From: a virus
IMG/VR virus record: IMGVR_UViG_3300025860_000003
Span: 62,001 to 126,000 of that record
Reading direction: 5' to 3' (one strand)
DNA length: 64,000 bases
Positions 1-64,000 of this stretch are shown here, piece by piece; position 1 is the stretch's first letter, and each line of letters starts with the position of its first letter. The translations under genes and the position numbers were made by a program. The notes under the pieces are model-generated. The model did not search any database. It had not been told where the DNA came from and saw only the letters and a list, made by a program, of their open reading frames with translations.

Positions 1-976
1 CGACATACTTGGAGAGTATCGTCATAGTGTCCTCAGCCTCATTCACTATATCCTCATCGTCCTCTAGATTCAGGTTCATATGATCATCTACGATCTGGAT
101 ATTGAGCGGATCAGACTTATACAGCTTGTCAATGAATAGATCAAACCAGTATGGATTGTCACACTTCTGTTTAATCACCTTGACATAGGTGTTCTTGAAC
201 CCGTCAAAGTCTACATCAAGAAGATCTTCCATCGTCTTGCCGTCTTCATTATAGAACACTTTATGGAACATAGAGTATGGATTGCGTACAAACTCAAGCT
301 CTCGCTTATCAGTATCGTAGATATGGAAGCCTTTAGTATCGCCATAATCAGCCCATGTAAGCTCATAGGGACAGCCGAGATACTCGATATTGTTTGTAGT
401 TGACTTATGGTGGAAGTGACCAGAACATACAAGCTCAAACTTAGAGAAGTCCGCAATCTTCATACCATGCTCGTTCATGTTACCGCGATCCATCAGACAG
501 CCAGCAATCTCTAGGTGACCAAACAACACTTGAGCTGGGGTGTCTTTCATAGACTGAATCGCAGCGGCATAGTTTTGATTGTTTATCCAAGGCATGATAT
601 GAATGTCATGACCATCAAACTTCAGGTCAGTAGGCTCTGAGTAATAGTTCACATTAGACTTATCAAACAGCTCCCGCATGGAGTTCACATCATTAGTGTT
701 TTTATATGGAACGTCATGATTGCCGACTATAACGTGTAACTCAATACCCTCTTCAGTACACTTATCAATGAACATCTCCTTCATTCTACGGAGAGTTACA
801 TAGTTGATATACTTGCGTCGATCGACAATATCACCCAGATGGATGATTGTATCAATACCCTGCTCCTTCAGGTGAGGAAAGAAGTGTTTGCTGTAAAACT
901 TCTCAAAGTAGTCTAAGAAGTTTACGCTGTCATTACGAATACCGAAGTGTGTGTCGGTTACTAATCCAATTTTCAT
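1..976 (-). CDS. 47: Recombination endonuclease subunit gp47 (SbcD/Mre11-like), partial
   Basis: The reading frame runs off the left edge of the window, so the C-terminus is missing; 325 residues are visible against about 339 in T4 gp47. Calcineurin-type metallophosphatase motifs appear in order: DTHFG near residue 8, GDIVDRR near 45, GNHD near 80 and GHFHH near 180. In T4, gp47 pairs with the SMC-like ATPase gp46 to resect DNA ends for recombination-dependent replication; gene 46 would be expected just beyond the left edge. The ATG overlaps the stop codon of gene 55 (ATGA), so translation is probably coupled. Function is assigned from motifs and from position next to 55 and uvsW. Confidence 0.93.
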   Translation of the reverse strand, partial: MKIGLVTDTHFGIRNDSVNFLDYFEKFYSKHFFPHLKEQGIDTIIHLGDIVDRRKYINYVTLRRMKEMFIDKCTEEGIELHVIVGNHDVPYKNTNDVNSMRELFDKSNVNYYSEPTDLKFDGHDIHIMPWINNQNYAAAIQSMKDTPAQVLFGHLEIAGCLMDRGNMNEHGMKIADFSKFELVCSGHFHHKSTTNNIEYLGCPYELTWADYGDTKGFHIYDTDKRELEFVRNPYSMFHKVFYNEDGKTMEDLLDVDFDGFKNTYVKVIKQKCDNPYWFDLFIDKLYKSDPLNIQIVDDHMNLNLEDDEDIVNEAEDTMTILSKYV

Positions 977-1536
977 TGCTGAAGTTTGCCCTCTTCCGTT
1001 TCTTTCTTCTTCTTGATCTTTCTTCGCTTATTTTCTTCGAAGTCCTCAACAAACCTCGCCATGTAGTCTTCAGTCCACTCGCCATACTTAACGTTGTCAT
1101 TGTAGTCATTACCAGAATCATGACCTTGAGTGTCCGCAGTATCACCCAACACATTAGTGTGCTCAGAGAACTTAATCTTCACATACAGGTTCTTTTTCTC
1201 TTTCTGTATTCTACGGAGGAACGCATAGTAGATGATCTGTGTGAAATACGCAAATGGGTTGTTCGACTTCTCAGGGTTGAAGTTGTCAATATATTGTAGG
1301 CAGTTCTCGATACCATCACAGACCATCTCATCTCGAAAGGTGTAGTTGATGAAGTTTGGTTTGTATGATAGGTGAGTCGCTATCTTCATAATGCAGTCAG
1401 CAATATAGTTCGAGACGATAGGTCTTGGTGCACCACTTTCCTTTGCGTCTATGACGCTCTGACGGAACTCAGTCATAGCCCCCAAGAACTTCTTGTTATC
1501 AACATAGTATGGCTTCTTCTTTGCTGCTTTTGACAT
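973..1536 (-). CDS. 55: Late-transcription sigma factor gp55
   Basis: This 187-residue protein matches T4 gp55 (185 residues) in length and carries its signature core, NPFAYFTQIIYYAFLRRIQKEKK around residues 92-115, the region equivalent to sigma region 2. It directs host RNA polymerase to TATAAATA late promoters, which are abundant in this window. A coactivator gp33 is encoded at 59.7 kb, as the T4 model requires. The C-terminus is strongly basic (KRRKIKKKKE). The stop overlaps the gp47 start by 4 nt. Confidence 0.95.
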   Translation of the reverse strand: MSKAAKKKPYYVDNKKFLGAMTEFRQSVIDAKESGAPRPIVSNYIADCIMKIATHLSYKPNFINYTFRDEMVCDGIENCLQYIDNFNPEKSNNPFAYFTQIIYYAFLRRIQKEKKNLYVKIKFSEHTNVLGDTADTQGHDSGNDYNDNVKYGEWTEDYMARFVEDFEENKRRKIKKKKETEEGKLQQ

Positions 1537-1545
1537 AATATAATC

Positions 1546-1953
1546 CTAATGCATCGTTGTATTAGCTGTTGATTCTGATTGAGCCACGACTTTAGCATAC
1601 ACTTCCTGTATCTGTCTATCGGTCATCTGTTCTTCATCATCAGAAGAGAAAAATGAAGCAGAGCTATCACTTTCCATTGAATCATTTATTGTTTCTAGAC
1701 ATCTATTATAATACGTTATCATGTCCTCGTCAACCTCTGATTTCAACATAATTGCGCTTTGCTTTATGTGAAACAGATTCACTTCTTTAGTCAACGGAAC
1801 CCATATTGTACAGATGCAAATAGGCGAAGCATCCTTTCTGGTGTGTACAGTTATCTGTACTGGGTCGATGATATGAAGATGCGTTTCGTCTTCAAATGTA
1901 ACTTCAGTAAGAAGCGTCTCTCCATTGATTAGCTTAACAATCTCAATGCTCAT
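1546..1953 (-). CDS. Conserved hypothetical protein, 135 aa
   Basis: The protein starts MSIEIVKLINGETLLTEV and looks like a short beta-rich N-terminal barrel (roughly residues 1-70, possibly Sm-like) followed by an acidic, Ser/Gln-rich tail. The ATG at 1953 is preferred over the upstream in-frame TTG at 1959, because an AGGG ribosome-binding site sits 7 nt upstream of it. The gene overlaps the 3' end of uvsW by 11 nt and lies in the uvsY-uvsW-55-47 operon. Similar small proteins occur beside uvsW in marine T4-like phages, to my recollection. No function is assigned. Confidence 0.75.
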   Translation of the reverse strand: MSIEIVKLINGETLLTEVTFEDETHLHIIDPVQITVHTRKDASPICICTIWVPLTKEVNLFHIKQSAIMLKSEVDEDMITYYNRCLETINDSMESDSSASFFSSDDEEQMTDRQIQEVYAKVVAQSESTANTTMH

Positions 1954-3415
1954 TCTCAATCCCTATATTATATATTTTATATTCAAAATTCTCTTCATTA
2001 TACATCTTAACTCTCACAGCAAAATGTTTCAGTGTATGGTTATTCCATGACTTCCAACTCAGGTCATCGGATACATCATAGAGAGTGGCGACCTCTTTAT
2101 CATCGCCCTTTCTCAAGCCCCTGCCGATCGACTGTAAATTTCTTACACGTGACTTACTAGGACTGGCAAAGATAACATTATGTAAATTTCTAATGTTGAT
2201 GCCAGTAGAGAAAGTCCCATAAGACGCAATAATAACGGCGTTGTTTTCTTTTTCGGTGATAGCACGTACACTCTCTCTGGTATCGGCATCTACTCCTCCA
2301 TATATAAAAAATACTTGTCTACCCTCTTCAGCAGCTTCGCTTATCATATCATATAAGATACGACCATGCTTATCAACATACTGGAAGAGTAATAGTGTAT
2401 TACCTTTTCGTGTTAAAGTCAAGTTCTTTAGGAACGCATTACGCTTGGCGTGGCTTACTATGAAGTCCATTTCAGCTTGATAAGTTGAGTTCTTCACAAC
2501 CTTTCGAGTAGCATCATCATACTTTAAGACGAGACATTTGATACGGAAGTCTGATAGAGTCTTGTTGTCAATCAGCTCTTTAGTGGTGATCACCCGCATA
2601 ACTGGACCAAACATTCCCTCCAACACCAGCTTATTGGTTACAGTTCCGTCTAGTGTTCCAGTGAAGCCAAACCGATACTTACAATCAACCATCTTCTCCA
2701 TAATCTTAGTCAGAGACGTTGCTTTAAATAGGTGGGCTTCATCGCCGATGATTATATCAAATTGATCGAAGTATGATTTTGGTTGCTTGTAGATACTCTG
2801 CCAAGTACTGATAATTATTTTCGCTTCATCGACAGATTTAGCTTGACCTCCAGTAACAAGATGGGTATAATAGAACTGTCGCTCTTCGGAATAGTCATTA
2901 AAGTCTCCATTAAGCTGTGCTACCAATGATGTAGTCGGTACAATAACGAGTGCTTTCTTACAGGTCTTGCGTAGATAATACTTTAGTAGACAGTAGATGA
3001 TAAACGACTTACCTGAAGCAGTAGGTGATAATATCAAAGCTCTGTGATTGCGAACAGCGTGAGCAACAGCTCTTAACTGATAGTCCCTTGGCTTCCACTT
3101 ACCCTCTGTAAGAAACTTCTCCAAACCATTCAGCGGAATGTCAATTGTATCGTCGATACCATCATGAACAATAACTTCATACTCTCTATCAGCAGCAAAC
3201 TTCTTTATCTTAGTGAGCAACCCTTTATAGATTTGCATTGTATTGACGTTGAATAGTCTTATCTTACCGTCCCACATCTTAGCTCTTACTGATGGGATGA
3301 ACGAAGCTCCTGGAACCTCAAACTCAAAATAGCTTGATAGCTCCATAGCAATTCCACGATCGCATTCGACCTTTATGTGGACTTCATTCTTATTGTATAT
3401 GTGTATCTGTTCCAT
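1943..3415 (-). CDS. uvsW: UvsW DNA/RNA helicase
   Basis: A 490-residue superfamily 2 helicase (T4 UvsW is about 503). Visible motifs are the Walker A loop PTASGKS (residues 131-137), the motif II box DEAH (225-228), TGT of motif III after it, and the motif VI region QSIGRGLRKG near residue 430. UvsW unwinds R-loops and branched recombination intermediates, helping the switch from origin-dependent to recombination-dependent replication. It lies 3 nt downstream of uvsY in one operon. The N-terminal 100 residues fit the small UvsW-specific substrate-binding domain. Confidence 0.95.
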   Translation of the reverse strand: MEQIHIYNKNEVHIKVECDRGIAMELSSYFEFEVPGASFIPSVRAKMWDGKIRLFNVNTMQIYKGLLTKIKKFAADREYEVIVHDGIDDTIDIPLNGLEKFLTEGKWKPRDYQLRAVAHAVRNHRALILSPTASGKSFIIYCLLKYYLRKTCKKALVIVPTTSLVAQLNGDFNDYSEERQFYYTHLVTGGQAKSVDEAKIIISTWQSIYKQPKSYFDQFDIIIGDEAHLFKATSLTKIMEKMVDCKYRFGFTGTLDGTVTNKLVLEGMFGPVMRVITTKELIDNKTLSDFRIKCLVLKYDDATRKVVKNSTYQAEMDFIVSHAKRNAFLKNLTLTRKGNTLLLFQYVDKHGRILYDMISEAAEEGRQVFFIYGGVDADTRESVRAITEKENNAVIIASYGTFSTGINIRNLHNVIFASPSKSRVRNLQSIGRGLRKGDDKEVATLYDVSDDLSWKSWNNHTLKHFAVRVKMYNEENFEYKIYNIGIENEH

Positions 3416-3418
3416 AAT

Positions 3419-3850
3419 CTAACCTGTTGTAAAGCGTGCCCAATCAACAGCCGATTTGATTTGGAAGCCACGGTTGTTTATACTCTTGATTATCGACTCA
3501 AGATAGCCAACCTTTTCTTCCTGCATACCAAGCTGTAGATTAGCCTGAATCATCATATCGTCTGATTCTATATAGGTGTCTACTTCATTCTTCAATAATT
3601 TCTTAAAGAATTGCTGGCGACCGATCTCTTGCAATTCGTCTTGATCAAGCTCGCCAAGATAATACTCAAGAAGTTTCCTCCGAGTTTTCTTTGACTCAGC
3701 CTTGAGCTTGAACAGAGCTATGCGCTCGCCCATAAAGATTTTTAGATATTTGTTGTGTACTTGGGGAATCTTGGCGCTTTCCGCACCAAGCTCAGTTTCA
3801 TCAATCTTACTATCTTTGTCCCACTCTTTTACTATCTGTTCTACGTTCAC
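3419..3850 (-). CDS. uvsY: UvsY recombination mediator
   Basis: A 143-residue protein (T4 UvsY is 137) with the family signature DMMIQANLQLGMQEEKVGYL followed by a conserved IIKSINNRGFQIKSAVDW segment near the C-terminus. UvsY loads the UvsX recombinase onto gp32-coated single-stranded DNA. The start is GTG at 3850, with a strong GAGGTGAT ribosome-binding site just upstream. A sigma70-like promoter lies inside the 3' end of the preceding tail gene, so the recombination operon can be expressed independently of late genes. Confidence 0.94.
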   Translation of the reverse strand: MNVEQIVKEWDKDSKIDETELGAESAKIPQVHNKYLKIFMGERIALFKLKAESKKTRRKLLEYYLGELDQDELQEIGRQQFFKKLLKNEVDTYIESDDMMIQANLQLGMQEEKVGYLESIIKSINNRGFQIKSAVDWARFTTG

Positions 3851-3887
3851 ATATCACCTCATTAAAAAAAACACCATTCACCATACT

Positions 3888-3916
3888 ATTATACCGCATT
3901 ACTTGATAGTCGTCAA
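3888..3916 (-). promoter_or_regulatory. Sigma70-like promoter for the uvsY operon
   Basis: On the minus strand TTGACG (3911-3916) and TATAAT (3888-3893) are separated by exactly 17 bp. The element lies within the 3' end of the upstream tail gene, and about 30 nt separate the expected start site from the uvsY GTG. It fits early or middle expression of uvsY, uvsW, 55 and 47 by unmodified host polymerase. Confidence 0.75.
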
Positions 3917-4420
3917 CTCATATTTCCTATAGTTGAATGTTACTTGGGCTTGTAGATAATCAACATCAGTTTGTTCAATGTTGAATTCAAGTGAAGAAAG
4001 GCTTGTTGGATACAAGTCTGTAAACTTGATTTCGATATTCGGGTTCATCGCAGCAGTAGTGATGATCATTGATCCGTCAGAATAGATGTTGCCCTTATCG
4101 CTTTTGGTTCGACCAAATGCTTTTGCTTGATCGAAGTTGTCTGGATAACCAAGACCGATCAACCAATCATATATCTCGATGAAGTTTTTCATGTCTTCAT
4201 CGACACGAAAGTTCAGAGTGAACGTTCCGAAAGACAGCTTGTCTCCTGGAACTGGCATCTGAATGAATGGGTTGTTTACTGGACCTCCTTCGCTGAGGGA
4301 GATATCTGGTATGGTAGCTGCTGTACAAAAATAATTTACGTGCGGCAAGCGTTGCATACTGAACCTAAACCCTATGGGTGATAGGAAACTCTTGTTGATT
4401 GGTTGTGTGTTCTGTGTCAT
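3899..4420 (-). CDS. 3: Tail completion protein, gp3-like (tail-tube fold family)
   Basis: 173 residues, with a T4-type tail-tube family pattern: IGFRFSMQRLPHVNYF near residue 18, PGDKLSFGTFTLNFRVDEDM in the middle and DLYPTSLSSLEFN near the C-terminus. It is clearly distinct from the main tube protein at 10.4-10.9 kb. Its position between gene 23 and uvsY is where marine T4-like phages carry gp3, the tail completion and sheath stabiliser protein that caps the tube. It has its own late promoter (4450) and lies downstream of the gene 23 terminator. The alternative is a minor tube or baseplate-tube protein of the gp19/gp54 family. Confidence 0.65.
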   Translation of the reverse strand: MTQNTQPINKSFLSPIGFRFSMQRLPHVNYFCTAATIPDISLSEGGPVNNPFIQMPVPGDKLSFGTFTLNFRVDEDMKNFIEIYDWLIGLGYPDNFDQAKAFGRTKSDKGNIYSDGSMIITTAAMNPNIEIKFTDLYPTSLSSLEFNIEQTDVDYLQAQVTFNYRKYELTTIK

Positions 4421-4449
4421 GTAACTCCGCCTTTAAATTGCTTACCCTC

Positions 4450-4457
4450 TATTTATA
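4450..4457 (-). promoter_or_regulatory. T4-type late promoter TATAAATA (gp3-like gene)
   Basis: A perfect TATAAATA on the minus strand, 30 nt upstream of the tail completion gene and just after the gene 23 terminator. Recognised by gp55-programmed polymerase in T4. Confidence 0.85.
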
Positions 4458-4461
4458 AGGC

Positions 4462-4490
4462 AAAAAAAAGAGGAGACCGAAGTCTCCTCT
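4462..4490 (-). terminator. Rho-independent terminator after gene 23
   Basis: On the minus strand a 9-bp perfect stem (AGAGGAGAC / GTCTCCTCT) closes a UUCG tetraloop and is followed by eight Ts. It lies about 40 nt past the gene 23 stop and insulates the capsid operon from the next late promoter. Confidence 0.92.
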
Positions 4491-4532
4491 CAAAATGTTC
4501 GGTATAAACCGAATCTTTTTTCTTCTTATTGC

Positions 4533-5876
4533 TTACATAAGGTTAGCAACAGTCACTCGACGGTAGTACGAGTTCTTATCGTTAGCGGCAGTACCAACAA
4601 CACCAGCACCTTCGCTAGTAGCGAAAGGATTGGCAACCATGCCATAGCGAGTCTTAAAGCCGATTTTAGGCTGGAAAGTATTCTCGCCAACAGCACGAAC
4701 CATTTGTAGAGGCACATATGGGCAGTAGAACAAGCCAGCGTCAAAGGCAGAAGTACCTTTGTAGCCAAGAGTGAAGTAGTTAGTAGTAGTGTAAGGATCG
4801 ATATAAACTTTAATGCGACCGTTTAATACACCAGCGAAAGTGTTACCAGAATCGTCTACTTGTAAGCTGTTGCTTAAAGCAGGAGCATAGTCAAGAACAC
4901 CAGCCATTTGAAGAGCAGAAGCAACATCAGATGAACAGATCATCACGTTACCTTTACCACGACGAGTAGCTTTAGCGATTGCATTAGCTTCTTTTTCGAT
5001 TTGGAACATCAAGCCTTTGAACTTCTCAACAGACCAGCGACCGTTAGAGTCAGTGTCTAGATCGAAAGTACCAGCAGTAGTTACACTATCTTGAGCACCA
5101 ACAGTAGCAGTGATGTTGATAGTACGAACAACTTCACGGTTGATTTCAGCAAGGATTTCAGCAGAAAGGATATTGCTTAACTCTTGCTCAGCGTCTAGAC
5201 CATGTACAGCTTTAAGGTCTTGAGCCAACTCCATTGTGTACTCAGCTTTAAGCGCACGGCTCACAGCAGTTACAGCAACTTTGTCGATCGAGAAAGCCAT
5301 TTCGTTGAAAGCATTGGCAGCGCCATCGCCTAATTTCTCAGCATCATCAGTGTCCATACCAGTAGATACTGTGTAAGTACCAGAAGGATCAGTACCAGCA
5401 GCAGCACCAGCAGCACGAGCACCAGCACCGTTACCGATGGTTCCCTGAGAAGCAGCATTAGCAAAAGCAGAACCAGAGAAAGTAGTATCAGCTTCGCCGA
5501 ACAAAGCCTCACCAACACCAGTTTGGGCAGTGTATTGAGATTTCATTGCAAAGATAAGTCCAGTTGGACCAGTCATAGGCTGTACGCCACAGATATCATA
5601 TGCAATCAAGTTAGGCATAGAGCGACGAACAAGGCTGATCAATACAGGATCAAAATTGTCAACGCTTGCGCCAGTTGCGTTAGCAGGAGCTGCTTCACCT
5701 AAAAGGCTAGGAGCGTGTGCGCCCATCTGGTGACCAGACTGCTCACGTGCTGCTTTTTCTTGGTTTTCTAAAAGTGTAGCAATAGTTGAACGCTTGTGCA
5801 CACCGTCAATCTTTGGTAGATCAGCGTGCTCAAGGACAGGTTGCCACTTCGCTTGTAAATCGTTTGTTAGAATCAT
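4533..5876 (-). CDS. 23: Major capsid protein gp23
   Basis: 447 residues, shorter than T4 gp23 (521) but typical of marine relatives. The N-terminal propeptide ends at a T4 prohead protease-type site LLGE/A after residue 61 (T4 cleaves after residue 65). It is followed by the conserved segment LISLVRRSMPNLIAYDICGV and by GPTGLIFAMKSQY. It forms the hexamers, and presumably the vertices, of the head, since no gp24 gene is seen in the window. It has a late promoter at 5919, a strong GGAGAACC ribosome-binding site and a dedicated terminator, fitting very high expression. Confidence 0.97.
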   Translation of the reverse strand: MILTNDLQAKWQPVLEHADLPKIDGVHKRSTIATLLENQEKAAREQSGHQMGAHAPSLLGEAAPANATGASVDNFDPVLISLVRRSMPNLIAYDICGVQPMTGPTGLIFAMKSQYTAQTGVGEALFGEADTTFSGSAFANAASQGTIGNGAGARAAGAAAGTDPSGTYTVSTGMDTDDAEKLGDGAANAFNEMAFSIDKVAVTAVSRALKAEYTMELAQDLKAVHGLDAEQELSNILSAEILAEINREVVRTINITATVGAQDSVTTAGTFDLDTDSNGRWSVEKFKGLMFQIEKEANAIAKATRRGKGNVMICSSDVASALQMAGVLDYAPALSNSLQVDDSGNTFAGVLNGRIKVYIDPYTTTNYFTLGYKGTSAFDAGLFYCPYVPLQMVRAVGENTFQPKIGFKTRYGMVANPFATSEGAGVVGTAANDKNSYYRRVTVANLM

Positions 5877-5918
5877 TAGGTTCTCCTTAAATAAGACCTT
5901 GTAGTATAGATACTTAGT

Positions 5919-5926
5919 TATTTATA
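5919..5926 (-). promoter_or_regulatory. T4-type late promoter TATAAATA (gene 23)
   Basis: Perfect TATAAATA on the minus strand, 43 nt upstream of the gene 23 ATG, between genes 22 and 23. Confidence 0.88.
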
Positions 5927-5931
5927 ATATT

Positions 5932-6996
5932 TTACTTTTTAATGCTTTTTGAAATGGCATTCAAGTAAGCAGACATACCCGCATCAACAGGCGCTTCAGT
6001 CTCTTCAGCAAGCTCAAGAGGCTCATCATCAACAATTACTTCCTCAACGACAACTTCTTCTTTAGTGAAGTAGTTCTCTTTGATCACCTCTAACTTAGCA
6101 GCAAAAGATTCTTGGTCTTCAAATTCAACACCTTCAGACAAAGACTTTAACTTAGCAGCTTGAGATTCAGTAATGCTTCCGCAAGCAGCAGACAAGATCA
6201 CAGACTTCTGTGACTCAATCAACTCTTTGCGAAGAACGATGTTTCTTTCCATTTCTTCGTTGATAGAAGATTCGAGATCAGTAACTTTAGACGCTAATTC
6301 GTCAACCAAGTCAACTTTCTCTTCTGGGATATCGATGTAGTTTTCAGTGAACAGACCGCGCAATCCAGTCATAAAGTTCTCAACGATCTCAGCACGGATG
6401 CCTTGCTCGACTGCCAACTCATTCTCTTGCATCCACTCTTCAGCGACATACTCAAGGTAGTCGTCTAAGCGAGTAGACAGAGACTCAGAAATAGTAGTCT
6501 TTTCAGCTTCAAGTTCAGCTTCAAAATCAACAGTTACAGATTCAAGAATCTCGTTGACCTTAGAAACAACAGCAGCTTCGAAGATAGTAGTGGCTTTAGA
6601 TACAAAATCTTCTGAAAGATCTTGACCGCTAAACATTGCTTCAACGTCTTCTGATACGACTACGTCTTCGGCACTGATTTGACGGATCTCTTTGATTGAT
6701 TGTGTTTCGATTTCTTCAGAAACTTCTTCAGCTTCAAAACCTTCAACCTTCAAAGACGCCATAATTGATTCGTATGATGCGCTGATGTCGTCTTTCTTCA
6801 TGCCTTTAACAGCATCCATCATTGCGTTGATCATACCAACTTTAGTTTTTGGTAAAGAAGTTTGCTTGGGAGCACCTTTCTTAATGTCAGTTGCTGAATC
6901 GTCGGCGATTTTCTCACCGTCAACTACAGAATCAACTGTTGCTTCATCAAGGGCATCAGTTGTTTCTACAACACCCTCTAGTTCTAAATCAGACAT
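5932..6996 (-). CDS. 22: Prohead scaffold (core) protein gp22
   Basis: 354 residues, strongly acidic and rich in Glu, Val and Ser, with extended helical and coiled-coil segments. T4 gp22 is 269. It contains a conserved stretch KTKVGMINAMMDAVKGMKK near residue 50 and ends in a basic tail (NAISKSIKK). It forms the internal core around which gp23 assembles and is then degraded by the gp21 protease. Its place between 21 and 23 is canonical. Start chosen at the ATG with a GGAGAAAT ribosome-binding site and a late promoter at 7029. Confidence 0.93.
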   Translation of the reverse strand: MSDLELEGVVETTDALDEATVDSVVDGEKIADDSATDIKKGAPKQTSLPKTKVGMINAMMDAVKGMKKDDISASYESIMASLKVEGFEAEEVSEEIETQSIKEIRQISAEDVVVSEDVEAMFSGQDLSEDFVSKATTIFEAAVVSKVNEILESVTVDFEAELEAEKTTISESLSTRLDDYLEYVAEEWMQENELAVEQGIRAEIVENFMTGLRGLFTENYIDIPEEKVDLVDELASKVTDLESSINEEMERNIVLRKELIESQKSVILSAACGSITESQAAKLKSLSEGVEFEDQESFAAKLEVIKENYFTKEEVVVEEVIVDDEPLELAEETEAPVDAGMSAYLNAISKSIKK

Positions 6997-7028
6997 GGAT
7001 TTCTCCTTTAAATTAATTGAATACAGTC

Positions 7029-7036
7029 TATTTATA
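7029..7036 (-). promoter_or_regulatory. T4-type late promoter TATAAATA (gene 22)
   Basis: Perfect TATAAATA on the minus strand, 33 nt upstream of the gene 22 ATG, in the gap between genes 21 and 22. Confidence 0.87.
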
Positions 7037-7041
7037 AAAAT

Positions 7042-7698
7042 TTATAATTTGGAAATAAAGTCGCTAAACACAGCCATTTTCGCTTCTTCTAAGTCGCGCA
7101 TCGTAGCTTTTTGTATCTTCTTCTGGTATTCCGCAACTTGCGATTCACGGATGATGCCATTTTCCCAAACCCACTCCTTTCCTTCCATGATGCCTTGTAC
7201 AAACGCATCTGGAGCGGATGGATCAGCCACAATATCAGCTGCAGTAGCTAAGTAGAAGTCACTCTGCACTTCGCCAACACCGCTTTTAGTTTGCTTAACC
7301 GAACCCATTCCCCGAGACGAAACACCTAATTGAGCGCCCTCGTCCATTAATGACTTAACGATAGCACCATAAGGTGTTTCAGTCATAATTTTTGCACGAC
7401 CCATGAAGTTTGAGCCATCACGCTCTAACTTAGTGATCATATGAGATACACGCTCTAGGTTTATACTTGGACCTTGTGGATGACCAAGCTCACCATAAGC
7501 ACGATTCTTCTTAACATAAGATTCGTTATATCTATTTATCTCTTTGTCCAAAATCTCTGCAGGATACACTCGACCGTTACGGTTCTGGATATCGCCTTGC
7601 AAGAATACGCCCTCGATGAAATACGACTTCTTGCCGTTTTCATCTTTGGCTTCGGTTAGATAATTAATATCTTCATTTACTTCGCATATGAGTTTCAT
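7042..7698 (-). CDS. 21: Prohead core protease gp21
   Basis: 218 residues (T4 gp21 is 212). The family pattern is clear: GDIQNRNGRVYP near residue 35, YGELGHP with His73, SHMI with His86, and the nucleophile segment GVSSRGMGSV with Ser127/Ser128. This herpesvirus-assemblin-type serine protease sits in the prohead core and cleaves gp22, gp23 and core proteins after Glu in (L/I)-X-E sites. The LLGE site in the gp23 here fits that specificity. Confidence 0.95.
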   Translation of the reverse strand: MKLICEVNEDINYLTEAKDENGKKSYFIEGVFLQGDIQNRNGRVYPAEILDKEINRYNESYVKKNRAYGELGHPQGPSINLERVSHMITKLERDGSNFMGRAKIMTETPYGAIVKSLMDEGAQLGVSSRGMGSVKQTKSGVGEVQSDFYLATAADIVADPSAPDAFVQGIMEGKEWVWENGIIRESQVAEYQKKIQKATMRDLEEAKMAVFSDFISKL

Positions 7699-7699
7699 A

Positions 7700-7957
7700 T
7701 TAGTAACCTGCGTTTGCTATAGCTGTGCCGTAGAAAGTTGCGGCACCGCGTAGACCTTGACCGTCTGCTAAATGGAGAACAATACCTGAGCCAGCACCAA
7801 CATATACTGTTCCGATGTTAGCGTCATCTGCAGCATTGCGGACAGTGGCGACCGCAGCAGCAGTATGTGTATTGAATACATACACAGCGTGTTGTCCAGT
7901 TGTATCGAATTTTGTTGTGTCGGCAGCGAATACTGTTGCTGTACCTAGTACCTTCAT
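7700..7957 (-). CDS. Small beta-rich protein in head gene cluster
   Basis: 85 residues, rich in Ala, Gly, Thr and Val, with no charged clusters and no membrane segment. Alternating patterns such as HAVYVFNTHTAA and IGTVYVGAGSGIVLHL suggest a small beta sandwich. It lies between the gp68-position gene and the protease, 1 nt from gene 21, and overlaps the upstream gene by 4 nt (ATGA). A virion or decoration role is an inference from location only. T4 has no counterpart here. Confidence 0.7.
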   Translation of the reverse strand: MKVLGTATVFAADTTKFDTTGQHAVYVFNTHTAAAVATVRNAADDANIGTVYVGAGSGIVLHLADGQGLRGAATFYGTAIANAGY

Positions 7958-8565
7958 GACTTACCCCCGAATGCGATGTCAACCAACTGAAACATTCCTT
8001 CAGGCGATTTCTCTAACATCTTCTCAGCCTTTGCTGAATTTGCAGGGTTTAATTTATTTAGCATGTTAACAAGAGCAGATGCAGTAGTCATGTCAATTGT
8101 CTCAGACTTACCGTTACCAAACTTAACTTTCTTGGCAGACTTAGTCTTTACAATATCGTTTAACTGGTCGACAACTTTGCCTTCAGCAAGGTCTGACACT
8201 TCAACAGCTTCTTCGCCTAGTTGTACTAGGAATTTGCCGCCAGAGTCTTTCACAGCCTTACCTTTATGCTTTTTTGCGAGCTTATCCGCCTTTGATTTAT
8301 CAAAGAGACCAGCATCAGCGTATCCGTCATCAGACTCGCCAGTACCTTTTTGATTCAGATACTTTTCTTCAGTAATCTCTGCACGATCGCCATCAAACTG
8401 ATGATCGCCAGCAACTGGATGTTTTGTTACAGTCATTTTATGTTTTGCTTTAAAATCCTGCTCACCCTTGGCGCGTGGCTCCAAAACATCCTTTTCAGTA
8501 TTGTCATTTGGACGACCGCCAGAAGCAGCTTCGGAAACGAACGATTTAAATCTTTTGATAGCCAT
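7954..8565 (-). CDS. Putative prohead core protein (gp68 position)
   Basis: 203 residues, Lys- and Asp-rich, starting MAIKRFKSFVSEA, an N-terminal pattern common in T4-like core and internal proteins. The N-terminal 120 residues look disordered and charged; the C-terminal 80 look helical (LVNMLNKLNPANSAKAEKML). It sits between the gp67-like and gp21 genes where T4 has gene 68. Length and sequence differ from T4 gp68 (141 residues), so homology is not established. Confidence 0.6.
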   Translation of the reverse strand: MAIKRFKSFVSEAASGGRPNDNTEKDVLEPRAKGEQDFKAKHKMTVTKHPVAGDHQFDGDRAEITEEKYLNQKGTGESDDGYADAGLFDKSKADKLAKKHKGKAVKDSGGKFLVQLGEEAVEVSDLAEGKVVDQLNDIVKTKSAKKVKFGNGKSETIDMTTASALVNMLNKLNPANSAKAEKMLEKSPEGMFQLVDIAFGGKS

Positions 8566-8574
8566 TATTCTGCC

Positions 8575-8769
8575 TTATTCCTCTGGTTCTTGATCAGCAT
8601 CTGGTGCTGACATAAAATTTGTAGAGACATCGTGTGTCTTTATCTCTATAGAATCCTTAATTTTATCCATCAATAAATCATTAACAACGTTCTTAAACGC
8701 TGCTACATCACCATTTACCGCAGCATTAATAGCGTCAATCGACGTAACTGCATTTTCTTCATCACTCAT
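8575..8769 (-). CDS. 67: Putative prohead core protein gp67-like
   Basis: 64 residues from MSDEENAV, acidic, with a helical middle (NAAVNGDVAAFKNVVNDLLMDKI) and an acidic end DADQEPEE. The ATG at 8769 is chosen because GGAG lies 6 nt upstream; the in-frame ATG at 8784 has no ribosome-binding site. T4 gp67 is 80 residues, acidic and located between 20 and 68, matching this position. Assignment is by position and composition. Confidence 0.65.
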   Translation of the reverse strand: MSDEENAVTSIDAINAAVNGDVAAFKNVVNDLLMDKIKDSIEIKTHDVSTNFMSAPDADQEPEE

Positions 8770-8796
8770 AATATTCTCCAACATACATATGTATTA

Positions 8797-8804
8797 TATT
8801 TATA
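8797..8804 (-). promoter_or_regulatory. T4-type late promoter TATAAATA (67-68-21 operon)
   Basis: Perfect TATAAATA on the minus strand, 27 nt upstream of the gp67-like ATG and just after the portal gene stop. Confidence 0.86.
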
Positions 8805-8817
8805 AGAGCAATAATCT

Positions 8818-10314
8818 TTATTCAAGATCATCGCCATCTTCTTCGCCCGCACCCTCTTCTTGCATCTCACCGTCCATCGTTTCGATGTCTTCTTCAGACT
8901 GCATCAATACCGTTTTACGAATCCACGCTTCCGAGAAATACTTACCAGCGTACTGATCAACGTCTTGTAATAAAGACAGACGCTCTCTCATAACTTCAGA
9001 TGTTTTTAGTTCAGAAAAGTGGTTGTCTTCAGCAAAGTTGAACCGCAACTCTTTGGATATTTCTTTCCACTCATCTTTAGTGATAACACCCTTCAATAAG
9101 AGCTGCTTCTCTAAGATGATTAGGAATAGTTCTGAGAATCTACTTCTTAGTCTCTTAACAAACTTTGAAAATTTCAACTCATCACGATTAATCTCTGATG
9201 CTCGACCAAGATTGAACTGTCCGTCAGAGGATAGTCTTGATGAAGGAACATTTAATGATTCGTATAGTTTTCTTTTGAAGTATTCAACGTCATCCATCTC
9301 GCCGAGGTTTTGACCTCCTGGAAGTGTGGTTATCTCTGTGCCGCTGCTGCCCTCTCTTCGAGGAAGCCAATAATCTTCAAGCATGGTTAAATGTTTACGA
9401 GAATCATTAACCGCACCAGTGTTAGCATCATACACTAACTTATTCTTGTGCTTAACCATCATATCACGCAAGTATTGCTCGGCTTTAGCCTTTGGCAAAT
9501 TACCTACATCTATGTAAAAAATTCTTCGCTCAGGAGCGCGTGCGAGACGATAAATTACAGTCGCGTCTTCCAGCATACGAAGTTGGTTTAATGGCTTCAC
9601 GGCTTTTTGTAGATGACCGAGAACCATGCTGTTCTGTTGATCCATCACACCACTATGTACATATGCTATAGAGTCAAGGGATATTTTAACACCTTGATTG
9701 CCTGCAGCAACGCCTTTACTGGAGTAGATGAAGTATTCGTTGTATTTCTTTGGAAGAGCTTGTTTGTTCTGTATTCCAGCATTAGCGCCAGAGTCACGTT
9801 TTTCTGACCGCACTTTTTTGATCTTTCGCGGATCAATATACCTTAGCTCTTGTATGCCTGCCGAAATATTGGCAGTGTCGATCATAATATGGTAGTATAG
9901 ACGACCGTCTACATACCAATTTCTGAAGATGTCATAACCTTTTGTGTCAAAGTCTAATAGACTCAACACTTCGTCAAACTCTTCTCGAATTCTTTTCTTT
10001 ATCGCGTCAGCGTGTTTAATCTCATCAACAACAACTTCCACCGCCGACTTGTTATCTTCAAACACAACAGCTTCGTTGATAATATCATCTACAGCCTTAT
10101 CGCATTCACCTTGTTGCGACATATCTCTATATCGCGTGATCAGTGCGGTCTCGGACTTTGCCGAACCCTCTAAATCAACTGTGGTGCCGAAAGCCCCGCC
10201 AGCATTTACATCCAAAGCCCCATCACTGTTAGGTGGTGGTGCGAATGACTGCACTGTGGGTGGAGTTTCTTCTTCTTTGCGTCCGATCTGGAAGCCGAAA
10301 AGTTCTAATGCCAT
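8818..10314 (-). CDS. 20: Portal vertex protein gp20
   Basis: 498 residues (T4 gp20 is 524). Conserved portal segments include ITRYRDMSQQGECDKAVDDIINEAV near residue 60, LRYIDPRKIKKVR near 163, YRLARAPERRIFYIDVGNLPK near 250 and LYESLNVPSSRLSSDGQFNLGRASEI near 350. The dodecameric portal initiates prohead assembly, docks the terminase and joins the neck. The C-terminus is very acidic (EEGAGEEDGDDLE). A noncanonical late promoter-like CATAAATA lies in a hairpin upstream. Confidence 0.96.
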   Translation of the reverse strand: MALELFGFQIGRKEEETPPTVQSFAPPPNSDGALDVNAGGAFGTTVDLEGSAKSETALITRYRDMSQQGECDKAVDDIINEAVVFEDNKSAVEVVVDEIKHADAIKKRIREEFDEVLSLLDFDTKGYDIFRNWYVDGRLYYHIMIDTANISAGIQELRYIDPRKIKKVRSEKRDSGANAGIQNKQALPKKYNEYFIYSSKGVAAGNQGVKISLDSIAYVHSGVMDQQNSMVLGHLQKAVKPLNQLRMLEDATVIYRLARAPERRIFYIDVGNLPKAKAEQYLRDMMVKHKNKLVYDANTGAVNDSRKHLTMLEDYWLPRREGSSGTEITTLPGGQNLGEMDDVEYFKRKLYESLNVPSSRLSSDGQFNLGRASEINRDELKFSKFVKRLRSRFSELFLIILEKQLLLKGVITKDEWKEISKELRFNFAEDNHFSELKTSEVMRERLSLLQDVDQYAGKYFSEAWIRKTVLMQSEEDIETMDGEMQEEGAGEEDGDDLE

Positions 10315-10339
10315 CTTGATAGTATCCTCATTATTAATA

Positions 10340-10369
10340 GGGGCAACACATAGTATTTATGCGTGCCCC
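10340..10369 (-). promoter_or_regulatory. Hairpin enclosing a late-promoter variant upstream of gene 20
   Basis: In the 72-nt gap between genes 19 and 20, the minus-strand RNA can fold a two-part stem: GGGGCA with TGCCCC, then CGCAUA with UAUGUG (one G-U pair), with a one-base bulge. The octamer CATAAATA (10354-10361), one base off the late consensus, spans the apex. No T-run follows, so it is not a normal terminator. It could be a processing or attenuation element. Confidence 0.4.
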
Positions 10370-10386
10370 CAGATCACTTTTTAGGA

Positions 10387-10935
10387 CTAGATGCCGCCAG
10401 CATTGCCAGTAGAGCCGCCCGCAACTTCCCAATAATCATACTGGAATGTTACGCCATACTCTTGGATGCCTTCGTTATCCCACGCCAAGTCGATAGCACC
10501 GACTTCTGAAGGATACAAGCCAACAAAGTTGTAAACACGGAGTATTGCGCCGTCTTTACCGAACTGTGTTACTTGAGCATTAGACTTATACAAGCTAGGA
10601 GCAGTACCGCCAGCAGTATTCAAGTTACCCTGAGCACTGTTGATAGAGTGTGACCACTGTTCCATAGCATTACGGATGCCAAAGTCTTCGTCATTGATAA
10701 TAGTTGGTGCCCATTCAGCATAAGTGCGGTTTCCAGCCAACTTGATTTGGCGACCGAAGTATGGAACTTCAACCGTACCAAGTGTAGAGGCAGGAATTTG
10801 CGCAGCTTTCACCATGAATGAAACTTGTTGATCAGCAACACCATTGATTGGATTTGTAATCTGGACTTGGAAAAGCGATGACCGAGCACCGCCCCCCTTT
10901 AAAGCACCAGAGAAATCATTTACGTTAAACGCCAT
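10387..10935 (-). CDS. 19: Tail tube protein gp19
   Basis: 182 residues (T4 gp19 is 163). Features typical of the family: GGGARSSLFQVQITNP near the N-terminus, MVKAAQIPASTLGTVEVPYFGRQIKLAGNR in the middle, and LYPSEVGAIDLAWDNEG then EYGVTFQYDYWE at the C-terminus. Stacked hexamers of gp19 form the inner tail tube. It follows the sheath gene 18, as in T4, and ends Gly-rich (STGNAGGI). A CATAAATA late-promoter variant lies upstream. Confidence 0.95.
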   Translation of the reverse strand: MAFNVNDFSGALKGGGARSSLFQVQITNPINGVADQQVSFMVKAAQIPASTLGTVEVPYFGRQIKLAGNRTYAEWAPTIINDEDFGIRNAMEQWSHSINSAQGNLNTAGGTAPSLYKSNAQVTQFGKDGAILRVYNFVGLYPSEVGAIDLAWDNEGIQEYGVTFQYDYWEVAGGSTGNAGGI

Positions 10936-10959
10936 TTTTAAATCTCCCGATAATCTTTA

Positions 10960-10967
10960 TATTTATG
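10960..10967 (-). promoter_or_regulatory. Late-promoter variant CATAAATA (gene 19)
   Basis: One mismatch to TATAAATA on the minus strand, 25 nt upstream of the gene 19 ATG and overlapping the last codons of gene 18. Its spacing matches the perfect late promoters, so weak late activity is plausible. Confidence 0.45.
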
Positions 10968-12867
10968 CGCGACCAACAATCTCAGAGAACTCAACACCGC
11001 TGCGTACTGCAACAAAGTTCAACTGAATAAAGTTGATTGATCGGGCTGGTTTAATGTAGATATCACCAATGAATTCATTGCGGTCTACAACTTCGCCAGT
11101 ATTATTTGTTCCGTCACATACAACAACGAAATCAGTAATACCACGACGACCTTGAACATCACGTAAGAAAGGTTCTACCAAGTTTCTGAACTGGCTTCGA
11201 GTGAAATCATCATTGAATTCAAACAAAGTGAATTTAGAAGCAGTAGAGATAGCCTTTTCTAAAACGATAAACAGGCGACGAACATTGATACGATCAAACG
11301 CAGATGGCTTAGACAATAACGTCTTATCACCGAACAGTACAGTACCCTGTCCAGGAAATGTAGTTACTGGGTTGATGCCTTTCTTGTAAAGGGCATCACG
11401 ATCGCCTTTGCTTGGGTTATAAGCAAGTTTGATAACGTTCTTAACGTTGCCACGGTTGAAGCCAGCAGGTGAGAACCATGGATCACGAACCAAGTCCGTT
11501 TGAACCATAAGTCCAGCAGTGTCAGCATTCAATGGAACATAGCGATAAACATCATTGTACTTATCGTACTGATATTTCCAGCCAGAATCCATAACGGCAT
11601 ATGAAGATGATGGCAAACCATTACGGAATGCGATAACGTCTTCAGTTTCTTTGCCAGCATAGCTATTGTTATTAACAACATCAGCACGCTCTGGAGACAA
11701 TACAACGATACAATCTTTACGAGACTCAGCAATATTGCTGATCAAGTGTGTCGCTAGTGTAGTGTCAGCACTGCCGCCGAGTAGGAAAGAAACATCAACA
11801 TCTTCAGCAGACTTAAATAAGTCATAGCCGTTGATTTTGTTTGCTTCAGTCAAGTCGCCGCCGCCAGTACCACCAGCAAGATCCACGTTAGTTACAATAA
11901 CGGTTTCAGTGGCGAAGTTAGTAGACTTCGCAGCACCAGAACCGTTATATGCTGCGCCACCGATGCTGAGATAAGCAGACTGCTGGTTGATAACATTTAA
12001 CCAGTAGTTGCCAGCACCTTGTTCAGTCTTAGCATCAACAGCAAGCGAAACGCTCGAATATGTTTCTAGAACTGATCCAGCAACGCCAGTAAATGCGCCT
12101 TCAGCGTCAATTACAACAACGTGTACTTCATCGTCTTGACCACCAGATGCAAGAGCATCAGCAGTTGTAACAGGAGCATCGTCAAACAGACCGTAGTATT
12201 CCCACTTACGATTCAATGACTTCTCAGTAGCACCAACTGCAATTGTAGGAGCATCATATGGCTTGTTCAGAGTGATTACAGTATCAGAACCAGACGCAGC
12301 GAATGATTTTACTGTGCGAGTCAATTCAGTGTTATTTGGACCAATAACGATTGTATCACCGACTTGTAAAACGTCACTAATGTCATCATCACCAGTAACA
12401 AGGATTGTACTAGCACCACGTGTTGCGCTGTAAGTTACATTAGTGTTTGATTCCCATGCTCTTGCTCCAGCACAGACAGATACTTTGATCGAATTACCCA
12501 ATTCACCAGCATACTTAGCATAAAATGTTTCAGCAGCAGGGATTGTTGAGTCTTCGTTTTTAATTAGTGCGGCGTTACCAGCTGTTCCAGCAGCATTTTT
12601 GGCATCTGTATGAACAACACGAACTACGTTCAGTGCGTTTCCATATGCTAAAAAGTTGGCTGCGGTGAAAAAATCTGTCGCATTGTTTGAGTTTGGTTTT
12701 TGGAATATGCTTACGAGACGATCTTCGCTGTCGACCAGAACACGCTGATCAGCTGGACCCCAACGAAATGCACCAGCAATCGCACCTTCAGTGGTGGATA
12801 CAGCAGGGACAACCGTTGTAAGATCAATCTCACTTACATTAACTCCAGGACTTACTTGGAATGGCAT
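10963..12867 (-). CDS. 18: Tail sheath protein gp18
   Basis: 634 residues (T4 gp18 is 659). The N-terminus QVSPGVNVSEIDLTTVVPAV and the C-terminal sheath segments (FGDKTLLSKPSAFDRINVRRLF near 520, then DNTGEVVDRNEFIGDIYIKPARSINFI-type ending) are diagnostic. The middle is a variable surface domain. Copies assemble around the gp19 tube and contract on infection. A perfect late promoter at 12913 and a GGAGAATA ribosome-binding site precede it. Confidence 0.96.
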   Translation of the reverse strand: MPFQVSPGVNVSEIDLTTVVPAVSTTEGAIAGAFRWGPADQRVLVDSEDRLVSIFQKPNSNNATDFFTAANFLAYGNALNVVRVVHTDAKNAAGTAGNAALIKNEDSTIPAAETFYAKYAGELGNSIKVSVCAGARAWESNTNVTYSATRGASTILVTGDDDISDVLQVGDTIVIGPNNTELTRTVKSFAASGSDTVITLNKPYDAPTIAVGATEKSLNRKWEYYGLFDDAPVTTADALASGGQDDEVHVVVIDAEGAFTGVAGSVLETYSSVSLAVDAKTEQGAGNYWLNVINQQSAYLSIGGAAYNGSGAAKSTNFATETVIVTNVDLAGGTGGGDLTEANKINGYDLFKSAEDVDVSFLLGGSADTTLATHLISNIAESRKDCIVVLSPERADVVNNNSYAGKETEDVIAFRNGLPSSSYAVMDSGWKYQYDKYNDVYRYVPLNADTAGLMVQTDLVRDPWFSPAGFNRGNVKNVIKLAYNPSKGDRDALYKKGINPVTTFPGQGTVLFGDKTLLSKPSAFDRINVRRLFIVLEKAISTASKFTLFEFNDDFTRSQFRNLVEPFLRDVQGRRGITDFVVVCDGTNNTGEVVDRNEFIGDIYIKPARSINFIQLNFVAVRSGVEFSEIVGRA

Positions 12868-12912
12868 TGTTATTCTCCTTTGAAGAGTTTTAATTTTTCA
12901 ATTCAGACTTGA

Positions 12913-12920
12913 TATTTATA
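12913..12920 (-). promoter_or_regulatory. T4-type late promoter TATAAATA (gene 18)
   Basis: Perfect TATAAATA on the minus strand, 46 nt upstream of the gene 18 ATG and after the gene 17 stop. Confidence 0.87.
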
Positions 12921-12932
12921 AAAACTCAAAGT

Positions 12933-14573
12933 TTAGTAATTATTGAAGTTCCCGTGTGTGACATAACTATCTATGTCGAACGCTTCTGATTGCGGGTGGA
13001 CTACAACGTTTTCATCGGGCATGCCATCATCGTGAAATCCGAACGGCAGCATACTCTCCATCATCTCTTTATTAGACTTTTCTCTCAGCTGCATTACAGT
13101 ACTGATGTCTGTCATATCTTTAAAATATGCTTGATCGCTTAACCAAGCAAATAAAACGAGACACATAACAAGATCGTCATGCGCCCCTGATTCAGCTTCA
13201 TACGAGTTTCTCTTTCTCGAAAAAGTTGACAATTCTTTTATGGTTTGGAAGTCATTGAGTATCAGTTGTTCTTGTTCGATCAACAACTTCAGGATTGAAC
13301 AACCTACAGCCTTAACGCTCTTTGTTGTCCGTATACCCTTGTCACAACGCTTACCAAAACCAGTAGAAATTCTTTTACCAGAGCGTCCTGCGCTTTCGGT
13401 GTATAGAATGTTCTCATACTCATACTCATAATGTACCAATTCAGCAACCTGTTCTCCAATGTCGTTTATTTCGACAAGAACGGTTGCTTCATTATATCTT
13501 TTACCAGTTCTATATATTACTTCTGCATATTCAGCAGGAGTGATAAAGTTATCTCTATACACACAGACCTGCTCGTATGGCATTTTTGTGATGTCTATTA
13601 TCTGGAACGCAGAGTAATCAAGTCCCTTTCCTCTAGATACATCAACGATACATGCGTATTGATGTTCTGGTTCAGGCTTCTTATACATTGAGATACCGCT
13701 TCCCTCAATGATAGGCTCTTGGTGCACCAACGTCTTTAGCTTACTTCCCTCAATTAATGTCCCCGAACTCCCCAGAAACTGACATTCATATTCTTGAGCA
13801 AACTTCTCCTGATCATAATCCATAGCCTGCAACGTTTCTTCTTTCCACGCAGCGTCACGTCCAGGAACATCATCCCAATTAACTTTAACAAACTGATACC
13901 CATTTGTGCCTTTACTCGCACCCTCACAGGTCTTGTAAAAATGGTTCAATCCATTTGGTGTAGATGTCAATAGTATCTTGGTCGTATTACCTGATGATAT
14001 TGTTGGAAACACTGAAGCAAAGAACTCATCCCAGTTCTCTACGAATGCAGTCTCATCAATATACAAGAATGATACAGACTTACCACGAATAGCGGATGAG
14101 GATGTCGCCGCAGCAATGATCTTACAACCATTCTCAAAAGTAACCGAACCCTTGTTCCACTCAACAACACCCTGTTGCATCCATTGCGGTAATGCTTCAT
14201 ATGCTATCTTGATTCGATCTAGAATCTCACGAGCAGCGTCACCTTTGTTTGCTAATAATGCAACAGTCTTATGTTCGTTGAATAGTATGAACTGTAAGAT
14301 AACCGCAACCGCAGTTGTTGTCTTACCAGCCTGTCGTGATGTTACTACAGCCGCTCTACGATTATTGGTTATCTTGTCAATAATCTCGCGCTGATAATCA
14401 TACAGGCGCATTGGTATTAAGCCGTGATCTACATGAACAATCTGTATGTAGTTCTCAGCAAAATAGATCGGATCTCTAGCGCATTTCACATATTCTGCGA
14501 CTTGCTCTTGAGTCCAATTGATTTGAACGCCCTTCTTTTTTAGAAGAGCATTGCCATTATATGTATCAGCCAA
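12933..14573 (-). CDS. 17: Terminase large subunit gp17
   Basis: 546 residues (T4 gp17 is 610). The packaging ATPase has Walker A SRQAGKTT (residues 79-86) and Walker B FLYIDE with Asp173 and catalytic Glu174. The C-terminal RNase H-like nuclease has Asp311 (CIVDVSRG), Asp319 and a late AHDDLV motif. The start appears to be TTG at 14573: a stop lies directly upstream in frame, no ATG occurs in the first 50 codons, and the family's N-terminal YNGN-LLKK pattern begins right there. No clear ribosome-binding site precedes it, so coupling to upstream translation is likely. Confidence 0.95.
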   Translation of the reverse strand: MADTYNGNALLKKKGVQINWTQEQVAEYVKCARDPIYFAENYIQIVHVDHGLIPMRLYDYQREIIDKITNNRRAAVVTSRQAGKTTTAVAVILQFILFNEHKTVALLANKGDAAREILDRIKIAYEALPQWMQQGVVEWNKGSVTFENGCKIIAAATSSSAIRGKSVSFLYIDETAFVENWDEFFASVFPTISSGNTTKILLTSTPNGLNHFYKTCEGASKGTNGYQFVKVNWDDVPGRDAAWKEETLQAMDYDQEKFAQEYECQFLGSSGTLIEGSKLKTLVHQEPIIEGSGISMYKKPEPEHQYACIVDVSRGKGLDYSAFQIIDITKMPYEQVCVYRDNFITPAEYAEVIYRTGKRYNEATVLVEINDIGEQVAELVHYEYEYENILYTESAGRSGKRISTGFGKRCDKGIRTTKSVKAVGCSILKLLIEQEQLILNDFQTIKELSTFSRKRNSYEAESGAHDDLVMCLVLFAWLSDQAYFKDMTDISTVMQLREKSNKEMMESMLPFGFHDDGMPDENVVVHPQSEAFDIDSYVTHGNFNNY

Positions 14574-14616
14574 TTACGTCAACAACTCGAATAATCTTAC
14601 ATCTATATTCATACAT
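14566..14616 (-). pseudogene. Possible remnant of a staphylococcal-nuclease-like gene
   Basis: A 16-residue frame, MYEYRCKIIRVVDVIG, overlaps the gene 16 stop and ends in a TGA that straddles the TTG start of gene 17. It resembles the first residues of the small SNase/thermonuclease-type proteins of marine T4-like phages (pattern MYEY-K-RVVDGDT, from memory). The rest of such a gene is absent. It may now act only as a coupling leader for gene 17. The match is short, so chance similarity remains possible. Confidence 0.35.
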
Positions 14617-15046
14617 TTTTATCATCACCATTAATTAGTTTTTGGAGATCCGCAGTGCTGCCGACATACAATGTGTTGTTGGTCACGCCAGCTGAGGGGT
14701 CTTTTGTTTCTTCTTCACGTAAAATTTTGACTTTCTTCTGTATATCGAGCAAGTCTTTATTCGCCTCAACTAAGGTCTTCGTTAGCTGAGAGACCACCTC
14801 GAACGCCCGAGGATGCTCACTCGCCTTCGCAAGCTCTAATAGGTTATCTAAGGCAAAGGTTCCTTTCTCTATAACATCATAGAGATTATCTCTTGCATAA
14901 TGGTAGTCTTCGGAGATGTCATCTGGGAGAGACTTAGCCTTTTCTTCAAAGTTGGCTCTCCTTAATGAGTGGGTGGGCGCATCATCTACTAGCTCTGATT
15001 CTACGTCAAATATCTCATTCAAATTATCTGTAACATTATTTTTCAT
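14609..15046 (-). CDS. 16: Terminase small subunit gp16
   Basis: 145 residues (T4 gp16 is 164), almost wholly helical, with a central coiled-coil segment FEVVSQLTKTLVEANKDLLDIQKKVKIL near residues 82-110. The preceding DYHYARDNLYDVIEKG segment is conserved in the family. gp16 rings recognise the DNA concatemer and stimulate the gp17 ATPase. Its position between 15 and 17 is canonical. Confidence 0.9.
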   Translation of the reverse strand: MKNNVTDNLNEIFDVESELVDDAPTHSLRRANFEEKAKSLPDDISEDYHYARDNLYDVIEKGTFALDNLLELAKASEHPRAFEVVSQLTKTLVEANKDLLDIQKKVKILREEETKDPSAGVTNNTLYVGSTADLQKLINGDDKNV

Positions 15047-15060
15047 ATCAATTATCTTTT

Positions 15061-15885
15061 TTAACTACTGAAAAAATCTTCTTTATCAAACGCAAACCCA
15101 AAGTTGTTGTCTGAAGTTATTGTAGATGTCGCAACACTAGCAGAGGAGTTTGCTGTCGGAGTGCCGTCAGGCAGTAATCCAGGAGTCAATGTCGTTCTGC
15201 TCTGAGGATCTACAGCTGGGTTTGGAACAAACGTTTCAGAGGGTATTCCAATGTCAACGATTGATCTCTTAATAACACCCTTAGTGTTTACTGGACCGAA
15301 AATATAACCCTTGACTGTGAAGTTAAAAGAGTATATAATAGCTCTGCGTGTTTGATAATCTGCTTCATATGAGTCTTCTATTGACATGCCTTGTAGTACA
15401 GTTGGTATGTCATAATAGTGTCCTGTCTCTGGAACCAACTTAACACTATGTGTGAACTCAGGTCTGAAGTAAGGAAGTATCTGCTCAACTACTTGTACAG
15501 CATCTTCGTTATTCGCAAACATCCCATATAACGTTATATTTATATCATACGGAACAGGTGTGAATTGTGATGACATCGCCTGATTGTTTGTTCCAACACT
15601 AGTGTTTCTCTGTAGCTTATTCAGCCCACGATTAGCACTGTATGACATATCAGTTATCTCAAACGAAAGTCTAGGAAGTTGTGTTGCCACTTTCCTATCT
15701 AAGTTTGGATCTTGATTCAGCCTTGCTAGAAACTTTTCTTTTGGACCATATGCAATAGGAACGCGAATTGCTTGTGTAGCATTTCCATCGTTATCTTTAC
15801 GCACAATATCAATATCATTAAACATTCTTCCGAACATAATGATGTATTTTCGTAGTGCGCCGTGATCGTAGTGTGATCCGAACAT
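15061..15885 (-). CDS. 15: Tail sheath stabilizer / tail completion protein gp15
   Basis: 274 residues (T4 gp15 is 272), starting FGSHYDHGALRKYIIMFGRMFNDI, the family hallmark, followed by IRVPIAYGPKEKFLARL and PRLSFEITDMSYSANRGLNKLQ. The gp15 hexamer caps the tail and binds the gp13/gp14 neck of the head. The C-terminal 60 residues are low-complexity Ser/Thr/Pro. It shares one base with the gene 14 stop. Confidence 0.95.
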   Translation of the reverse strand: MFGSHYDHGALRKYIIMFGRMFNDIDIVRKDNDGNATQAIRVPIAYGPKEKFLARLNQDPNLDRKVATQLPRLSFEITDMSYSANRGLNKLQRNTSVGTNNQAMSSQFTPVPYDINITLYGMFANNEDAVQVVEQILPYFRPEFTHSVKLVPETGHYYDIPTVLQGMSIEDSYEADYQTRRAIIYSFNFTVKGYIFGPVNTKGVIKRSIVDIGIPSETFVPNPAVDPQSRTTLTPGLLPDGTPTANSSASVATSTITSDNNFGFAFDKEDFFSS

Positions 15886-16643
15886 TACCAGCTACCCCCT
15901 TCACTAAATGGATTCATTTCGCTGAAGTCAAGGAAGTCGTCAGATTCTGTGTTGAAGAGATCATTGGTGGCAGCTTTGTCAGTATTCTCGATAGCATAAC
16001 TCTCATCGACAATACTCTCACCAGACTCAAGAACAAGATTGTCTCCGTCCTCAGCAAGTATCTGGGTATCCATCATATCACCAGAGTATGCGTCTTCAAT
16101 ACCGTCAATCGCAGGAATGCCAGTGTTAAGTCTCTCGTGGCTGTATTCGAAGAGTTCACAACGCAAGTCGTATGTTTGCAGAGAACCCATCTGATAGAAT
16201 ACAGACTCATGCTCAACAAACTTCACTTCAAATATCTTATTATTCAGAGGGAAGTATATTAGATCTCCTTCTGATGGTCTGCCGATAGTGTTTGTTGTAT
16301 TCTCAAGCGGTATCTCTTCATCGAAACGTTTGCGCGCAACAGTAAGAACCATCTCATCGCGGATCTCGATATTGAACTTTGAGAGGAAATCACCCTCGCC
16401 TTCAAACCCATCAACAGACTTGATATACATCTCAACAATATGTGCGTTGGTCACATCACTGCCATTTACTGTATTAAATTTAGACAGTATGTCTTCGCCA
16501 AATAACTTATCTTCGGCAATAAGTTTTCTTGGCATGTAGTAACAGTCAATTCCATAGATCTTTATTGATTCAATGATCAAATTCTCTATTAGATTTTGTT
16601 CGCCACTAAAATCTTGATTGTTGAAATATAAGTTTGTCGCCAT
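15885..16643 (-). CDS. 14: Head completion / neck protein gp14
   Basis: 252 residues (T4 gp14 is 256). Conserved N-terminal segment YYMPRKLIAEDKLFGED near residue 36 and GDLIYFPLNNKIFEVKFVEHESVFYQMGSLQTYDLRCELFEYSHE in the middle are typical. The C-terminus is acidic. With gp13 it seals the packaged head and builds the neck that accepts the tail. It lies between 13 and 15 as in T4. Confidence 0.94.
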   Translation of the reverse strand: MATNLYFNNQDFSGEQNLIENLIIESIKIYGIDCYYMPRKLIAEDKLFGEDILSKFNTVNGSDVTNAHIVEMYIKSVDGFEGEGDFLSKFNIEIRDEMVLTVARKRFDEEIPLENTTNTIGRPSEGDLIYFPLNNKIFEVKFVEHESVFYQMGSLQTYDLRCELFEYSHERLNTGIPAIDGIEDAYSGDMMDTQILAEDGDNLVLESGESIVDESYAIENTDKAATNDLFNTESDDFLDFSEMNPFSEGGSW

Positions 16644-16647
16644 AATG

Positions 16648-17388
16648 TTAGCCTATCATGTCCATTGCTGGCATTGAGAATTTCTTCTGAACTTCTTCTT
16701 CTAACTTAATTATTTCTTCGTTAGCTTCTTGCCAGATAGTCTGACCGTTGAATGTTATTCCTCCTGGAAGTTGCATTCCTTCAAACTTCTTCATATTCTC
16801 GCCCCACTGTCGCTTAATTAAAGCTGTAGCGTATTGACGCAACCACCAATCACCCCAAACAGAAGTGTATGTGTCTGGATCCAATATTTTGTAGCACTCG
16901 ATGATTATATACTCACCGACCGACACTTGTTTCCAGTCCATATCAATCTGCAGTCTATCAGTATGTCTACTGAACCTGATTGGCTTTTTGCCCACAAATA
17001 GTTCTTCAAGCAGAGCAATCCTTTCCATTGAAGAAACATAGTTTTGGACTTTGGCGTGAGACCAATCATAAACGTCATTCAACGTCATCTGATATCTCAT
17101 ATTGAATATGTTGTTGGTGTTCAGACCATTACCGATAGGGAATATGTTGATAACACCCATGATGGTCTGAGGGATAGCAAGATATTCGTTAGATATATCA
17201 TCTGCTGTCAATTGGTGTTTGAGGAATGTTCTCTCTGTGCCGTCATAATGATAGTCTTGATAGAATACAAGAGCGTCATCAACGCGATCATCCAGCTGCA
17301 TTTCATCAACGTTGATCTCTACGACAGGTGCGCCAAGTCTGCGCAAGCAATATTTTTTGAATTCTGTTCTTGTTGTCGGTGTCGCCAT
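16648..17388 (-). CDS. 13: Head completion / neck protein gp13
   Basis: 246 residues (T4 gp13 is 309). Starts with RTEFKKYCLRRLGAPVVEINVDEMQLDDRVDDALVFYQDYH, a conserved neck-protein signature, with KVQNYVSSMERIALLEELF later and DPDTYTSVWGDWWLRQYATALIKRQWG near residue 180. It heads the neck-terminase operon 13-14-15-16-17 under the late promoter at 17423. Confidence 0.94.
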   Translation of the reverse strand: MATPTTRTEFKKYCLRRLGAPVVEINVDEMQLDDRVDDALVFYQDYHYDGTERTFLKHQLTADDISNEYLAIPQTIMGVINIFPIGNGLNTNNIFNMRYQMTLNDVYDWSHAKVQNYVSSMERIALLEELFVGKKPIRFSRHTDRLQIDMDWKQVSVGEYIIIECYKILDPDTYTSVWGDWWLRQYATALIKRQWGENMKKFEGMQLPGGITFNGQTIWQEANEEIIKLEEEVQKKFSMPAMDMIG

Positions 17389-17422
17389 GTTTAATAGTCT
17401 CGAAGTCTAGAATAATCAAGAC

Positions 17423-17430
17423 TATTTATA
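17423..17430 (-). promoter_or_regulatory. T4-type late promoter TATAAATA (13-17 operon)
   Basis: Perfect TATAAATA on the minus strand, 35 nt upstream of the gene 13 ATG. No other late promoter is seen before gene 17, so this box probably serves all five genes. Confidence 0.87.
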
Positions 17431-17440
17431 AGAAACGGAA

Positions 17441-17785
17441 CTACTCTGGATGGCGGTCTTCTACTTCTACAAAATTGCCATCTTCGTCTATAATATATGG
17501 TGTAGGAGCCGCAACTGCATTTTCTATAATATAGTCTCTGTAACTGTCTCTAAATTGTTCTGTCCAATTTTCAGCTCGGTGTGCAGAAACTGCATCATAC
17601 ACGACCTGCAAGCCCCGACACCGCTCAAGGTTCCACTCGATTAAGTCATCAGTCAATGGTGCGAATATTATAGCTTCTGCTACAGAGGAAAAGCAATCAT
17701 ATTCCGTTTCGAATGTGATACTCAGTTGCTTGAATTGATCGTCGAGAACTTCAGAAGATGTGATGGTGCACGATATCGGTATCAT
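17441..17785 (-). CDS. Hypothetical protein, 114 aa, coupled to putative fibre protein
   Basis: A mildly acidic soluble protein of 114 residues with no recognised motif; a short beta-rich start (IPISCTITSSEVLDDQFKQLSITFE) precedes a helical, Trp-containing segment. It overlaps the preceding 647-residue gene by 4 nt (ATGA), implying coupled translation and perhaps a chaperone or attachment role for that protein. That role is inference from arrangement only. Confidence 0.7.
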   Translation of the reverse strand: MIPISCTITSSEVLDDQFKQLSITFETEYDCFSSVAEAIIFAPLTDDLIEWNLERCRGLQVVYDAVSAHRAENWTEQFRDSYRDYIIENAVAAPTPYIIDEDGNFVEVEDRHPE

Positions 17786-19725
17786 GGCTCTATATACCTC
17801 ATTACTGAAATTTGGTTGTCTGTAGAAATTGGAGGATATATTTGTGTCTGTCCATAACCCCCGAAGTATGTGTTTGGCGGCTTTTGGTCACGATATGCAT
17901 ATGTCGTGTAAGTGCCAGCAGCTGTGCCCCACAGTTTGGGATTAGATTTGTCATGTATAGACTGTACACTCATCCTACACCCACCACTGTACTGTAGCCA
18001 TTGATTAGTGCCAGAAAACTGGTGCGCCTTTACGTTGGGAGTTGTCCTACTGGAGATCAATCTTGCGAGACCAGAAGGTGTACTCCTGCCTTCTCGCCAT
18101 TGCTGCGATGAACCAGACTGATGATCAGATGCTGTCATATGCAATACAATATCACCATATTTGCATGGATATGAAAGAACATCCCTATAACCATAAGACT
18201 CATCTGAAAAGACGGTAGGTCTGTTTCCGTTTCTTAGATAGTGTCCACCCGACCCAGTCAAGTCTGCAGGTTCCCATTTTCCTGGAAGAACCAAAAGGCT
18301 AGATGAATTCCACCAATTGGGATCCAGATCCTTATGCTGCGACTTAACGCGAGCAAGATCAGAATATGGGATGTCTAAGTGGATATAACTAAACTCGCTG
18401 TGCCCCATCTCGTCCATATTATTGGAGCCAATGTCATATTGTCTTTCGGGGTTCTGAGCATATATACCAAGACTTCTATCCGCATACCACCCTTGCATAG
18501 AGATTAGTTTTGTTGCTTCATCGCTGCCACCTAGAGTGAAGTCTGTAAGTCCCGCAAGATAGTCACCAGCTGAAAGTCTGTCAAGCTCGAGATTATTATT
18601 AATGTGCGAGACGAATTCATTGATTTTTAATTGAGTCAGAACATTTGAAGAGGTAGAAGTCTCGCCACTTGGACGCAATCTAGCGTGATGGAATACAAGA
18701 GTGGTGTGTTTAGTATTTCTTGTCTTTTCGTGGTGGTGTCGATATCCCGAAGAACCTAGAGTAGATGGGCTTGATGTACCCTTTCGAATTCCAAAGTTAT
18801 AAGTTGTGATTGGGCGTCTGGTCGGTTCATTCACTAAATTCTGACCCTTGAAATCAAGGTCATCATCTATCGCACCCACAACATCGAAGATACCATCATA
18901 TGGATCTGCAACAAAGTCATTCCTAGCACGTTCTTGGCTGGTGAAATTATTCGCTGCGAGATAACCCATCAATGACGGGATCTCCCATTGTTTGAGATTC
19001 TTCCCTTTATTTCTGAAGTCTGAGAACTTTATCGTGTTTCCATGTGTAGGTATTTCGTGCGTTGACTCTATCGCAAAGAACACATTGTTCGCTTCACCGC
19101 GAGGGACATCCATTTTTTGCATAAACTTTTCGGACGTATCCTCGACTACACCACCATCGATAACCATTCCTGGAGCTATATCTTGATAAGTTGCAATTTT
19201 CTCCTTCAAGAAATAATTTGCATCAACCACACCATTAGCATGGTTTGTTATATCATACAACCCGCCGCTTGTGTAGTGAGAAACCTCGGTAGTGTCTGCT
19301 AATCCTCTAGAAAACGCGCCTCTAAAATCGCCATAAAAACCATTTTCAGGCTGGCCAGCACCAGCAGGATGCGTAGTCTTACCAACGGTCAAGCCATTTT
19401 GATAGTCGCGCAGAATAGTCGCGTATTTACTTCCTTCTGGTTTAGACGCATCGTACCTGAGAATGAACCGCGATTCACTAAAGGTATTAGTATCATATTT
19501 GTCTGACGCAAAACTTGCATCAGACGTCAATCCTCTATAAAAGCCACTTAGATATGCTTGGGAATGAGTTTGGTTGGTGTGTTGGGTGTAATTATTAGCG
19601 AAGCCGAACTCATCTAAAAGACCATTATGGTATTCAAACGAATTATCTGAGTTGGTGTTGGCCACAGTAACCGTTTTCTTAAATCGGATACTCTTGTGAC
19701 TTGATGATGATGGAAATATCGGCAT
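17782..19725 (-). CDS. Putative virion surface/fibre protein, 647 aa, family not recognised
   Basis: A large soluble protein rich in Gly, Ser, Asn, Tyr and His with no signal peptide or membrane segment. A His-rich patch (GYRHHHEKTRNTKHTTLVFHHARLRPSG) lies near residues 325-352. It sits just upstream of gene 13, the position of the T4 whisker gene wac, but shows no fibritin coiled coil. Composition and context suggest a virion-exposed protein, such as a fibre or receptor-binding protein. I do not recognise the family. Confidence 0.7.
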   Translation of the reverse strand: MPIFPSSSSHKSIRFKKTVTVANTNSDNSFEYHNGLLDEFGFANNYTQHTNQTHSQAYLSGFYRGLTSDASFASDKYDTNTFSESRFILRYDASKPEGSKYATILRDYQNGLTVGKTTHPAGAGQPENGFYGDFRGAFSRGLADTTEVSHYTSGGLYDITNHANGVVDANYFLKEKIATYQDIAPGMVIDGGVVEDTSEKFMQKMDVPRGEANNVFFAIESTHEIPTHGNTIKFSDFRNKGKNLKQWEIPSLMGYLAANNFTSQERARNDFVADPYDGIFDVVGAIDDDLDFKGQNLVNEPTRRPITTYNFGIRKGTSSPSTLGSSGYRHHHEKTRNTKHTTLVFHHARLRPSGETSTSSNVLTQLKINEFVSHINNNLELDRLSAGDYLAGLTDFTLGGSDEATKLISMQGWYADRSLGIYAQNPERQYDIGSNNMDEMGHSEFSYIHLDIPYSDLARVKSQHKDLDPNWWNSSSLLVLPGKWEPADLTGSGGHYLRNGNRPTVFSDESYGYRDVLSYPCKYGDIVLHMTASDHQSGSSQQWREGRSTPSGLARLISSRTTPNVKAHQFSGTNQWLQYSGGCRMSVQSIHDKSNPKLWGTAAGTYTTYAYRDQKPPNTYFGGYGQTQIYPPISTDNQISVMRYIEP

Positions 19726-19740
19726 TATTATTTTCCTATC

Positions 19741-20073
19741 TTATTCTTCTTGCAGCCAAGGCAAATCTCTAGCTACTGGTGCGCTTTGCTTCATTTCAAT
19801 GATACCATCGACCATAGCCTTGATTCTATTAGCGTCTTCTTCAGATATATTCTGTTCTATCCACCCAACCACAGTAGCTGCTTCTAAAGAATCAAAGGCT
19901 ATGGTTGTTTCTGTGATAGATGGGTCGATCTCAGTATTGTAGGCGATATGCGCTACTGTACCGTCATCAGCAGTAGCTACATATCTCCAGTTTATGTTAC
20001 AGACCAAACCCGCTGTATCATCAACAGTTTTAGTGTCAAGATAAGTAATGTCGTAATAGTATTCGGTTGCCAT
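19741..20073 (-). CDS. Conserved hypothetical virion-region protein, 110 aa
   Basis: 110 residues: a beta-rich N-terminal half (YYYDITYLDTKTVDDTAGLVCNINWRYVATADDG) followed by a helix and a C-terminal tail PVARDLPWLQEE. Small proteins of this layout, ending in a Pro-Trp tail, are frequent beside fibre genes of marine T4-like phages (from memory). Their function is unknown. It has its own perfect late promoter, so it is probably a structural or assembly protein. Confidence 0.75.
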   Translation of the reverse strand: MATEYYYDITYLDTKTVDDTAGLVCNINWRYVATADDGTVAHIAYNTEIDPSITETTIAFDSLEAATVVGWIEQNISEEDANRIKAMVDGIIEMKQSAPVARDLPWLQEE

Positions 20074-20111
20074 GTAATTTCCTGCGATTAATTATATTCT
20101 AAGTTATGAAC

Positions 20112-20119
20112 TATTTATA
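20112..20119 (-). promoter_or_regulatory. T4-type late promoter TATAAATA (110-aa gene and downstream fibre gene)
   Basis: Perfect TATAAATA on the minus strand, 38 nt upstream of the 110-residue gene and just past the glycosyltransferase stop. Confidence 0.86.
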
Positions 20120-20132
20120 AGGAATACACTTC

Positions 20133-21260
20133 CTATATTTTGATTTTTTGCTTTTTCATCTTTGTTGCTGGTATAGACCCGCTTTGTATGCACTTCTCCA
20201 TTAAAGATTCCTGAGTAGAGTTTGATGGGTGTTTCACAAACATTCTATCACCAGCATCATTGTATGCGACCCAAACATATTCACCAACCACCCCATATAC
20301 TTCTGCTGAATATTCTACTGGATAATCGACTTCTAATTCTGGAAGATAAAATGACTTAGCGAGTACACCCTCCCTTTCCATATCACTAACCTTTGCATTG
20401 TATGCGTACATCCAATTGAAATTATTAGAACCAAACCCAGAAACATTACAAACAACTCCTGGGATACTATTATCATATATGTATGTTGGTGTCAATTCAT
20501 CTGTACATACCATGTCAAGCCTGCCGTGATATGCTTCATTCTTGAGTGTTAGGTATTGAATCGTATCTTCCCCTATAAGAATATCCTCAATGAATGGAAC
20601 CTTTGCAGCCTTTCTTGAGTACCACGTCACCCTGCAATGTGCTTCAGTCTTCTCCGAATACAGTGCTTGCTTTCTATAGTATTTCTTTTGCTCAACTATC
20701 TCTCTATATGAAACTGATTTACTGGGCAACACTGAGTCTAGATGATCTGTGTTTTGTATGAGATGGTCAGACGGTCTGGTGAATGGGAATTGAGGTTTGA
20801 CATACAGGTCTTCTTCTGTTAGTGAATCAACGCCACCTTCCTCAACTTTCCTGCGAATCAAATCGTGTTTTTTAGCGTCAACAACCAAAGCAACTTGATT
20901 GTATAAACAAATACAATCTGGGGGCGATTCTGTATTGGATATATGTTTGTACATCCATACGCCATGCGGTGTTAAGTAGTCGTCGCCGTCAATCAAAACA
21001 AAGTGATCGTCATCCTTACTGAGGAATATGTCTAGAACACTATTCTTTCCCTTTCCAGCAGATCCATTAGACTCTGTTATGTAGTATTCTATGCCCTCAG
21101 CCTCACACCACTCCGATGCACTTTCGACATAGGTTTTATTTAGACTGTTTATGACTACAACAAGATCTTCCTTTTCGATCCCACTAGCGTTGGGATCAAC
21201 GTGTCTTTTGAGTCTATCTAATCTCCTAGTTGTGAGGACATAAAATTTAAACTTAGCCAT
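20133..21260 (-). CDS. Glycosyltransferase, GT-A fold (GT2-like)
   Basis: 375 residues. The N-terminus KFKFYVLTTRRLDRLKRHV and LVVVINSLNKTYV are typical of nucleotide-sugar-binding GT-A domains, and FVLIDGDDYLTPHG holds the metal-binding DGDD at residues 91-94. Donor and acceptor are unknown. The start overlaps the stop of the collagen-modifying fusion gene by 1 nt, and it is the last gene of the fibre operon. The simplest inference is that it acts on the fibre proteins, possibly extending the sugar added to hydroxylysine. Modification of host surface glycans is an alternative. Confidence 0.8.
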   Translation of the reverse strand: MAKFKFYVLTTRRLDRLKRHVDPNASGIEKEDLVVVINSLNKTYVESASEWCEAEGIEYYITESNGSAGKGKNSVLDIFLSKDDDHFVLIDGDDYLTPHGVWMYKHISNTESPPDCICLYNQVALVVDAKKHDLIRRKVEEGGVDSLTEEDLYVKPQFPFTRPSDHLIQNTDHLDSVLPSKSVSYREIVEQKKYYRKQALYSEKTEAHCRVTWYSRKAAKVPFIEDILIGEDTIQYLTLKNEAYHGRLDMVCTDELTPTYIYDNSIPGVVCNVSGFGSNNFNWMYAYNAKVSDMEREGVLAKSFYLPELEVDYPVEYSAEVYGVVGEYVWVAYNDAGDRMFVKHPSNSTQESLMEKCIQSGSIPATKMKKQKIKI

Positions 21261-23131
21261 TAATTCATGTCACCTTGGTATCTTGATGTCCACATAGTTA
21301 AGCTGTACTTGACACCTTTTTGGAGTTCCATACACTCATGTCCGTGTGTCACCATTCCAGGAAATAGTATGCAGCGACCGACAGCAATATCTTTATTCGA
21401 TATATTTTGTCTGTGGAACAATAGATCAGCGCCTTCATAGTCGTCATTCAATTTTACTGACCCTGTAACCAAACTTGCGTCTGTGTGGTGGCTCAAGCTA
21501 GTCTGTGTGTCCATAGCATACCGCATAACAAAGGCATCACGCAAGCCATACATCTGCATCGGACGCCAATATTGTTCAATAATCGGATAGAGATTTTTCT
21601 CCCAATGCCTTTCTAGTGTTTGGAACATACCAAGTTCTTTCATGCGTATTTCTTGTGCTGGAAATTTGTCTCCAGGAAGTGGTTCCCATGCGCCATTTCT
21701 ATCAGCGACATCAATTAAATCTTCACACTGCGTTTGTGTCATAAAGTCACAAACCAGCATATCCGTGTCTATAATGTCAACATGCTTGAATGCAGGCAAG
21801 TATAGCATTGGAGTGACTTGCTTCACCGATCGCACCATACCATCAAAATGTGTCTTAGCCTCGTTTCCTCCATTACCATGATAGATACATGAATATGCGT
21901 TGGTTATAGGATTGAAGACTTTCTTCTGATCATACTCGAAATATGTATCTGTGTCATGTGTCTGGAAGATATAACACTCATTATCAAGAGCAATGTCATA
22001 TTTGCCAGACAGAAACGCTTTTTGGTAGAAGAGCTGATCATCTTCATACTCAGCAATCTCGCTATCTGCGACAATACGCTTCAATTCGTCAACGCGACCG
22101 ATGAACGTTCCGCTGTTCAAGTATTTGTATTTCGTGTCGCACTGCGGAAACTTATCCGCAAGGCTCTTATCTGGCCAAATGTATTGTTCTGCTGAGAATA
22201 CAACTTTCTTCTTGAACCCAAGGTATCGTCTTGTTATTTCTTGGATGTCTGCATTGTAAATAACATCATATGCGTCTGTGAACAAAACAACATCACTATC
22301 AGGCAGTGTGTTGAGATACTCACGAAATATAGTCACCTTGTGCCCACCACCTGCTCCTGACATGTCAGTGCCTTTCCACTCAACATTGGTTCCTAGATTT
22401 TTAGGGTATACGCTATGCAACGCTGCGCTATCATTTAGCGGGATACACTTCTTACGATCAGTCCCTATTGTGACGGGATGGGTTTTAAAATCAACGAACC
22501 AGCCGCTGTCTTCTTCCTTCTCAATATCGGTATGTAATACCGTTCTACATTCTTGCTTCACAACATCTGTTTTCAGCGCCACAGCATTCAGATCCACTAA
22601 TCTGGAGCAGAGATAATCGTCTGTTGGTATGATGTCGTGCATGAATTTAGCGTCAGAAAGAACCTTTGCTGTTTCTGGAGTGATCACATACGCATGAGCA
22701 TTATATGGATGATTCGGGACAACCAACTTACTGTCAATAGATTTTGCTAGATCAGGAGTTTGTTCGATGTGTCCTAAGAATATGATACCGTAACTATTCG
22801 TCAGGTCTTCTACATATTCTTCATCATATCCATCAAGAAAGACTGCATCATCTTCTAATACTAGAACAGGCTCGCCTAGTTTGATGCAGGACAACCACGC
22901 TTCTCTGTGCGATAAGAAACAGCCAACTTCACCGTGGTTTATTGTTCTGTTGAAGAATGGATCCCGCCAACCAGACTTGGTCGACATATTGAATTGTTTG
23001 AGTGTTTGATGAGTGACTTCCTTTCCGTCTATAGCTTGAATCCACGAGACATCACCTATATGACTATTCTTATCTAGAAAGTTTATTTTGCGGTCTGCTC
23101 TCCGATCAAGATTGATCACCAACTTCTTCAT
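21260..23131 (-). CDS. Collagen lysyl hydroxylase-glycosyltransferase fusion (GT25 + PLOD GT + 2OG-Fe(II) oxygenase)
   Basis: A 623-residue, three-domain protein. Residues 1-210 are GT25-type: LVINLDRRADR at 4-14, GEVGCFLSHREAW at 67-79 and metal-binding EDDA at 93-96. Residues 215-440 match the glucosyltransferase domain of animal procollagen lysyl hydroxylases: VVLFTDAYDVIY at 281-292, KVVFSAE at 309-315, LNSGTFIG at 338-345, DDQLFY at 364-369 and HGNG at 418-421. Residues 450-623 match the hydroxylase domain: iron ligands H549-T-D551 and H596, DYEG at 564-567 and a probable 2-oxoglutarate anchor K608. All key residues are present. It lies in the same operon as a fibre rich in Gly-X-Lys collagen triplets, its likely substrate. 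Mimivirus L230 is the nearest known viral parallel. Confidence 0.85.
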   Translation of the reverse strand: MKKLVINLDRRADRKINFLDKNSHIGDVSWIQAIDGKEVTHQTLKQFNMSTKSGWRDPFFNRTINHGEVGCFLSHREAWLSCIKLGEPVLVLEDDAVFLDGYDEEYVEDLTNSYGIIFLGHIEQTPDLAKSIDSKLVVPNHPYNAHAYVITPETAKVLSDAKFMHDIIPTDDYLCSRLVDLNAVALKTDVVKQECRTVLHTDIEKEEDSGWFVDFKTHPVTIGTDRKKCIPLNDSAALHSVYPKNLGTNVEWKGTDMSGAGGGHKVTIFREYLNTLPDSDVVLFTDAYDVIYNADIQEITRRYLGFKKKVVFSAEQYIWPDKSLADKFPQCDTKYKYLNSGTFIGRVDELKRIVADSEIAEYEDDQLFYQKAFLSGKYDIALDNECYIFQTHDTDTYFEYDQKKVFNPITNAYSCIYHGNGGNEAKTHFDGMVRSVKQVTPMLYLPAFKHVDIIDTDMLVCDFMTQTQCEDLIDVADRNGAWEPLPGDKFPAQEIRMKELGMFQTLERHWEKNLYPIIEQYWRPMQMYGLRDAFVMRYAMDTQTSLSHHTDASLVTGSVKLNDDYEGADLLFHRQNISNKDIAVGRCILFPGMVTHGHECMELQKGVKYSLTMWTSRYQGDMN

Positions 23132-23197
23132 TCTCTACCCCATAATAATTGTGTGTATCAGTTTTGTATTATATTTAGGAGCGGTCGTAGAATTACA

Positions 23198-23503
23198 TTA
23201 CCTGATGAATGTGTGCAGACTATTCAAAGCTGTCAACAATTCCCCTGCTTCAAATTTATTATCATCAATTGGTGTGTTATCTCTGTGTGTTATAGATATT
23301 TTTGGATACTCTGTAAACTCGGGGAAGAGTGTTTGTGATTCACTTTCAGTGAAATCTGCGCCCAAATTAAGAACAGTAACATCAAACTTGTACAACGACC
23401 AAGGATATTTTCTATCAACAAGCCAATTGTCTACAGTTGCGGACGCAGAATCAACACCAGTTGAGTTGGCATCGCTATATATTTTTATCTTTATTTCACT
23501 CAT
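23198..23503 (-). CDS. Small protein with degenerate glutaredoxin-like pattern, 101 aa
   Basis: 101 residues starting EIKIKIYSDANSTG. The layout resembles glutaredoxin: a first strand KIKIYS, a helix, then GADFTESESQTLFPEFTEYPKISIT (compare the family's cis-proline strand, here YPKISI) and a final helix GELLTALNSL. The CxxC redox site is absent and the protein has no cysteine, so it would not be a redox enzyme. It sits between a fibre-type gene and the collagen-modifying enzyme. The role is unknown; the fold call is tentative. Confidence 0.65.
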   Translation of the reverse strand: MSEIKIKIYSDANSTGVDSASATVDNWLVDRKYPWSLYKFDVTVLNLGADFTESESQTLFPEFTEYPKISITHRDNTPIDDNKFEAGELLTALNSLHTFIR

Positions 23504-23516
23504 TATGTTCTCTGAA

Positions 23517-24584
23517 TTAGTCGTGGAATGTTACATATGGTGCAAATACTTGCAGACCGCCACTCAGTACTGAAGGGTTGGCAGGATCGTGCAGGTCATT
23601 GTCACCTTCATGCATGTACGAGCAGTTTTCCGCAAAGTACATGGCGAAGCCTAGTTTCCTGCTAGTTCCTGTCTCTAGCGTGATTGTCGCTTCAATGTCT
23701 GTCCATTGCTCAATGTTGTCTTGATCTATTAGTAGTGATTCAGTAGCGGTGGTTGTGGTTTGGTTGGTGTAGAATGGCGCATTTGTACTAGTCGATTGAG
23801 GGGTGTTTGACATTCCTGTCCAATTATACTTTCCAGGATCTCCAGTCAAATCACCTGTCGGAAGAGTGTAAGATGCGTCAGTGTGTTTAATTCTGATGTA
23901 GTGCACCTTTTTATCTAGCCCAGTCGCATTCTCAGACCAAACATAAAAGCCTGCAAAATTCAATTCTCTCAGTTTATCTCCCGCAGGAATTCGCACTTTA
24001 GCTCCGAACTTAGCGGTTGTCTTGCCGTCTGGAATTGTCAGAGTCTGGAACCACTCCGTAACATTAGTCCACAATCCGACATTAGTCATAGCAGTGCTGC
24101 TGTCGATCGTGGATAATGTTGTGTGCGTAACCATCCTTGTCTTCGTTAAATTAGTGTATTTTCCGTTTTGAGAAGCACCTCTATCCGCATCATTGTTGGT
24201 GAAACTGCCTGTCGCCGAACCTGCGAACAGAGTGGCAGAACCATATATTATCAGAGGGTTTGGTATATCAATGCCTTCACCAAAATCTGTAACCGTATAT
24301 CCAGGATTGTCCGTTATCTGCAGATTGCCCATGTATGTGTAATACTGATTGGTTGCGATTATTAGCGGTGAGTAATGTCTCCATGCGGGAACAGATGTAT
24401 TGACGCCATTACTGATGGTGGTTGATGTGGTGGCGTTGACAAGCCTGTTGACACCGTTGTAATTAAACCCTACAGGATAAAAGCTGCCATGTGCCCAGAG
24501 AGGATTCTCTAGTACATTATCTGCGCTAGATACTGGAGGCACAAGGTTGTTTGGGGCAGTTGATACAACTGCGCTACTAAACAT
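23517..24584 (-). CDS. Putative fibre/receptor-binding protein, 355 aa
   Basis: 355 residues, Thr-, Asn- and aromatic-rich, without signal peptide or membrane segments. Segments such as KFGAKVRIPAGDKLRELNFAGFYVW and WTDIEATITLETGTSRKLGFAMYF alternate hydrophobic and polar residues as in jelly-roll or lectin-like sandwiches. It overlaps the stop of the 1072-residue fibre gene by one base, so it is probably a distal fibre or adhesin component. The family is not recognised. Confidence 0.7.
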   Translation of the reverse strand: MFSSAVVSTAPNNLVPPVSSADNVLENPLWAHGSFYPVGFNYNGVNRLVNATTSTTISNGVNTSVPAWRHYSPLIIATNQYYTYMGNLQITDNPGYTVTDFGEGIDIPNPLIIYGSATLFAGSATGSFTNNDADRGASQNGKYTNLTKTRMVTHTTLSTIDSSTAMTNVGLWTNVTEWFQTLTIPDGKTTAKFGAKVRIPAGDKLRELNFAGFYVWSENATGLDKKVHYIRIKHTDASYTLPTGDLTGDPGKYNWTGMSNTPQSTSTNAPFYTNQTTTTATESLLIDQDNIEQWTDIEATITLETGTSRKLGFAMYFAENCSYMHEGDNDLHDPANPSVLSGGLQVFAPYVTFHD

Positions 24585-27500
24585 TATTGTATGCCTGAAC
24601 CGAAACAGCTATATACGTTTTCTGCTGTACACACAATCTCAATAATTCCACCTTTTTGAATAGCTATTGAAGCTGCCGTGAGAGGACTTGCTCCCAACAC
24701 CAACCTGCTAAAAACGCTATTTGTATTTCTGCTGATCGTTACTGTTGATGTTCCTGCATTGACTAATGTGTAAGTGACACCCACATCAGCAGCTGGACAA
24801 TCATCTAATGTCCATGCACTAGCGGTTGCGCCATTGTATACAAGTTTTCTTCCGCTGTGCGTAGCCTTATTAATGCTGGCCACTGTGCCACTACCAATAA
24901 TAAGGGCAAGTTGACTGCCTTGAAATGAGTCGCCAGTAATAGCTCCTGCTGTAAGAGCACCAGTGCCAATGTCTATACTAGTAAACCCAGAAGTAATAGA
25001 ACCAGAATTAAGCGCACCAGTTGTAACGATATTACTAGAACCTGCGAATGTGCTTATCGCAGAATTCTCAACATTGTCCAAAGATAAGTCTGATTTCAAT
25101 TCAGCATAAGTTCTGCCTTTGACATTAGTGGTGCCCATCAATAAGACATCATTAGTTACTAGAGCTTCTTCAGATTTTAATGCGTTACCGCTCGCTTTAC
25201 CGAAAGTAAGAGCGCCTTGAGCGCCGATATCAGATAATACTTGAGCATCAGTTCGACTAACAAGACCTTCGGATGTGAATTGGGCAAACTCCCCACTAAC
25301 AGGAGTGCCATCAGCCACAAGACTATTTGTGTCAGCTATGCCAAAGGAGAGAGGCGCTTGCTTTGCATTCCAAGTATCTGCGCTAGAGATATATGTGTCT
25401 GTGATTGCTGTGCCATTCCACACACCAGTTCCAATAGTGCCAACACTTGTCAGTGACGAAGCAAGCACAGTAGAACCTAGAGTTGTTTGGTTCAACACTT
25501 CATTAGCATTGATTCTAAATGTTTTTGCAGAAGCTAATTCTAAATGCTCTGAAGATGTCCATGAATCAGTTGAGTCGACCCAGTTAAGTGTCTTATCAGT
25601 TGTGCCTTTAAGAGTTATGCCGCCACCATCAGCAGTGGTGTCTGTCGGTGTGGCTACGCTCCCGAGAACAATGTTCTTATCATCAACACTTAATGTTGTG
25701 GAGTTGATTACAGTTTCTGTACCATTTACTGTAAGATCGCCAGTTACGACTAGATCTCCCGATACCGATGCGTCGCCGTTTACTGCGAGGTCTGTAAGAT
25801 CTAATGCATTTTCAGTTCCCCCCACCCCTATAGTAACAGTTCCAGGTTCTAGTACCATTACATTTTTTGGGTTTGGAGTATCTATTGACCAATTGGTAGC
25901 ACCAGCTTTCGTGACCTCAAAAACCATTTGGCCAGCTATAGCTGATTCAGTACAGTTAGTAAACTTGCTAAAGATTCTGCCAGATGGCTTATATGATTCG
26001 ACGTTGGAATTGTCAGTATCAATAGCAACGCCGTAAAAGGGAATTACTCCCGTAAACTCTGTGGAAGATGTAGTCAGCCCGCTTGCAATGGTTTTTGAAT
26101 TAAAGAAATTAAGGTATGGCGATGCCCCGTTAATTATATTGGATTGAGCAGCCTGCACAACATTAACGTTGATACTTTCGCCAGCAAACTCAGTAGATGT
26201 GGCAGAAGACCCAACAGTTGTTAGATGTGTTAGAGAAGCATTTACAGCAAACGATGCATGGTCTGCCGTTTCTGCGGTGGTGTTTGCAACAAATGTCAGA
26301 CCTGTGTTTGCGAGAATATATGTCGGTGGTCTGGTCCAAAAACCTGCTTTATTTAATACTAGCTCTGGGTCTTCTCCAGCAGCACCACCAAGGTTTGCAA
26401 ATGCTGCGCCAGTAGATAAGCTGAATACTGTTGTATTCAGGTCTAGCCCAGTTCCTGCTGTATATTCTGTATTGTTATCGGAAGGAGCAACCCAAGAGCC
26501 ATCCTTTGCTAATAATAAAGATTCATCATCGCCCGATGCACCACCAAGGTTTGTAAGTGCCGCATTGATACCAAGTGTGATTGTATCATTAAGGGCAACA
26601 TTGGATGAGGCAATAACGTTGATGCCAGTACCGCCAGAATACTGCTTAACTGAATGCCAACCACCATCCTTTCTCAAGAAAGTGTGGAATAGAGGCTTGT
26701 CAGTCGTTTCTGGGTCCAAACCGCTGTAGTCAGTTCCATCACCACCAAGGTTTGTAAGTGATGCGCCAGTAGATAAGCTGAACTCAGTTCCATCTAATGT
26801 AAGACCAGTACCGCTAGTGTATGTTGTGTCTACAGGAGTAGACCACGCACCATCATTGCGCAAGAATGTTGTTGTGCTGCTGCCGCCTGTCAAATTACTT
26901 AGCGCAGCTCCGTCAGATAATGAGATAGTATTTGTGTCGAGATCTATCCCTGTTCCAGCAATTAGAGCAGTTTTTGATATTGATATTGCAGCGTCTGATT
27001 TGATATCAGCATTAATAATTGAATCGGAAGATATTGATGAAACACCACCAGCAGTGAATGTCACATCTCCAGTGATAGATTTATTATCCCAAGTATCAGT
27101 TCCATCATATATTAAGAATTGTCCAGCAACTGGGCTGGCAATGCTGGTGTCATTCAGTGAACTTATAGAGGATGTCGCATCTACATAAGCCTTTACAGAC
27201 TGTGATGTAGGGACATTAGTTGCTGTTGCTGTTCCGAAACTATCATCATCGATGAAGTCTGTTATTGTTAAAGCGCCTGTCCCACTAAATCCATCGGCTT
27301 CTACTGTTCCTGCTACATCAACATCTGCTGTAATGAGAACATTGTCCGTATCAACCCTTTTGATCGTCGCATCATCAATCCACTTACTTGTAGCATTATC
27401 ATACACTAGCAGAGAACCGTCGACAGGATTGGTGATATTAACCTCATCAATATAGTCGATTGCACCAGCTCGCGTAACTTCTTGAGTTACTGTCACTTGT

Positions 27501-27802
27501 CCTTGAACTAATCTTGTGCGCTTATCAGCACCAGATGTGATCTCAACATCATAGACATATCTTCCAGCTTCTAATGAAGAAGTGACAGACCGTGCCAACT
27601 CAATTGTGACCTCACCAGAAGTGCGCAACCCAAACCCTGCGGTAAATGGGGTTGCTGTTGAAGAATCATATGTTTTTCGGATCTGTCCCGCAACTGTGTA
27701 TCCGCTTAGATCGATGATAGATCCTGTCGATGTTTTCGCGATAATAGTTTCGGAGAAATCCGTACCTTGATCGACCTGTATGTTGAGCTTTTGAACTGAC
27801 AT
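24584..27802 (-). CDS. Tail fibre protein, 1072 aa, BppU-like N-terminal domain
   Basis: The N-terminal 115 residues (KLNIQVDQGTDFSETI, IDLSGYTVAGQIRKTY, LEAGRYVYDVEI) match the small beta domain that starts many phage fibre/baseplate upper proteins. The remainder is repetitive Gly/Ser/Thr/Asp-rich fibre sequence with several TGTGLDL-type and LTNLGG-type repeats, a motif VSGDLVVTGDLTVNGTETVI near residue 690 shared with the adjacent collagen fibre, and a globular end with conserved Gly. It begins directly after the collagen-like fibre gene and is probably part of the same fibre apparatus. Confidence 0.85.
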   Translation of the reverse strand: MSVQKLNIQVDQGTDFSETIIAKTSTGSIIDLSGYTVAGQIRKTYDSSTATPFTAGFGLRTSGEVTIELARSVTSSLEAGRYVYDVEITSGADKRTRLVQGQVTVTQEVTRAGAIDYIDEVNITNPVDGSLLVYDNATSKWIDDATIKRVDTDNVLITADVDVAGTVEADGFSGTGALTITDFIDDDSFGTATATNVPTSQSVKAYVDATSSISSLNDTSIASPVAGQFLIYDGTDTWDNKSITGDVTFTAGGVSSISSDSIINADIKSDAAISISKTALIAGTGIDLDTNTISLSDGAALSNLTGGSSTTTFLRNDGAWSTPVDTTYTSGTGLTLDGTEFSLSTGASLTNLGGDGTDYSGLDPETTDKPLFHTFLRKDGGWHSVKQYSGGTGINVIASSNVALNDTITLGINAALTNLGGASGDDESLLLAKDGSWVAPSDNNTEYTAGTGLDLNTTVFSLSTGAAFANLGGAAGEDPELVLNKAGFWTRPPTYILANTGLTFVANTTAETADHASFAVNASLTHLTTVGSSATSTEFAGESINVNVVQAAQSNIINGASPYLNFFNSKTIASGLTTSSTEFTGVIPFYGVAIDTDNSNVESYKPSGRIFSKFTNCTESAIAGQMVFEVTKAGATNWSIDTPNPKNVMVLEPGTVTIGVGGTENALDLTDLAVNGDASVSGDLVVTGDLTVNGTETVINSTTLSVDDKNIVLGSVATPTDTTADGGGITLKGTTDKTLNWVDSTDSWTSSEHLELASAKTFRINANEVLNQTTLGSTVLASSLTSVGTIGTGVWNGTAITDTYISSADTWNAKQAPLSFGIADTNSLVADGTPVSGEFAQFTSEGLVSRTDAQVLSDIGAQGALTFGKASGNALKSEEALVTNDVLLMGTTNVKGRTYAELKSDLSLDNVENSAISTFAGSSNIVTTGALNSGSITSGFTSIDIGTGALTAGAITGDSFQGSQLALIIGSGTVASINKATHSGRKLVYNGATASAWTLDDCPAADVGVTYTLVNAGTSTVTISRNTNSVFSRLVLGASPLTAASIAIQKGGIIEIVCTAENVYSCFGSGIQ

Positions 27803-30800
27803 CTATTTGTTTCCTAGTTCTTCGATCATTTTTCTGAGTTCTTGATTTTCTTCTTTCAGTTCTTTTATCGCCTCAATGAATAGGGCAGATAACTGAGCAT
27901 AATCAACTGTCTTATATTCTGTGGCGTTCACAATGTCATCGCCCGCTCGTGTTGTTACAGCTGACGGTAAGACTTTTTCTAAACTCTGCGCTATAACACC
28001 AGCACTGTCTTTACCACCATTGGTGTAGTTGAATGTTACACCATCAAGCGATTGCAACTTTTCAACTGCGTTATCAACAACTTCTATATTTTCTTTCAAT
28101 CTCTCATCAGAAACAGAAGCACCACCAAAGGCGATAATATCACCCTTAACTGCAAAATCACCAGCGGTGTTCAACGAACCCACTAGGCTGCTGCTGACGT
28201 AATGGAGAAGACCAGATGTCGAATGTGCAGTAAAGGTGCTGGAGTTGCCGTTATAGGCTAACGCGGTGGAAGCAACTCTTTGGTCTGCAAGATTGATTGT
28301 GGAAATGTTCGTGGTAGATATCTGAAGCCCACTAGACGAAGCCAAGAAGCCAAACCCATTAGTAGATTCATCCCAGAATACAATTCTATCAGCATTAGGG
28401 TCTGCTAACGAAAGAAGTCCTGGAGCACCTTTAGTGCCTTTCATGCCCTTAGAGCCTTTAGCGCCTCCAGCGCCTTTAGTGCCTTTCATGCCCTTAGTGC
28501 CTTTAGCGCCTTTAGTGCCTTTAGCCCCTTTAGTGCCTTTAACGCCTTCAGCACCTTTAGTGCCTTTAGCCCCTTTAGTGCCTTTAGCCCCTTTAGTGCC
28601 TTCAGCACCTTTAGTGCCTTTAGCCCCTTTAGTGCCTTTAACGCCTTTCTGACCTAAATCGCCAGTACGGGCGAATGTCACGATAACATCTTCATCAGCA
28701 CTGAACGAAGTCGCCGAGCCAGCTACATGTGCGCAGTTTACTGTGAAGTGGGCAGCGTTTTCATTAATGCCAGTAATTGTGAAGATAGCAAAATCAGAAG
28801 CATCTTGTTTATTTGAAATTCTAAAATGACCTTTTAAGGCAGAAGTAGAATCGTCAATAGTTCGTAAGAATGATTGTATGTCTGTGCTATTGTCATCTGA
28901 ATCAGCAATAAACATTTTGTTTGCATCTGCTGGTGTCGAATTATTTAACCTTAGCCCGCCTGTTCCTGGATCCGCATTACCAGTAGCAGTTTTGAAAGTG
29001 TAGTCAAAAGTAGCACCGCCAAAGTTTCCTTCACTACCTTTAGCGCCTTCAGCACCTTTAGTGCCTTTCATGCCCTTAGTGCCTTTCATGCCCTTAGAGC
29101 CTTTAGCGCCTTTGTCACCTTTAAGACCTGTGCTATCACCAGCCCATTTACCATCACCTTTGATAACTTCGGTGTTACCCATATGCAGTGGTTGGAACAG
29201 TTTTACTTTGTCTTGGATGACCGACATTACAGCGGTTGAGGCAACCTGCTGATCACCAGTACTACCACTCGTCAACTCGAAGTCCATTGAGGCATTGGTG
29301 CCCTCATCAGCATCAACATTAACGCTGATCCGCGCAGAGTTACCCTTTACACCCTCAGTGCCACCAGCCGTTTTATCTGGTGTTCTCGATCTGTGGTTGA
29401 ATGTTACATTCGCATTACCGCCACCATCATTTGCGGTTAGTGCAATACCACCACTACCAAACCCAGCTTCAATGTATCCTGAAGTAGATATGTTATCGGA
29501 TATGCCAGATACCGCACCTGTCGCACCTTTAGTGCCTTTAGCGCCTTTAGCGCCTTTATCGCCTCCAGCGCCTTTAGTACCTTTAGCGCCTTTAGTGCCT
29601 TTCATGCCCTTAGAGCCTTTAGCGCCTTTGTCACCTTTAGCGCCTTCGCCCACAAGTATAACTGCAGCAGACCATGTCACAGTAGTATCAGTTGCAGTTC
29701 CTTCAGCACTAAATGTGCCAGTACTGACATATAGATCTGATCCAGCTACTGGAGCAGGGATTGTAGCAGACCAACCATTAGGTGCAGTTAGGGTATCATT
29801 AGCGAAGTTATATGAGCCGTCATCTGCAGTTGGTGTAGCCAACGCAGTAGCACTACGCTTGTAGACCTTAGCAACAATAACACTTACACCTTGAACACCA
29901 CCAGCCCCTTTAGTGCCTTTAGCGCCCTTAGTACCTTTAGCCCCTTTAGTGCCTTTAGCGCCCTTAGTGCCTTTAGCGCCCTTAGTACCTTTAGCCCCTT
30001 TAGTGCCCTGTAGAGCTGCGTTTGTGATTGTGGCTTTCTTGAGCTTACCTGTATCAGAAGCGTCTAGCACTAGAAGATAATCGCCGCCAACTACGCTATT
30101 TGTGAGATCAGTCCTGTCTGCAATAGTTCTGCCATTATCAGTTAGGATTTCGTCATAGTTGGTTCCGTCAACCGTTAGATCCCAAAGACCGCTATCACCA
30201 CCCTCCTTCCATCGAATATCAACATCGGCTTGCGCACCACGATTGACCTGTAAACCAGCATCTTCAGTGGGGGTGTCACCAGCCGCAACATCACTATTCA
30301 GAGTGATCTGATTATCAGCAACATCTAAAGTTTCAGTATTGATTGTTGTTGTAGTGCCTGATACAGTAAGATTGCCAGCTACTGTCATATTCGTAGTTTG
30401 GACATCACTGAATCTTTTAGTTGAAGATCCGAGAGCAACAGAGTCATCCGTTTTAGGAATGATGCTTGATGCTAAAGAACCAGTAACTGTGATGTCGTCG
30501 CCAGTGCCATCACCAAGAGAAACAGCACCATCAAGAGATGTCGCCCCAGTGACAGTAAGCGAACCAAGCGAACTTGATGCGGTGGTAGATACCCCACCTG
30601 GAACATTTAGTTGGTTGTGGAATGTTGTATTCGCCCAAACAGTCATTGACGTGATATCGCCAGCAACGTATGCAGCCCTAAGTGCTGCATCTTGGGTAGC
30701 AGGATTAGCATCTGCATAATCAGCAGGATCATATACCACACCAAGAGTGATGTTGCTATTTGCACTCAGCGTACCATGAACATTAACGTCACTGCCCTTA

Positions 30801-33025
30801 ATCCCTATGGTAGCATCAGCACCAAGAGTGACGTCGCCATCAACATTTAAGGTTCCGTCTAAGTCTGTATTGCCTTTAACTCCAAGCGTGTTAGACAATG
30901 TTGTTGCGCCTGTAACACCAAGAGTAGAACTTATTGCAGTCGCACCACCAGCAGTCAGAGTTGTGACCTCTGTCGCACCAGCAGTCAGAGCAGCGTCTAA
31001 GACTGTTGCACCTTTAACGCCTAGAGTTCCAATAACAGTAGCAGCACCAGATTGTAACGTTTCAAGAGTTGTGGCACCATCGACATTCAACGTACTGTCT
31101 ATATCAACACCACCTTTAACCCCAAGCGCACCAATAACAGTAGCAGCACCAGATTGTAAGGTACTGTCTAGGACAGTTGCACCTTTGACACCCAACGCAC
31201 CAATGACTGTAGCAGCACCAGATTGTAACGTTTCAAGAGTTGTAGCTCCATCAACATTCAGCGTACCATCTAAGTCTGTATTACCTTTGACACCCAACGC
31301 ACCAATAACAGTAGCAGCACCAGATTGTAAGGTACTGTCTAGGACAGTTACACCTTTGACACCCAACGCACCAATAACAGTAGCTGCGCCAGATTGTAAC
31401 GTTTCAAGAGTTGTGGCACCATCGACATTTAAGGTTCCGTCTAAGTCTGTATTGCCTTTAACTCCAAGCGCACCAATAACAGTAGCTGCGCCAGATTGTA
31501 AGGTACTGTCTACAACAGCAGCACCTTTGACACCTAATGCGCCGATAACAGTAGCTGCGCCAGATTGTAAGGTACTGTCTAAGACTGTTGCACCCTTAAC
31601 TCCAAGCGCACCAATGACTGTAGCAGCACCAGATTGTAATGTTTCGAGAGTTGTGGCACCGTCAACATTTAAAGTTCCGTCTATATCAGCAGCGCCCTTA
31701 ACTCCAAGCGCACCAATGACTGTAGCAGCACCAGATTGTAAGGTACTGTCTAAGACTGTTGCACCCTTAACTCCAAGCGCACCGATAACAGTAGCTGCAC
31801 CAGATTGTAAGGTACTGTCTAAGACTGTCGCACCCTTAACTCCAAGCGCACCGATAACAGTAGCTGCACCAGATTGTAATGTTTCGAGAGTTGTGGCACC
31901 ATCAACATTCAATGTACCATCTAAGTCTGTATTACCTTTAACGCCTAATGCACCAATGACTGTGGCGGCACCAGATTGTAATGTACTATCTAAAGTCGTA
32001 GCACCTTTAACGCCTAGAGTTCCAGTAACAGTTGTATTCTTAGCGTCTAACGCTTCAAGAGTTGTGGCACCATCGACATTCAACGTACTGTCTATATCAG
32101 CAGCGCCTTTAACGCCTAGAGTTCCAGTAACAGTTGTATTCTTAGCGTCTAACGCTTCTAGTGTTGAATCACCATCAACATTCAATGTGCCATCTAAGTC
32201 TGTATTACCTTTAACACCTAGAGTGCCAGTGATTGTAGCATCACCAGAACCTAGCGTTCCTGTGAAATTAGCATTGCCGTTTGAGTCAATAGTCGCAACA
32301 ACAGCATCATCTGAGTCTACGATAACCAATTGTGATTGACCAGCAGCATCAACTAATTTTAAGTATAGGTCTGAATTACCAAGAGTCGAATCACCAGCAA
32401 GGTATATCGCAGCAATATCGTTGTTCCCACCTTCACCGCCAGTACCGCCAGAGAATAGTAAGTGTGGTGAATTGCCATCAGCACGGAATGTAGTGTTACC
32501 GCCAGCCATTGTTAAGTCGCTGTTGTTCACTTCATAGGCATGGTCGCCTTGTAAGTCTCTTAATTTGAAGTCTTGATATTGTAGTTCGTCGGTTGTTCCA
32601 CCTTCTTTTATTACAAGAACCTGACCAGAAGCACCGCCACCCAAGCGAATCCTACTCACATCGCCAAGATCGACTTGCTCTGTACCAGTAGTGTTGAATG
32701 TCACATTTGCGTTGAACACAGTATTAGCGTCAACAGTGAACAACTCAACTCCAGCGCCAGTTATATGTGTGTTGGATTCTATAAGAAGCGTTCCACCATT
32801 ATCACCAACTGTGTCGCCGCTTTTCAGTTTATCAGTTCTCAGCGTTGTAGAAGAGAACGTCCCCTCAACATGACCGTCTCCAGTAACTGAGCCGCCCCTA
32901 TTAGCACCACCTGCTCTCGCTACGGTGACAACATTGTTGCTTATAATCGTAGAGATGAAGTTGGTGTTTAATCTCCAAGTATTAAAGCTATCGCTCAGTT
33001 GGGTATTTGATACAGGTACTGTCAT
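27803..33025 (-). CDS. Collagen-like tail fibre with S74 chaperone domain, 1740 aa
   Basis: Architecture from the N-terminus: attachment-type domain (1-150); tandem 23- and 34-residue beta repeats containing LQSGAATVIGALGVKG (about residues 345-680); shared motif LTVSGTTTTINTETL near 895; four Gly-X-Y collagen segments at about 1007-1044, 1126-1171, 1300-1337 and 1455-1536, separated by globular beta domains; and a C-terminal peptidase S74 intramolecular chaperone from about 1639 (SDERLKENI), ending in a Leu/Glu coiled coil. About 54 of 66 triplets carry Lys at Y, mostly GTK and GAK. S74 domains trimerise fibres and then self-cleave before that Ser. The enzyme at 21.3-23.1 kb is its probable modifier. 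Confidence 0.92.
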   Translation of the reverse strand: MTVPVSNTQLSDSFNTWRLNTNFISTIISNNVVTVARAGGANRGGSVTGDGHVEGTFSSTTLRTDKLKSGDTVGDNGGTLLIESNTHITGAGVELFTVDANTVFNANVTFNTTGTEQVDLGDVSRIRLGGGASGQVLVIKEGGTTDELQYQDFKLRDLQGDHAYEVNNSDLTMAGGNTTFRADGNSPHLLFSGGTGGEGGNNDIAAIYLAGDSTLGNSDLYLKLVDAAGQSQLVIVDSDDAVVATIDSNGNANFTGTLGSGDATITGTLGVKGNTDLDGTLNVDGDSTLEALDAKNTTVTGTLGVKGAADIDSTLNVDGATTLEALDAKNTTVTGTLGVKGATTLDSTLQSGAATVIGALGVKGNTDLDGTLNVDGATTLETLQSGAATVIGALGVKGATVLDSTLQSGAATVIGALGVKGATVLDSTLQSGAATVIGALGVKGAADIDGTLNVDGATTLETLQSGAATVIGALGVKGATVLDSTLQSGAATVIGALGVKGAAVVDSTLQSGAATVIGALGVKGNTDLDGTLNVDGATTLETLQSGAATVIGALGVKGVTVLDSTLQSGAATVIGALGVKGNTDLDGTLNVDGATTLETLQSGAATVIGALGVKGATVLDSTLQSGAATVIGALGVKGGVDIDSTLNVDGATTLETLQSGAATVIGTLGVKGATVLDAALTAGATEVTTLTAGGATAISSTLGVTGATTLSNTLGVKGNTDLDGTLNVDGDVTLGADATIGIKGSDVNVHGTLSANSNITLGVVYDPADYADANPATQDAALRAAYVAGDITSMTVWANTTFHNQLNVPGGVSTTASSSLGSLTVTGATSLDGAVSLGDGTGDDITVTGSLASSIIPKTDDSVALGSSTKRFSDVQTTNMTVAGNLTVSGTTTTINTETLDVADNQITLNSDVAAGDTPTEDAGLQVNRGAQADVDIRWKEGGDSGLWDLTVDGTNYDEILTDNGRTIADRTDLTNSVVGGDYLLVLDASDTGKLKKATITNAALQGTKGAKGTKGAKGTKGAKGTKGAKGTKGAKGTKGAGGVQGVSVIVAKVYKRSATALATPTADDGSYNFANDTLTAPNGWSATIPAPVAGSDLYVSTGTFSAEGTATDTTVTWSAAVILVGEGAKGDKGAKGSKGMKGTKGAKGTKGAGGDKGAKGAKGTKGATGAVSGISDNISTSGYIEAGFGSGGIALTANDGGGNANVTFNHRSRTPDKTAGGTEGVKGNSARISVNVDADEGTNASMDFELTSGSTGDQQVASTAVMSVIQDKVKLFQPLHMGNTEVIKGDGKWAGDSTGLKGDKGAKGSKGMKGTKGMKGTKGAEGAKGSEGNFGGATFDYTFKTATGNADPGTGGLRLNNSTPADANKMFIADSDDNSTDIQSFLRTIDDSTSALKGHFRISNKQDASDFAIFTITGINENAAHFTVNCAHVAGSATSFSADEDVIVTFARTGDLGQKGVKGTKGAKGTKGAEGTKGAKGTKGAKGTKGAEGVKGTKGAKGTKGAKGTKGMKGTKGAGGAKGSKGMKGTKGAPGLLSLADPNADRIVFWDESTNGFGFLASSSGLQISTTNISTINLADQRVASTALAYNGNSSTFTAHSTSGLLHYVSSSLVGSLNTAGDFAVKGDIIAFGGASVSDERLKENIEVVDNAVEKLQSLDGVTFNYTNGGKDSAGVIAQSLEKVLPSAVTTRAGDDIVNATEYKTVDYAQLSALFIEAIKELKEENQELRKMIEELGNK
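28419..30007 (-). repeat. Four Gly-X-Y (collagen) coding segments
   Basis: Segments at about 28419-28663 (27 triplets), 29018-29128 (12), 29514-29650 (14) and 29894-30007 (13). The 9-bp unit and its 18-bp GTK-GAK doublet repeat nearly perfectly at DNA level, which would allow slippage and length variation. Only one Pro is seen (GAP) and there are few acidic residues, unlike typical bacterial collagens. Confidence 0.9.
31005..31995 (-). repeat. Twelve tandem 69-bp/102-bp repeats in the fibre gene
   Basis: Twelve copies of a coding repeat centred on LQSGAATVIGALGVKG are spaced by either a 7-residue linker (ATVLDST type) or an 18-residue linker (NTDLDGTLNVDGATTLET type). DNA identity is very high between copies. 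It forms a regular beta-rich shaft and is prone to recombination. Confidence 0.9.
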
Positions 33026-33063
33026 TTGAAATTCTCTATTCTCTTATAGTGAGGGACTAGTAT

Positions 33064-33071
33064 TATTTATT
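33064..33071 (-). promoter_or_regulatory. Late-promoter variant AATAAATA (fibre operon)
   Basis: One mismatch to TATAAATA on the minus strand, 39 nt upstream of the collagen-like fibre ATG. It is in the only sizeable gap ahead of the fibre operon and its spacing fits a late promoter, but the first base deviates. Confidence 0.4.
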
Positions 33072-33118
33072 AGAATTGATTGAGTCGTTTTCAGATATTT
33101 GTCGTATCAATTCAATCT

Positions 33119-33340
33119 CTATTGTCTGTTATTTATTAGAACTTGCAGCATAGTTTTTATATCTTGCATATCACTTTTGAGACTTTCTATCTCGTCTGTC
33201 ACGCGCTTGTCTTTTGCGTTTCTAACTATCTTCTCTTCATATGCTCTATTCGAAGAAACGTCATTGCAAAAGATCGCCCCAGACTCAACATCAAATGTCA
33301 AGTCAGGACGACCTCTAACAGAAACTACTTTCGATTGCAC
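33119..33340 (-). CDS. Small coiled-coil protein between DUF4815 protein and fibre
   Basis: 73 residues. The C-terminal half (KRVTDEIESLKSDMQDIKTMLQVLI) is a clear heptad coiled coil, and a short beta segment VVSVRGRPDLTFDVESGAIFCND precedes it. The start overlaps the stop of the 1962-residue gene by one base. Similar small proteins accompany fibre genes in marine T4-like phages, from memory. A trimeric linker or fibre chaperone is possible; function unknown. Confidence 0.7.
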   Translation of the reverse strand: MQSKVVSVRGRPDLTFDVESGAIFCNDVSSNRAYEEKIVRNAKDKRVTDEIESLKSDMQDIKTMLQVLINNRQ

Positions 33341-36300
33341 TATACAGGTCTCTTATGCGTTACACTAGTCAAGTTGTGTATTGAAGGAGTGTAATCTCTA
33401 CCCTTACCATCAGGGCGAGTCAAAACAATCTTGTATTGGATATAATCAATACCAGAATATCTAGAACCATCCTTTGACTCATACGCAATAATCTTAGTAT
33501 CATCAGTGTTCTCGAACAACTTATTGGTAGTGGCAAACCCAGTAGCGGCAGTCGTAGAGAAAAGTCTGAACAATTTAGTGGTGCTTGAAGTGGAGTCGCC
33601 AAGCGTTGATTGTTCAGCAGGTCTTGTGTAATAATCCTCACATTGGGTGAAGATCTTATCCTCGATAGGCTCAGGGTCATTTTCATTCCTAGCTCTAACA
33701 TACACAGTAACACCACCCTCTTTCGGCATATATCCTCTAACAGCAAAGAAGAATTTCTCGCCAGCACCACCTTCAGGTCGACTAGCAGGAACAACCTGTG
33801 ATATATATCGAGCAGAAGCGTCACCTGCAGGAAACTGCTCATTTCCAGGAGTAGCACTAATTCTTTCTTGCTCAACACTCACCGATGCATCGTTTATATC
33901 GACTGTTGGACCAACGCGAATGTCAGTGGTTGTCATAGTACCTTTAATGAGTAATGACTTTGTATCTCTGTTTGATGCGCTATAGATTCTTTTCTGATCT
34001 TTAGCGAAAACAACCCTTTTGTTCGGCTGGACAGAGGAGAATGCAGTATCAGTAACGCCAGCCAAAGAAGTGGTTTTCATCTGCCAATCAATCTTAGTGA
34101 ATTTTGGTGTGAATATTGGAGCATTTATCGTAATAGCATCAATATCAATATTCGCAACCTCAGTGATTAATGCACCTGCGCCTCTTTCTTGTCCGCGAAT
34201 ATACTCAGTCGCACCAAACCCATGAGATGTAGAGCCTGTTGAATCGGAAAGACGTATTCTGCCATAATCGGTATTAAGAAACGACACTTTACCTTGTACA
34301 GTATTTGCCGTAAATGCAGACGCCACACCTATATTAACATTGTTTCTAAACAACGTGCTGTGGGTATTTGCTGTTGAAGTAGGGAAGTTACCAAACGCAT
34401 CAATCTGAACAATAGTTGATGTGGTGGAAGGTTCAGAAACCACTGACCTCACAGTTCCGTCTGCCCATGTAGTTGTGTCAGTGTTTGTGTTGATGAAAGC
34501 GTCATAATCAGGCACATTCTTAGCAACCTTACTCTTCAATGCATCACCCGCCACAATTGTTACAGCAGCGTCATGTGTTATTGTCATCAAGCATGTTCCA
34601 CGAACGATCTCATCTGTTTGGAATCCCGTGGTTGCTGTCGATGGACCAAATGGAGTTATGGCATTCACATTCAAGAACTCGGTGTCTGAATTATCTAACT
34701 CAAACGTTGCCACTGCTGACTTGGTGAAAGAATTTTGTCGTATGTCAAACTTCAATGCCTCATTCGGCAGTTTTGCCCAGTTATTTCCTGTAGCAGAAGA
34801 AAATAGATCACCAAGTCCAGGAACACCATACGCAGACTTATTGGTAACAACATCTGGTTGGTTTCTTACGCCTGTCCAAAGCTCATATTCATCTTTGGAA
34901 TCAGTAGGAATGACAGTAAACGCATAAGCCTTTCCTGATGTCAAGAAAGGTCTTTCGTCAAAATCAAACTCTACAGGAGTAGCATTCGTCACTGTGCTTG
35001 CCGCTGCAGCGATCTCTGCTTGTGAGATAGGTTGAGATTGCGAGACTAATACGTTAGTCGGACCACCTGCTCGGTCAACTTCCCTAATCTGCAACAGAAC
35101 CGACGATGATGTATCAGACGATGCCTTTGCAAAGAATAGTCTGATGTGATGGCAGAATACGCCATCAATCTTGCTTGACGGAACAATAAACACTTGTGAT
35201 AGAAAATCAGGAAGTTCTTGTGGAATCTCTTTGATACTGACATTCGTCTGTGTTTTATCGGCAGACAGTTCTGAGAGAACAAGGTTTGTTATGTTCTTCT
35301 GTACGCTTTTCGGATCGAGTCCTCTTGATCTCTTAGATGGCGCAAGGTAATATTGTCCACATCGAGTTGTCGAGCCATTCTTACCAGAACTAATGCCGCT
35401 CACTATAGGCGGCTGCACATCACTAACTTCTAGTAAATGCTTCAGTCCTCTGAATTTCATGGTGCTGTCGTTTGGTAAAAAGAACTCGAAGGTCAACTTG
35501 CCTGTCGAATCAGTCATCAGGTAAGACTTGCCTTTCTTCTGACCAGCCAGCTTGGTGTATTTTGTAACATCACGCCCATCAAACCTTGGCCATACCTTGG
35601 TCGACGGCTTCAGACCAGTACATGTAACAGTGATGGGTTTATGCGCAGCTATCACATAGTCGTTAGCAGAACGTGATCGGCTGATGCCTGAAAGGTCTGA
35701 AAACTCAGCCAGCCCAGTGTAATCAATGCCAGCTTTTTTATAATCACTCAACATCCTCGTCAATGTGTTGCTATTCACGCTAGATGGGGTTTGTGTGATA
35801 TGGCATATACTATGAGACAAGGTCATTCTGCCATTGAACACTTGAATGGGTGTAGTTGTCTTTTCGATAATCGGCAAACGCTTTGTGCCGAATACTTGAG
35901 ACAACATAGACTTATGGAAGTTTTGTCTGAAGAGTCTTTTGAATATACTTCCTTGACGGACATTGGACAAAGAACCAGCCCTAACCTCCAAGTCAATATC
36001 TTTCATCTTCGGAATCGGTCGAATAGGTGAACTTTCCGAGATAAAATCGCCAGAACGCAAGGTGTTGTAATATCTTTCGACTGGTTTTGGATTAACAATA
36101 ACAACTTCTTTAGGTGGTTCAACAGCGTCAGCTGCATCATCAACCCGCAATACTGATATTTTTAGTGCTTCAATATCAAGTTTGTTAATTTCAACTTGTT
36201 CTTTTGTTTTTTCTAGATCACCGTCCATCTCACGAAGATCTTCCATAGTATATCTTCGATTATTTTCTCGTTCAAGGTTCACTTGATAATCGTAACGACC

Positions 36301-39228
36301 ATAATATGTTGCCGCTTCTGGAGAAAGTGATGGGTATCCAGGAATGGTTATTGTCCCCAATAACATAGCCTGTGGGTCAGCTGTCGGTGCTACAGGAGTC
36401 TCATCGGGAATACCAGTTTTAATATCAAACAGACCATTCGGACGAAGAGCCACAATATCTATGCGTGGGAGATAAACGTCAACGTCAGCTTGGAAGTTTT
36501 GGTCTGGAGTTGGCGGGTATACGCCATGTGTCCCGTGAACAGCAAACACAGATGGTGCTGCTGGGTTGGAAGGAATTCCAGTTAGATCTGCTTTTGGCTC
36601 ACACGTATTGGCTTGTGCTGGACGGAAATCGACGCTGTCTCTCAGATCATATTCAGTACCATCTGAAGATACAAACAATGGAATTTCTGGTGTGGCGATC
36701 TTCGATGCGTTTGCTGCGTCAGCATCATCTACTGGATATGAGTCGACTGTGGTGAAGCCAATACCGCCAGAGGTATTTCTAGAGAACCAGCTGAACTTAG
36801 CAAGAATTCCTTTTTCGGTCGTATTAAGTGCACCCGAGGTAGCTGATGATTTCTTGACTAATCTTGAACCGCCATAAAAGCCGTCGCGTTGACCGTCATC
36901 CAGCTCAAAGTATTGGAGGGATTCAACACCGTTAGTGAGATTAACATTAGTGTCGCCCATCAACACAGATTCAAGTTTCCATGCATCAGAGACACCAAGA
37001 TCCCATGGACCATCCGCTAATGCAGGATGAGAAGCTGTATCAATTTTGACATACTTGCTCTTATGTACTTCTTTGCTTTCAGGTACTGCTTCAGAACGCA
37101 AGACATCAAAGTATACTTGGACATCGAATTGTGACACAAACGTTCGCTGTAGATCAATTGCGTGAGAAGTAGATCCGCCAGTAATTGTACCTTTAAACTG
37201 TGTGTCGAAAATATGACCAGCAGGGAACTGTTGGGTGATGACACCACTTGGAGTACCATTACCTCCAGCGACCGTAATTGAGGTGGCGCTGTTGATTGCC
37301 GTGACCCTTAGTGTAGTTGTAACACCAGATGCGCATGTAAAGAAGTCGCCTACAGTTAGTTCGGCATCGAATGCAGTATTAGTACCTGTTAGAGTGCCTG
37401 TGCCGCCGCTGATAGATCCTGCGGTGATAGTTCCTGATAAGGTAACTGTCGCTGTTTCTTTGGCTACAACTATGACATTTCTTTCGTCTGGAGCTGTCAA
37501 AGCGCCTGTGTCATTCATTGTGTCTGTGCCGCCAGTAGCTGCGGCTGGGCGAGTTATTGTAACTTGACCATTCGTTCCTACGTTACCATCTGCTTCTTTT
37601 CGAGTTACATATTGCGTTTCTGCTTGAACAAGAGTCTTAACACCTTTGCTCTGAATAGGAAATACTAGTTTGGCGAAAGATGCATCTTGAACCTTAGCAT
37701 TACCGTCCAGCTCAAGAACAACGTCAGCAAATGAGTGGCTTCCTGAACCCAGCGAGTCAGCAACATATAATGAGCGGACATCTTTGAATGCTTTGTCAGC
37801 CACCATTTGAATGTCAGTAATATATATTCTAAACTTGCCAGCTGATGTTCCTGATTGCCCCTCATGCCATTGCATTCCACGAATCTTAGCCGAACCGATT
37901 AAAGTGCCAGCAACAGAGTGGTCATTAAACGCAACAGTACTGATAACATTTTGAGGCGATGCGTAGAATTTCACTTCTTGTAGGTCTGTAAAGTTCCAGA
38001 TGCCCATAACCTCATCACATATGAGGTAGTTACCAATACCTTGTCCAACAACAACATTTTCACGTCTAGCAAACGTATTTGCTTTTGATATGCTTTGTCT
38101 GATTTTATCAGTTGTTTCTATTCTGTAACCTTGAACATAACCTACAGATGGATCAACCTCAACAACTAATTTTGATGCATCACCTTGTTCTGTAAGACTA
38201 GCTTCGTTATCAGCCTCAGTAGAAAGATATGTGCCGCCTGTGACACCATCATTTAAATGCTCGTCTACAGTCAGGACGAATGGTTCGATAGAATAATCGC
38301 CAGATTCTTCATATGTTCTTTTGGCAAGTTCATCAGCTATCCCAGAGAATTGGCCATCGGTGTAGTTGCGTATGATGCGACCTTCTTGAATATCAAATAG
38401 CGGAATAAATCCAGTTGTTTCTGTCACGCCTGTATCTACTAATGGGCGTGTAGCGATTGTTGGAGTCAGCTTTAATCTTGACGCTCCAGGAGCAGAGAAA
38501 TTCGTAGATCCTGACGCATTATCGAGAAGCGAAGAATCTTGGAATGAATCGATGATGAATTCTTTTGTCTCTAGACCAACACGTATGCTTGGGAGTGATT
38601 CATATTTGCTCGCGACTTTCGCCTGCTCGCTCACCTTGATGAAGTTGCCTTTGTGGAAAATTGTACCAGCACTAACGTGTGCGCCAGTACCAGTGCCAGC
38701 TGCAGCCGAAGCAATAGTGGTGGTGGTCGCAATAACCGCACTGTCAGAAATACGAGTGAATGTTAACTCTTCATTGTCGGCAAAAGTCTTTGTTGCGCCA
38801 TCTGTTCCTGAGTTCGTATATGACACGAAAACCGTCAAGTAATCAGGCGCTGCAGTTTCAGAACCGTCAACAGCGTCAAGCAATCTTGCGGTAACACCTG
38901 ATGTGGCACCACTAATAATCACATCTTCAATAGCACCAGCGGTATCGAAAAATTGTGTAAGGACAATAACAGCATTAGCGGCATTCTTGTCATTTAGTTT
39001 CACATATGACCAGACTTGAGCTTGAGCATTACACCCATCAATTACTGTTCCGTCCTTGTATACATCAACACCAAACCGTTCTATTTGATTTTGAAGGATA
39101 GATTGGATTTGTGTCAGCTCTCTCGCCTGAACTGCATATCCAGGTCTAAACAACACACGATGAAAGTTCTTAGTCTCATCGAAGTCATCGAAAAAAGGAC
39201 TCTGGTTTAGGTTTGTTTCGATAGTCAT
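33340..39228 (-). CDS. DUF4815-type baseplate/fibre-attachment structural protein, 1962 aa
   Basis: The N-terminal segment SPFFDDFDETKNFHRVLFRPGYAVQARELTQIQSILQNQIERFG is the hallmark of the DUF4815 family of phage baseplate/fibre proteins. A basic linker with a coiled coil (DLREMDGDLEKTKEQVEINKLDIEALKISV, about residues 990-1020) divides a beta-rich N-terminal half from a long C-terminal half. It lies between the wedge gene 8-like and the fibre genes, where T4 has genes 9-12. It probably connects wedge to fibres, replacing gp9/gp10-type functions; direct homology with T4 gp10 is not claimed. Confidence 0.85.
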   Translation of the reverse strand: MTIETNLNQSPFFDDFDETKNFHRVLFRPGYAVQARELTQIQSILQNQIERFGVDVYKDGTVIDGCNAQAQVWSYVKLNDKNAANAVIVLTQFFDTAGAIEDVIISGATSGVTARLLDAVDGSETAAPDYLTVFVSYTNSGTDGATKTFADNEELTFTRISDSAVIATTTTIASAAAGTGTGAHVSAGTIFHKGNFIKVSEQAKVASKYESLPSIRVGLETKEFIIDSFQDSSLLDNASGSTNFSAPGASRLKLTPTIATRPLVDTGVTETTGFIPLFDIQEGRIIRNYTDGQFSGIADELAKRTYEESGDYSIEPFVLTVDEHLNDGVTGGTYLSTEADNEASLTEQGDASKLVVEVDPSVGYVQGYRIETTDKIRQSISKANTFARRENVVVGQGIGNYLICDEVMGIWNFTDLQEVKFYASPQNVISTVAFNDHSVAGTLIGSAKIRGMQWHEGQSGTSAGKFRIYITDIQMVADKAFKDVRSLYVADSLGSGSHSFADVVLELDGNAKVQDASFAKLVFPIQSKGVKTLVQAETQYVTRKEADGNVGTNGQVTITRPAAATGGTDTMNDTGALTAPDERNVIVVAKETATVTLSGTITAGSISGGTGTLTGTNTAFDAELTVGDFFTCASGVTTTLRVTAINSATSITVAGGNGTPSGVITQQFPAGHIFDTQFKGTITGGSTSHAIDLQRTFVSQFDVQVYFDVLRSEAVPESKEVHKSKYVKIDTASHPALADGPWDLGVSDAWKLESVLMGDTNVNLTNGVESLQYFELDDGQRDGFYGGSRLVKKSSATSGALNTTEKGILAKFSWFSRNTSGGIGFTTVDSYPVDDADAANASKIATPEIPLFVSSDGTEYDLRDSVDFRPAQANTCEPKADLTGIPSNPAAPSVFAVHGTHGVYPPTPDQNFQADVDVYLPRIDIVALRPNGLFDIKTGIPDETPVAPTADPQAMLLGTITIPGYPSLSPEAATYYGRYDYQVNLERENNRRYTMEDLREMDGDLEKTKEQVEINKLDIEALKISVLRVDDAADAVEPPKEVVIVNPKPVERYYNTLRSGDFISESSPIRPIPKMKDIDLEVRAGSLSNVRQGSIFKRLFRQNFHKSMLSQVFGTKRLPIIEKTTTPIQVFNGRMTLSHSICHITQTPSSVNSNTLTRMLSDYKKAGIDYTGLAEFSDLSGISRSRSANDYVIAAHKPITVTCTGLKPSTKVWPRFDGRDVTKYTKLAGQKKGKSYLMTDSTGKLTFEFFLPNDSTMKFRGLKHLLEVSDVQPPIVSGISSGKNGSTTRCGQYYLAPSKRSRGLDPKSVQKNITNLVLSELSADKTQTNVSIKEIPQELPDFLSQVFIVPSSKIDGVFCHHIRLFFAKASSDTSSSVLLQIREVDRAGGPTNVLVSQSQPISQAEIAAAASTVTNATPVEFDFDERPFLTSGKAYAFTVIPTDSKDEYELWTGVRNQPDVVTNKSAYGVPGLGDLFSSATGNNWAKLPNEALKFDIRQNSFTKSAVATFELDNSDTEFLNVNAITPFGPSTATTGFQTDEIVRGTCLMTITHDAAVTIVAGDALKSKVAKNVPDYDAFINTNTDTTTWADGTVRSVVSEPSTTSTIVQIDAFGNFPTSTANTHSTLFRNNVNIGVASAFTANTVQGKVSFLNTDYGRIRLSDSTGSTSHGFGATEYIRGQERGAGALITEVANIDIDAITINAPIFTPKFTKIDWQMKTTSLAGVTDTAFSSVQPNKRVVFAKDQKRIYSASNRDTKSLLIKGTMTTTDIRVGPTVDINDASVSVEQERISATPGNEQFPAGDASARYISQVVPASRPEGGAGEKFFFAVRGYMPKEGGVTVYVRARNENDPEPIEDKIFTQCEDYYTRPAEQSTLGDSTSSTTKLFRLFSTTAATGFATTNKLFENTDDTKIIAYESKDGSRYSGIDYIQYKIVLTRPDGKGRDYTPSIHNLTSVTHKRPV

Positions 39229-39240
39229 TTATTTTTGCCC

Positions 39241-41043
39241 TTAAAAATCTAGTATTATTTTAATGTCTTCTGTTTGATCTGTAGTTCTATCAACAGTGGA
39301 TATGTTTTCTGTATAAAGTATTTCACCAGAGAAAGTATTTGCTTCTGGACCAGTTATGTCTTCTATGCTCGCAATAGTAGTCGCATCACTCCCCGCTTTG
39401 AGGATAAAGTCATCTTTGACGAATGGAGTGTAATTTCCATAACTGTTAACGTTATTTAGATATAATGTATAGAACGATGTATCAGATTTAGTCTCATCAT
39501 CTTTAATAAGAACGATATTCGCATTTGCTGCTTTAAGAGCATTTGCCATAGCATTATTGTTTCTGTCAACTTCACTAAGATCTGTCACAAACTCAAGCGT
39601 TCCAAGAGCAGCTTTACTTCTGTTTCTTTCATTAGTTATAGACTGACCAGCAACAAGTGGGTTGATTGGAATATCATCCGCTATACTCTCATATGATATT
39701 GATGCGCGAGTTGTAAGCCTTAAAGTTGCAGGACTATTTATGCTCTTGGCTACTACTTCTGTGCCATCTGCTAGTGCTGCATTATTCTCGTCAACTTTTA
39801 AGATAGGATCTTTGAGAACACTTACTGTTCTGAATGTAGTGCCTACAGGGATGTACCCTGCACCAGTAGCAGAAACGCCCTCAACATCTTTGAATAATAC
39901 GTTCAACCCCACTTTATCACCGCCAAGCTCTCGCACAGGATCAGAGCCATGACCGCCCATAGGGGAGATGATAACGTTTGCTGTTGCGCCTGAACCGTGT
40001 GATGGGTTTGCAGTAACCAAAGCCTCTGCTTGTGTGTATTTAGTTCCGATATTGATAAGTTCGATACTTGCGACACTACCACTCAGATCATCCGCTAATC
40101 TACTGTATGCCAGCGCACCATTGCCATCTCCAATAATTGTAACAGTTGGGGATATTATGATTTTAGAATCCGAAGCAGGTATTGTGGCGAATGCAGTATT
40201 GACAGAAAGTGTTCTTGTCGAACCGTTATAGTCTGTAATCCTGCGCAGCTGCCCTGAACCAGTTCCTGATGTAACATACACGCTAGAACCATTATAGATG
40301 TCATCACCAGTATCAATTGAAACCTCTGATGATGGCGAAACCGTCAGCGTCAATGTAGTCGCAGTTGACACAGGCGCATCAAATACCTCCTCATAATCAA
40401 CTCCAATAGTGTTCACTTCAATGACCTGAATTGCACCATCTACCGCAGCATTCTGAACGGCTAGAAGTCTATCAGATTCTGTTGATGTGTCGGATGCCGT
40501 TATCGTTTTAACAGGCATGTGTGTCGAAGTCATGAATTTATCAGAGTCACCTAATGAAACTGTGTACATGTATTTCCATGTATATCCATCAGAAGCAGTA
40601 AACGGGAGAGTTGAAAATCCAGTAGGCTTAACTGTAGATACTGCGCCGCTATTGTTGTTCAGACATTTGTAGATATTTAATTGGTCAGTGACAACATAGA
40701 ATGGTTGTTTCGTAGGATCGTACGGATCAATAGTCGTGTGTTTGTACATGGCATAAATCGTACCACTAACCCAGTTATGTCTTGTGACAACATGGGAAAC
40801 ATCTGCTGGTGTAATTCTCTTCGCACCAAACATCTCGCGCTTAACTTTAAAGTGCTTGGTTGCAATGTTTCTTTCTGGTTCGCTCGGATTAGGCTCGTCA
40901 GACCACACATTACTGTTTCCGATACACGCATAGAGGATAGCAGACTTTTTCACTGATACGGTGTCAGTCTCATTCACAGCAGCGATAAATGCCTTTGCAT
41001 TATTGATCGACAATTCTTTGGTTGGATATGTGTATGTTGGCAT
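39241..41043 (-). CDS. 8: Baseplate wedge protein gp8-like
   Basis: 600 residues, nearly twice T4 gp8 (334). Wedge features include an N-terminal segment with VSVKKSAILYACIGNSNVWSDEPNP, then TRHNWVSGTIYAMYKHT and ASDGYTWKYMYTVSLGDSDKFMT, all typical of the gp8 family in marine T4-like phages. The C-terminal half holds extra beta-rich domains. Order 25-6-7-8 along the operon matches T4. Confidence 0.85.
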   Translation of the reverse strand: MPTYTYPTKELSINNAKAFIAAVNETDTVSVKKSAILYACIGNSNVWSDEPNPSEPERNIATKHFKVKREMFGAKRITPADVSHVVTRHNWVSGTIYAMYKHTTIDPYDPTKQPFYVVTDQLNIYKCLNNNSGAVSTVKPTGFSTLPFTASDGYTWKYMYTVSLGDSDKFMTSTHMPVKTITASDTSTESDRLLAVQNAAVDGAIQVIEVNTIGVDYEEVFDAPVSTATTLTLTVSPSSEVSIDTGDDIYNGSSVYVTSGTGSGQLRRITDYNGSTRTLSVNTAFATIPASDSKIIISPTVTIIGDGNGALAYSRLADDLSGSVASIELINIGTKYTQAEALVTANPSHGSGATANVIISPMGGHGSDPVRELGGDKVGLNVLFKDVEGVSATGAGYIPVGTTFRTVSVLKDPILKVDENNAALADGTEVVAKSINSPATLRLTTRASISYESIADDIPINPLVAGQSITNERNRSKAALGTLEFVTDLSEVDRNNNAMANALKAANANIVLIKDDETKSDTSFYTLYLNNVNSYGNYTPFVKDDFILKAGSDATTIASIEDITGPEANTFSGEILYTENISTVDRTTDQTEDIKIILDF

Positions 41044-41048
41044 CTAAC

Positions 41049-44000
41049 TTATTGTCCTGTTATGTAATATGCTTTAGCCGATGATATGCTCGTATTCGAC
41101 CATGTCACATGCGTTGTTGCTTGCGTTGCACTCGATACTATATTTAGTGGAAGTCTATAGTACTGATTGGCAGAAACTTCCAATATAAATACGCCACCAT
41201 TAATAAATTCATTCTGCATATCGCTGTTAACACCAATAATGTTTTGACTGCCGTTGGCGATCGAGAATGTGCCAGTAGCTTGAATCCGTGTTACGTTATT
41301 GGCTGTGACTACAACGTCAGCAGCAATGTCAGAACTTGATTGATATTGTCCAAACAAGTTCTGTCCCGCTGGATGTGCAAGGTCTAATACAACATCTCTA
41401 TATCTTTGTAAACTTAAAGGTGTCGCTATCTCGTATGAGAATTCTTGATACTTATTGCTATCTTGTATGATTCCTCGCTTTGTAGAAACGTGACTTCTAG
41501 AGCTAGAATAATATCCTTCAGAGTTGGCTACATTCTGTAGCGTCAGATTCGCCAGTGCTTGCGTTGAGTCCGTTCTGCCTGACTCGGCAAAGCGCACGAG
41601 TTCATTCTGCTCATGTGAGAATCCTGAATCAACTACACGGACACCAGTTATCGTGCCGTCAGCGCCTATGTCTGCACGAACCGATGCGTTATCACCTAAC
41701 ACGCCCCTATCAACAATCTTCACAATCTTTGCTGATCCAGTTGCAGTTGGCGTTCTGGCATCTATAGTTCCAGGAACATACTCAGAGCCGTGGATATTTA
41801 TTGCTACTGTTGTATTATTGGCAAAACTTATGTTTCCAGGACTTCTCTGTAACATCTTCTGCCAGACGCGAATCGTTGTTTCATAAGTTCCATTAGCATG
41901 AGCAATTGTAGCTGGAACATTGCTCCCTATCACACCACCTTTAATATCACCGCTTGCGCCAGTAGATGTTTGTGCGACTGCATCATTAGTGTCTAACACT
42001 GTTACTTGCGAATCGCCTGTATTCCAATTGACATTATCAGTCTGTAGTGTGATATACTGCTCGCCAATACCTAATGCAGCAATGTCATTCTCTCTGACAA
42101 TAACGTCTGGAGCGACAGTAAATCCAGTACCGCCAATACGGTTTGATAATCTGTCGATAGATCCGAATATGCTATTCTTAAAGATAAGTGAATCACTCAA
42201 AGAAGTGTAAGCGTTCTCATATGCAGTATTGGATGTTGTGTATGCAACATTGCCGACTATTGTGGCAGAACCTGTTTTTGCTACACCTTCACCTTCTTTG
42301 AATCCTTGGAATGGACCAGTCTGGAACTGGTGTGCTATTGCTGATGTTGTGTTAGAAGTGACTCTCGCTTTAACTAAGTTCCTATACACCCCACCCTTAC
42401 CATATGCTGCATTGGTCAATGCAGGAGAGAATGCTGGTGTTACTGTAATTTCATTTGCGCCATTTACTGCGGTGACTCTTCGACTAGTCTGTTCGCCTGC
42501 TTTGATAGCATCATGCTTTGCTAAATTGACGCCAACATTTGTTCCTGTTACTGTTGTTCCGCTACTGCTGATTGTTCCTGACTGAACTGTATTGGCGAGA
42601 GGCAAATGTTCATATCCTCCAGGAGTATCAGAGATAACATGCTTAACAACACCGAAAGAATATAATTCGTCTCCAGTTATTGCTGAGTCTGCAGTGTTAG
42701 CTGTATTAGGCTCATCACCAACAAACTCATCTCCTGCCACAACAGTTGTTCCTGCATTGTTAGCAAATTCAACTAGATGGTATCCGATAGTATTTGCATG
42801 GAAGGTTGTGACCTTACCCATGTTTGTGCCTGAGTTTTTCTCTGAGTTGGTCTTGAAAACAAATTCGCCTGTACCAGTTGTATCAGTATCTTGCTTTCTT
42901 TGATATGCAGTCAGATAACCCTCTTCTTGCTGAGCGCCCCAAATAGATGCGCCAGATACACCATCACCAGTATATTGAAATCCACTAGAACCCATAGTAG
43001 TTGATGATTGAAGTCCAATGCGCCATCCAGTGGTGCTATTAGGATTAGTCCTGCTAGAACATCTCCACCAACCGTTGCCTGCAGGTTCTATCTTAGTGTC
43101 TGTCCACTGAGTTCCTGCGTGAACAACTGTACCATCAACAATATCGAATATAGGATAGTTGGCACCCCTACTTAGTCCTCTGTAACACAGATATCTCTTA
43201 GACCCTGCGACAATCGGTTTAGCATACACAGAATATGTGTAGTATACACTGCCGTCGACCACACCGACCAGAGCAGAATTCTTAACACCAAGATAATGGT
43301 CTGTGTTTGTATCTGTGCTTTCTATAAGGTTCTCAGCGGTTGTTGTACCATCTGGCGCAACAACGTCATTTGATGTCGGAACATCAGACCTAGATGAAGT
43401 CCAGTGATCAGTCTCTTGTATTTCTTCAGAGTCATTGAGCATATTTCTGATAGAAGAAGTGAATAGACCGAATGTGTCTACTTCTAATACTGCAGCGCCA
43501 TCAGCCGATGATGCTCCAATTGCAACAATAGTGCCATTGGCATATGATGAGCTGCCATATATCTTATCACCAACTGCAAAAGCAGCGCCAGTATTGGCAA
43601 CCAAAAGTCTTGCGTCTTTGTTATCTCTATAATGTTCGTTATCAACTTCTTCTTCGAGTTCTGGGAAGCCGAGAGTTGGAGCGCCAATAATCGTATGTTG
43701 GAGTGTCGACATTAAATTATTGGTGTTTGTGCCATCAGTAACTGTAGGAGCAAGTGTGCCGAATATGTTATTACTAGCAATCAAGTTGGTGTTCATTGAA
43801 ATGGCAAAAGTGTCTGTGAGATCACCAAGACCGATTTGAAAAGATCCAGGAGTAATACCGTCACCTGCGATAACTGACCCGATGCTGACCGTTGTGCCGC
43901 CAACCTGACTGTCTGCGAATCCCGCAGTATAACCTGAACCGCCATCTAAGATACTAAATGTCAACGCACCACCAAGGTTGACTGTTTCTGTCACAACAAC

Positions 44001-44735
44001 CTTACCAAACGCACCAGTCTTTTCTGAGATTATGTCAACAATGTCGCCAGCAGCATATTGTGCTCCAGCGTCTTGAATAGTAATTTTAGAGATACCAGCT
44101 TCAACGGTGATCGTATGTCCTGACAAATTAGCATCGGAAGCGAGAGAGACAACTTCTAAATGGTTGAATGACCCTTTAACATTCGAGACATTGATCTGCA
44201 TCAAGTCTCTGCCGTTTATAACACGACCAACCACATCTTCGACAAGAGCTTCAGCTTTTGATTCAGCACCACGAATTGTTTTGCCGATAAGCGCATAGTT
44301 CTTTTTGTTGTGTGTCGTAACAAGATAGCGATCTAAGTTCCAATCACCGTCCGAAACCTTGAGCATCTGATCCGCAGGATAGTTTATCTCTACAGGCTCA
44401 TCGTAAATTGCTCTGAATAATAGCTTGTATGAGGCGATTGTCCCTCTAGAACTATTATAATTTTTTATGTATTTCGCTAACAGCTTCTTATCAGAAGCGA
44501 CATTATACGGAACCGATGGCAATAAAGTTTCTTGGAAGTGTGTCAAATACTCATCAAGAGTTGTATTGATGTTACGATAATCTTCTAAATTCTGTATGGC
44601 GTCAGTCAGCTTACCGTTCTGTTCCATGTATTCATAATACGCTTCCACAAAGGCAAGAAAGTTCTCACCCTCTTCTTTATAGAAGTCTGGAAACTGATTC
44701 GCGACAACAGCTGATAGTTTCGATTTTATAGTCAT
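41049..44735 (-). CDS. 7: Baseplate wedge protein gp7-like with inserted carbohydrate-binding-like domain
   Basis: 1228 residues (T4 gp7 is 1032). The N-terminus (KSKLSAVVANQFPDFYKEEGENFLAFVEAYYEYMEQNG) is the conserved wedge start, followed by YIKNYNSSRGTIASYKLLFRAIYDE. At about residues 432-615 lies a domain with YYTYSVYAKP, GNGWWRCSSR and SIWGAQQEEGYLTAYQ, a pattern common in phage adhesin carbohydrate-binding sandwiches. Sequence after it resumes repeated beta domains. gp7 is the large wedge scaffold joining gp6, gp8 and gp10. The gene shares one base with the gene 6 stop. Confidence 0.85.
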   Translation of the reverse strand: MTIKSKLSAVVANQFPDFYKEEGENFLAFVEAYYEYMEQNGKLTDAIQNLEDYRNINTTLDEYLTHFQETLLPSVPYNVASDKKLLAKYIKNYNSSRGTIASYKLLFRAIYDEPVEINYPADQMLKVSDGDWNLDRYLVTTHNKKNYALIGKTIRGAESKAEALVEDVVGRVINGRDLMQINVSNVKGSFNHLEVVSLASDANLSGHTITVEAGISKITIQDAGAQYAAGDIVDIISEKTGAFGKVVVTETVNLGGALTFSILDGGSGYTAGFADSQVGGTTVSIGSVIAGDGITPGSFQIGLGDLTDTFAISMNTNLIASNNIFGTLAPTVTDGTNTNNLMSTLQHTIIGAPTLGFPELEEEVDNEHYRDNKDARLLVANTGAAFAVGDKIYGSSSYANGTIVAIGASSADGAAVLEVDTFGLFTSSIRNMLNDSEEIQETDHWTSSRSDVPTSNDVVAPDGTTTAENLIESTDTNTDHYLGVKNSALVGVVDGSVYYTYSVYAKPIVAGSKRYLCYRGLSRGANYPIFDIVDGTVVHAGTQWTDTKIEPAGNGWWRCSSRTNPNSTTGWRIGLQSSTTMGSSGFQYTGDGVSGASIWGAQQEEGYLTAYQRKQDTDTTGTGEFVFKTNSEKNSGTNMGKVTTFHANTIGYHLVEFANNAGTTVVAGDEFVGDEPNTANTADSAITGDELYSFGVVKHVISDTPGGYEHLPLANTVQSGTISSSGTTVTGTNVGVNLAKHDAIKAGEQTSRRVTAVNGANEITVTPAFSPALTNAAYGKGGVYRNLVKARVTSNTTSAIAHQFQTGPFQGFKEGEGVAKTGSATIVGNVAYTTSNTAYENAYTSLSDSLIFKNSIFGSIDRLSNRIGGTGFTVAPDVIVRENDIAALGIGEQYITLQTDNVNWNTGDSQVTVLDTNDAVAQTSTGASGDIKGGVIGSNVPATIAHANGTYETTIRVWQKMLQRSPGNISFANNTTVAINIHGSEYVPGTIDARTPTATGSAKIVKIVDRGVLGDNASVRADIGADGTITGVRVVDSGFSHEQNELVRFAESGRTDSTQALANLTLQNVANSEGYYSSSRSHVSTKRGIIQDSNKYQEFSYEIATPLSLQRYRDVVLDLAHPAGQNLFGQYQSSSDIAADVVVTANNVTRIQATGTFSIANGSQNIIGVNSDMQNEFINGGVFILEVSANQYYRLPLNIVSSATQATTHVTWSNTSISSAKAYYITGQ

Positions 44736-46504
44736 TAACCTTGCTCGCCGTATACATTTATCGTAGCGTCGGAGGAATTCATAAGCAATATTTGCTCTCT
44801 CACCGAATTAATATCAAAATTCTCTGGCTTGGCTGAAACTTTGATTTGTATGTCAGCATATGCTGTCGGTGCAAAGTTTGTGATAACAATCTCACCTGTA
44901 GTATAATTTACTGTTCCTGCAATGTCGACGATCGTGACTTTGACGTTAGTGTCACTGTATCTGAAGATTGTGGCGTTTCCTGCCCCATCATCACCAAGAT
45001 ATGCAGAGAATCCATTATAAGTGAACTCGGTTGACTCGACAGTTGATGGTCTCAGCTCATTCTGGAAAGACAACAAAACGTTTTCCGCAACATTGACGTT
45101 AGGAACAAACCTTTTCTGAACTTTAATAGCAGCATCATTATTTAAGATTGTTGTAGAAGTGTTGTCGAGCGCACGAACAAACCGTGAATATCGCAGCTTA
45201 TTACCGAATCGCTCTAAGTTAGTTGAAGCAAAAGAGTCGATTGAATCCCGAATCATCTGCTCCACACTGCTTAATGACAATGTGGTTCTTGTAGTGTCAT
45301 AGTATGTGGATATTGTCGGGATCAAGTACACATAATCAGCATCAATGATCACGGGATCAATGGCTAGTGGCGCTCTGGTTTTAATTGATTCGCAGATCGC
45401 CTGCTTTCTTGTTGCTGTAGCAAACTGCTCATCAAACGGTTTGACCGCAATATAAACTTTACCATAAGCAGGTGGTGTTGCTTCTTCACCGCCATAAGAA
45501 ATAACAGACTGGAGGTCTGGGTTTTCACTTAATAATATTCTTTGATAGTCATTAGCAACAACGGCACGGTTTTGTGTCTGGAAGTTTCTAGGAGCATTGA
45601 ACTTTATTGAATCGACACCCTCTTGACTTCTGCCGCCTGCAGCGTTCTTAGTCACTGCAGTGATCGTGGCTGTTGGCGTTGGTGTTAGACCTGTGGAGAT
45701 ACTTTCAACAGAGAACGTATTTGCACCATTAGTAGCAGCACCGCTACATACGAGATATGACGCTTTGATGATATTGCCTGATTTAATAGATTTACCAAGA
45801 CCGCCTTGCCCAAACACCAACTCATATTTTTTGTCGCTCGCTTCCTCAAGGAAGAATACTGGAGACGTTTCAAAAACCTGATTGATATTTGTTGCTCTAG
45901 TGAACTCAGTCACTGTGCTATCTGCAGCTGATTCTTGGACGCTTACAGTGATGCTTGTAGTATCTACGCCGTTGTTTGGAATAACATATCGAACTGGATT
46001 AGAAGCACTTGCCGTCCACGCATGCGTGAGTGGCTCGCCCTCTTTAATCGTGATCGTTTTAGAGAAAGTTCCTGCCGCACTCTGGTCAATCTTTTCCACT
46101 TGAGGTGTCACATATGTGTATGTAACATCATCAATAGATGTAGTGAACTTTGAGTTCTTTGGTACAGTGAACTGAGGAACACTAGCAGCAACGCCAGTGA
46201 AGTTCAGTGTCACATCAGCCGTTGCGCCGATAGCAGAAATAGGAACGTATCCTAATTCCTTTGCTCTCGATACTACAGAATCACGCTGCTGGGCTGTGTC
46301 TAAGAACATCTCGTTACCGATCATGTTCAAGTAATATGCATTGTAGTGCGTATTATATGCCAAGACATCAAGAAGAACTGACATAGCAGATCCTTCAAAG
46401 TCATAGTCCTTGAACTGTGATTGGGTGCTGAGATATGTCTGAAGATTGGTGCGGATATCCGCAAAATCTAATTCAGTAACTTGTAAATATGTATTTGCTG
46501 CCAT
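44735..46504 (-). CDS. 6: Baseplate wedge protein gp6 (J-like)
   Basis: 589 residues (T4 gp6 is 660). The N-terminus DFADIRTNLQTYLSTQSQFKDYDFEGSAMSVLLDVLAYNTHYNAYYLNMIGNEMFLDTAQQRDSVVSRAKELGYVP-type pattern is diagnostic of gp6/Mu gp47-like wedge proteins, and FNAPRNFQTQNRAVVANDYQRIL follows near 305. Two copies per wedge form the ring that clamps the baseplate core. It starts at the base shared with the gene 25 stop. Confidence 0.95.
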   Translation of the reverse strand: MAANTYLQVTELDFADIRTNLQTYLSTQSQFKDYDFEGSAMSVLLDVLAYNTHYNAYYLNMIGNEMFLDTAQQRDSVVSRAKELGYVPISAIGATADVTLNFTGVAASVPQFTVPKNSKFTTSIDDVTYTYVTPQVEKIDQSAAGTFSKTITIKEGEPLTHAWTASASNPVRYVIPNNGVDTTSITVSVQESAADSTVTEFTRATNINQVFETSPVFFLEEASDKKYELVFGQGGLGKSIKSGNIIKASYLVCSGAATNGANTFSVESISTGLTPTPTATITAVTKNAAGGRSQEGVDSIKFNAPRNFQTQNRAVVANDYQRILLSENPDLQSVISYGGEEATPPAYGKVYIAVKPFDEQFATATRKQAICESIKTRAPLAIDPVIIDADYVYLIPTISTYYDTTRTTLSLSSVEQMIRDSIDSFASTNLERFGNKLRYSRFVRALDNTSTTILNNDAAIKVQKRFVPNVNVAENVLLSFQNELRPSTVESTEFTYNGFSAYLGDDGAGNATIFRYSDTNVKVTIVDIAGTVNYTTGEIVITNFAPTAYADIQIKVSAKPENFDINSVREQILLMNSSDATINVYGEQG

Positions 46505-46899
46505 TACCTGACTCTTTCTAGTATAACGTCTAATACGACTGGTTCTGGATCGTTGAGTACCATAAATGCTACTGATACAGTCAACATGTGTTTTTCTCTG
46601 TTTTCTTCAACTAACACCTCAATCACATCAGCACGTGGCTCATAGTTCTTTATGACCTCGCGAATCGCAGATTCCATTTGCTGTTTTACTGCTGCGGTGA
46701 ATAGTTCGAATAAGTAATATCGAATACTACAACCAATGTTTGATTTGAACGGTCGCTCAAAGTAATCTGTGAGTATCAATGACTTGACTGATTGTCTAAC
46801 TGCTTCTCTGTTAGTCTTGCGTGTGAGCGCCCCAGTCTTTGGGTGTGCGAAGAACCCAAGACCGATGTCACTAAACAATTCTTTTTTAGTCTCTGCCAT
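46504..46899 (-). CDS. 25: Baseplate wedge protein gp25
   Basis: 131 residues (T4 gp25 is 132). FFAHPKTGALTRKTNREAVRQSVKSLILTDYFERPFKSNIGC is the conserved gp25-like core with the EPR-like region, and EVIKNYEPRADVIEV follows. It nucleates sheath polymerisation on the baseplate and is conserved in type VI secretion systems (TssE). It lies 11 nt downstream of a 56-residue gene under the 47196 late promoter. Confidence 0.96.
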   Translation of the reverse strand: MAETKKELFSDIGLGFFAHPKTGALTRKTNREAVRQSVKSLILTDYFERPFKSNIGCSIRYYLFELFTAAVKQQMESAIREVIKNYEPRADVIEVLVEENREKHMLTVSVAFMVLNDPEPVVLDVILERVR

Positions 46900-46909
46900 T
46901 TCTCTCTAC

Positions 46910-47080
46910 TTATTGAGTGTTTTTAGATTCTTGTATTTCTTTTCGTCTGTCTTTACACAGCTTTGAAATTTCGGCTAACGCCTTTCTAGCTCTTGTTCCA
47001 GCTGCTTTGTTGCCTTGACTGAATTTTTCATTCTCAGCATTATATAATTCAAATAAACTTACTATATTATCATGTAACAT
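46910..47080 (-). CDS. Small basic protein, 56 aa, upstream of gene 25
   Basis: A 56-residue frame from ATG 47080 to TAA 46910, preceded by an AGG at 9 nt. The sequence (FELYNAENEKFSQGNKAAGT, then RARKALAEISKLCKDRRKEI) is a helical, Lys/Arg-rich protein. Short proteins with the same GNKAAGTRARKALAEI pattern occur in marine T4-like phages and have been noted as histone H1-like, from memory. DNA binding is possible but not shown. Confidence 0.7.
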   Translation of the reverse strand: MLHDNIVSLFELYNAENEKFSQGNKAAGTRARKALAEISKLCKDRRKEIQESKNTQ

Positions 47081-47094
47081 AAAATAAACCTTGA

Positions 47095-47181
47095 CTAGTA
47101 ATTAGAACTCATGTATAATAAAGATGTTGCTTTTTGGGATCTACGACCATGTAACTCACAATCCTTTAGGGCTTTTCCCAT
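47095..47181 (-). CDS. Possible 28-aa leader ORF of the gene 25 operon
   Basis: ATG 47181 to TAG 47095, 28 residues (starts MGKALKDCELHGRRSQKATS). It begins only about 10 nt after the predicted late start site and is preceded by AAAGGG. Its start codon lies in the loop of a small hairpin (AGGGC / GCCCT). It may be a leader peptide or chance; basic composition and clean spacing give modest support. Confidence 0.3.
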   Translation of the reverse strand: MGKALKDCELHGRRSQKATSLLYMSSNY

Positions 47182-47195
47182 TGCCCTTTGTATTC

Positions 47196-47203
47196 TATTT
47201 ATA
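47196..47203 (-). promoter_or_regulatory. T4-type late promoter TATAAATA (gene 25-6-7-8 operon)
   Basis: Perfect TATAAATA on the minus strand, 7 nt past the PAAR stop codon and 116 nt upstream of the 56-residue gene. Confidence 0.85.
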
Positions 47204-47210
47204 ACGCCAT

Positions 47211-47507
47211 TTAACCGCCAGCGAAAACATTACCTGAACCAGTAGCAGCAGCATTACCAACCCACGATCCATGACCGCCAGTTGAATCCCCTTTACGATG
47301 CACGGCAATCCCATTTACAAATACACTACCTGAGCCGCCAGTCGCAGGATCGCCGCAACCAGTTTTATCGCCAACCCTTACAGCAGCCGCACCATTTACA
47401 AACACATTACCTGACCCAGCAGCATATGATGTTTTGTGGAATGGGCTGGGTGTTGGACTTGCGTGTCCAATGTGTGAGTCTATTCCTTTTCGTACGATAG
47501 CAGGCAT
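47211..47507 (-). CDS. 5.4: PAAR-repeat baseplate spike tip protein (gp5.4-like)
   Basis: 98 residues, the same size as T4 gp5.4 (97). The PAAR layout is clear: GIDSHIGHASPTPSPFHKT, then repeats of GSGNVFVNGAAAVRVGDKTGCGDP and GSGSVFVNGIAVHRKGDSTGGHGS. His/Cys residues in these turns (H12, H15, C50, H69, H77 region) can bind a metal ion at the apex. It sharpens the gp5 needle for membrane puncture. It starts on the base shared with the gene 5 stop. Confidence 0.95.
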   Translation of the reverse strand: MPAIVRKGIDSHIGHASPTPSPFHKTSYAAGSGNVFVNGAAAVRVGDKTGCGDPATGGSGSVFVNGIAVHRKGDSTGGHGSWVGNAAATGSGNVFAGG

Positions 47508-48448
47508 TAGTTTAGATCAATCCTTCCAGCGTCCATGTCAATAGCTGAACCGCCATTAATGTCCATAGAAGCAGCAGATGTTTTCTGGCTTCCAGTGTAA
47601 TCTTCGGTCACACTACCACCAACAGATTCGACTATGTTGTCAGTGATCTTTGTTGTTTTACTTTTGCTGTATGTTTCTACAACCTCACCGCCAATAGTTT
47701 CGTTCTTATCGCCTGTCACATTAATGTTCCAGTCACCGCCAATGGTTGTGTTGCAATCCTGATCAATGAATAGATTACAAACACCTTTAATATGCACATC
47801 ATTATTAGAGGCAACAATAGTATAATTGTTATTTACGATATGTGTTACACGATCGCCGTTTGGATGTACTTCATAAAACGTTCCGCTCTTATGGCGTTCA
47901 CGTATTCTTTCTGCGTCTGGCGTATCATCATATTCTTTGGTGTGTCCAGACTCTGATTCATATACATGGTTGTATGGATATACAGCAGCATAGGGAGCAG
48001 CAGGTTCAGGTATGGTAGTGTCAAGCTCATGTACTTTAGTGTTCTCGCCACGAGCTAGTTTGTTTACATCTGGAATATTGACTTCTGTTGGATACTTACC
48101 ATTAGGATCATTAAATCCAAGTGCGGTGTCCGCAAGGTTAGTTGGGATGCCTGCTAATGACCCGAGGATCATTGGCTCCTGAGCACGCTCTCCATCTGCG
48201 AAGAATCCGATAACCCATGAGCCTTCAAACAGACCAGTAGGTGAATTACCAAAACCGCTTACGGATGCTGAGCTAACACCATTGACTGGAATAGCCCATG
48301 GCAGTTCATTGGTAGGGATTGCATCTAATGATTCATTATGCCAACCATACGCACGCACGCGAACCCGACCCAACTGAACTGGATCGTTTCTATCTTCAAC
48401 TACACCCACAAACCAAGTGAAGTCGCCTCTACCAATATACTCTCGCAT
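47507..48448 (-). CDS. 5: Baseplate central spike gp5, lacking the lysozyme domain
   Basis: 313 residues against 575 for T4 gp5. The N-terminal OB fold is clear (WFVGVVEDRNDPVQLGRVRVRAYGWHN, LPWAIPVNG, GSWVIGFFADGERAQEPMILGSLAGIP). A linker leads to a C-terminal beta-helix needle with repeats such as VHIKGVCNLFIDQDCNTTIGGDWNINVTGDKNETIGG (about residues 215-250). The T4 lysozyme domain normally between these parts is missing. Its needle is capped by the PAAR protein encoded next. The start overlaps the stop of a 58-residue gene (TAATG). Confidence 0.93.
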   Translation of the reverse strand: MREYIGRGDFTWFVGVVEDRNDPVQLGRVRVRAYGWHNESLDAIPTNELPWAIPVNGVSSASVSGFGNSPTGLFEGSWVIGFFADGERAQEPMILGSLAGIPTNLADTALGFNDPNGKYPTEVNIPDVNKLARGENTKVHELDTTIPEPAAPYAAVYPYNHVYESESGHTKEYDDTPDAERIRERHKSGTFYEVHPNGDRVTHIVNNNYTIVASNNDVHIKGVCNLFIDQDCNTTIGGDWNINVTGDKNETIGGEVVETYSKSKTTKITDNIVESVGGSVTEDYTGSQKTSAASMDINGGSAIDMDAGRIDLN

Positions 48449-48624
48449 TATTTACCTTTTGTTTCTGCATGTTTCAGAAACGATAACAAACCATTTTTTA
48501 ACGCTTTTTTGGTGCTTTCTTTTTGATCCACTCCATCACTGAGGTGATCGAACTCGACTTCTTCTGAGCTAACTTTTCTTTCTTCCGCGTTTTGCTTTTG
48601 GCTTTTTTGCTTTGGGTTGCTCAT
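48448..48624 (-). CDS. Small hydrophilic protein, 58 aa, coupled to gene 5
   Basis: ATG 48624 to TAA 48448, 58 residues, starting MSNPKQKSQKQNAEERK and ending LLSFLKHAETKGK. A GGAG lies 7 nt upstream. It overlaps the preceding 57-residue gene by 56 nt in another frame and overlaps the gene 5 start by one base. The N-terminal half is highly charged and probably disordered; the C-terminal half could form an amphipathic helix. Function unknown. Confidence 0.6.
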   Translation of the reverse strand: MSNPKQKSQKQNAEERKVSSEEVEFDHLSDGVDQKESTKKALKNGLLSFLKHAETKGK

Positions 48625-48742
48625 CTAATTGCTCCACATCATGTTTTGGCAGTTTAATTTCTTGTAAGAATTCTGGCTGCGCAGTTTTCGCTCCAGCAAC
48701 TTCAGATAAGAACTTTTCTCTTTGTGATCCAGGTAATGGCAT
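48569..48742 (-). CDS. Small basic protein, 57 aa
   Basis: ATG 48742 to TAG 48569, 57 residues: MPLPGSQREKFLSEVAGAKT at the start and a strongly basic AKKPKAKRGRKKS tail. It starts 3 nt downstream of the kinase-like gene stop and overlaps the next small gene for 56 nt. The tail would bind nucleic acid or acidic protein surfaces. Its coding status is supported by operon continuity and start placement. Confidence 0.6.
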   Translation of the reverse strand: MPLPGSQREKFLSEVAGAKTAQPEFLQEIKLPKHDVEQLDEQPKAKKPKAKRGRKKS

Positions 48743-48744
48743 TT

Positions 48745-49620
48745 TTACATCCTCGGTTCGTCTATTGTTGATAACGCATCCTTCGGAGCGTTTTGTTTAA
48801 TCCAATCAAATACTTGTTTCTGGACAACCGATTCTTTTGAGAACGGCTTTCCTTCTTTTTTCAATCGTAAGTATGTGAAATCTTTTACTACAATATTACC
48901 GCCTTTACCAACAAAAACCTTTCCGTCTTTGTTGAGTCTTGGTATTGTGTTTTCTCTATTATTAAGAATGACATTTACTTGACCGTCAACACCTCTCGGC
49001 AAGTTACCTTTGACAATCTCGGACATTGTTTGGGCAGCACCCTTGTGTGTCTTCAGGAGAATATCATCAGGCACTATGCGTGATCTTGCTTGGTTGTTCT
49101 GAACAGCAACTTCATACTTTGTTAAGACCCAGTTTACATGAATGTCTTTGGGCTTATATCCTACAGCCTCGACCAACTTCAAAACTTCGGTCATTTGTTT
49201 TAAATCTTTCAATGTGATATCAAATACGATGTTTGGTAATGTGCCTTTCTTGGCAGAACCTGATCGAACAACATCATTCAACATTGCGGTTAATGAGTTT
49301 TCTTTTATTTTAAACTTCTTTGTGAACTCATGTAGCTTGAATACATCAGCTGGCTTACTGAGGTTCAATCCCTTTATCTCTGGATATTTACCTTTCAACT
49401 CATTGATTTTAAGGAATGCTTCTTTCCACACATCAACATCACGGACTTTAAACTTATCACCTTCCATAAAGTTGGCTAAAGCAAACCCTTTACCAGAACC
49501 AGCACCGCCAGCAAGGAATACGATCTGTCCATAACGAGCGCCGTTATTAAACATGATCAGCTTCTCTTCAAGCTGTTGGTATTGTTCCATTAATTGCTTT
49601 TCAGCGAATGATAAAATCAT
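48745..49620 (-). CDS. P-loop kinase-like protein in the baseplate operon
   Basis: 291 residues from the ATG at 49620, chosen because it overlaps the upstream stop (ATGA); an in-frame extension to 49647 has no support. IVFLAGGAGSGKGFALANF contains a perfect Walker A (GGAGSGKG, residues 38-45), followed by VRDVDVWKEAFL and PNIVFDITLKDLKQMTEVLKLVEAVGY, a layout like zeta-toxin/polynucleotide-kinase-type P-loop kinases. The substrate is unknown. Its place between hub genes 27 and 5 is unusual for an enzyme and suggests it may be packaged or act in tail assembly; T4 has no equivalent here. Confidence 0.8.
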   Translation of the reverse strand: MILSFAEKQLMEQYQQLEEKLIMFNNGARYGQIVFLAGGAGSGKGFALANFMEGDKFKVRDVDVWKEAFLKINELKGKYPEIKGLNLSKPADVFKLHEFTKKFKIKENSLTAMLNDVVRSGSAKKGTLPNIVFDITLKDLKQMTEVLKLVEAVGYKPKDIHVNWVLTKYEVAVQNNQARSRIVPDDILLKTHKGAAQTMSEIVKGNLPRGVDGQVNVILNNRENTIPRLNKDGKVFVGKGGNIVVKDFTYLRLKKEGKPFSKESVVQKQVFDWIKQNAPKDALSTIDEPRM

Positions 49621-50987
49621 ACTTTTATACCTGTGTCCTTGCCGCATTCCATTATTGTAGTTGATGTATCGCCATTATTGCCTAGCATTTTTTGGCGAAC
49701 TTTTGTTACGATATACTTACCACTCAGGTATTTATCTTCCCCGTCTTCTTGGTCTTCCGTGATGGCTGATGGTGGGATTGACAAATAGATAACATCACCA
49801 ACATCAATTTCACTGTCTCCAGGAACAGTAACTTCCATCATCGTATTGAAGATGTGAGTAGAGTATGAGTCTGTGTGTCCTGCAGTTTCATTAGACGTTT
49901 TCGGTAATGGTTTCTCGGGCTGGAAGTTTGTGTCAGAATCTCTGCCGTGGTCTGTTGTGAATAGTCTTGATATTGATGGCTTTTCTATGAGACCTGCAAT
50001 TTTCAATGACTGTAATGTCTTAAACTTATCAAAGTGTTTCTCATAATCAAAGTTTGTCACACGCTTAGTCTTTTTAAGTAGATCGATGTGTGTTGATTGC
50101 GTTTTGTATAAACCTTGTTCTATATTGTCTAAGAAATTGGCTTGCTTAATTACATTAAACGACATTATTTTATTTCGATCATAATTCTTTTCTGCATCGC
50201 CAACAACTGTGTCGTTATTCATTATAGCATATGTAAATGTTTCTTTAACCTCTTGCTGGACAAGAGATCCTATATTGCGATAATTAAATCCATGACTATT
50301 CTCATAGAAAACGTAGTATGGGATGTGATCATCAGAGTCTGACTCATCAGCAAAGAAGTCTATAGTATCATCAACAGAAAGGTTTGGTATTATGTAGCGG
50401 TGTGCTCCTGTTGTCTCGTCTATGGTTGGAGGCTTACTTACTTGGAACCCACAAACAGTTCTTAGATCATAATACAAACCATTAATAACTGGATTATAGA
50501 AATGCTCTTTCATAACAGAGCTAATCATATTAGAAATTTTATTGCCACCACCGTTACCAAACGATTTGTGTACCTTTTGTGAAGCGTTCGTCACAGCTTC
50601 AATGCTAATACCTGTGAGGATATATGCTTCACTTCTTTCGGCAATCTTACTTCTATCTGACAATTCATATAGCGAGAATATATGATTCTTCCACTCAAGG
50701 TCATCACTATTTGATCTATATGAAATGCACAATAGTTCTAGCCCGCCAAACCCGCCTTGCACGTTAGAGTCTGGATCACCCTTGAGCGTATTGATAAGAC
50801 CGACTGAATCGTTGATAACAATTTCACAAGTCATATAATGCTCAAACAGATTCTGAAAGATGCTGAAGTCTAATACTAGATCTTCAATCTCAATTACCTG
50901 CCCTGATGATGATACAAGTGTGAATGACCTGACATCAACGTCTCCAGGTTTATTGTATCCTACTTCACTATCGCCTGTCATTGCCAT
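49617..50987 (-). CDS. 27: Baseplate hub protein gp27-like
   Basis: 456 residues (T4 gp27 is 391). The N-terminal domain (VRSFTLVSSSGQVIEIEDLVLDFSIFQNLFEHYMTCEIVINDSVGLIN) and the later DDTIDFFADESDSDDHIPYYVFYENSHGFNYRNI segment match hub proteins of the gp27/gpD type. The C-terminus VPGDSEIDVGDVIYLSIPPS followed by GKYIVTKVRQKML is the second tube-like barrel of such hubs. It forms the trimeric hub carrying gp5. Adjacent to 53 and 5. Confidence 0.85.
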   Translation of the reverse strand: MAMTGDSEVGYNKPGDVDVRSFTLVSSSGQVIEIEDLVLDFSIFQNLFEHYMTCEIVINDSVGLINTLKGDPDSNVQGGFGGLELLCISYRSNSDDLEWKNHIFSLYELSDRSKIAERSEAYILTGISIEAVTNASQKVHKSFGNGGGNKISNMISSVMKEHFYNPVINGLYYDLRTVCGFQVSKPPTIDETTGAHRYIIPNLSVDDTIDFFADESDSDDHIPYYVFYENSHGFNYRNIGSLVQQEVKETFTYAIMNNDTVVGDAEKNYDRNKIMSFNVIKQANFLDNIEQGLYKTQSTHIDLLKKTKRVTNFDYEKHFDKFKTLQSLKIAGLIEKPSISRLFTTDHGRDSDTNFQPEKPLPKTSNETAGHTDSYSTHIFNTMMEVTVPGDSEIDVGDVIYLSIPPSAITEDQEDGEDKYLSGKYIVTKVRQKMLGNNGDTSTTIMECGKDTGIKV

Positions 50988-50989
50988 TA

Positions 50990-51607
50990 TTAGATGCCAT
51001 TCCTGAGTACATTTTCAACTTCATCACGTACAGTTGGTAAGTATTTAACATCCAACAATTCGATGTCGCGCCTTTTTTCATTCAACTCTACTTCGTAATC
51101 ATACTTTGTCACGCCAGCTACATTATATTTGTATGCACTGTCGGTTGCGTTGAATGTTGTCAGGTCAACGACCAATACCCTTTCTTCGATTATAGTACCG
51201 TCAATAAGAGTTCGTTTTTTGGCTGGTGTGTCGACACCATTCGCATCTCTATGTCTGCAGAATATCCTATACTCATGGATAGTGCTCTGAGCTGTAGCAA
51301 CAGAACCATACTTTCCTGCGACGAAATTCTCGAAGTTATCTCCGAATAATGGGAAGTCGCGCAACACGTCATTCATATCATTAAAGTGCATAACCAACCA
51401 AGAATAATTGGCGCTGCCATAATACTTCTCGGCTATTGTGTCTGGGCGGTCACCCTCTTGAATTTGATAATCATAAAAGACCAGTGCTCTATCTTTTAGA
51501 CTTGAATCTACTTTAAATCTGCGCAAGATGTTTGTTAGCTTAACCGTTCGGTTTTCGTTTGTAATATCATGCGGTGTTGTTGGGAAATATGAAAAGTATT
51601 TTGACAT
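50990..51607 (-). CDS. 53: Baseplate wedge protein gp53
   Basis: 205 residues (T4 gp53 is 196). The central motif YQIQEGDRPDTIAEKYYGSANYSWLVMHFNDMNDVLRDFPL is the LysM-like gp53 core. The C-terminus (NEKRRDIELLDVKYLPTVRDEVENVL) is also conserved. It joins neighbouring wedges to the hub. It starts on the base shared with the gene 48 stop. Confidence 0.93.
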   Translation of the reverse strand: MSKYFSYFPTTPHDITNENRTVKLTNILRRFKVDSSLKDRALVFYDYQIQEGDRPDTIAEKYYGSANYSWLVMHFNDMNDVLRDFPLFGDNFENFVAGKYGSVATAQSTIHEYRIFCRHRDANGVDTPAKKRTLIDGTIIEERVLVVDLTTFNATDSAYKYNVAGVTKYDYEVELNEKRRDIELLDVKYLPTVRDEVENVLRNGI

Positions 51608-52698
51608 TAGCTGCTTTCTCCTCCAACTGAGAACCCTGTTTGATTCGGATTGTCCATATCAGATTTAGTGATGATTTTCATTTCTTGGAATTGTAATGTT
51701 ATCTCAACAGAAACAGGAGCGCCAGTATCTTCGAAGAACAAAGGGACTCCTTGCGAATTATAACTGATGTTTAAGTTCTTGAGAACACAATCGCCAATAG
51801 AATATAAGTTACTTGAAATGTTATCAGCAAAGTTGATCACAAACTCATCGGGATAACTGAATGCGAGATTGCCCGCAAAGAAGTCTGGGTGCATATGGTA
51901 TTTAAAGGTGTTGATTATCTTTTTAATCTGCTCAGACTCTTGCATGTTTCGGGCAATAAATTTATACGCAAACTCATGCTCTCTGAATCCAACACCCTTG
52001 AACATGACAGCCATATGTGGATTGATAGCAAGACCTTCATTCTTACCGACACCTGCTGCGACACCACCTGCTGTAGCACCACCCGCAAGCAACGCACCAA
52101 GACCACCACCGACCGAACCTGCCGCCGCTGTTGTTGCCGCAGCCGCACCAGCAGATAACAATTCTTCACGACCACTACCTGTGCCAGCAATAGCGCCCTT
52201 TATCTTTGAGCTAATTAGATTGCCGATATCGCCGCCAGCGCCAGCAAAATCAACCTGCCCAGCAGCTGCGCCCCCAAATACACCAAGCTCAGCATTCTCA
52301 TAGTCTGCGCCATATGATACATTCAGGTTTGATGGTATAGGGAGAATAATGTTTCTTGTCACTCGCTTAATTGGCGCGACTTCTCTATTCTTACGATTCG
52401 TCTCGATAACACTGAAGATCATATAGTGATCATTATCAAGTGTTGACGGGAATTGTAATTGGTCTTGTATCTTTGGATTATCAAATAGGTTTGCTAAAGG
52501 ACTCTTTACAAGATTGCCTCTTTTCTTTTTCTCAAGCAACTCATTAAAGTTTGCGTTTACCGAGATCCCATTCTTACCAATAGAAACACCAAAAGCGCCT
52601 TGTCCAGCAGCGCCCGCTATGCTCTCCAACTTTCCTGTAGCAGAAGCAACTACGGACTTGCCTGCTGATGTCAATTGTTTAAGACTTATTTTTGGCAT
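51607..52698 (-). CDS. 48: Baseplate tail-tube cap protein gp48
   Basis: 363 residues (T4 gp48 is 364). Typical segments are FPSTLDNDHYMIFSVIETNRKNREVAPIKRVTRNIILPIPSNLNVSYGADYE near residues 98-150 and KIINTFKYHMHPDFFAGNLAFSYPDEFVINF near 265. Between them lies a Gly/Ala-rich hydrophobic stretch (about residues 175-215, TTAAAGSVGGGLGALLAGG). It forms the ring on which gp54 and the tube build. It is the first gene of the leftward baseplate operon under the 52743 late promoter. Confidence 0.93.
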   Translation of the reverse strand: MPKISLKQLTSAGKSVVASATGKLESIAGAAGQGAFGVSIGKNGISVNANFNELLEKKKRGNLVKSPLANLFDNPKIQDQLQFPSTLDNDHYMIFSVIETNRKNREVAPIKRVTRNIILPIPSNLNVSYGADYENAELGVFGGAAAGQVDFAGAGGDIGNLISSKIKGAIAGTGSGREELLSAGAAAATTAAAGSVGGGLGALLAGGATAGGVAAGVGKNEGLAINPHMAVMFKGVGFREHEFAYKFIARNMQESEQIKKIINTFKYHMHPDFFAGNLAFSYPDEFVINFADNISSNLYSIGDCVLKNLNISYNSQGVPLFFEDTGAPVSVEITLQFQEMKIITKSDMDNPNQTGFSVGGESS

Positions 52699-52710
52699 TT
52701 AACTTACCTT

Positions 52711-52718
52711 TATAAATA
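52711..52718 (+). promoter_or_regulatory. T4-type late promoter TATAAATA (rightward operon)
   Basis: Perfect TATAAATA on the plus strand, 42 nt upstream of the gene 4 GTG. It faces the leftward late promoter at 52743, so the two initial transcripts overlap by about a dozen bases. Confidence 0.87.
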
Positions 52719-52742
52719 TGCGTGTTGTATTACAATATACTC

Positions 52743-52750
52743 TATTTATA
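52743..52750 (-). promoter_or_regulatory. T4-type late promoter TATAAATA (leftward gene 48 operon)
   Basis: Perfect TATAAATA on the minus strand, 45 nt upstream of the gene 48 ATG, serving 48-53-27 and the genes beyond. Confidence 0.87.
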
Positions 52751-52759
52751 AGGAAAGGT

Positions 52760-53200
52760 GTGAGCAAATTCTACAGCGGTAAATATCAATGTAAGTTTCC
52801 TGAGAAATATAAGGGAGACTCTTCCAGCATCACATACAGGTCGAGCTGGGAGTTAAATTGTATGTCATACTTTGACAAGAACCCTGACATAATATGGTGG
52901 GCATCTGAGCCGTTCCCCATTGGCTATCGTTCACCTATTGACGGAAAGAAACACCGTTACTTTGTAGACTTCTTAATTAAAACAAGTAACAAAGAAGTGA
53001 TAATGATTGAAGTGAAGCCATACGGACAGACGCACGCCCCCAAAGCACAGAAGAGATTGACAAAAAAGTATTTAAATGAAGTTAAAACATGGGGTGTGAA
53101 TCAAGCTAAATGGGAAGCTGCTGTAGAGTATTGTAAGGACAGAAATTGGAAGTTTCAGATACTTACCGAGAAAGAATTGTTCAAGAAGTCTCCTAAATAG
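52760..53200 (+). CDS. 4: Head completion protein gp4 (gp50)
   Basis: 146 residues from the GTG at 52760 (T4 gp4 is 150). This start has AAGGAAAG just upstream; the in-frame ATG at 52718 lies inside the late promoter and cannot be used from that transcript. Family segments are KFYSGKYQCKFPEKYKGD, ITYRSSWELNCMSYFDKNPDIIWWASE and HRYFVDFLIKTSNKEVIMIEVKP, which have the D-(E)xK layout of TnsA/PD-(D/E)XK-like nucleases. gp4 is needed to finish the head and its neck. Confidence 0.94.
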   Translation: MSKFYSGKYQCKFPEKYKGDSSSITYRSSWELNCMSYFDKNPDIIWWASEPFPIGYRSPIDGKKHRYFVDFLIKTSNKEVIMIEVKPYGQTHAPKAQKRLTKKYLNEVKTWGVNQAKWEAAVEYCKDRNWKFQILTEKELFKKSPK

Positions 53201-53242
53201 TATCAACAAGAGGATAAGATCATCGCTTCAGTATTCGACGAC

Positions 53243-53812
53243 ATGTTACTTAAAGGTGTGCGACAGGGACAGATCCCAGCTCGTACCCAAGCTGCCAGAG
53301 ATTGGTACAGAGACAAGGCACGCAAGCAAAGAAGTGCTTCTGCGTATCCATCAAACATACTCTCTGATATGGATAAATCGAAACGTGTTCTGATTGGACG
53401 TATGTATCATTTTAGATACGATCCAAAGGGAGCAAAGACACTGCCATACTACGATAAGTTTCCGCTTATTTTTATGGTTGGTCCAGCAGCTGGTGGGTTC
53501 TATGGAATTAATTTACATTATCTTCCACCTCAGCTTCGTGCTAAATTGATGGATTCATTATATAGTATAACAAATAATACTAAGTATGATGCGTCAACGA
53601 AGCTGAAAATCTCTTACGATGTACTAAATAGTGCTTCTAAGTATAAGTATTTTAAACCGACTTTTAAACATTATCTTTCGAGTCAGGTGAAGTCGGAGTT
53701 CATAGAGATAAATTCCACTGAGTGGGACACAGCTTTATTCTTACCGACCGAAAGATTCGAGAAAGCAAGAAAGTCAAAAGTGTTTGCGGACAGCAGAAGG
53801 ATGTTAAAGTAA
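53243..53812 (+). CDS. Conserved T4-like head/tail protein (possibly gp2-related)
   Basis: 189 residues from ATG. Core motifs MYHFRYDPKGAKTLPYYDKFPLIFMV, GFYGINLHYLPPQLRAKLMDSLY and EWDTALFLPTERF recur in many T4-like phages near gene 4. I assign no firm T4 number; gp2, the DNA end protector, is a possibility because T4 gene 2 neighbours gene 4. The ATG at 53243 has no ribosome-binding site, whereas GAGGAT lies 7 nt before an in-frame ATC at 53222, so the true start may be a noncanonical AUC that adds 7 residues. Confidence 0.75.
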   Translation: MLLKGVRQGQIPARTQAARDWYRDKARKQRSASAYPSNILSDMDKSKRVLIGRMYHFRYDPKGAKTLPYYDKFPLIFMVGPAAGGFYGINLHYLPPQLRAKLMDSLYSITNNTKYDASTKLKISYDVLNSASKYKYFKPTFKHYLSSQVKSEFIEINSTEWDTALFLPTERFEKARKSKVFADSRRMLK

Positions 53813-54561
53813 TGCCATTTAGTGTAAATGACATAGTTTCAAGTATCAACATTGGTGGTATAGCAAAGGGATCACACTTTGATATTTTTATACATGGTGC
53901 TGGCGATGGCGAGACTGAGCGAGACATGCAGTATCGCGCAGACGCGACTGAACTTCCAGGACGTGGAATATCGACTGTGGAGCATTCGTTCAACAACTAT
54001 GGTCCAATCAATAAAGTTGCTTATGGTCAAACGTATGGTGACATCTCAGTATCTTTCTTATTGAGTGAGGATATCCGTGAGAAAGAATACTTTGAGATTT
54101 GGCAAGACCAGATGGTCAACACTGGTGCGTTTAATCCAAGCGGCAACGCTCGCACACGAGCGGTCAATAATTCATTCAATGTCAGATACTTCGACGACTA
54201 CGCAAGAACTATAGTGATCAGACAATATGGTTCTACTGGTGAATTGCGGTCTATCCATACATTGAACGAAGCATATCCAATTGTAATAAATCCTATTGCT
54301 ATGGCATGGGGCGAAGAAGCGCCATTGAGAATGAATGTTACGTTTGCGTACAAGAACTACACATGTGTGTTCAATAAGCAAAACCAATCATCCAAAGGTA
54401 TTGGCGGCAGCTTTAAGATTGATAGAGACGGTATTTCTGGGAGCATAAGTATTCCAGGATTCGGTAACATATCAGGTGCATTTGAAAAAGGAAGGTCTGC
54501 CATTAGTGCTAGTGTCGGCAGTGCGAAGAACAAAATTGCAGTGATAAGAAGTTTATTTTAA
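53812..54561 (+). CDS. 54: Baseplate tail-tube initiator gp54-like
   Basis: 249 residues (T4 gp54 is 320) from the ATG overlapping the previous stop (TAATG). FSVNDIVSSINIGGIAKGSHFDIFIHG, YRADATELPGRGISTVEHSFNNYGPINKVAYGQTYGDISVSFLLSEDIREKEYFEIWQDQMV and AYPIVINPIAMAW follow the tube-fold family pattern. The C-terminal 60 residues are Gly/Ser-rich. Together with gp48 it templates gp19 polymerisation. The assignment to gp54 rather than another tube paralogue rests on context. Confidence 0.8.
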   Translation: MPFSVNDIVSSINIGGIAKGSHFDIFIHGAGDGETERDMQYRADATELPGRGISTVEHSFNNYGPINKVAYGQTYGDISVSFLLSEDIREKEYFEIWQDQMVNTGAFNPSGNARTRAVNNSFNVRYFDDYARTIVIRQYGSTGELRSIHTLNEAYPIVINPIAMAWGEEAPLRMNVTFAYKNYTCVFNKQNQSSKGIGGSFKIDRDGISGSISIPGFGNISGAFEKGRSAISASVGSAKNKIAVIRSLF

Positions 54562-54586
54562 ATTATTTTTTTATTAGGAGAATATA

Positions 54587-55288
54587 ATGAGTTTACCTCA
54601 GCTAACAGCTCCAGAATTTGTTACGAAAGTACCATCTACTGGGAAAGAAATTAAATATAGACCATTTTTGGTGAGAGAAGAAAAGATTCTTCTTATGGCA
54701 CTTGAAGGTGGTGATGAGAAAGAGATAGGGAATGCGATCACTAATATCCTATCATCGTGTATCATCAGTAAGATCGATATAGATAGCCTTGCGACATTTG
54801 ATGTAGAATATCTATTTCTGAAGCTCAGATCAAAGTCTGTGGGTGAAGTTATTGAATTGAAACTTGCCCATAGCGACAAAGAATCTGTATGTAAGCACCG
54901 CACAGACGTAGTAATAAACATTGATGAAATTAATGTGGGCGGTGACATTAGTGACGGAAAGATTGACTTGAACGGTGAGCTTGGAATCAAGTTGCGATAT
55001 GCTGGCATGAACGATGTCAATTCGCTTGATACAAATTCTACATCTCAGCTTTTTGAATTGGTTGTTAGTTGTGTTGAATACATCTATGATGCTTCTGAAG
55101 TCTACGATGATTTCACCAGAGACGAGATGTCTAAGTGGCTAGAACAATTAGACACAGCACAGTTTAAAATGATTACAGATTTTTTCCAAGCAGCACCAAA
55201 GCTGTCTCACACTATTGAATGGACATGTCCTGAATGTGGCGAGAAAGATAGCTTGGTTCTGGAGGGTATGCAAAGTTTTTTTATGTAA
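54587..55288 (+). CDS. 26: Baseplate hub assembly protein gp26-like
   Basis: 233 residues (T4 gp26 is 208). LPQLTAPEFVTKVPSTGKEIKYRPFLVREEKILLMALE is the conserved start of the T4 baseplate-protein family. Near the C-terminus WTCPECGEKDSLVL looks like half of a zinc knuckle. In T4 the protein helps assemble the hub and does not contribute in bulk to the virion. The last codons contain a T7 slip site with an internal Shine-Dalgarno sequence, and the following 57-residue frame continues in -1, suggesting a frameshift extension. Ribosome-binding site AGGAG precedes the ATG. Confidence 0.9.
   Translation: MSLPQLTAPEFVTKVPSTGKEIKYRPFLVREEKILLMALEGGDEKEIGNAITNILSSCIISKIDIDSLATFDVEYLFLKLRSKSVGEVIELKLAHSDKESVCKHRTDVVINIDEINVGGDISDGKIDLNGELGIKLRYAGMNDVNSLDTNSTSQLFELVVSCVEYIYDASEVYDDFTRDEMSKWLEQLDTAQFKMITDFFQAAPKLSHTIEWTCPECGEKDSLVLEGMQSFFM
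55261..55282 (+). promoter_or_regulatory. Candidate programmed -1 ribosomal frameshift site
   Basis: GGAGGG (55261-55266), an internal Shine-Dalgarno sequence, lies 9 nt before the heptamer T TTT TTT (55276-55282) read as two Phe codons in gene 26. This spacing is like that in dnaX frameshifting. The zero frame stops 3 nt later at TAA (55286), and the -1 frame leads directly into the 57-residue frame. Confidence 0.6.
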
Positions 55289-55290
55289 GC

Positions 55291-55464
55291 ATGGTGCATG
55301 ACTCATTAGCAAATATGTACCAGTTGAACTTTGCAATGATGCAGCATCATAAGTATAGCTTGAGTGAACTCGACAATATGATACCATTTGAACGAGATAT
55401 CTATGTTACTTTATTGAAACATCATCTCGATGAATTAGAAGAACAACAAAAGAATCAAAAATAG
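55291..55464 (+). CDS. Small hub-chaperone ORF, probable gp26 frameshift extension
   Basis: 57 residues in the -1 frame relative to gene 26, beginning MVHDSLANMYQLNFAMMQHH and containing YSLSELDNMIPFERDIYVTLL. The SLSEL-MIPFER-IY pattern recalls the small C-terminal domains of tail chaperones such as lambda gpT. The ATG lies 2 nt after the gene 26 stop and has no ribosome-binding site at proper spacing, so expression as a gp26 fusion (or by termination-reinitiation) is likely. Confidence 0.75.
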   Translation: MVHDSLANMYQLNFAMMQHHKYSLSELDNMIPFERDIYVTLLKHHLDELEEQQKNQK

Positions 55465-55472
55465 GGGTTATA

Positions 55473-55787
55473 ATGTCGGAAGAAAAGGTATTCCATCCAG
55501 CCGATACAAACGGCGATGGTAAGGTTACTGCTGAAGAAGAAGCAATGTACCTTGAGTTTAAACGCAAAGAGCTTGAAGATCAAGATGCTATGCGTGATGC
55601 TCAACGCAACATGACATGGTTCGCATTGGGCGGATTATTGTTATACCCATTCGCTGTTGTACTCGCCTCACTAGCAGGCTTAGACGAAGCACAGAAGACT
55701 CTGGGTAGTATGGCACCAACATACTTTGTTGCTGTTGCTGGTATCGTTGCGGCGTTCTTTACATCACAAGCAATGAAAAAGAAATAG
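55473..55787 (+). CDS. EF-hand protein with two membrane segments
   Basis: 104 residues. A complete EF-hand loop D11-x-N13-x-D15-G-K17-V-T19-x-x-E22 is followed by a charged helix and then two hydrophobic segments (about 48-68 WFALGGLLLYPFAVVLASL and 82-100 MAPTYFVAVAGIVAAFFT) ending KKK. A good AGGGG ribosome-binding site precedes the ATG. It lies between the hub gene and tape measure. It could be a holin-like or inner-membrane channel factor responding to calcium, but a small membrane-associated virion protein is equally possible. Confidence 0.8.
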   Translation: MSEEKVFHPADTNGDGKVTAEEEAMYLEFKRKELEDQDAMRDAQRNMTWFALGGLLLYPFAVVLASLAGLDEAQKTLGSMAPTYFVAVAGIVAAFFTSQAMKKK

Positions 55788-55796
55788 GAATAGAAA

Positions 55797-57962
55797 ATGG
55801 CACTCCCACCAATTGTAACTGAAGCGATGCAAACGTCTATTGATGCGAATAGACGTGCTGCTGAACAATCTCAAGCATTCTCTGATCAGGTTAGAAACTT
55901 CAGTTCTGGTATTGGTGAGTTGAGTGCCGCTAGTATGGCGCTTAATCAGTTTGCCAAAAGAGATAAGAAATTTAAAAATCCATTTAAGTCTATTAAAGAG
56001 TCATTTGATAAGACTAGTTTTGGACAAGCAAGGATACAGAAACGTGAAGAGGAACAACTAGCCTCTAAGATCGGTATCACCCGCGAAGAACTTCTTCTAT
56101 TAAAGTCACAGAAAGAACTCACAGACTCGCAAGAACAAGTTGCTGAATCATTCAGAGCCAATGCTGCAGAGTATGGGATCAATCTTGAAGGGATCAGCAC
56201 AAGTTTCAATGATGTAGGGCAAATGCTCTTACAGAATGATGGGGAAGAAGCCGCAAGTCTTGAAGAAACTCTTGGTGCTAATAATATATCTCTATTAAAT
56301 GAAATGCGTTTGGCTAGAGAAGCCATTGCCGCAGGTTCTAGTGAGGAAGAACTAGCTGAGATGTTAGCCGCATTTAGGGCTAACCAAGCTGAGTTGGCTG
56401 CGCAGAATGAGGAGGTCAATGCAAACGGCGATTTGTTGATCGGCACGCTACAAGAAAACTTTAACGACCTGATACAATCTAATGAAGAACAACAAGCAAG
56501 TTCTGAAGAAGCCACAACATTCCTACAGCGTATGGCTAGAGGATTGTCAGGCAACAATCTAGCAGGTATTGAGAATGCGAGAGAGCAAGGCAGACGCGAC
56601 GAAGTAACAGCAGGGATATTTGAAGATATCCGTGATAACTTGTCATCAATGGAAAAGGCTTTGATTGAGGGATTTGGTGATCTTCTTGATGTAGCCGCAG
56701 AAAAGGCTAGTAAAGGCATTGGTCTTGGTCTTGGTTTACTCTTAGCGCCTATTGCTTTGGCTGCGGGTATGCTCAGCGGTTTAACGCATTCACTAAAGCA
56801 ATTAGCAAGAACAGCTAAACTATTCACTCGAATTGCCATTGTCAAGCCTCTCCAAGCGTTAGGAAGAACGTTCGTTAAAATTGGTAATGCTATAGCCCCT
56901 AAAAAGATGGAAGCAGCGGCTAAGGCAATTTCAAACTTCACCACAAACACTGCGGCATTCTTCAAGAGATTATCAACGCCATTAAAGAATGCGTCCAAAG
57001 CATTCAAAGCTGGGTTGAATGGATTAAAGGTATTCAGAACAGCAACAGGACAGTTCGGTAAACTTGGGTTCTTTGGTACGATTGGTAAAGGCATCAATAA
57101 GGTCAAGACGTTTTTGACACCTGTTGTAGAATTCTTCAAGAGCATTGGATCAAAGGTCAAAACTGCGTTTAGTGGTGTTGGTAGGATAGGCAAATTCTTG
57201 GGCGGCATTGGTGAAGCAATGAAGCCTGTACTAAAGATCGCCAGTTCGATTGGTCGAGTTATTGGCAAAGTGTTCTTTCCTATAACAGTCCTTATGTCAG
57301 CATTTGATGGTGTTATGGGATTCATAGAAGGATTCAAAGCCAATGGTATCATAGGCGGAATAAGCGGTGCGTTCTTTGGCATCATTGACGGTCTTGTTAT
57401 GAAGGTTCTTGATCTAATTAAAGATTTGGTCAGTTGGGTTGCCGAGAAACTAGGATTCGCTGGAATCTCTGAAGCACTAGATAACTTTTCTTTCTCTGAA
57501 ATATGGCAAGGTATTGGCGATAAGGTTCAAGAATTTATTAGTTATATCAAAAACTTCTTCGGGAATCTTATCTCTTCAGGCATAAGTGGAATTAAGAAAT
57601 TATTCGGCTTTGGTGGTGATGAGGAAGAAGCTCCGAGTAACAAAGAGAGTTCACGAGTAGCTGACATACGAAGACGTAAGATGAACCGTGGGAGAAATTC
57701 CCAAGAAGAGAAAGATGCCGACAGCCTAAATTTAGACGAATTATTAAAGTTCAATGGGGCAGATGCATCTGACGGCGCTGAGGTTAATGCTAGATCGCAA
57801 TCTGCTGCGGGAGCTGCGAACGTCATTACTGTAGTCGCACCACAAACGGCTAATGTTAATAACACTTCACAGAGTATGAATCAGACTGTTTCGATTCCAG
57901 CCACTGCTAATCCAAACAAAGCCCGTGGTCGAAGTGGTCGTAGAAATAGACAATACAGCTAG
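55797..57962 (+). CDS. 29: Tail tape-measure / hub protein gp29-like
   Basis: 721 residues (T4 gp29 is 590). The N-terminal half is charged and coiled coil (EQVAESFRANAAEYG through QAELAAQNEEVNANGD), and the middle has hydrophobic Gly/Ala-rich stretches (KGIGLGLGLLLAPIALAAGML at about 305-325, and GKVFFPITVLMSAFDGVMGF near 490-510). The C-terminal 120 residues are low-complexity and basic. This layout, together with the hub operon and a location before the terminator, fits the tape measure. Tail length could be predicted from the helical region but not reliably here. Confidence 0.82.
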   Translation: MALPPIVTEAMQTSIDANRRAAEQSQAFSDQVRNFSSGIGELSAASMALNQFAKRDKKFKNPFKSIKESFDKTSFGQARIQKREEEQLASKIGITREELLLLKSQKELTDSQEQVAESFRANAAEYGINLEGISTSFNDVGQMLLQNDGEEAASLEETLGANNISLLNEMRLAREAIAAGSSEEELAEMLAAFRANQAELAAQNEEVNANGDLLIGTLQENFNDLIQSNEEQQASSEEATTFLQRMARGLSGNNLAGIENAREQGRRDEVTAGIFEDIRDNLSSMEKALIEGFGDLLDVAAEKASKGIGLGLGLLLAPIALAAGMLSGLTHSLKQLARTAKLFTRIAIVKPLQALGRTFVKIGNAIAPKKMEAAAKAISNFTTNTAAFFKRLSTPLKNASKAFKAGLNGLKVFRTATGQFGKLGFFGTIGKGINKVKTFLTPVVEFFKSIGSKVKTAFSGVGRIGKFLGGIGEAMKPVLKIASSIGRVIGKVFFPITVLMSAFDGVMGFIEGFKANGIIGGISGAFFGIIDGLVMKVLDLIKDLVSWVAEKLGFAGISEALDNFSFSEIWQGIGDKVQEFISYIKNFFGNLISSGISGIKKLFGFGGDEEEAPSNKESSRVADIRRRKMNRGRNSQEEKDADSLNLDELLKFNGADASDGAEVNARSQSAAGAANVITVVAPQTANVNNTSQSMNQTVSIPATANPNKARGRSGRRNRQYS

Positions 57963-57965
57963 GTG

Positions 57966-57994
57966 AAAAAAAGGGAGACAAATTAATGTCTCCC
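57966..57994 (-). terminator. Bidirectional terminator between tape measure and gene 32
   Basis: Stem GGGAGACA / TGTCTCCC (8 bp, loop AATTAA) between convergent genes. On the minus strand it is followed by seven Ts (gene 32 end), giving a strong terminator. On the plus strand the following sequence is CTCCTTTCC, a weaker terminator for the tail operon. Confidence 0.85.
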
Positions 57995-58021
57995 TCCTTT
58001 CCTAAAACTCTAATCGAGTTT

Positions 58022-58948
58022 CTAGTCTTCTTCAGCCAACTTCTCAAAGAAAGATAATGAATCATCTTCCTCAGCTTCAGCTACTGGAGCAGCTTTAGGA
58101 GCAGCCGCAGGAGCAGAATAAGATTCAGCTACTGGTTCAGCTTTAGCCGACGATTGATATGCTTGGTCATCCATAGCACTTGCTGTAGGAGCAGGTGATC
58201 CAGTAAGACCTAACACACGCTTCATCTTCGCTTCTAACTCAGCATAAGACTTGAAGTTCTTCTTATCAAGGAAGTCATTCAAAGAGTATAAACCCTCATA
58301 CACTTTCTCAAGAGCATCATCATCACCGTCTTGTAATTCGCTAGGCGAATCAAACTCAGACTTATCATAGTTGCGATATCCTTCAACCTGACGGATCTTC
58401 AGTTTAAAGTTAGCACCTTCCCAGAAGTCGAATGGGTTGATTGCTTGCTCATCTTCGAATGCTGGATTCATTGCTTCGTTCAGCTTATCAAAGATTTTCT
58501 TACCAAACTTATAGAGGAATACTTTTCCTTCGTTTGATGGGTTTGACGGATCCTTAACAACCATGATATTGGCTGTGTAAGACAGTCGACGCTTTTGTTT
58601 ACGAGCTTGATCTTTACCAGCATCAGTGCCGTTGTTCCAAAGCTGCGAGTTGAACTCACCGATTGGATCTTTTTCACCGATAGTAGTCAAAGAGTTCTCG
58701 ATATACCAACCGCCAGTACCTTGGAAGCCGTGATCAAAGATACGAACCCATGGTAAATCTTCACCTTTTGGCTCAGGCAAGAAGCGAATAACAGCGTAAC
58801 CATTACCAGCTTTATCGACATCTGGTTTCCAGAAACGATCGTCGCCTTTCTTTCCTTGGGAGTTACTATTAAGTTTGGTAGATTCGTTGATTAGTTTATC
58901 AAGCGAATTGGTGCGGGATTTCTTGAGTGTTGCAAATGAACTAGCCAT
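58022..58948 (-). CDS. 32: Single-stranded DNA-binding protein gp32, without zinc cysteines
   Basis: 308 residues (T4 gp32 is 301). The core shows IRFLPEPKGEDLPWVRIFDHGFQGTGGWYIENS, RRLSYTANIMVVKDPSNPSNEGKVFLYKFGKKIFDKLNEAM and FWEGANFKLKIRQVEGYRNYDKSEFD. The C-terminus is acidic (EDDSLSFFEKLAEED), as needed for partner binding. In T4 a His and three Cys hold zinc; here the cysteine region reads IGEKDPIGEFNSQLW and the whole protein has no Cys. It coats DNA in replication, repair and recombination with UvsY and gp59. Promoters: sigma70-type at 59026 and late box at 59070. Confidence 0.95.
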   Translation of the reverse strand: MASSFATLKKSRTNSLDKLINESTKLNSNSQGKKGDDRFWKPDVDKAGNGYAVIRFLPEPKGEDLPWVRIFDHGFQGTGGWYIENSLTTIGEKDPIGEFNSQLWNNGTDAGKDQARKQKRRLSYTANIMVVKDPSNPSNEGKVFLYKFGKKIFDKLNEAMNPAFEDEQAINPFDFWEGANFKLKIRQVEGYRNYDKSEFDSPSELQDGDDDALEKVYEGLYSLNDFLDKKNFKSYAELEAKMKRVLGLTGSPAPTASAMDDQAYQSSAKAEPVAESYSAPAAAPKAAPVAEAEEDDSLSFFEKLAEED

Positions 58949-59025
58949 ATATTTTATTCCTGTATTTACGATGTATGTTTTTATTACGTTTTATCCAAAG
59001 CGAATCATCTTCATGATAAGCTAAC

Positions 59026-59054
59026 ATTATATAATATAAAAGGGATAATGTCAA
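59026..59054 (-). promoter_or_regulatory. Consensus sigma70 promoter for gene 32
   Basis: On the minus strand TTGACA (59049-59054) and TATAAT (59026-59031), both perfect, with a 17-bp spacer. The leader to the gene 32 ATG is about 70 nt and contains a small ATCAT/ATGAT hairpin near its 5' end. Confidence 0.88.
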
Positions 59055-59069
59055 CCCCAATTACTAGTT

Positions 59070-59077
59070 TATTTATA
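59070..59077 (-). promoter_or_regulatory. T4-type late promoter TATAAATA (gene 32)
   Basis: Perfect TATAAATA on the minus strand, between the gene 59 stop and the sigma70 promoter. It would keep gene 32 expressed late, giving two-stage expression as for T4 gene 32. Confidence 0.75.
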
Positions 59078-59086
59078 AGAAACAAA

Positions 59087-59698
59087 CTAATATATTTTCA
59101 GCACAATAGACTTCAACTTGCTTCTGTCTATTGGTGAAAATTCTCTTATAAACGGAGAGTATTTCCTGATGAGCGTAACTGTCTCATTCAAGACAATGTC
59201 ATCATACTTCTTCCATCTATTTGTATAGCCGAGTAACTGGTCTAATAGAACCAAGGTTTCAAGGCTAATCTTATTCTGCGCATAGTGACGATAGAGTATC
59301 GGGTGATACCCATCTTTCATAACAAACAACTCATCAAAAGATTCTTCAACGTTGTAGAGATAATCCATCTCTTCGGAGAAGCTGTAAGATAATGATTCAA
59401 TCTTTTTCTTCCAATTCTTCATAACAGTTTCGTTTGGTGCACTCATTAGATTACCGATCCATTGCTTTGAACCTGCACTATAATTAGCCACCAAGAACTT
59501 TATAAAATCGTCACGCTTGTATTTCCTTGACGCTTTCTCAAAGAAATACTTATCTTTACGAACTTGATATGATGATTCATTGGCTCTTACTTGGCCATTG
59601 TACTTGAAGAAGTCATATGAATCTCTTGTGAAGTGTTGTTGTACTGCAAGGTAGGTCTTGTAACAATCAAATCCTGACATAGTTTCTTCGCTGCTCAT
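59087..59698 (-). CDS. 59: Helicase loader gp59
   Basis: 203 residues (T4 gp59 is 217). CYKTYLAVQQHF, YQVRKDKYFFEKASRKYKRDDFIKFLVANYSAGSKQWIGNLM and KISLETLVLLDQLLGY match the two-domain helical gp59 architecture. It places the gp41 helicase on gp32-coated forks and recombination intermediates. The start at 59698 has no clear ribosome-binding site; the ATG at 59680 (seven residues in) is an alternative. It lies 2 nt downstream of gene 33, as in T4 order 33-59-32. Confidence 0.92.
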   Translation of the reverse strand: MSSEETMSGFDCYKTYLAVQQHFTRDSYDFFKYNGQVRANESSYQVRKDKYFFEKASRKYKRDDFIKFLVANYSAGSKQWIGNLMSAPNETVMKNWKKKIESLSYSFSEEMDYLYNVEESFDELFVMKDGYHPILYRHYAQNKISLETLVLLDQLLGYTNRWKKYDDIVLNETVTLIRKYSPFIREFSPIDRSKLKSIVLKIY

Positions 59699-59700
59699 AA

Positions 59701-59922
59701 TTAAATAGGTAGTCTTGCGCCCTTTTCCAAGAAGTTTAGATCTTGGGCTTCAACTTCTAGCTTACCCTTTATGGTTGTATTGAGTAACTTAGCTGCTATC
59801 TCAATTTCCATTTCGTTTTTCTCGCACCACCACACAACAGCATCTAGATAGGTCAACCTTTTCTCGATTACTGTCTTTTCTATAATAGTGCTAAACTTGG
59901 CTGTCGTCATGACATCAACCAT
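59701..59922 (-). CDS. 33: Late-transcription coactivator gp33
   Basis: 73 residues, shorter than T4 gp33 (112) but like marine versions. Sequence FSTIIEKTVIEKRLTYLDAVVWWCEKNEMEIEIAAKLLNTTIKGKLEVEAQDLNFLEKGARLPI carries the family's terminal LNFL-K-ARLP signature. GGGAG lies 7 nt upstream of ATG 59922. gp33 bridges polymerase and the sliding clamp gp45 to activate gp55-dependent late promoters. Confidence 0.9.
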   Translation of the reverse strand: MVDVMTTAKFSTIIEKTVIEKRLTYLDAVVWWCEKNEMEIEIAAKLLNTTIKGKLEVEAQDLNFLEKGARLPI

Positions 59923-59925
59923 GAA

Positions 59926-60426
59926 CTACTCCCATCTATAAAATTTATGATCTTCAATTTCGATCGTTTTAAGTTTTGTTGCTGCCCAATCTGGGAAAAC
60001 ATAATCTGCATGATAATGTGTTGCTCCCTCAGTTATGTCTATTATACTACGATTAGTGGTGAATGTCAACATCAATTTTTTAATCTTATTATATGTTTTC
60101 CAATCATGGATAGTGTCAGGCTTACCGTCACACCACCAAGAGAATTGACATTTATGTTTGATTGGAATTGGCGTGCCGTCTCTCCAGCTATTGCGATAGA
60201 GGCTCTGTGTCACTACTTCTTTAATGGTGTTCGGGAAACGTCTGTCCGCAACCCTATTTAACGTGACGCTGGCAACAGCAAGTTGTCCAGCTATTCCTTG
60301 ATTTCTAGCTTCAAAGTACACATTCTTCGCAAGCCATGTAACATCAACATCCGTGTATTCTGCGGCTGTTGCGGTTGTCGGTAACATCATCAATATCATC
60401 ATCAATCTTTTCATAATCAATACCAT
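59926..60426 (-). CDS. SleB/CwlJ-type cell-wall hydrolase with signal peptide
   Basis: 166 residues. A signal peptide (KRLMMILMMLPTTATAAEY, cleavage after ATA-A near residue 22) precedes a Hydrolase_2/SleB domain: TWLAKNVYFEARNQGIAGQLAVASVTLNRVADRRFPNTIKEVVTQ with its catalytic Glu in YFEAR near residue 38, and later CQFSWWCDG. It cleaves peptidoglycan after Sec export, so it is a candidate endolysin or infection-control hydrolase. ATG 60414 (residue 5) is another possible start. It is co-transcribed with early replication genes, unlike typical late lysins. Confidence 0.88.
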   Translation of the reverse strand: MVLIMKRLMMILMMLPTTATAAEYTDVDVTWLAKNVYFEARNQGIAGQLAVASVTLNRVADRRFPNTIKEVVTQSLYRNSWRDGTPIPIKHKCQFSWWCDGKPDTIHDWKTYNKIKKLMLTFTTNRSIIDITEGATHYHADYVFPDWAATKLKTIEIEDHKFYRWE

Positions 60427-60429
60427 TCA

Positions 60430-60669
60430 TTAATAATTATCATCATACCAATCGTTAGTGATCATTTCTATCCAAGCATGTGCTTTAACAAAGTCTTGGA
60501 AGAACTGAACCTCGGTCTCGTCAAAGATAGGATGCATAGCCATTACCATGACTTGTTTCCCCAGACAAGATATCTTTAATTGCCATCCATTAATTGTTAT
60601 AACGTCAAACGATTTAAATTGCTCTGTCAATTCTCTTTTATTCTCGTCCCATTTACTCAACAGTATCAT
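60430..60669 (-). CDS. Hypothetical protein, 79 aa
   Basis: A 79-residue soluble protein, aromatic-rich, with no cysteine pair or known motif (ITINGWQLKISCLGKQVMVMAMHP then FFQDFVKAHAWIEMITNDW). It overlaps the exonuclease stop by 17 nt. Beta strands first and a helix last are suggested by hydrophobic patterning. No function is assigned. Confidence 0.65.
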   Translation of the reverse strand: MILLSKWDENKRELTEQFKSFDVITINGWQLKISCLGKQVMVMAMHPIFDETEVQFFQDFVKAHAWIEMITNDWYDDNY

Positions 60670-61321
60670 TCCTTTCCTTGAATAGTGCTATAGTTTCAAT
60701 ACATTTGTGTATATGATCATCACGCTTTTCCACAAACACTTGTGGCTCTGGTTCGTTTTCTACAGCGATGATAATGACAATTTGGTCAATAGGGATGCCA
60801 GTCCTTTCTTCAAACATCACACAATATGCTGCTGCTTGCTGAAAGTAGTTTCCGATAAATTCTTTCTTTTTAATCTTAGAGGCTGTCTTATAGTCAATGA
60901 TTGACAACCGACCGTTATACTCAGCTACACAATCAACTCGTCCTGCAATACCTAGATAATCAGAGTAGAGCGGACACTCCTGAGCATAGACTAGCCCAAG
61001 CGTTTTGTCGAGTGTACCTTTGACGGAGTTGAACATTGCGCGTTCGTGTGGCAGGAACTTAGTTGAATCAAGCTCATTGTTGACATAGTCCTCACACATC
61101 TGATGGACGTTAGTCCCTCTTCGAGCAGCTTGAGTAGAGATGCGGTTGGCTTCCTTTTCACCAACTCGCCTTCTCCACTCAGCTATACCTTTCTCTGACA
61201 GAACACTCAGAACTGTTGTTATACTTGGATATGAACCCTTTGGCGTTTTGTAGTGGCGCTTACCATTTATTGTTTCAGTATCAAGCTCGGTGAACTCTAG
61301 TTTCTTGTGTTCAAATGTCAT
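60653..61321 (-). CDS. PD-(D/E)XK exonuclease (Cas4/RecB/MGME1-like)
   Basis: 222 residues. Motifs in order: RRGTNVHQMCEDYV with His73, then GRVDCVAEY with Asp130 and SIIDYKTA with Asp143-Tyr-Lys145, and a helix with GNYFQQAAAYC, as in RecB-family nucleases. Similar single-gene exonucleases occur in marine T4-like phages. No CRISPR array or cas1/cas2 is present, so a role in DNA end processing or host DNA recycling is more likely than adaptation. It heads the operon exonuclease-79 aa-SleB-33-59-(32) under a consensus sigma70 promoter. Confidence 0.88.
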   Translation of the reverse strand: MTFEHKKLEFTELDTETINGKRHYKTPKGSYPSITTVLSVLSEKGIAEWRRRVGEKEANRISTQAARRGTNVHQMCEDYVNNELDSTKFLPHERAMFNSVKGTLDKTLGLVYAQECPLYSDYLGIAGRVDCVAEYNGRLSIIDYKTASKIKKKEFIGNYFQQAAAYCVMFEERTGIPIDQIVIIIAVENEPEPQVFVEKRDDHIHKCIETIALFKERNDTVE

Positions 61322-61347
61322 AGGAATCTCTCATCATTTAAGAACTA

Positions 61348-61376
61348 ATTATAGCTCACCTCAAAGCAAATGTCAA
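61348..61376 (-). promoter_or_regulatory. Consensus sigma70 promoter for exonuclease operon
   Basis: On the minus strand TTGACA (61371-61376), 17-bp spacer and TATAAT (61348-61353). The start site is expected about 20 nt before the ATG. It probably drives exonuclease, 79-aa gene, SleB, 33 and 59. Confidence 0.88.
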
Positions 61377-61392
61377 GTAAAATATGATCTTT

Positions 61393-62172
61393 TTAACTAT
61401 AAATCCCCATTTTATAGCAGGTCTCTAGATACTCCCTAACAAAGTCTGAACGGACGATATCCTCTGGTCCAAAGTCTACGCTATCAAAGGAATCCATCCT
61501 AGACAGAACACCAATGAACTTTTCACAGCCTGATTCAGTACTGTATCGCTCGCTTGATAAATCGTCCTGCTTACCATCACCTGAGAATATGATTCTTGAG
61601 TTCTCACCCACTCGTGTGATGACAGTGTTTAGTTCTCCCCATGAAAGGTTCTGGAATTCGTCGACAAGAACAATAGCGTCATCCCATGTTTGGCCACGGA
61701 CGAATGAAGTTGTGGTGAATACCACTTTTTGCTTTTGTTTCAGGACTTGATATGCGTCACCTCTGCCAAATAGATCGGTGAAGATTGCTTCGTATGGTGC
61801 TTCATAGACCTTGGATTTTTCTTCGATCGATCCAGGAAGAAAGCCCATATCTCTAGATGGAACAACACTTCTCACGATGATCAGCTGTTGCTTTTGGTCT
61901 ATCTTTTCCATGATGTCACGTATTGCTAAGTAACATGATAAATACGTCTTACCTGTGCCAGCGCACCCGTGTAGAACGTTGTTGTAACCGTTGTTGTATG
62001 ATCTAAAAACATCTCGCTGTGTATCCGTCAAAGGCTGGATCTCGCGGAGCGTTAGCCCCACTGACTGTCTGTTTCTTGCTCCCCTTGCCTTTTTATCTTT
62101 TTTCTTCTGCCTCTTATCAATATAATCGTCGAACTCAGTTATATTTTTGTTCCGCGCAAAAGTGGATGACAT
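61393..62172 (-). CDS. phoH: PhoH-family P-loop ATPase
   Basis: 259 residues. Walker A GCAGTGKT (residues 69-76), a QKQKVVFTTTSFVRGQTWDDAIVLVDEFQNLSWGEL segment with Walker B (VLVDEFQ), and RIIFSGDGKQDDL (sensor-like) are diagnostic. The N-terminus is Lys/Arg-rich (DKRQKKKDKKARGARNRQS), like other phage PhoH proteins. PhoH is very common in marine phages; its molecular role is uncertain (RNA-linked ATPase/helicase). AAGGAGAC is an excellent ribosome-binding site. Confidence 0.94.
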   Translation of the reverse strand: MSSTFARNKNITEFDDYIDKRQKKKDKKARGARNRQSVGLTLREIQPLTDTQRDVFRSYNNGYNNVLHGCAGTGKTYLSCYLAIRDIMEKIDQKQQLIIVRSVVPSRDMGFLPGSIEEKSKVYEAPYEAIFTDLFGRGDAYQVLKQKQKVVFTTTSFVRGQTWDDAIVLVDEFQNLSWGELNTVITRVGENSRIIFSGDGKQDDLSSERYSTESGCEKFIGVLSRMDSFDSVDFGPEDIVRSDFVREYLETCYKMGIYS

Positions 62173-62214
62173 AGCGTCTCCTTGTGGATTAATTTCGGTT
62201 AGTGGATTGATATA

Positions 62215-62529
62215 CTACGACGTATTATTTTCCTTAGCACGCTTCTGGTGCTTCTTGGTTATCTCATTTATTTTTGCTTGCTTGACTGTTCGCCCACCGA
62301 CTTTATCGGCAAGTGCCGTATTCTGGTGAGCATCTGCAATGCGCGAAAGGTTATCGTTCCAACCTGCATCTTTATTTGTAGTGGATGTTCCCGACACCAG
62401 AGATGGCGCTCGAGTTATCACTTGCTTGATGTGTGGGTTTTGTTCCAAGAACTCTTCCCTGCTTGATATAGACATCAGTAGCGTTTCGATCTCGCCCGTC
62501 ACTGTGTCCTTAAAGTCGTACAACGGCAT
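62215..62529 (-). CDS. Conserved phage hypothetical protein, FmdB-like N-terminus
   Basis: 104 residues starting MPLYDFKDTVTGEIETLLMSISSREEFLEQNP, which resembles the FmdB zinc-ribbon beginning but without cysteines. The rest is helical and basic (GWNDNLSRIADAHQNTALADKVGGRTVKQ). Related proteins are widespread in marine T4-like phages, from memory, with no known function. It lies after a terminator and just before PhoH. Confidence 0.8.
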   Translation of the reverse strand: MPLYDFKDTVTGEIETLLMSISSREEFLEQNPHIKQVITRAPSLVSGTSTTNKDAGWNDNLSRIADAHQNTALADKVGGRTVKQAKINEITKKHQKRAKENNTS

Positions 62530-62603
62530 AATAAATCCAATAATGTATCATAGTATAATCTTATTTAGCAAAAGTAAATACTTCACCATTGCTCTCCAAC
62601 AAC

Positions 62604-62630
62604 AAAAAAGGGGAGACAAAACGCCTCCCC
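62604..62630 (-). terminator. Rho-independent terminator after the outer-membrane-like gene
   Basis: On the minus strand GGGGAG - GCGTTTTGT - CTCCCC is followed by six Ts. It lies about 20 nt past the 62651 gene stop and separates it from the genes that follow. Confidence 0.88.
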
Positions 62631-62650
62631 TCCCTTTTTACGATCTAAAC

Positions 62651-62998
62651 TTAGAACTTGTATTTAACATTAGTTTCAAGTTTGTGTGACCAATCGTCAA
62701 CATGGAAACTTTCTACTTTAGCTTTGAATGTGAAGTTGCCTACACTCTTGGCATAACCAGCTTCTGCTGATGTACCAACATCAAAGTTAAAACCATTACC
62801 AAACTTACCTAACTCAACATAGCCATTGCCAACAGATGTACCGATGCGGATGTCGCTTCGAGTATCATCAAAAGAGCCGAGAGAATCGAACTTATCAAAC
62901 GCTACATCGTTTTCGTAAACAACATAGCTGTCTGCAGATGCAGTAGCTGAAATAAATAACGCAACTAATGCGATCATGCTTGTTTTTAAAGTATTCAT
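62651..62998 (-). CDS. Secreted small outer-membrane-like beta protein
   Basis: 115 residues. A signal peptide (KTSMIALVALFISATASAD, cleavage after ASA near residue 22) precedes about 93 residues of alternating amphipathic strands (IRIGTSVGNG, FNFDVGTSAEAGYA, FTFKAKVESFHVDD) and ends in Phe (NVKYKF), the C-terminal signature of outer-membrane beta-barrels. It is small for an eight-stranded barrel, so it may oligomerise. It carries its own terminator. Superinfection exclusion or envelope change are inferences. Confidence 0.75.
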   Translation of the reverse strand: MNTLKTSMIALVALFISATASADSYVVYENDVAFDKFDSLGSFDDTRSDIRIGTSVGNGYVELGKFGNGFNFDVGTSAEAGYAKSVGNFTFKAKVESFHVDDWSHKLETNVKYKF

Positions 62999-63065
62999 TT
63001 TTCTTTCCTATCTTTAGTTTTATTGATCACACTACACAGGATCGTAGAGTATGATATTAGCTCCT

Positions 63066-63602
63066 CTAATGGAACCAATTTGGTTGACTACGCTTTGTCC
63101 ATCTAGCGAAGTCTTTTTTCTCATTTAAGTAATACGAACGGTATGCTTCAATCGTGTCCGCATTCTTACAATAATCTGGCATACATTGGGGGAATGGTGT
63201 CAATCCAATGTCATCAATATTCTTTGGTGGCTCAGCAAGTAACTCTCTCAGCTTGCGATCCGTCTCGTGTACCTTACCATATCTGTAGGTGTATTCATCA
63301 CAAAGGGCAGTAAACAATTCATAATGCCACTTGTAGTTCTGTAGGGACATCCTTGTCCACACCGTACACGGATGATTCATATGAACCGCTTTATACAATA
63401 ACAGGCTCTTTAATGAATCCGCAAGAATATACTGCTTCTGCTTGCGCCCAGTTGGACTACGTCCAATAACCTCAGTACCATCTAACATTCGATGCGTTGT
63501 TGACAACATCTGCGCGGCTTCAAGTATCATCTTCACCACATGCTTATCGCAATGTAGATGTGCCGCAGTAGTTGGTTCATTATCTAAAATAAATATATTC
63601 AT
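63066..63602 (-). CDS. Conserved phage hypothetical protein, 178 aa
   Basis: 178 residues with the pattern MNIFILDNEPTTAAHLHCDKHVVKMILEAAQMLSTTHRML near the start, and WTRMSLQNYKWHYELFTALCDEYTYRYGKVH later. The family is frequent in large phages, from memory, often as hypothetical; conserved Cys, His and Lys in HCDKHVVKM suggest an enzymatic site. I assign no function. It is driven by a perfect sigma70 promoter with a leader of only a few bases. Confidence 0.8.
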   Translation of the reverse strand: MNIFILDNEPTTAAHLHCDKHVVKMILEAAQMLSTTHRMLDGTEVIGRSPTGRKQKQYILADSLKSLLLYKAVHMNHPCTVWTRMSLQNYKWHYELFTALCDEYTYRYGKVHETDRKLRELLAEPPKNIDDIGLTPFPQCMPDYCKNADTIEAYRSYYLNEKKDFARWTKRSQPNWFH

Positions 63603-63614
63603 AATATATAGTAC

Positions 63615-63643
63615 ATTATACCTTTAAATAGACTATTAATCAA
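63615..63643 (-). promoter_or_regulatory. Sigma70-like promoter for the 178-aa gene
   Basis: On the minus strand TTGATT (63638-63643), 17-bp spacer, TATAAT (63615-63620). Predicted start is only about 6 nt before the ATG, so the message is nearly leaderless. Confidence 0.75.
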
Positions 63644-63657
63644 CCGTAAATAATTGC

Positions 63658-63798
63658 CTACGATCTGTTGTGCCAAGGCTCACGGAATCTATCCTCTTTT
63701 GGAGGATTCTTTTTTGATTCCTTTTTCTTATCGACATGGGTAGAAGGTTTATGGAACTTATCCATATTCTTCTTAACTGGATCGCTTTTTCCTTTCAT
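63658..63798 (-). CDS. Small basic protein, 46 aa
   Basis: ATG 63798 to TAG 63658, 46 residues, very Lys/Pro-rich (KGKSDPVKKNMDKFHKP, then KKKESKKNPPKEDRF). It overlaps the preceding 59-residue gene by 26 nt in another frame, with GGAG 10 nt upstream. Probably disordered; may bind nucleic acid. Function unknown. Confidence 0.5.
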   Translation of the reverse strand: MKGKSDPVKKNMDKFHKPSTHVDKKKESKKNPPKEDRFREPWHNRS

Positions 63799-63952
63799 TT
63801 GCTGCACTCTCCGCTTTGGCTGTAGCACAATCATCTACAGCTGATGGTTTATCTTTTTTACCAAAGATTGCATCCCAATTATTGTCAAACTTTTTCTGGT
63901 CTGCTGTTGGGCGCTGTTTGCTGCCCTTACCGCCATGAGTCATTCCACTCAT
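63773..63952 (-). CDS. Small hydrophilic protein, 59 aa
   Basis: ATG 63952 to TAA 63773, 59 residues (starts MSGMTHGGKGSKQRPTADQK). AAGGAG is 6 nt upstream, a strong ribosome-binding site. The protein is basic and probably helical at its centre (FDNNWDAIFGKK). Function unknown. Confidence 0.6.
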   Translation of the reverse strand: MSGMTHGGKGSKQRPTADQKKFDNNWDAIFGKKDKPSAVDDCATAKAESAANERKKRSS

Positions 63953-64000
63953 ATTATTCTCCTTATTGTTATTGTATAAGCCATACGACTAAGTGTGGAA

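What the first reader, a model, noticed from the sequence alone, without database searches (positions are those of the whole stretch)
20133..33025. A phage collagen fibre encoded with its own lysine-modifying pathway
The fibre at 27.8-33.0 kb carries about 66 Gly-X-Y triplets, about 54 with Lys at Y. In the same uninterrupted strand run lie a GT25 + PLOD glucosyltransferase + PLOD hydroxylase fusion (21.3-23.1 kb) and a further GT-A glycosyltransferase (20.1-21.3 kb). Animal PLOD enzymes hydroxylate Lys in the Y position of Gly-X-Lys; GT25 (COLGALT) enzymes add galactose, and PLOD GT domains add glucose. Substrate-like sequence, complete catalytic motifs and co-transcription point to hydroxylysine glycosylation of a tail fibre. 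Sequence and motif facts are seen; the pathway and its purpose (fibre stability, receptor mimicry or camouflage) are inferred.
Basis: partly seen in the sequence, partly recalled or inferred. Interest (0 to 1): 0.92.

Follow-up and report, generated by a model that had tools for sequence, protein, structure and literature searches.

The report
Phage collagen fibre with hydroxylysine glycosylase
A marine T4-like phage carries, a few genes from a collagen-like tail fibre studded with Gly-X-Lys triplets, one protein that fuses the three enzyme domains animals use to hydroxylate and glycosylate collagen lysines; the same pairing recurs across many phage lineages, so chemistry long tied to animals and giant viruses probably also decorates phage tail fibres.

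Summary
The 623-aa protein (21260-23131, -) is GT25 + PLOD glycosyltransferase + lysyl-hydroxylase in one chain. Its predicted structure (pLDDT 88) matches human LH3, COLGALT1 and mimivirus collagen enzymes. The 1740-aa fibre has 64-70 Gly-X-Y triplets, 54 with Lys at Y, none at X. The key survey came out in favour: all 23 IMG/VR enzyme loci with full upstream sequence have a GXK collagen upstream on the same strand, and so do the four isolated-phage genomes examined. Among 20 unselected Kyanoviridae, 0 have the enzyme and 1 has a collagen (Lys-poor), although all carry generic 2OG oxygenases. GXK collagens without the enzyme are common, but there Lys sits in salt-bridge contexts (KG[E/D] median 0.91); beside the enzyme this falls to 0.33, and to about 0.05 in the window fibre. 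So Lys appears kept for something other than salt bridges. Best reading: the enzyme hydroxylates Y-Lys and adds Gal, then Glc. Corrections: the 2OG-binding Arg of PLODs is Lys in all phage rows; the extra GT-A gene is confined to one clade and its role is unknown; no modification has been measured. I found no earlier report for phages in the library searched.

The parts
21260..23131 (-). Fused collagen-lysine modifying enzyme, 623 aa (PHROG_61)
   Evidence: Pfam, PDB and PHROG hits; AF2 pLDDT 87.9; Foldseek to LH3 1.5e-27
22517..23131 (-). GT25 domain, residues 1-205: predicted hydroxylysine galactosyltransferase, like the C-terminal GT domain of COLGALT1
   Evidence: phmmer to COLGALT1 6e-14; invariant E93 D94 D95, H75
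21842..22483 (-). PLOD-type GT domain, residues 217-430: predicted galactosylhydroxylysine glucosyltransferase
   Evidence: GT_PLOD 9e-53; 6wfv TM 0.84 (by target) and mimivirus R699 1.8e-18; D286xxD289, N339SG, D364D365, H418GNG invariant
21263..21784 (-). Lysyl-hydroxylase (2OG-Fe(II)) domain, residues 450-623
   Evidence: LH3 and mimivirus L230 LH matches; Fe ligands H549, D551, H598 invariant; K608 in place of PLOD Arg
27803..33025 (-). Collagen-like tail fibre, 1740 aa, the predicted substrate
   Evidence: Pfam Collagen and Peptidase_S74; PHROG tail-fibre families; 54 GXK triplets
29882..30007 (-). Collagen segment 1 (residues 1007-1048), 14 triplets, 11 GXK
29510..29644 (-). Collagen segment 2 (residues 1128-1172), 15 triplets, 12 GXK
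29012..29128 (-). Collagen segment 3 (residues 1300-1338), 13 triplets, 9 GXK
28412..28663 (-). Collagen segment 4 (residues 1455-1538), 28 triplets, 22 GXK
27953..28111 (-). Peptidase_S74 intramolecular chaperone of the fibre (residues 1639-1691)
31004..32227 (-). Array of 14 LGVKG-bearing repeats in the fibre stalk; not a collagen run
20133..21260 (-). Second glycosyltransferase with GT-A fold; accessory, present downstream of the enzyme in one clade only
   Evidence: AF2 pLDDT 72.8; Foldseek TarP/TarS ~2e-6; homologues next to the enzyme in L013, L014, L015, L028, L031
24584..27802 (-). Second fibre or virion structural protein between substrate and enzyme, without collagen repeats
   Evidence: PHROG 1084, 6002, 3304
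20112..20119 (-). T4-late-type promoter match TATAAATA just after the GT-A gene, probable start of the next unit
   Evidence: 13 exact matches against 3.4 expected; none on the minus strand between 20119 and 47196

Best explanation
The 623-aa protein is a single-chain collagen-lysine modifying enzyme that acts on the phage's own tail fibre. Late in infection the fibre and enzyme are made from one strand run. Before the fibre trimerises, the C-terminal domain hydroxylates Lys at the Y position of Gly-X-Lys (Fe(II), 2-oxoglutarate, O2), the GT25 domain adds a first sugar (probably galactose) to the hydroxylysine, and the PLOD-type GT adds glucose to it. The virion would then carry collagen rods with glycosylated hydroxylysines, most likely for rod hydration and stiffness, protease resistance, or masking and adhesion. 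Shown: domains, predicted fold, invariant catalytic residues, recurrent linkage with GXK collagen, composition shift of the partner collagen. Inferred: activity, sugar identities, timing, purpose.
For: Domain hits. AF2 model pLDDT 87.9 matching full-length LH3 (1.5e-27), R699, COLGALT1 and L230. Catalytic residues invariant in 44 divergent enzymes. Linkage: 23 of 23 IMG/VR enzyme loci with 10 kb upstream have a GXK collagen upstream on the same strand (19 within 10 kb, 4 at 13-16 kb); 4 of 4 isolated-phage genomes examined, including the unrelated 45-kb Roseobacter phage CRP-6. Control: 20 Kyanoviridae, GT_PLOD 0/20 and collagen 1/20, that one Lys-poor, against 4/4 (Fisher p = 5e-4), although generic 2OG oxygenases are in 24/24. 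Composition: Lys at X 0 of 3241 triplets, Arg almost absent, GxKGQKG in 35 of 37 distinct enzyme-linked collagens against 12 of 49. Lys followed by KG[E/D]: median 0.33 with the enzyme against 0.91 without. Precedent: mimivirus L230 and R699 modify collagen (PMC9546862).
Against: No modification has been observed. The 2OG-binding Arg of PLODs is Lys here. LH3's accessory domain is missing. GXK-rich collagens exist in many phages without the enzyme, so Lys at Y does not require modification. The window fibre lacks the GxKGQKG motif common to the others. Related phages are not independent observations. Phages in this locus often carry glycosyltransferases thought to act on host surface polysaccharide (PMC7029224). 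No UDP-sugar epimerase was recognised by a crude motif scan of the record.
Confidence: 0.77

Rival explanations
1. Only part of the pathway is active: the enzyme hydroxylates Lys and adds one sugar (as mimivirus L230 is reported to make Glc-Hyl), or uses another sugar, so Glc-Gal-Hyl is not the product.
For: L230 is a hydroxylase plus glucosyltransferase acting on Hyl (PMC9546862). Variant phage architectures replace or lose single GT modules: GT-B+GT25+LH in L246 and L215, PLOD-GT+LH without GT25 in L494.
Against: Both GT domains keep every catalytic residue checked in all 44 rows, and their best solved matches are a collagen galactosyltransferase and galactosylhydroxylysine glucosyltransferases.
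Confidence: 0.12
2. The enzyme glycosylates host surface polysaccharide or another host target (superinfection exclusion), and sits in the fibre locus because that is where such genes gather.
For: Marine T4-like phages keep glycosyltransferases with tail fibres in the host recognition cluster (PMC7029224). GT25 includes LPS enzymes.
Against: Fusion to a lysyl-hydroxylase domain; invariable GXK collagen partner, while generic 2OG oxygenases in 24 of 24 Kyanoviridae do not bring collagen with them; composition shift of the partner collagen.
Confidence: 0.06
3. Lys at Y only stabilises the triple helix by KGE/KGD salt bridges, and the enzyme link is inherited hitch-hiking.
For: GXK collagens without the enzyme are common and there KG[E/D] dominates.
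Against: Enzyme-linked collagens have few KG[E/D]; the window fibre has 4 of 75 KG, with net charge +46 over 70 triplets per chain. The effect holds with matched selection. Linkage persists to about 38-45% enzyme identity and across different phage types.
Confidence: 0.05

Closest known systems
Human LH3/PLOD3 with COLGALT1 (LH3-ColGalT1 complex, PDB 8zgc)
   Same: All three catalytic activities are represented: LH, PLOD GT, GT25; sequence and fold match; substrate style Gly-X-Lys
   Different: One 623-aa chain instead of two proteins; no LH3 accessory domain; no catalytically silent N-terminal COLGALT domain; Lys replaces the 2OG-binding Arg; bacterial cytoplasm, not ER
Mimivirus L230, R655, R699 with viral collagens
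   Same: Viral enzymes acting on the virus's own collagens; R699 and L230 are among the best structural matches
   Different: Split over separate proteins; giant virus of amoebae; the phage enzyme is a GT25-GT_PLOD-LH fusion near a tail fibre
PHROG_61, '2OG-Fe(II) oxygenase' of phages
   Same: Full-length match 1e-123; the same kind of protein in Synechococcus phages S-CAM9 and S-PRM1 is annotated this way
   Different: The family is labelled only by its oxygenase domain; no collagen link or glycosyltransferase role is assigned there
PBCV-1 viral collagen prolyl hydroxylase
   Same: Viral 2OG oxygenase of the collagen-hydroxylase fold (rank 37)
   Different: Acts on proline; no glycosyltransferase domains; virus of algae

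Membership tests
PLOD / lysyl hydroxylase | PLOD-type GT domain with DxxD, DD and HGNG | tested here: met
   GT_PLOD 179 bits against a 27-bit cut-off; residues invariant in 44 rows
PLOD / lysyl hydroxylase | C-terminal LH domain with HxD...H iron triad | tested here: met
   Aligned to LH3 and L230; H549, D551, H598 invariant
PLOD / lysyl hydroxylase | 2OG-binding Arg ten residues after the iron-binding second His | tested here: not met
   Lys608 in 44 of 44 rows; Lys plays this part in prolyl hydroxylases (own knowledge)
PLOD / lysyl hydroxylase | Accessory domain between GT and LH | tested here: not met
   GT_PLOD ends near 430 and LH begins near 450 in the 623-aa model
PLOD / lysyl hydroxylase | Hydroxylates Lys in Gly-X-Lys | not testable with these tools
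   Needs mass spectrometry
COLGALT / GT25 | GT25 fold and EDD motif, nearest to the COLGALT1 C-terminal domain | tested here: met
COLGALT / GT25 | Transfers galactose to hydroxylysine | not testable with these tools
   Donor cannot be told from sequence
Collagen-like phage tail fibre | Runs of Gly-X-Y over the Pfam cut-off in a fibre with C-terminal chaperone | tested here: met
   Collagen 67 bits, Peptidase_S74 49.8 bits
Collagen-like phage tail fibre | Forms a triple helix | not testable with these tools
   No spectroscopy or structure
T4-like marine myovirus | gp20 portal, gp18 sheath, gp23-type capsid, gp13/14 neck around a fibre island | tested here: met
   PHROG hits; portal 56% to S-CREM1 and 55% to Pelagibacter phage Mosig

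The most novel reading that the evidence does not exclude
Phages carry the whole glucosyl-galactosyl-hydroxylysine pathway in one polypeptide and use it on collagen tail fibres, as a widespread, modular system (GT25+PLOD-GT+LH, GT-B+GT25+LH, PLOD-GT+LH) in phages of marine bacteria.
Probability: 0.6. Interest if true: 0.9.

Novelty: new variant of a known kind. Interest (0 to 1): 0.84.

Why it matters
Collagen lysine hydroxylation and glycosylation is treated as an animal trait, with mimivirus the known viral exception. A review of prokaryotic collagens says prokaryotes cannot make all these modifications and mentions phages only for short collagens (PMC8968730). A phage system would extend that chemistry to viruses of bacteria, explain an annotated-but-unexplained phage family (PHROG_61), give the oddly Lys-rich, salt-bridge-poor fibres a reason, raise the question of where animal LH3/COLGALT came from, and supply compact single-chain enzymes for making glycosylated collagen in E. 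coli. Isolated phages carrying it (S-CAM9, S-PRM1, CRP-6) make it directly testable.

Tried and rejected
K-rich collagen as a predictor of the enzyme: rejected, 1 of 50 K-rich and 0 of 50 Pro-pattern records carry GT_PLOD; a later scan of the fetched loci showed that a few such contigs carry whole or cut enzymes (L122, L168, L282, L254) or variants (L246, L215). Lys at Y rather than X as evidence on its own: weak, since other phage collagens also favour Y. Exceptions L048, L063, L065, L074 seemed to lack collagen within 10 kb, but all have one on the same contig. The gp10-like marker set gave too little downstream sequence for a clean 2x2; the gp23 marker set gave mostly short contigs. GTDB genome contigs: first scan found none, second found 2. 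UDP-sugar epimerase in the record: none seen by a crude motif scan. Sigma-70 promoters: no excess over shuffles. One-mismatch late promoters: no excess.

Full report
What is there. The window is bases 62001-126000 of a 133,055-base IMG/VR virus record. It is a T4-like myovirus: portal, major head protein, scaffold, prohead protease, tail sheath, terminase, neck and baseplate proteins are recognised. Its portal is about 55% identical to those of cyanophages and of Pelagibacter phage Mosig. The finding lies between a 1962-aa baseplate-region protein (33340-39228) and the neck genes, the place that in pelagimyophages is called the host recognition cluster and holds fibres and glycosyltransferases (PMC7029224).

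The fibre. ORF 27803-33025 (-) is 1740 aa, with Pfam Collagen 1.3e-18 and a C-terminal Peptidase_S74 chaperone. Four collagen runs hold 70 triplets (64 by a stricter rule), 54 with Lys at Y and none with Lys at X. An upstream array of LGVKG repeats adds Gly-X-Lys words but is not collagen.

The enzyme. ORF 21260-23131 (-) gives, in order, GT25 (3e-18), PLOD GT (9e-53) and a 2OG-Fe(II) domain (8e-5, below Pfam's own cut-off for that general family). PDB sequence search gives LH3 (8e-34), mimivirus R699 (7e-33), COLGALT1 (4e-13) and mimivirus L230 LH (2e-6). The GT25 part aligns with the C-terminal GT domain of COLGALT1, described as the active one (PMC13382579). The AlphaFold model from 44 relatives has mean pLDDT 87.9, and Foldseek finds full-length LH3 (1.5e-27), R699, the human LH3 GT (TM 0.84 by target), COLGALT1 and L230 LH (TM 0.75 by target). 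In all 44 rows E93-D94-D95, D286/D289, N339-S-G, D364-D365, HGNG and the iron ligands H549, D551, H598 are invariant. One hallmark differs: the Arg that binds 2-oxoglutarate in PLODs (ten residues after the iron-binding second His) is Lys608 in all of them. Lys does this in prolyl hydroxylases (own knowledge), so activity is not excluded, but the protein is not a textbook PLOD. It also lacks LH3's accessory domain.

The neighbour. The 375-aa product of 20133-21260 has no sequence family hit, but a model at pLDDT 72.8 falls in the GT-A fold near TarP/TarS (about 2e-6). Homologues follow the enzyme in L013, L014, L015, L028 and L031, but not in L006, whose enzyme is 87% identical. So 'GT-A glycosyltransferase' is supported, and 'part of the pathway' is only plausible. 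Enzyme and GT-A genes overlap by one base. The T4 late-promoter word TATAAATA is enriched in the window (13 against 3.4); none lies on the minus strand between 20119 and 47196, and one starts just past the GT-A gene. This fits, but does not prove, co-transcription of fibre and enzyme.

Does the pairing hold elsewhere? The enzyme is in 11 INPHARED records: Synechococcus phages (S-CAM9, S-8S53, S-8S55, S-8S56, S-PRM1), a marine single-cell virus, and Roseobacter phage CRP-6. In the four genomes read (S-CAM9, S-PRM1, S-8S53, CRP-6) a collagen ORF with Lys at Y lies a few hundred bases to 1.5 kb upstream on the same strand. IMG/VR holds at least 408 relatives; 80 loci were fetched. Of those, 23 have the full 10 kb upstream: 19 have a GXK collagen in it and the other four have one 13-16 kb upstream on the same strand. 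These belong to at least five clades of the enzyme tree besides CRP-6 and Kaistia. Loci without collagen had less upstream sequence, cut by the contig end. Two further carriers in GTDB contigs, a Marinimicrobia MAG and Kaistia terrae (PLOD-GT+LH without GT25), also have a collagen ORF upstream.

Is that more than background? Twenty unselected Kyanoviridae genomes have no GT_PLOD, and one of them (ACG-2014f) has a collagen, which is Thr-rich with very few Lys. Enzyme-bearing genomes are 4 of 4 (Fisher p = 5e-4; three of the four are related, and one is not a Kyanovirus). Generic 2OG oxygenases are in all 24 genomes, up to 11 each, so the link is specific to this enzyme and not to oxygenases or to the fibre locus.

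What the collagens say. GXK-rich collagens without GT_PLOD are common (49 of 50 records), so Lys at Y alone proves nothing. But the two sets differ. Enzyme-linked: 37 distinct proteins, 3241 triplets, Lys at X 0, Arg 7; GxKGQKG in 35 of 37. Without: Lys at X 34 and Arg 132 in 3165 triplets; GxKGQKG in 12 of 49. Lys followed by Glu or Asp in the next triplet, the usual helix salt bridge (own knowledge), has median 0.91 without the enzyme and 0.33 with it (p = 3e-12). With the same selection rule the values are 0.91 and 0.33 (p = 3e-7), and against a set not chosen for Lys 0.97 and 0.34. The window fibre is extreme: 4 of 75 KG are KG[E/D], and net charge is +46 in 70 triplets per chain. Related sequences inflate these p-values, but the direction is consistent. 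The natural reading is that these lysines are kept as modification sites.

Modularity. L246 and L215 carry a GT-B type glycosyltransferase + GT25 + LH near collagens, L494 has PLOD-GT + LH only, and L011 has a second GT25 + PLOD-GT copy without LH. Swapping of GT modules around the hydroxylase is what a glycan-building system would do.

Literature. In the library searched (no subscription journals), no paper pairs phages with collagen lysine hydroxylation. Mimivirus L230 and R699 are characterised (PMC9546862). A Baltic Sea study notes viral prolyl 4-hydroxylase genes and a possible fibre link (PMC9301287). Absence here is not proof of novelty.

Verdict. Observation confirmed; interpretation supported to the limit of sequence and structure. 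What is not shown: that any lysine is modified, which sugars are used, or what the decoration is for.

Noticed in passing
L246:3352-5736 (-); L215:2-1858 (-): GT-B type glycosyltransferase + GT25 + lysyl-hydroxylase-like fusions in phage contigs with collagens: an alternative architecture of the same idea.
   Followed up: partly
L494:10022-11272: Kaistia terrae genome encodes PLOD-GT + LH without GT25, with a collagen-like ORF about 7 kb upstream; possibly a prophage.
   Followed up: partly
L007:18839-20004; L010:18824-20004: Two small 2OG-Fe(II) oxygenases between collagen fibre and enzyme in Synechococcus phages whose collagens have Pro at X; candidate prolyl hydroxylases of the same fibre.
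   Followed up: no
L011:1826-4941: Tandem second copy (GT25 + partial PLOD-GT, no LH) directly after the full enzyme in a marine single-cell virus.
   Followed up: no
window 4450-59077: T4-late-type promoter word TATAAATA occurs 13 times (3.4 expected), mostly on the minus strand and just upstream of structural genes.
   Followed up: partly
window 31004-32227: Fibre stalk has about 14 near-identical LGVKG-bearing repeats (QSGAATVIGALGVKG...), an unusual array before the collagen part.
   Followed up: no
all phage rows, residue K608 of the enzyme (window 21308-21310): The PLOD 2-oxoglutarate-binding Arg is Lys in every phage enzyme examined.
   Followed up: yes
KJ019107 (ACG-2014f), 13.6-15.6 kb; L485: The only collagen among 20 enzyme-free Kyanoviridae is Thr-rich and Lys-poor.
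   Followed up: yes
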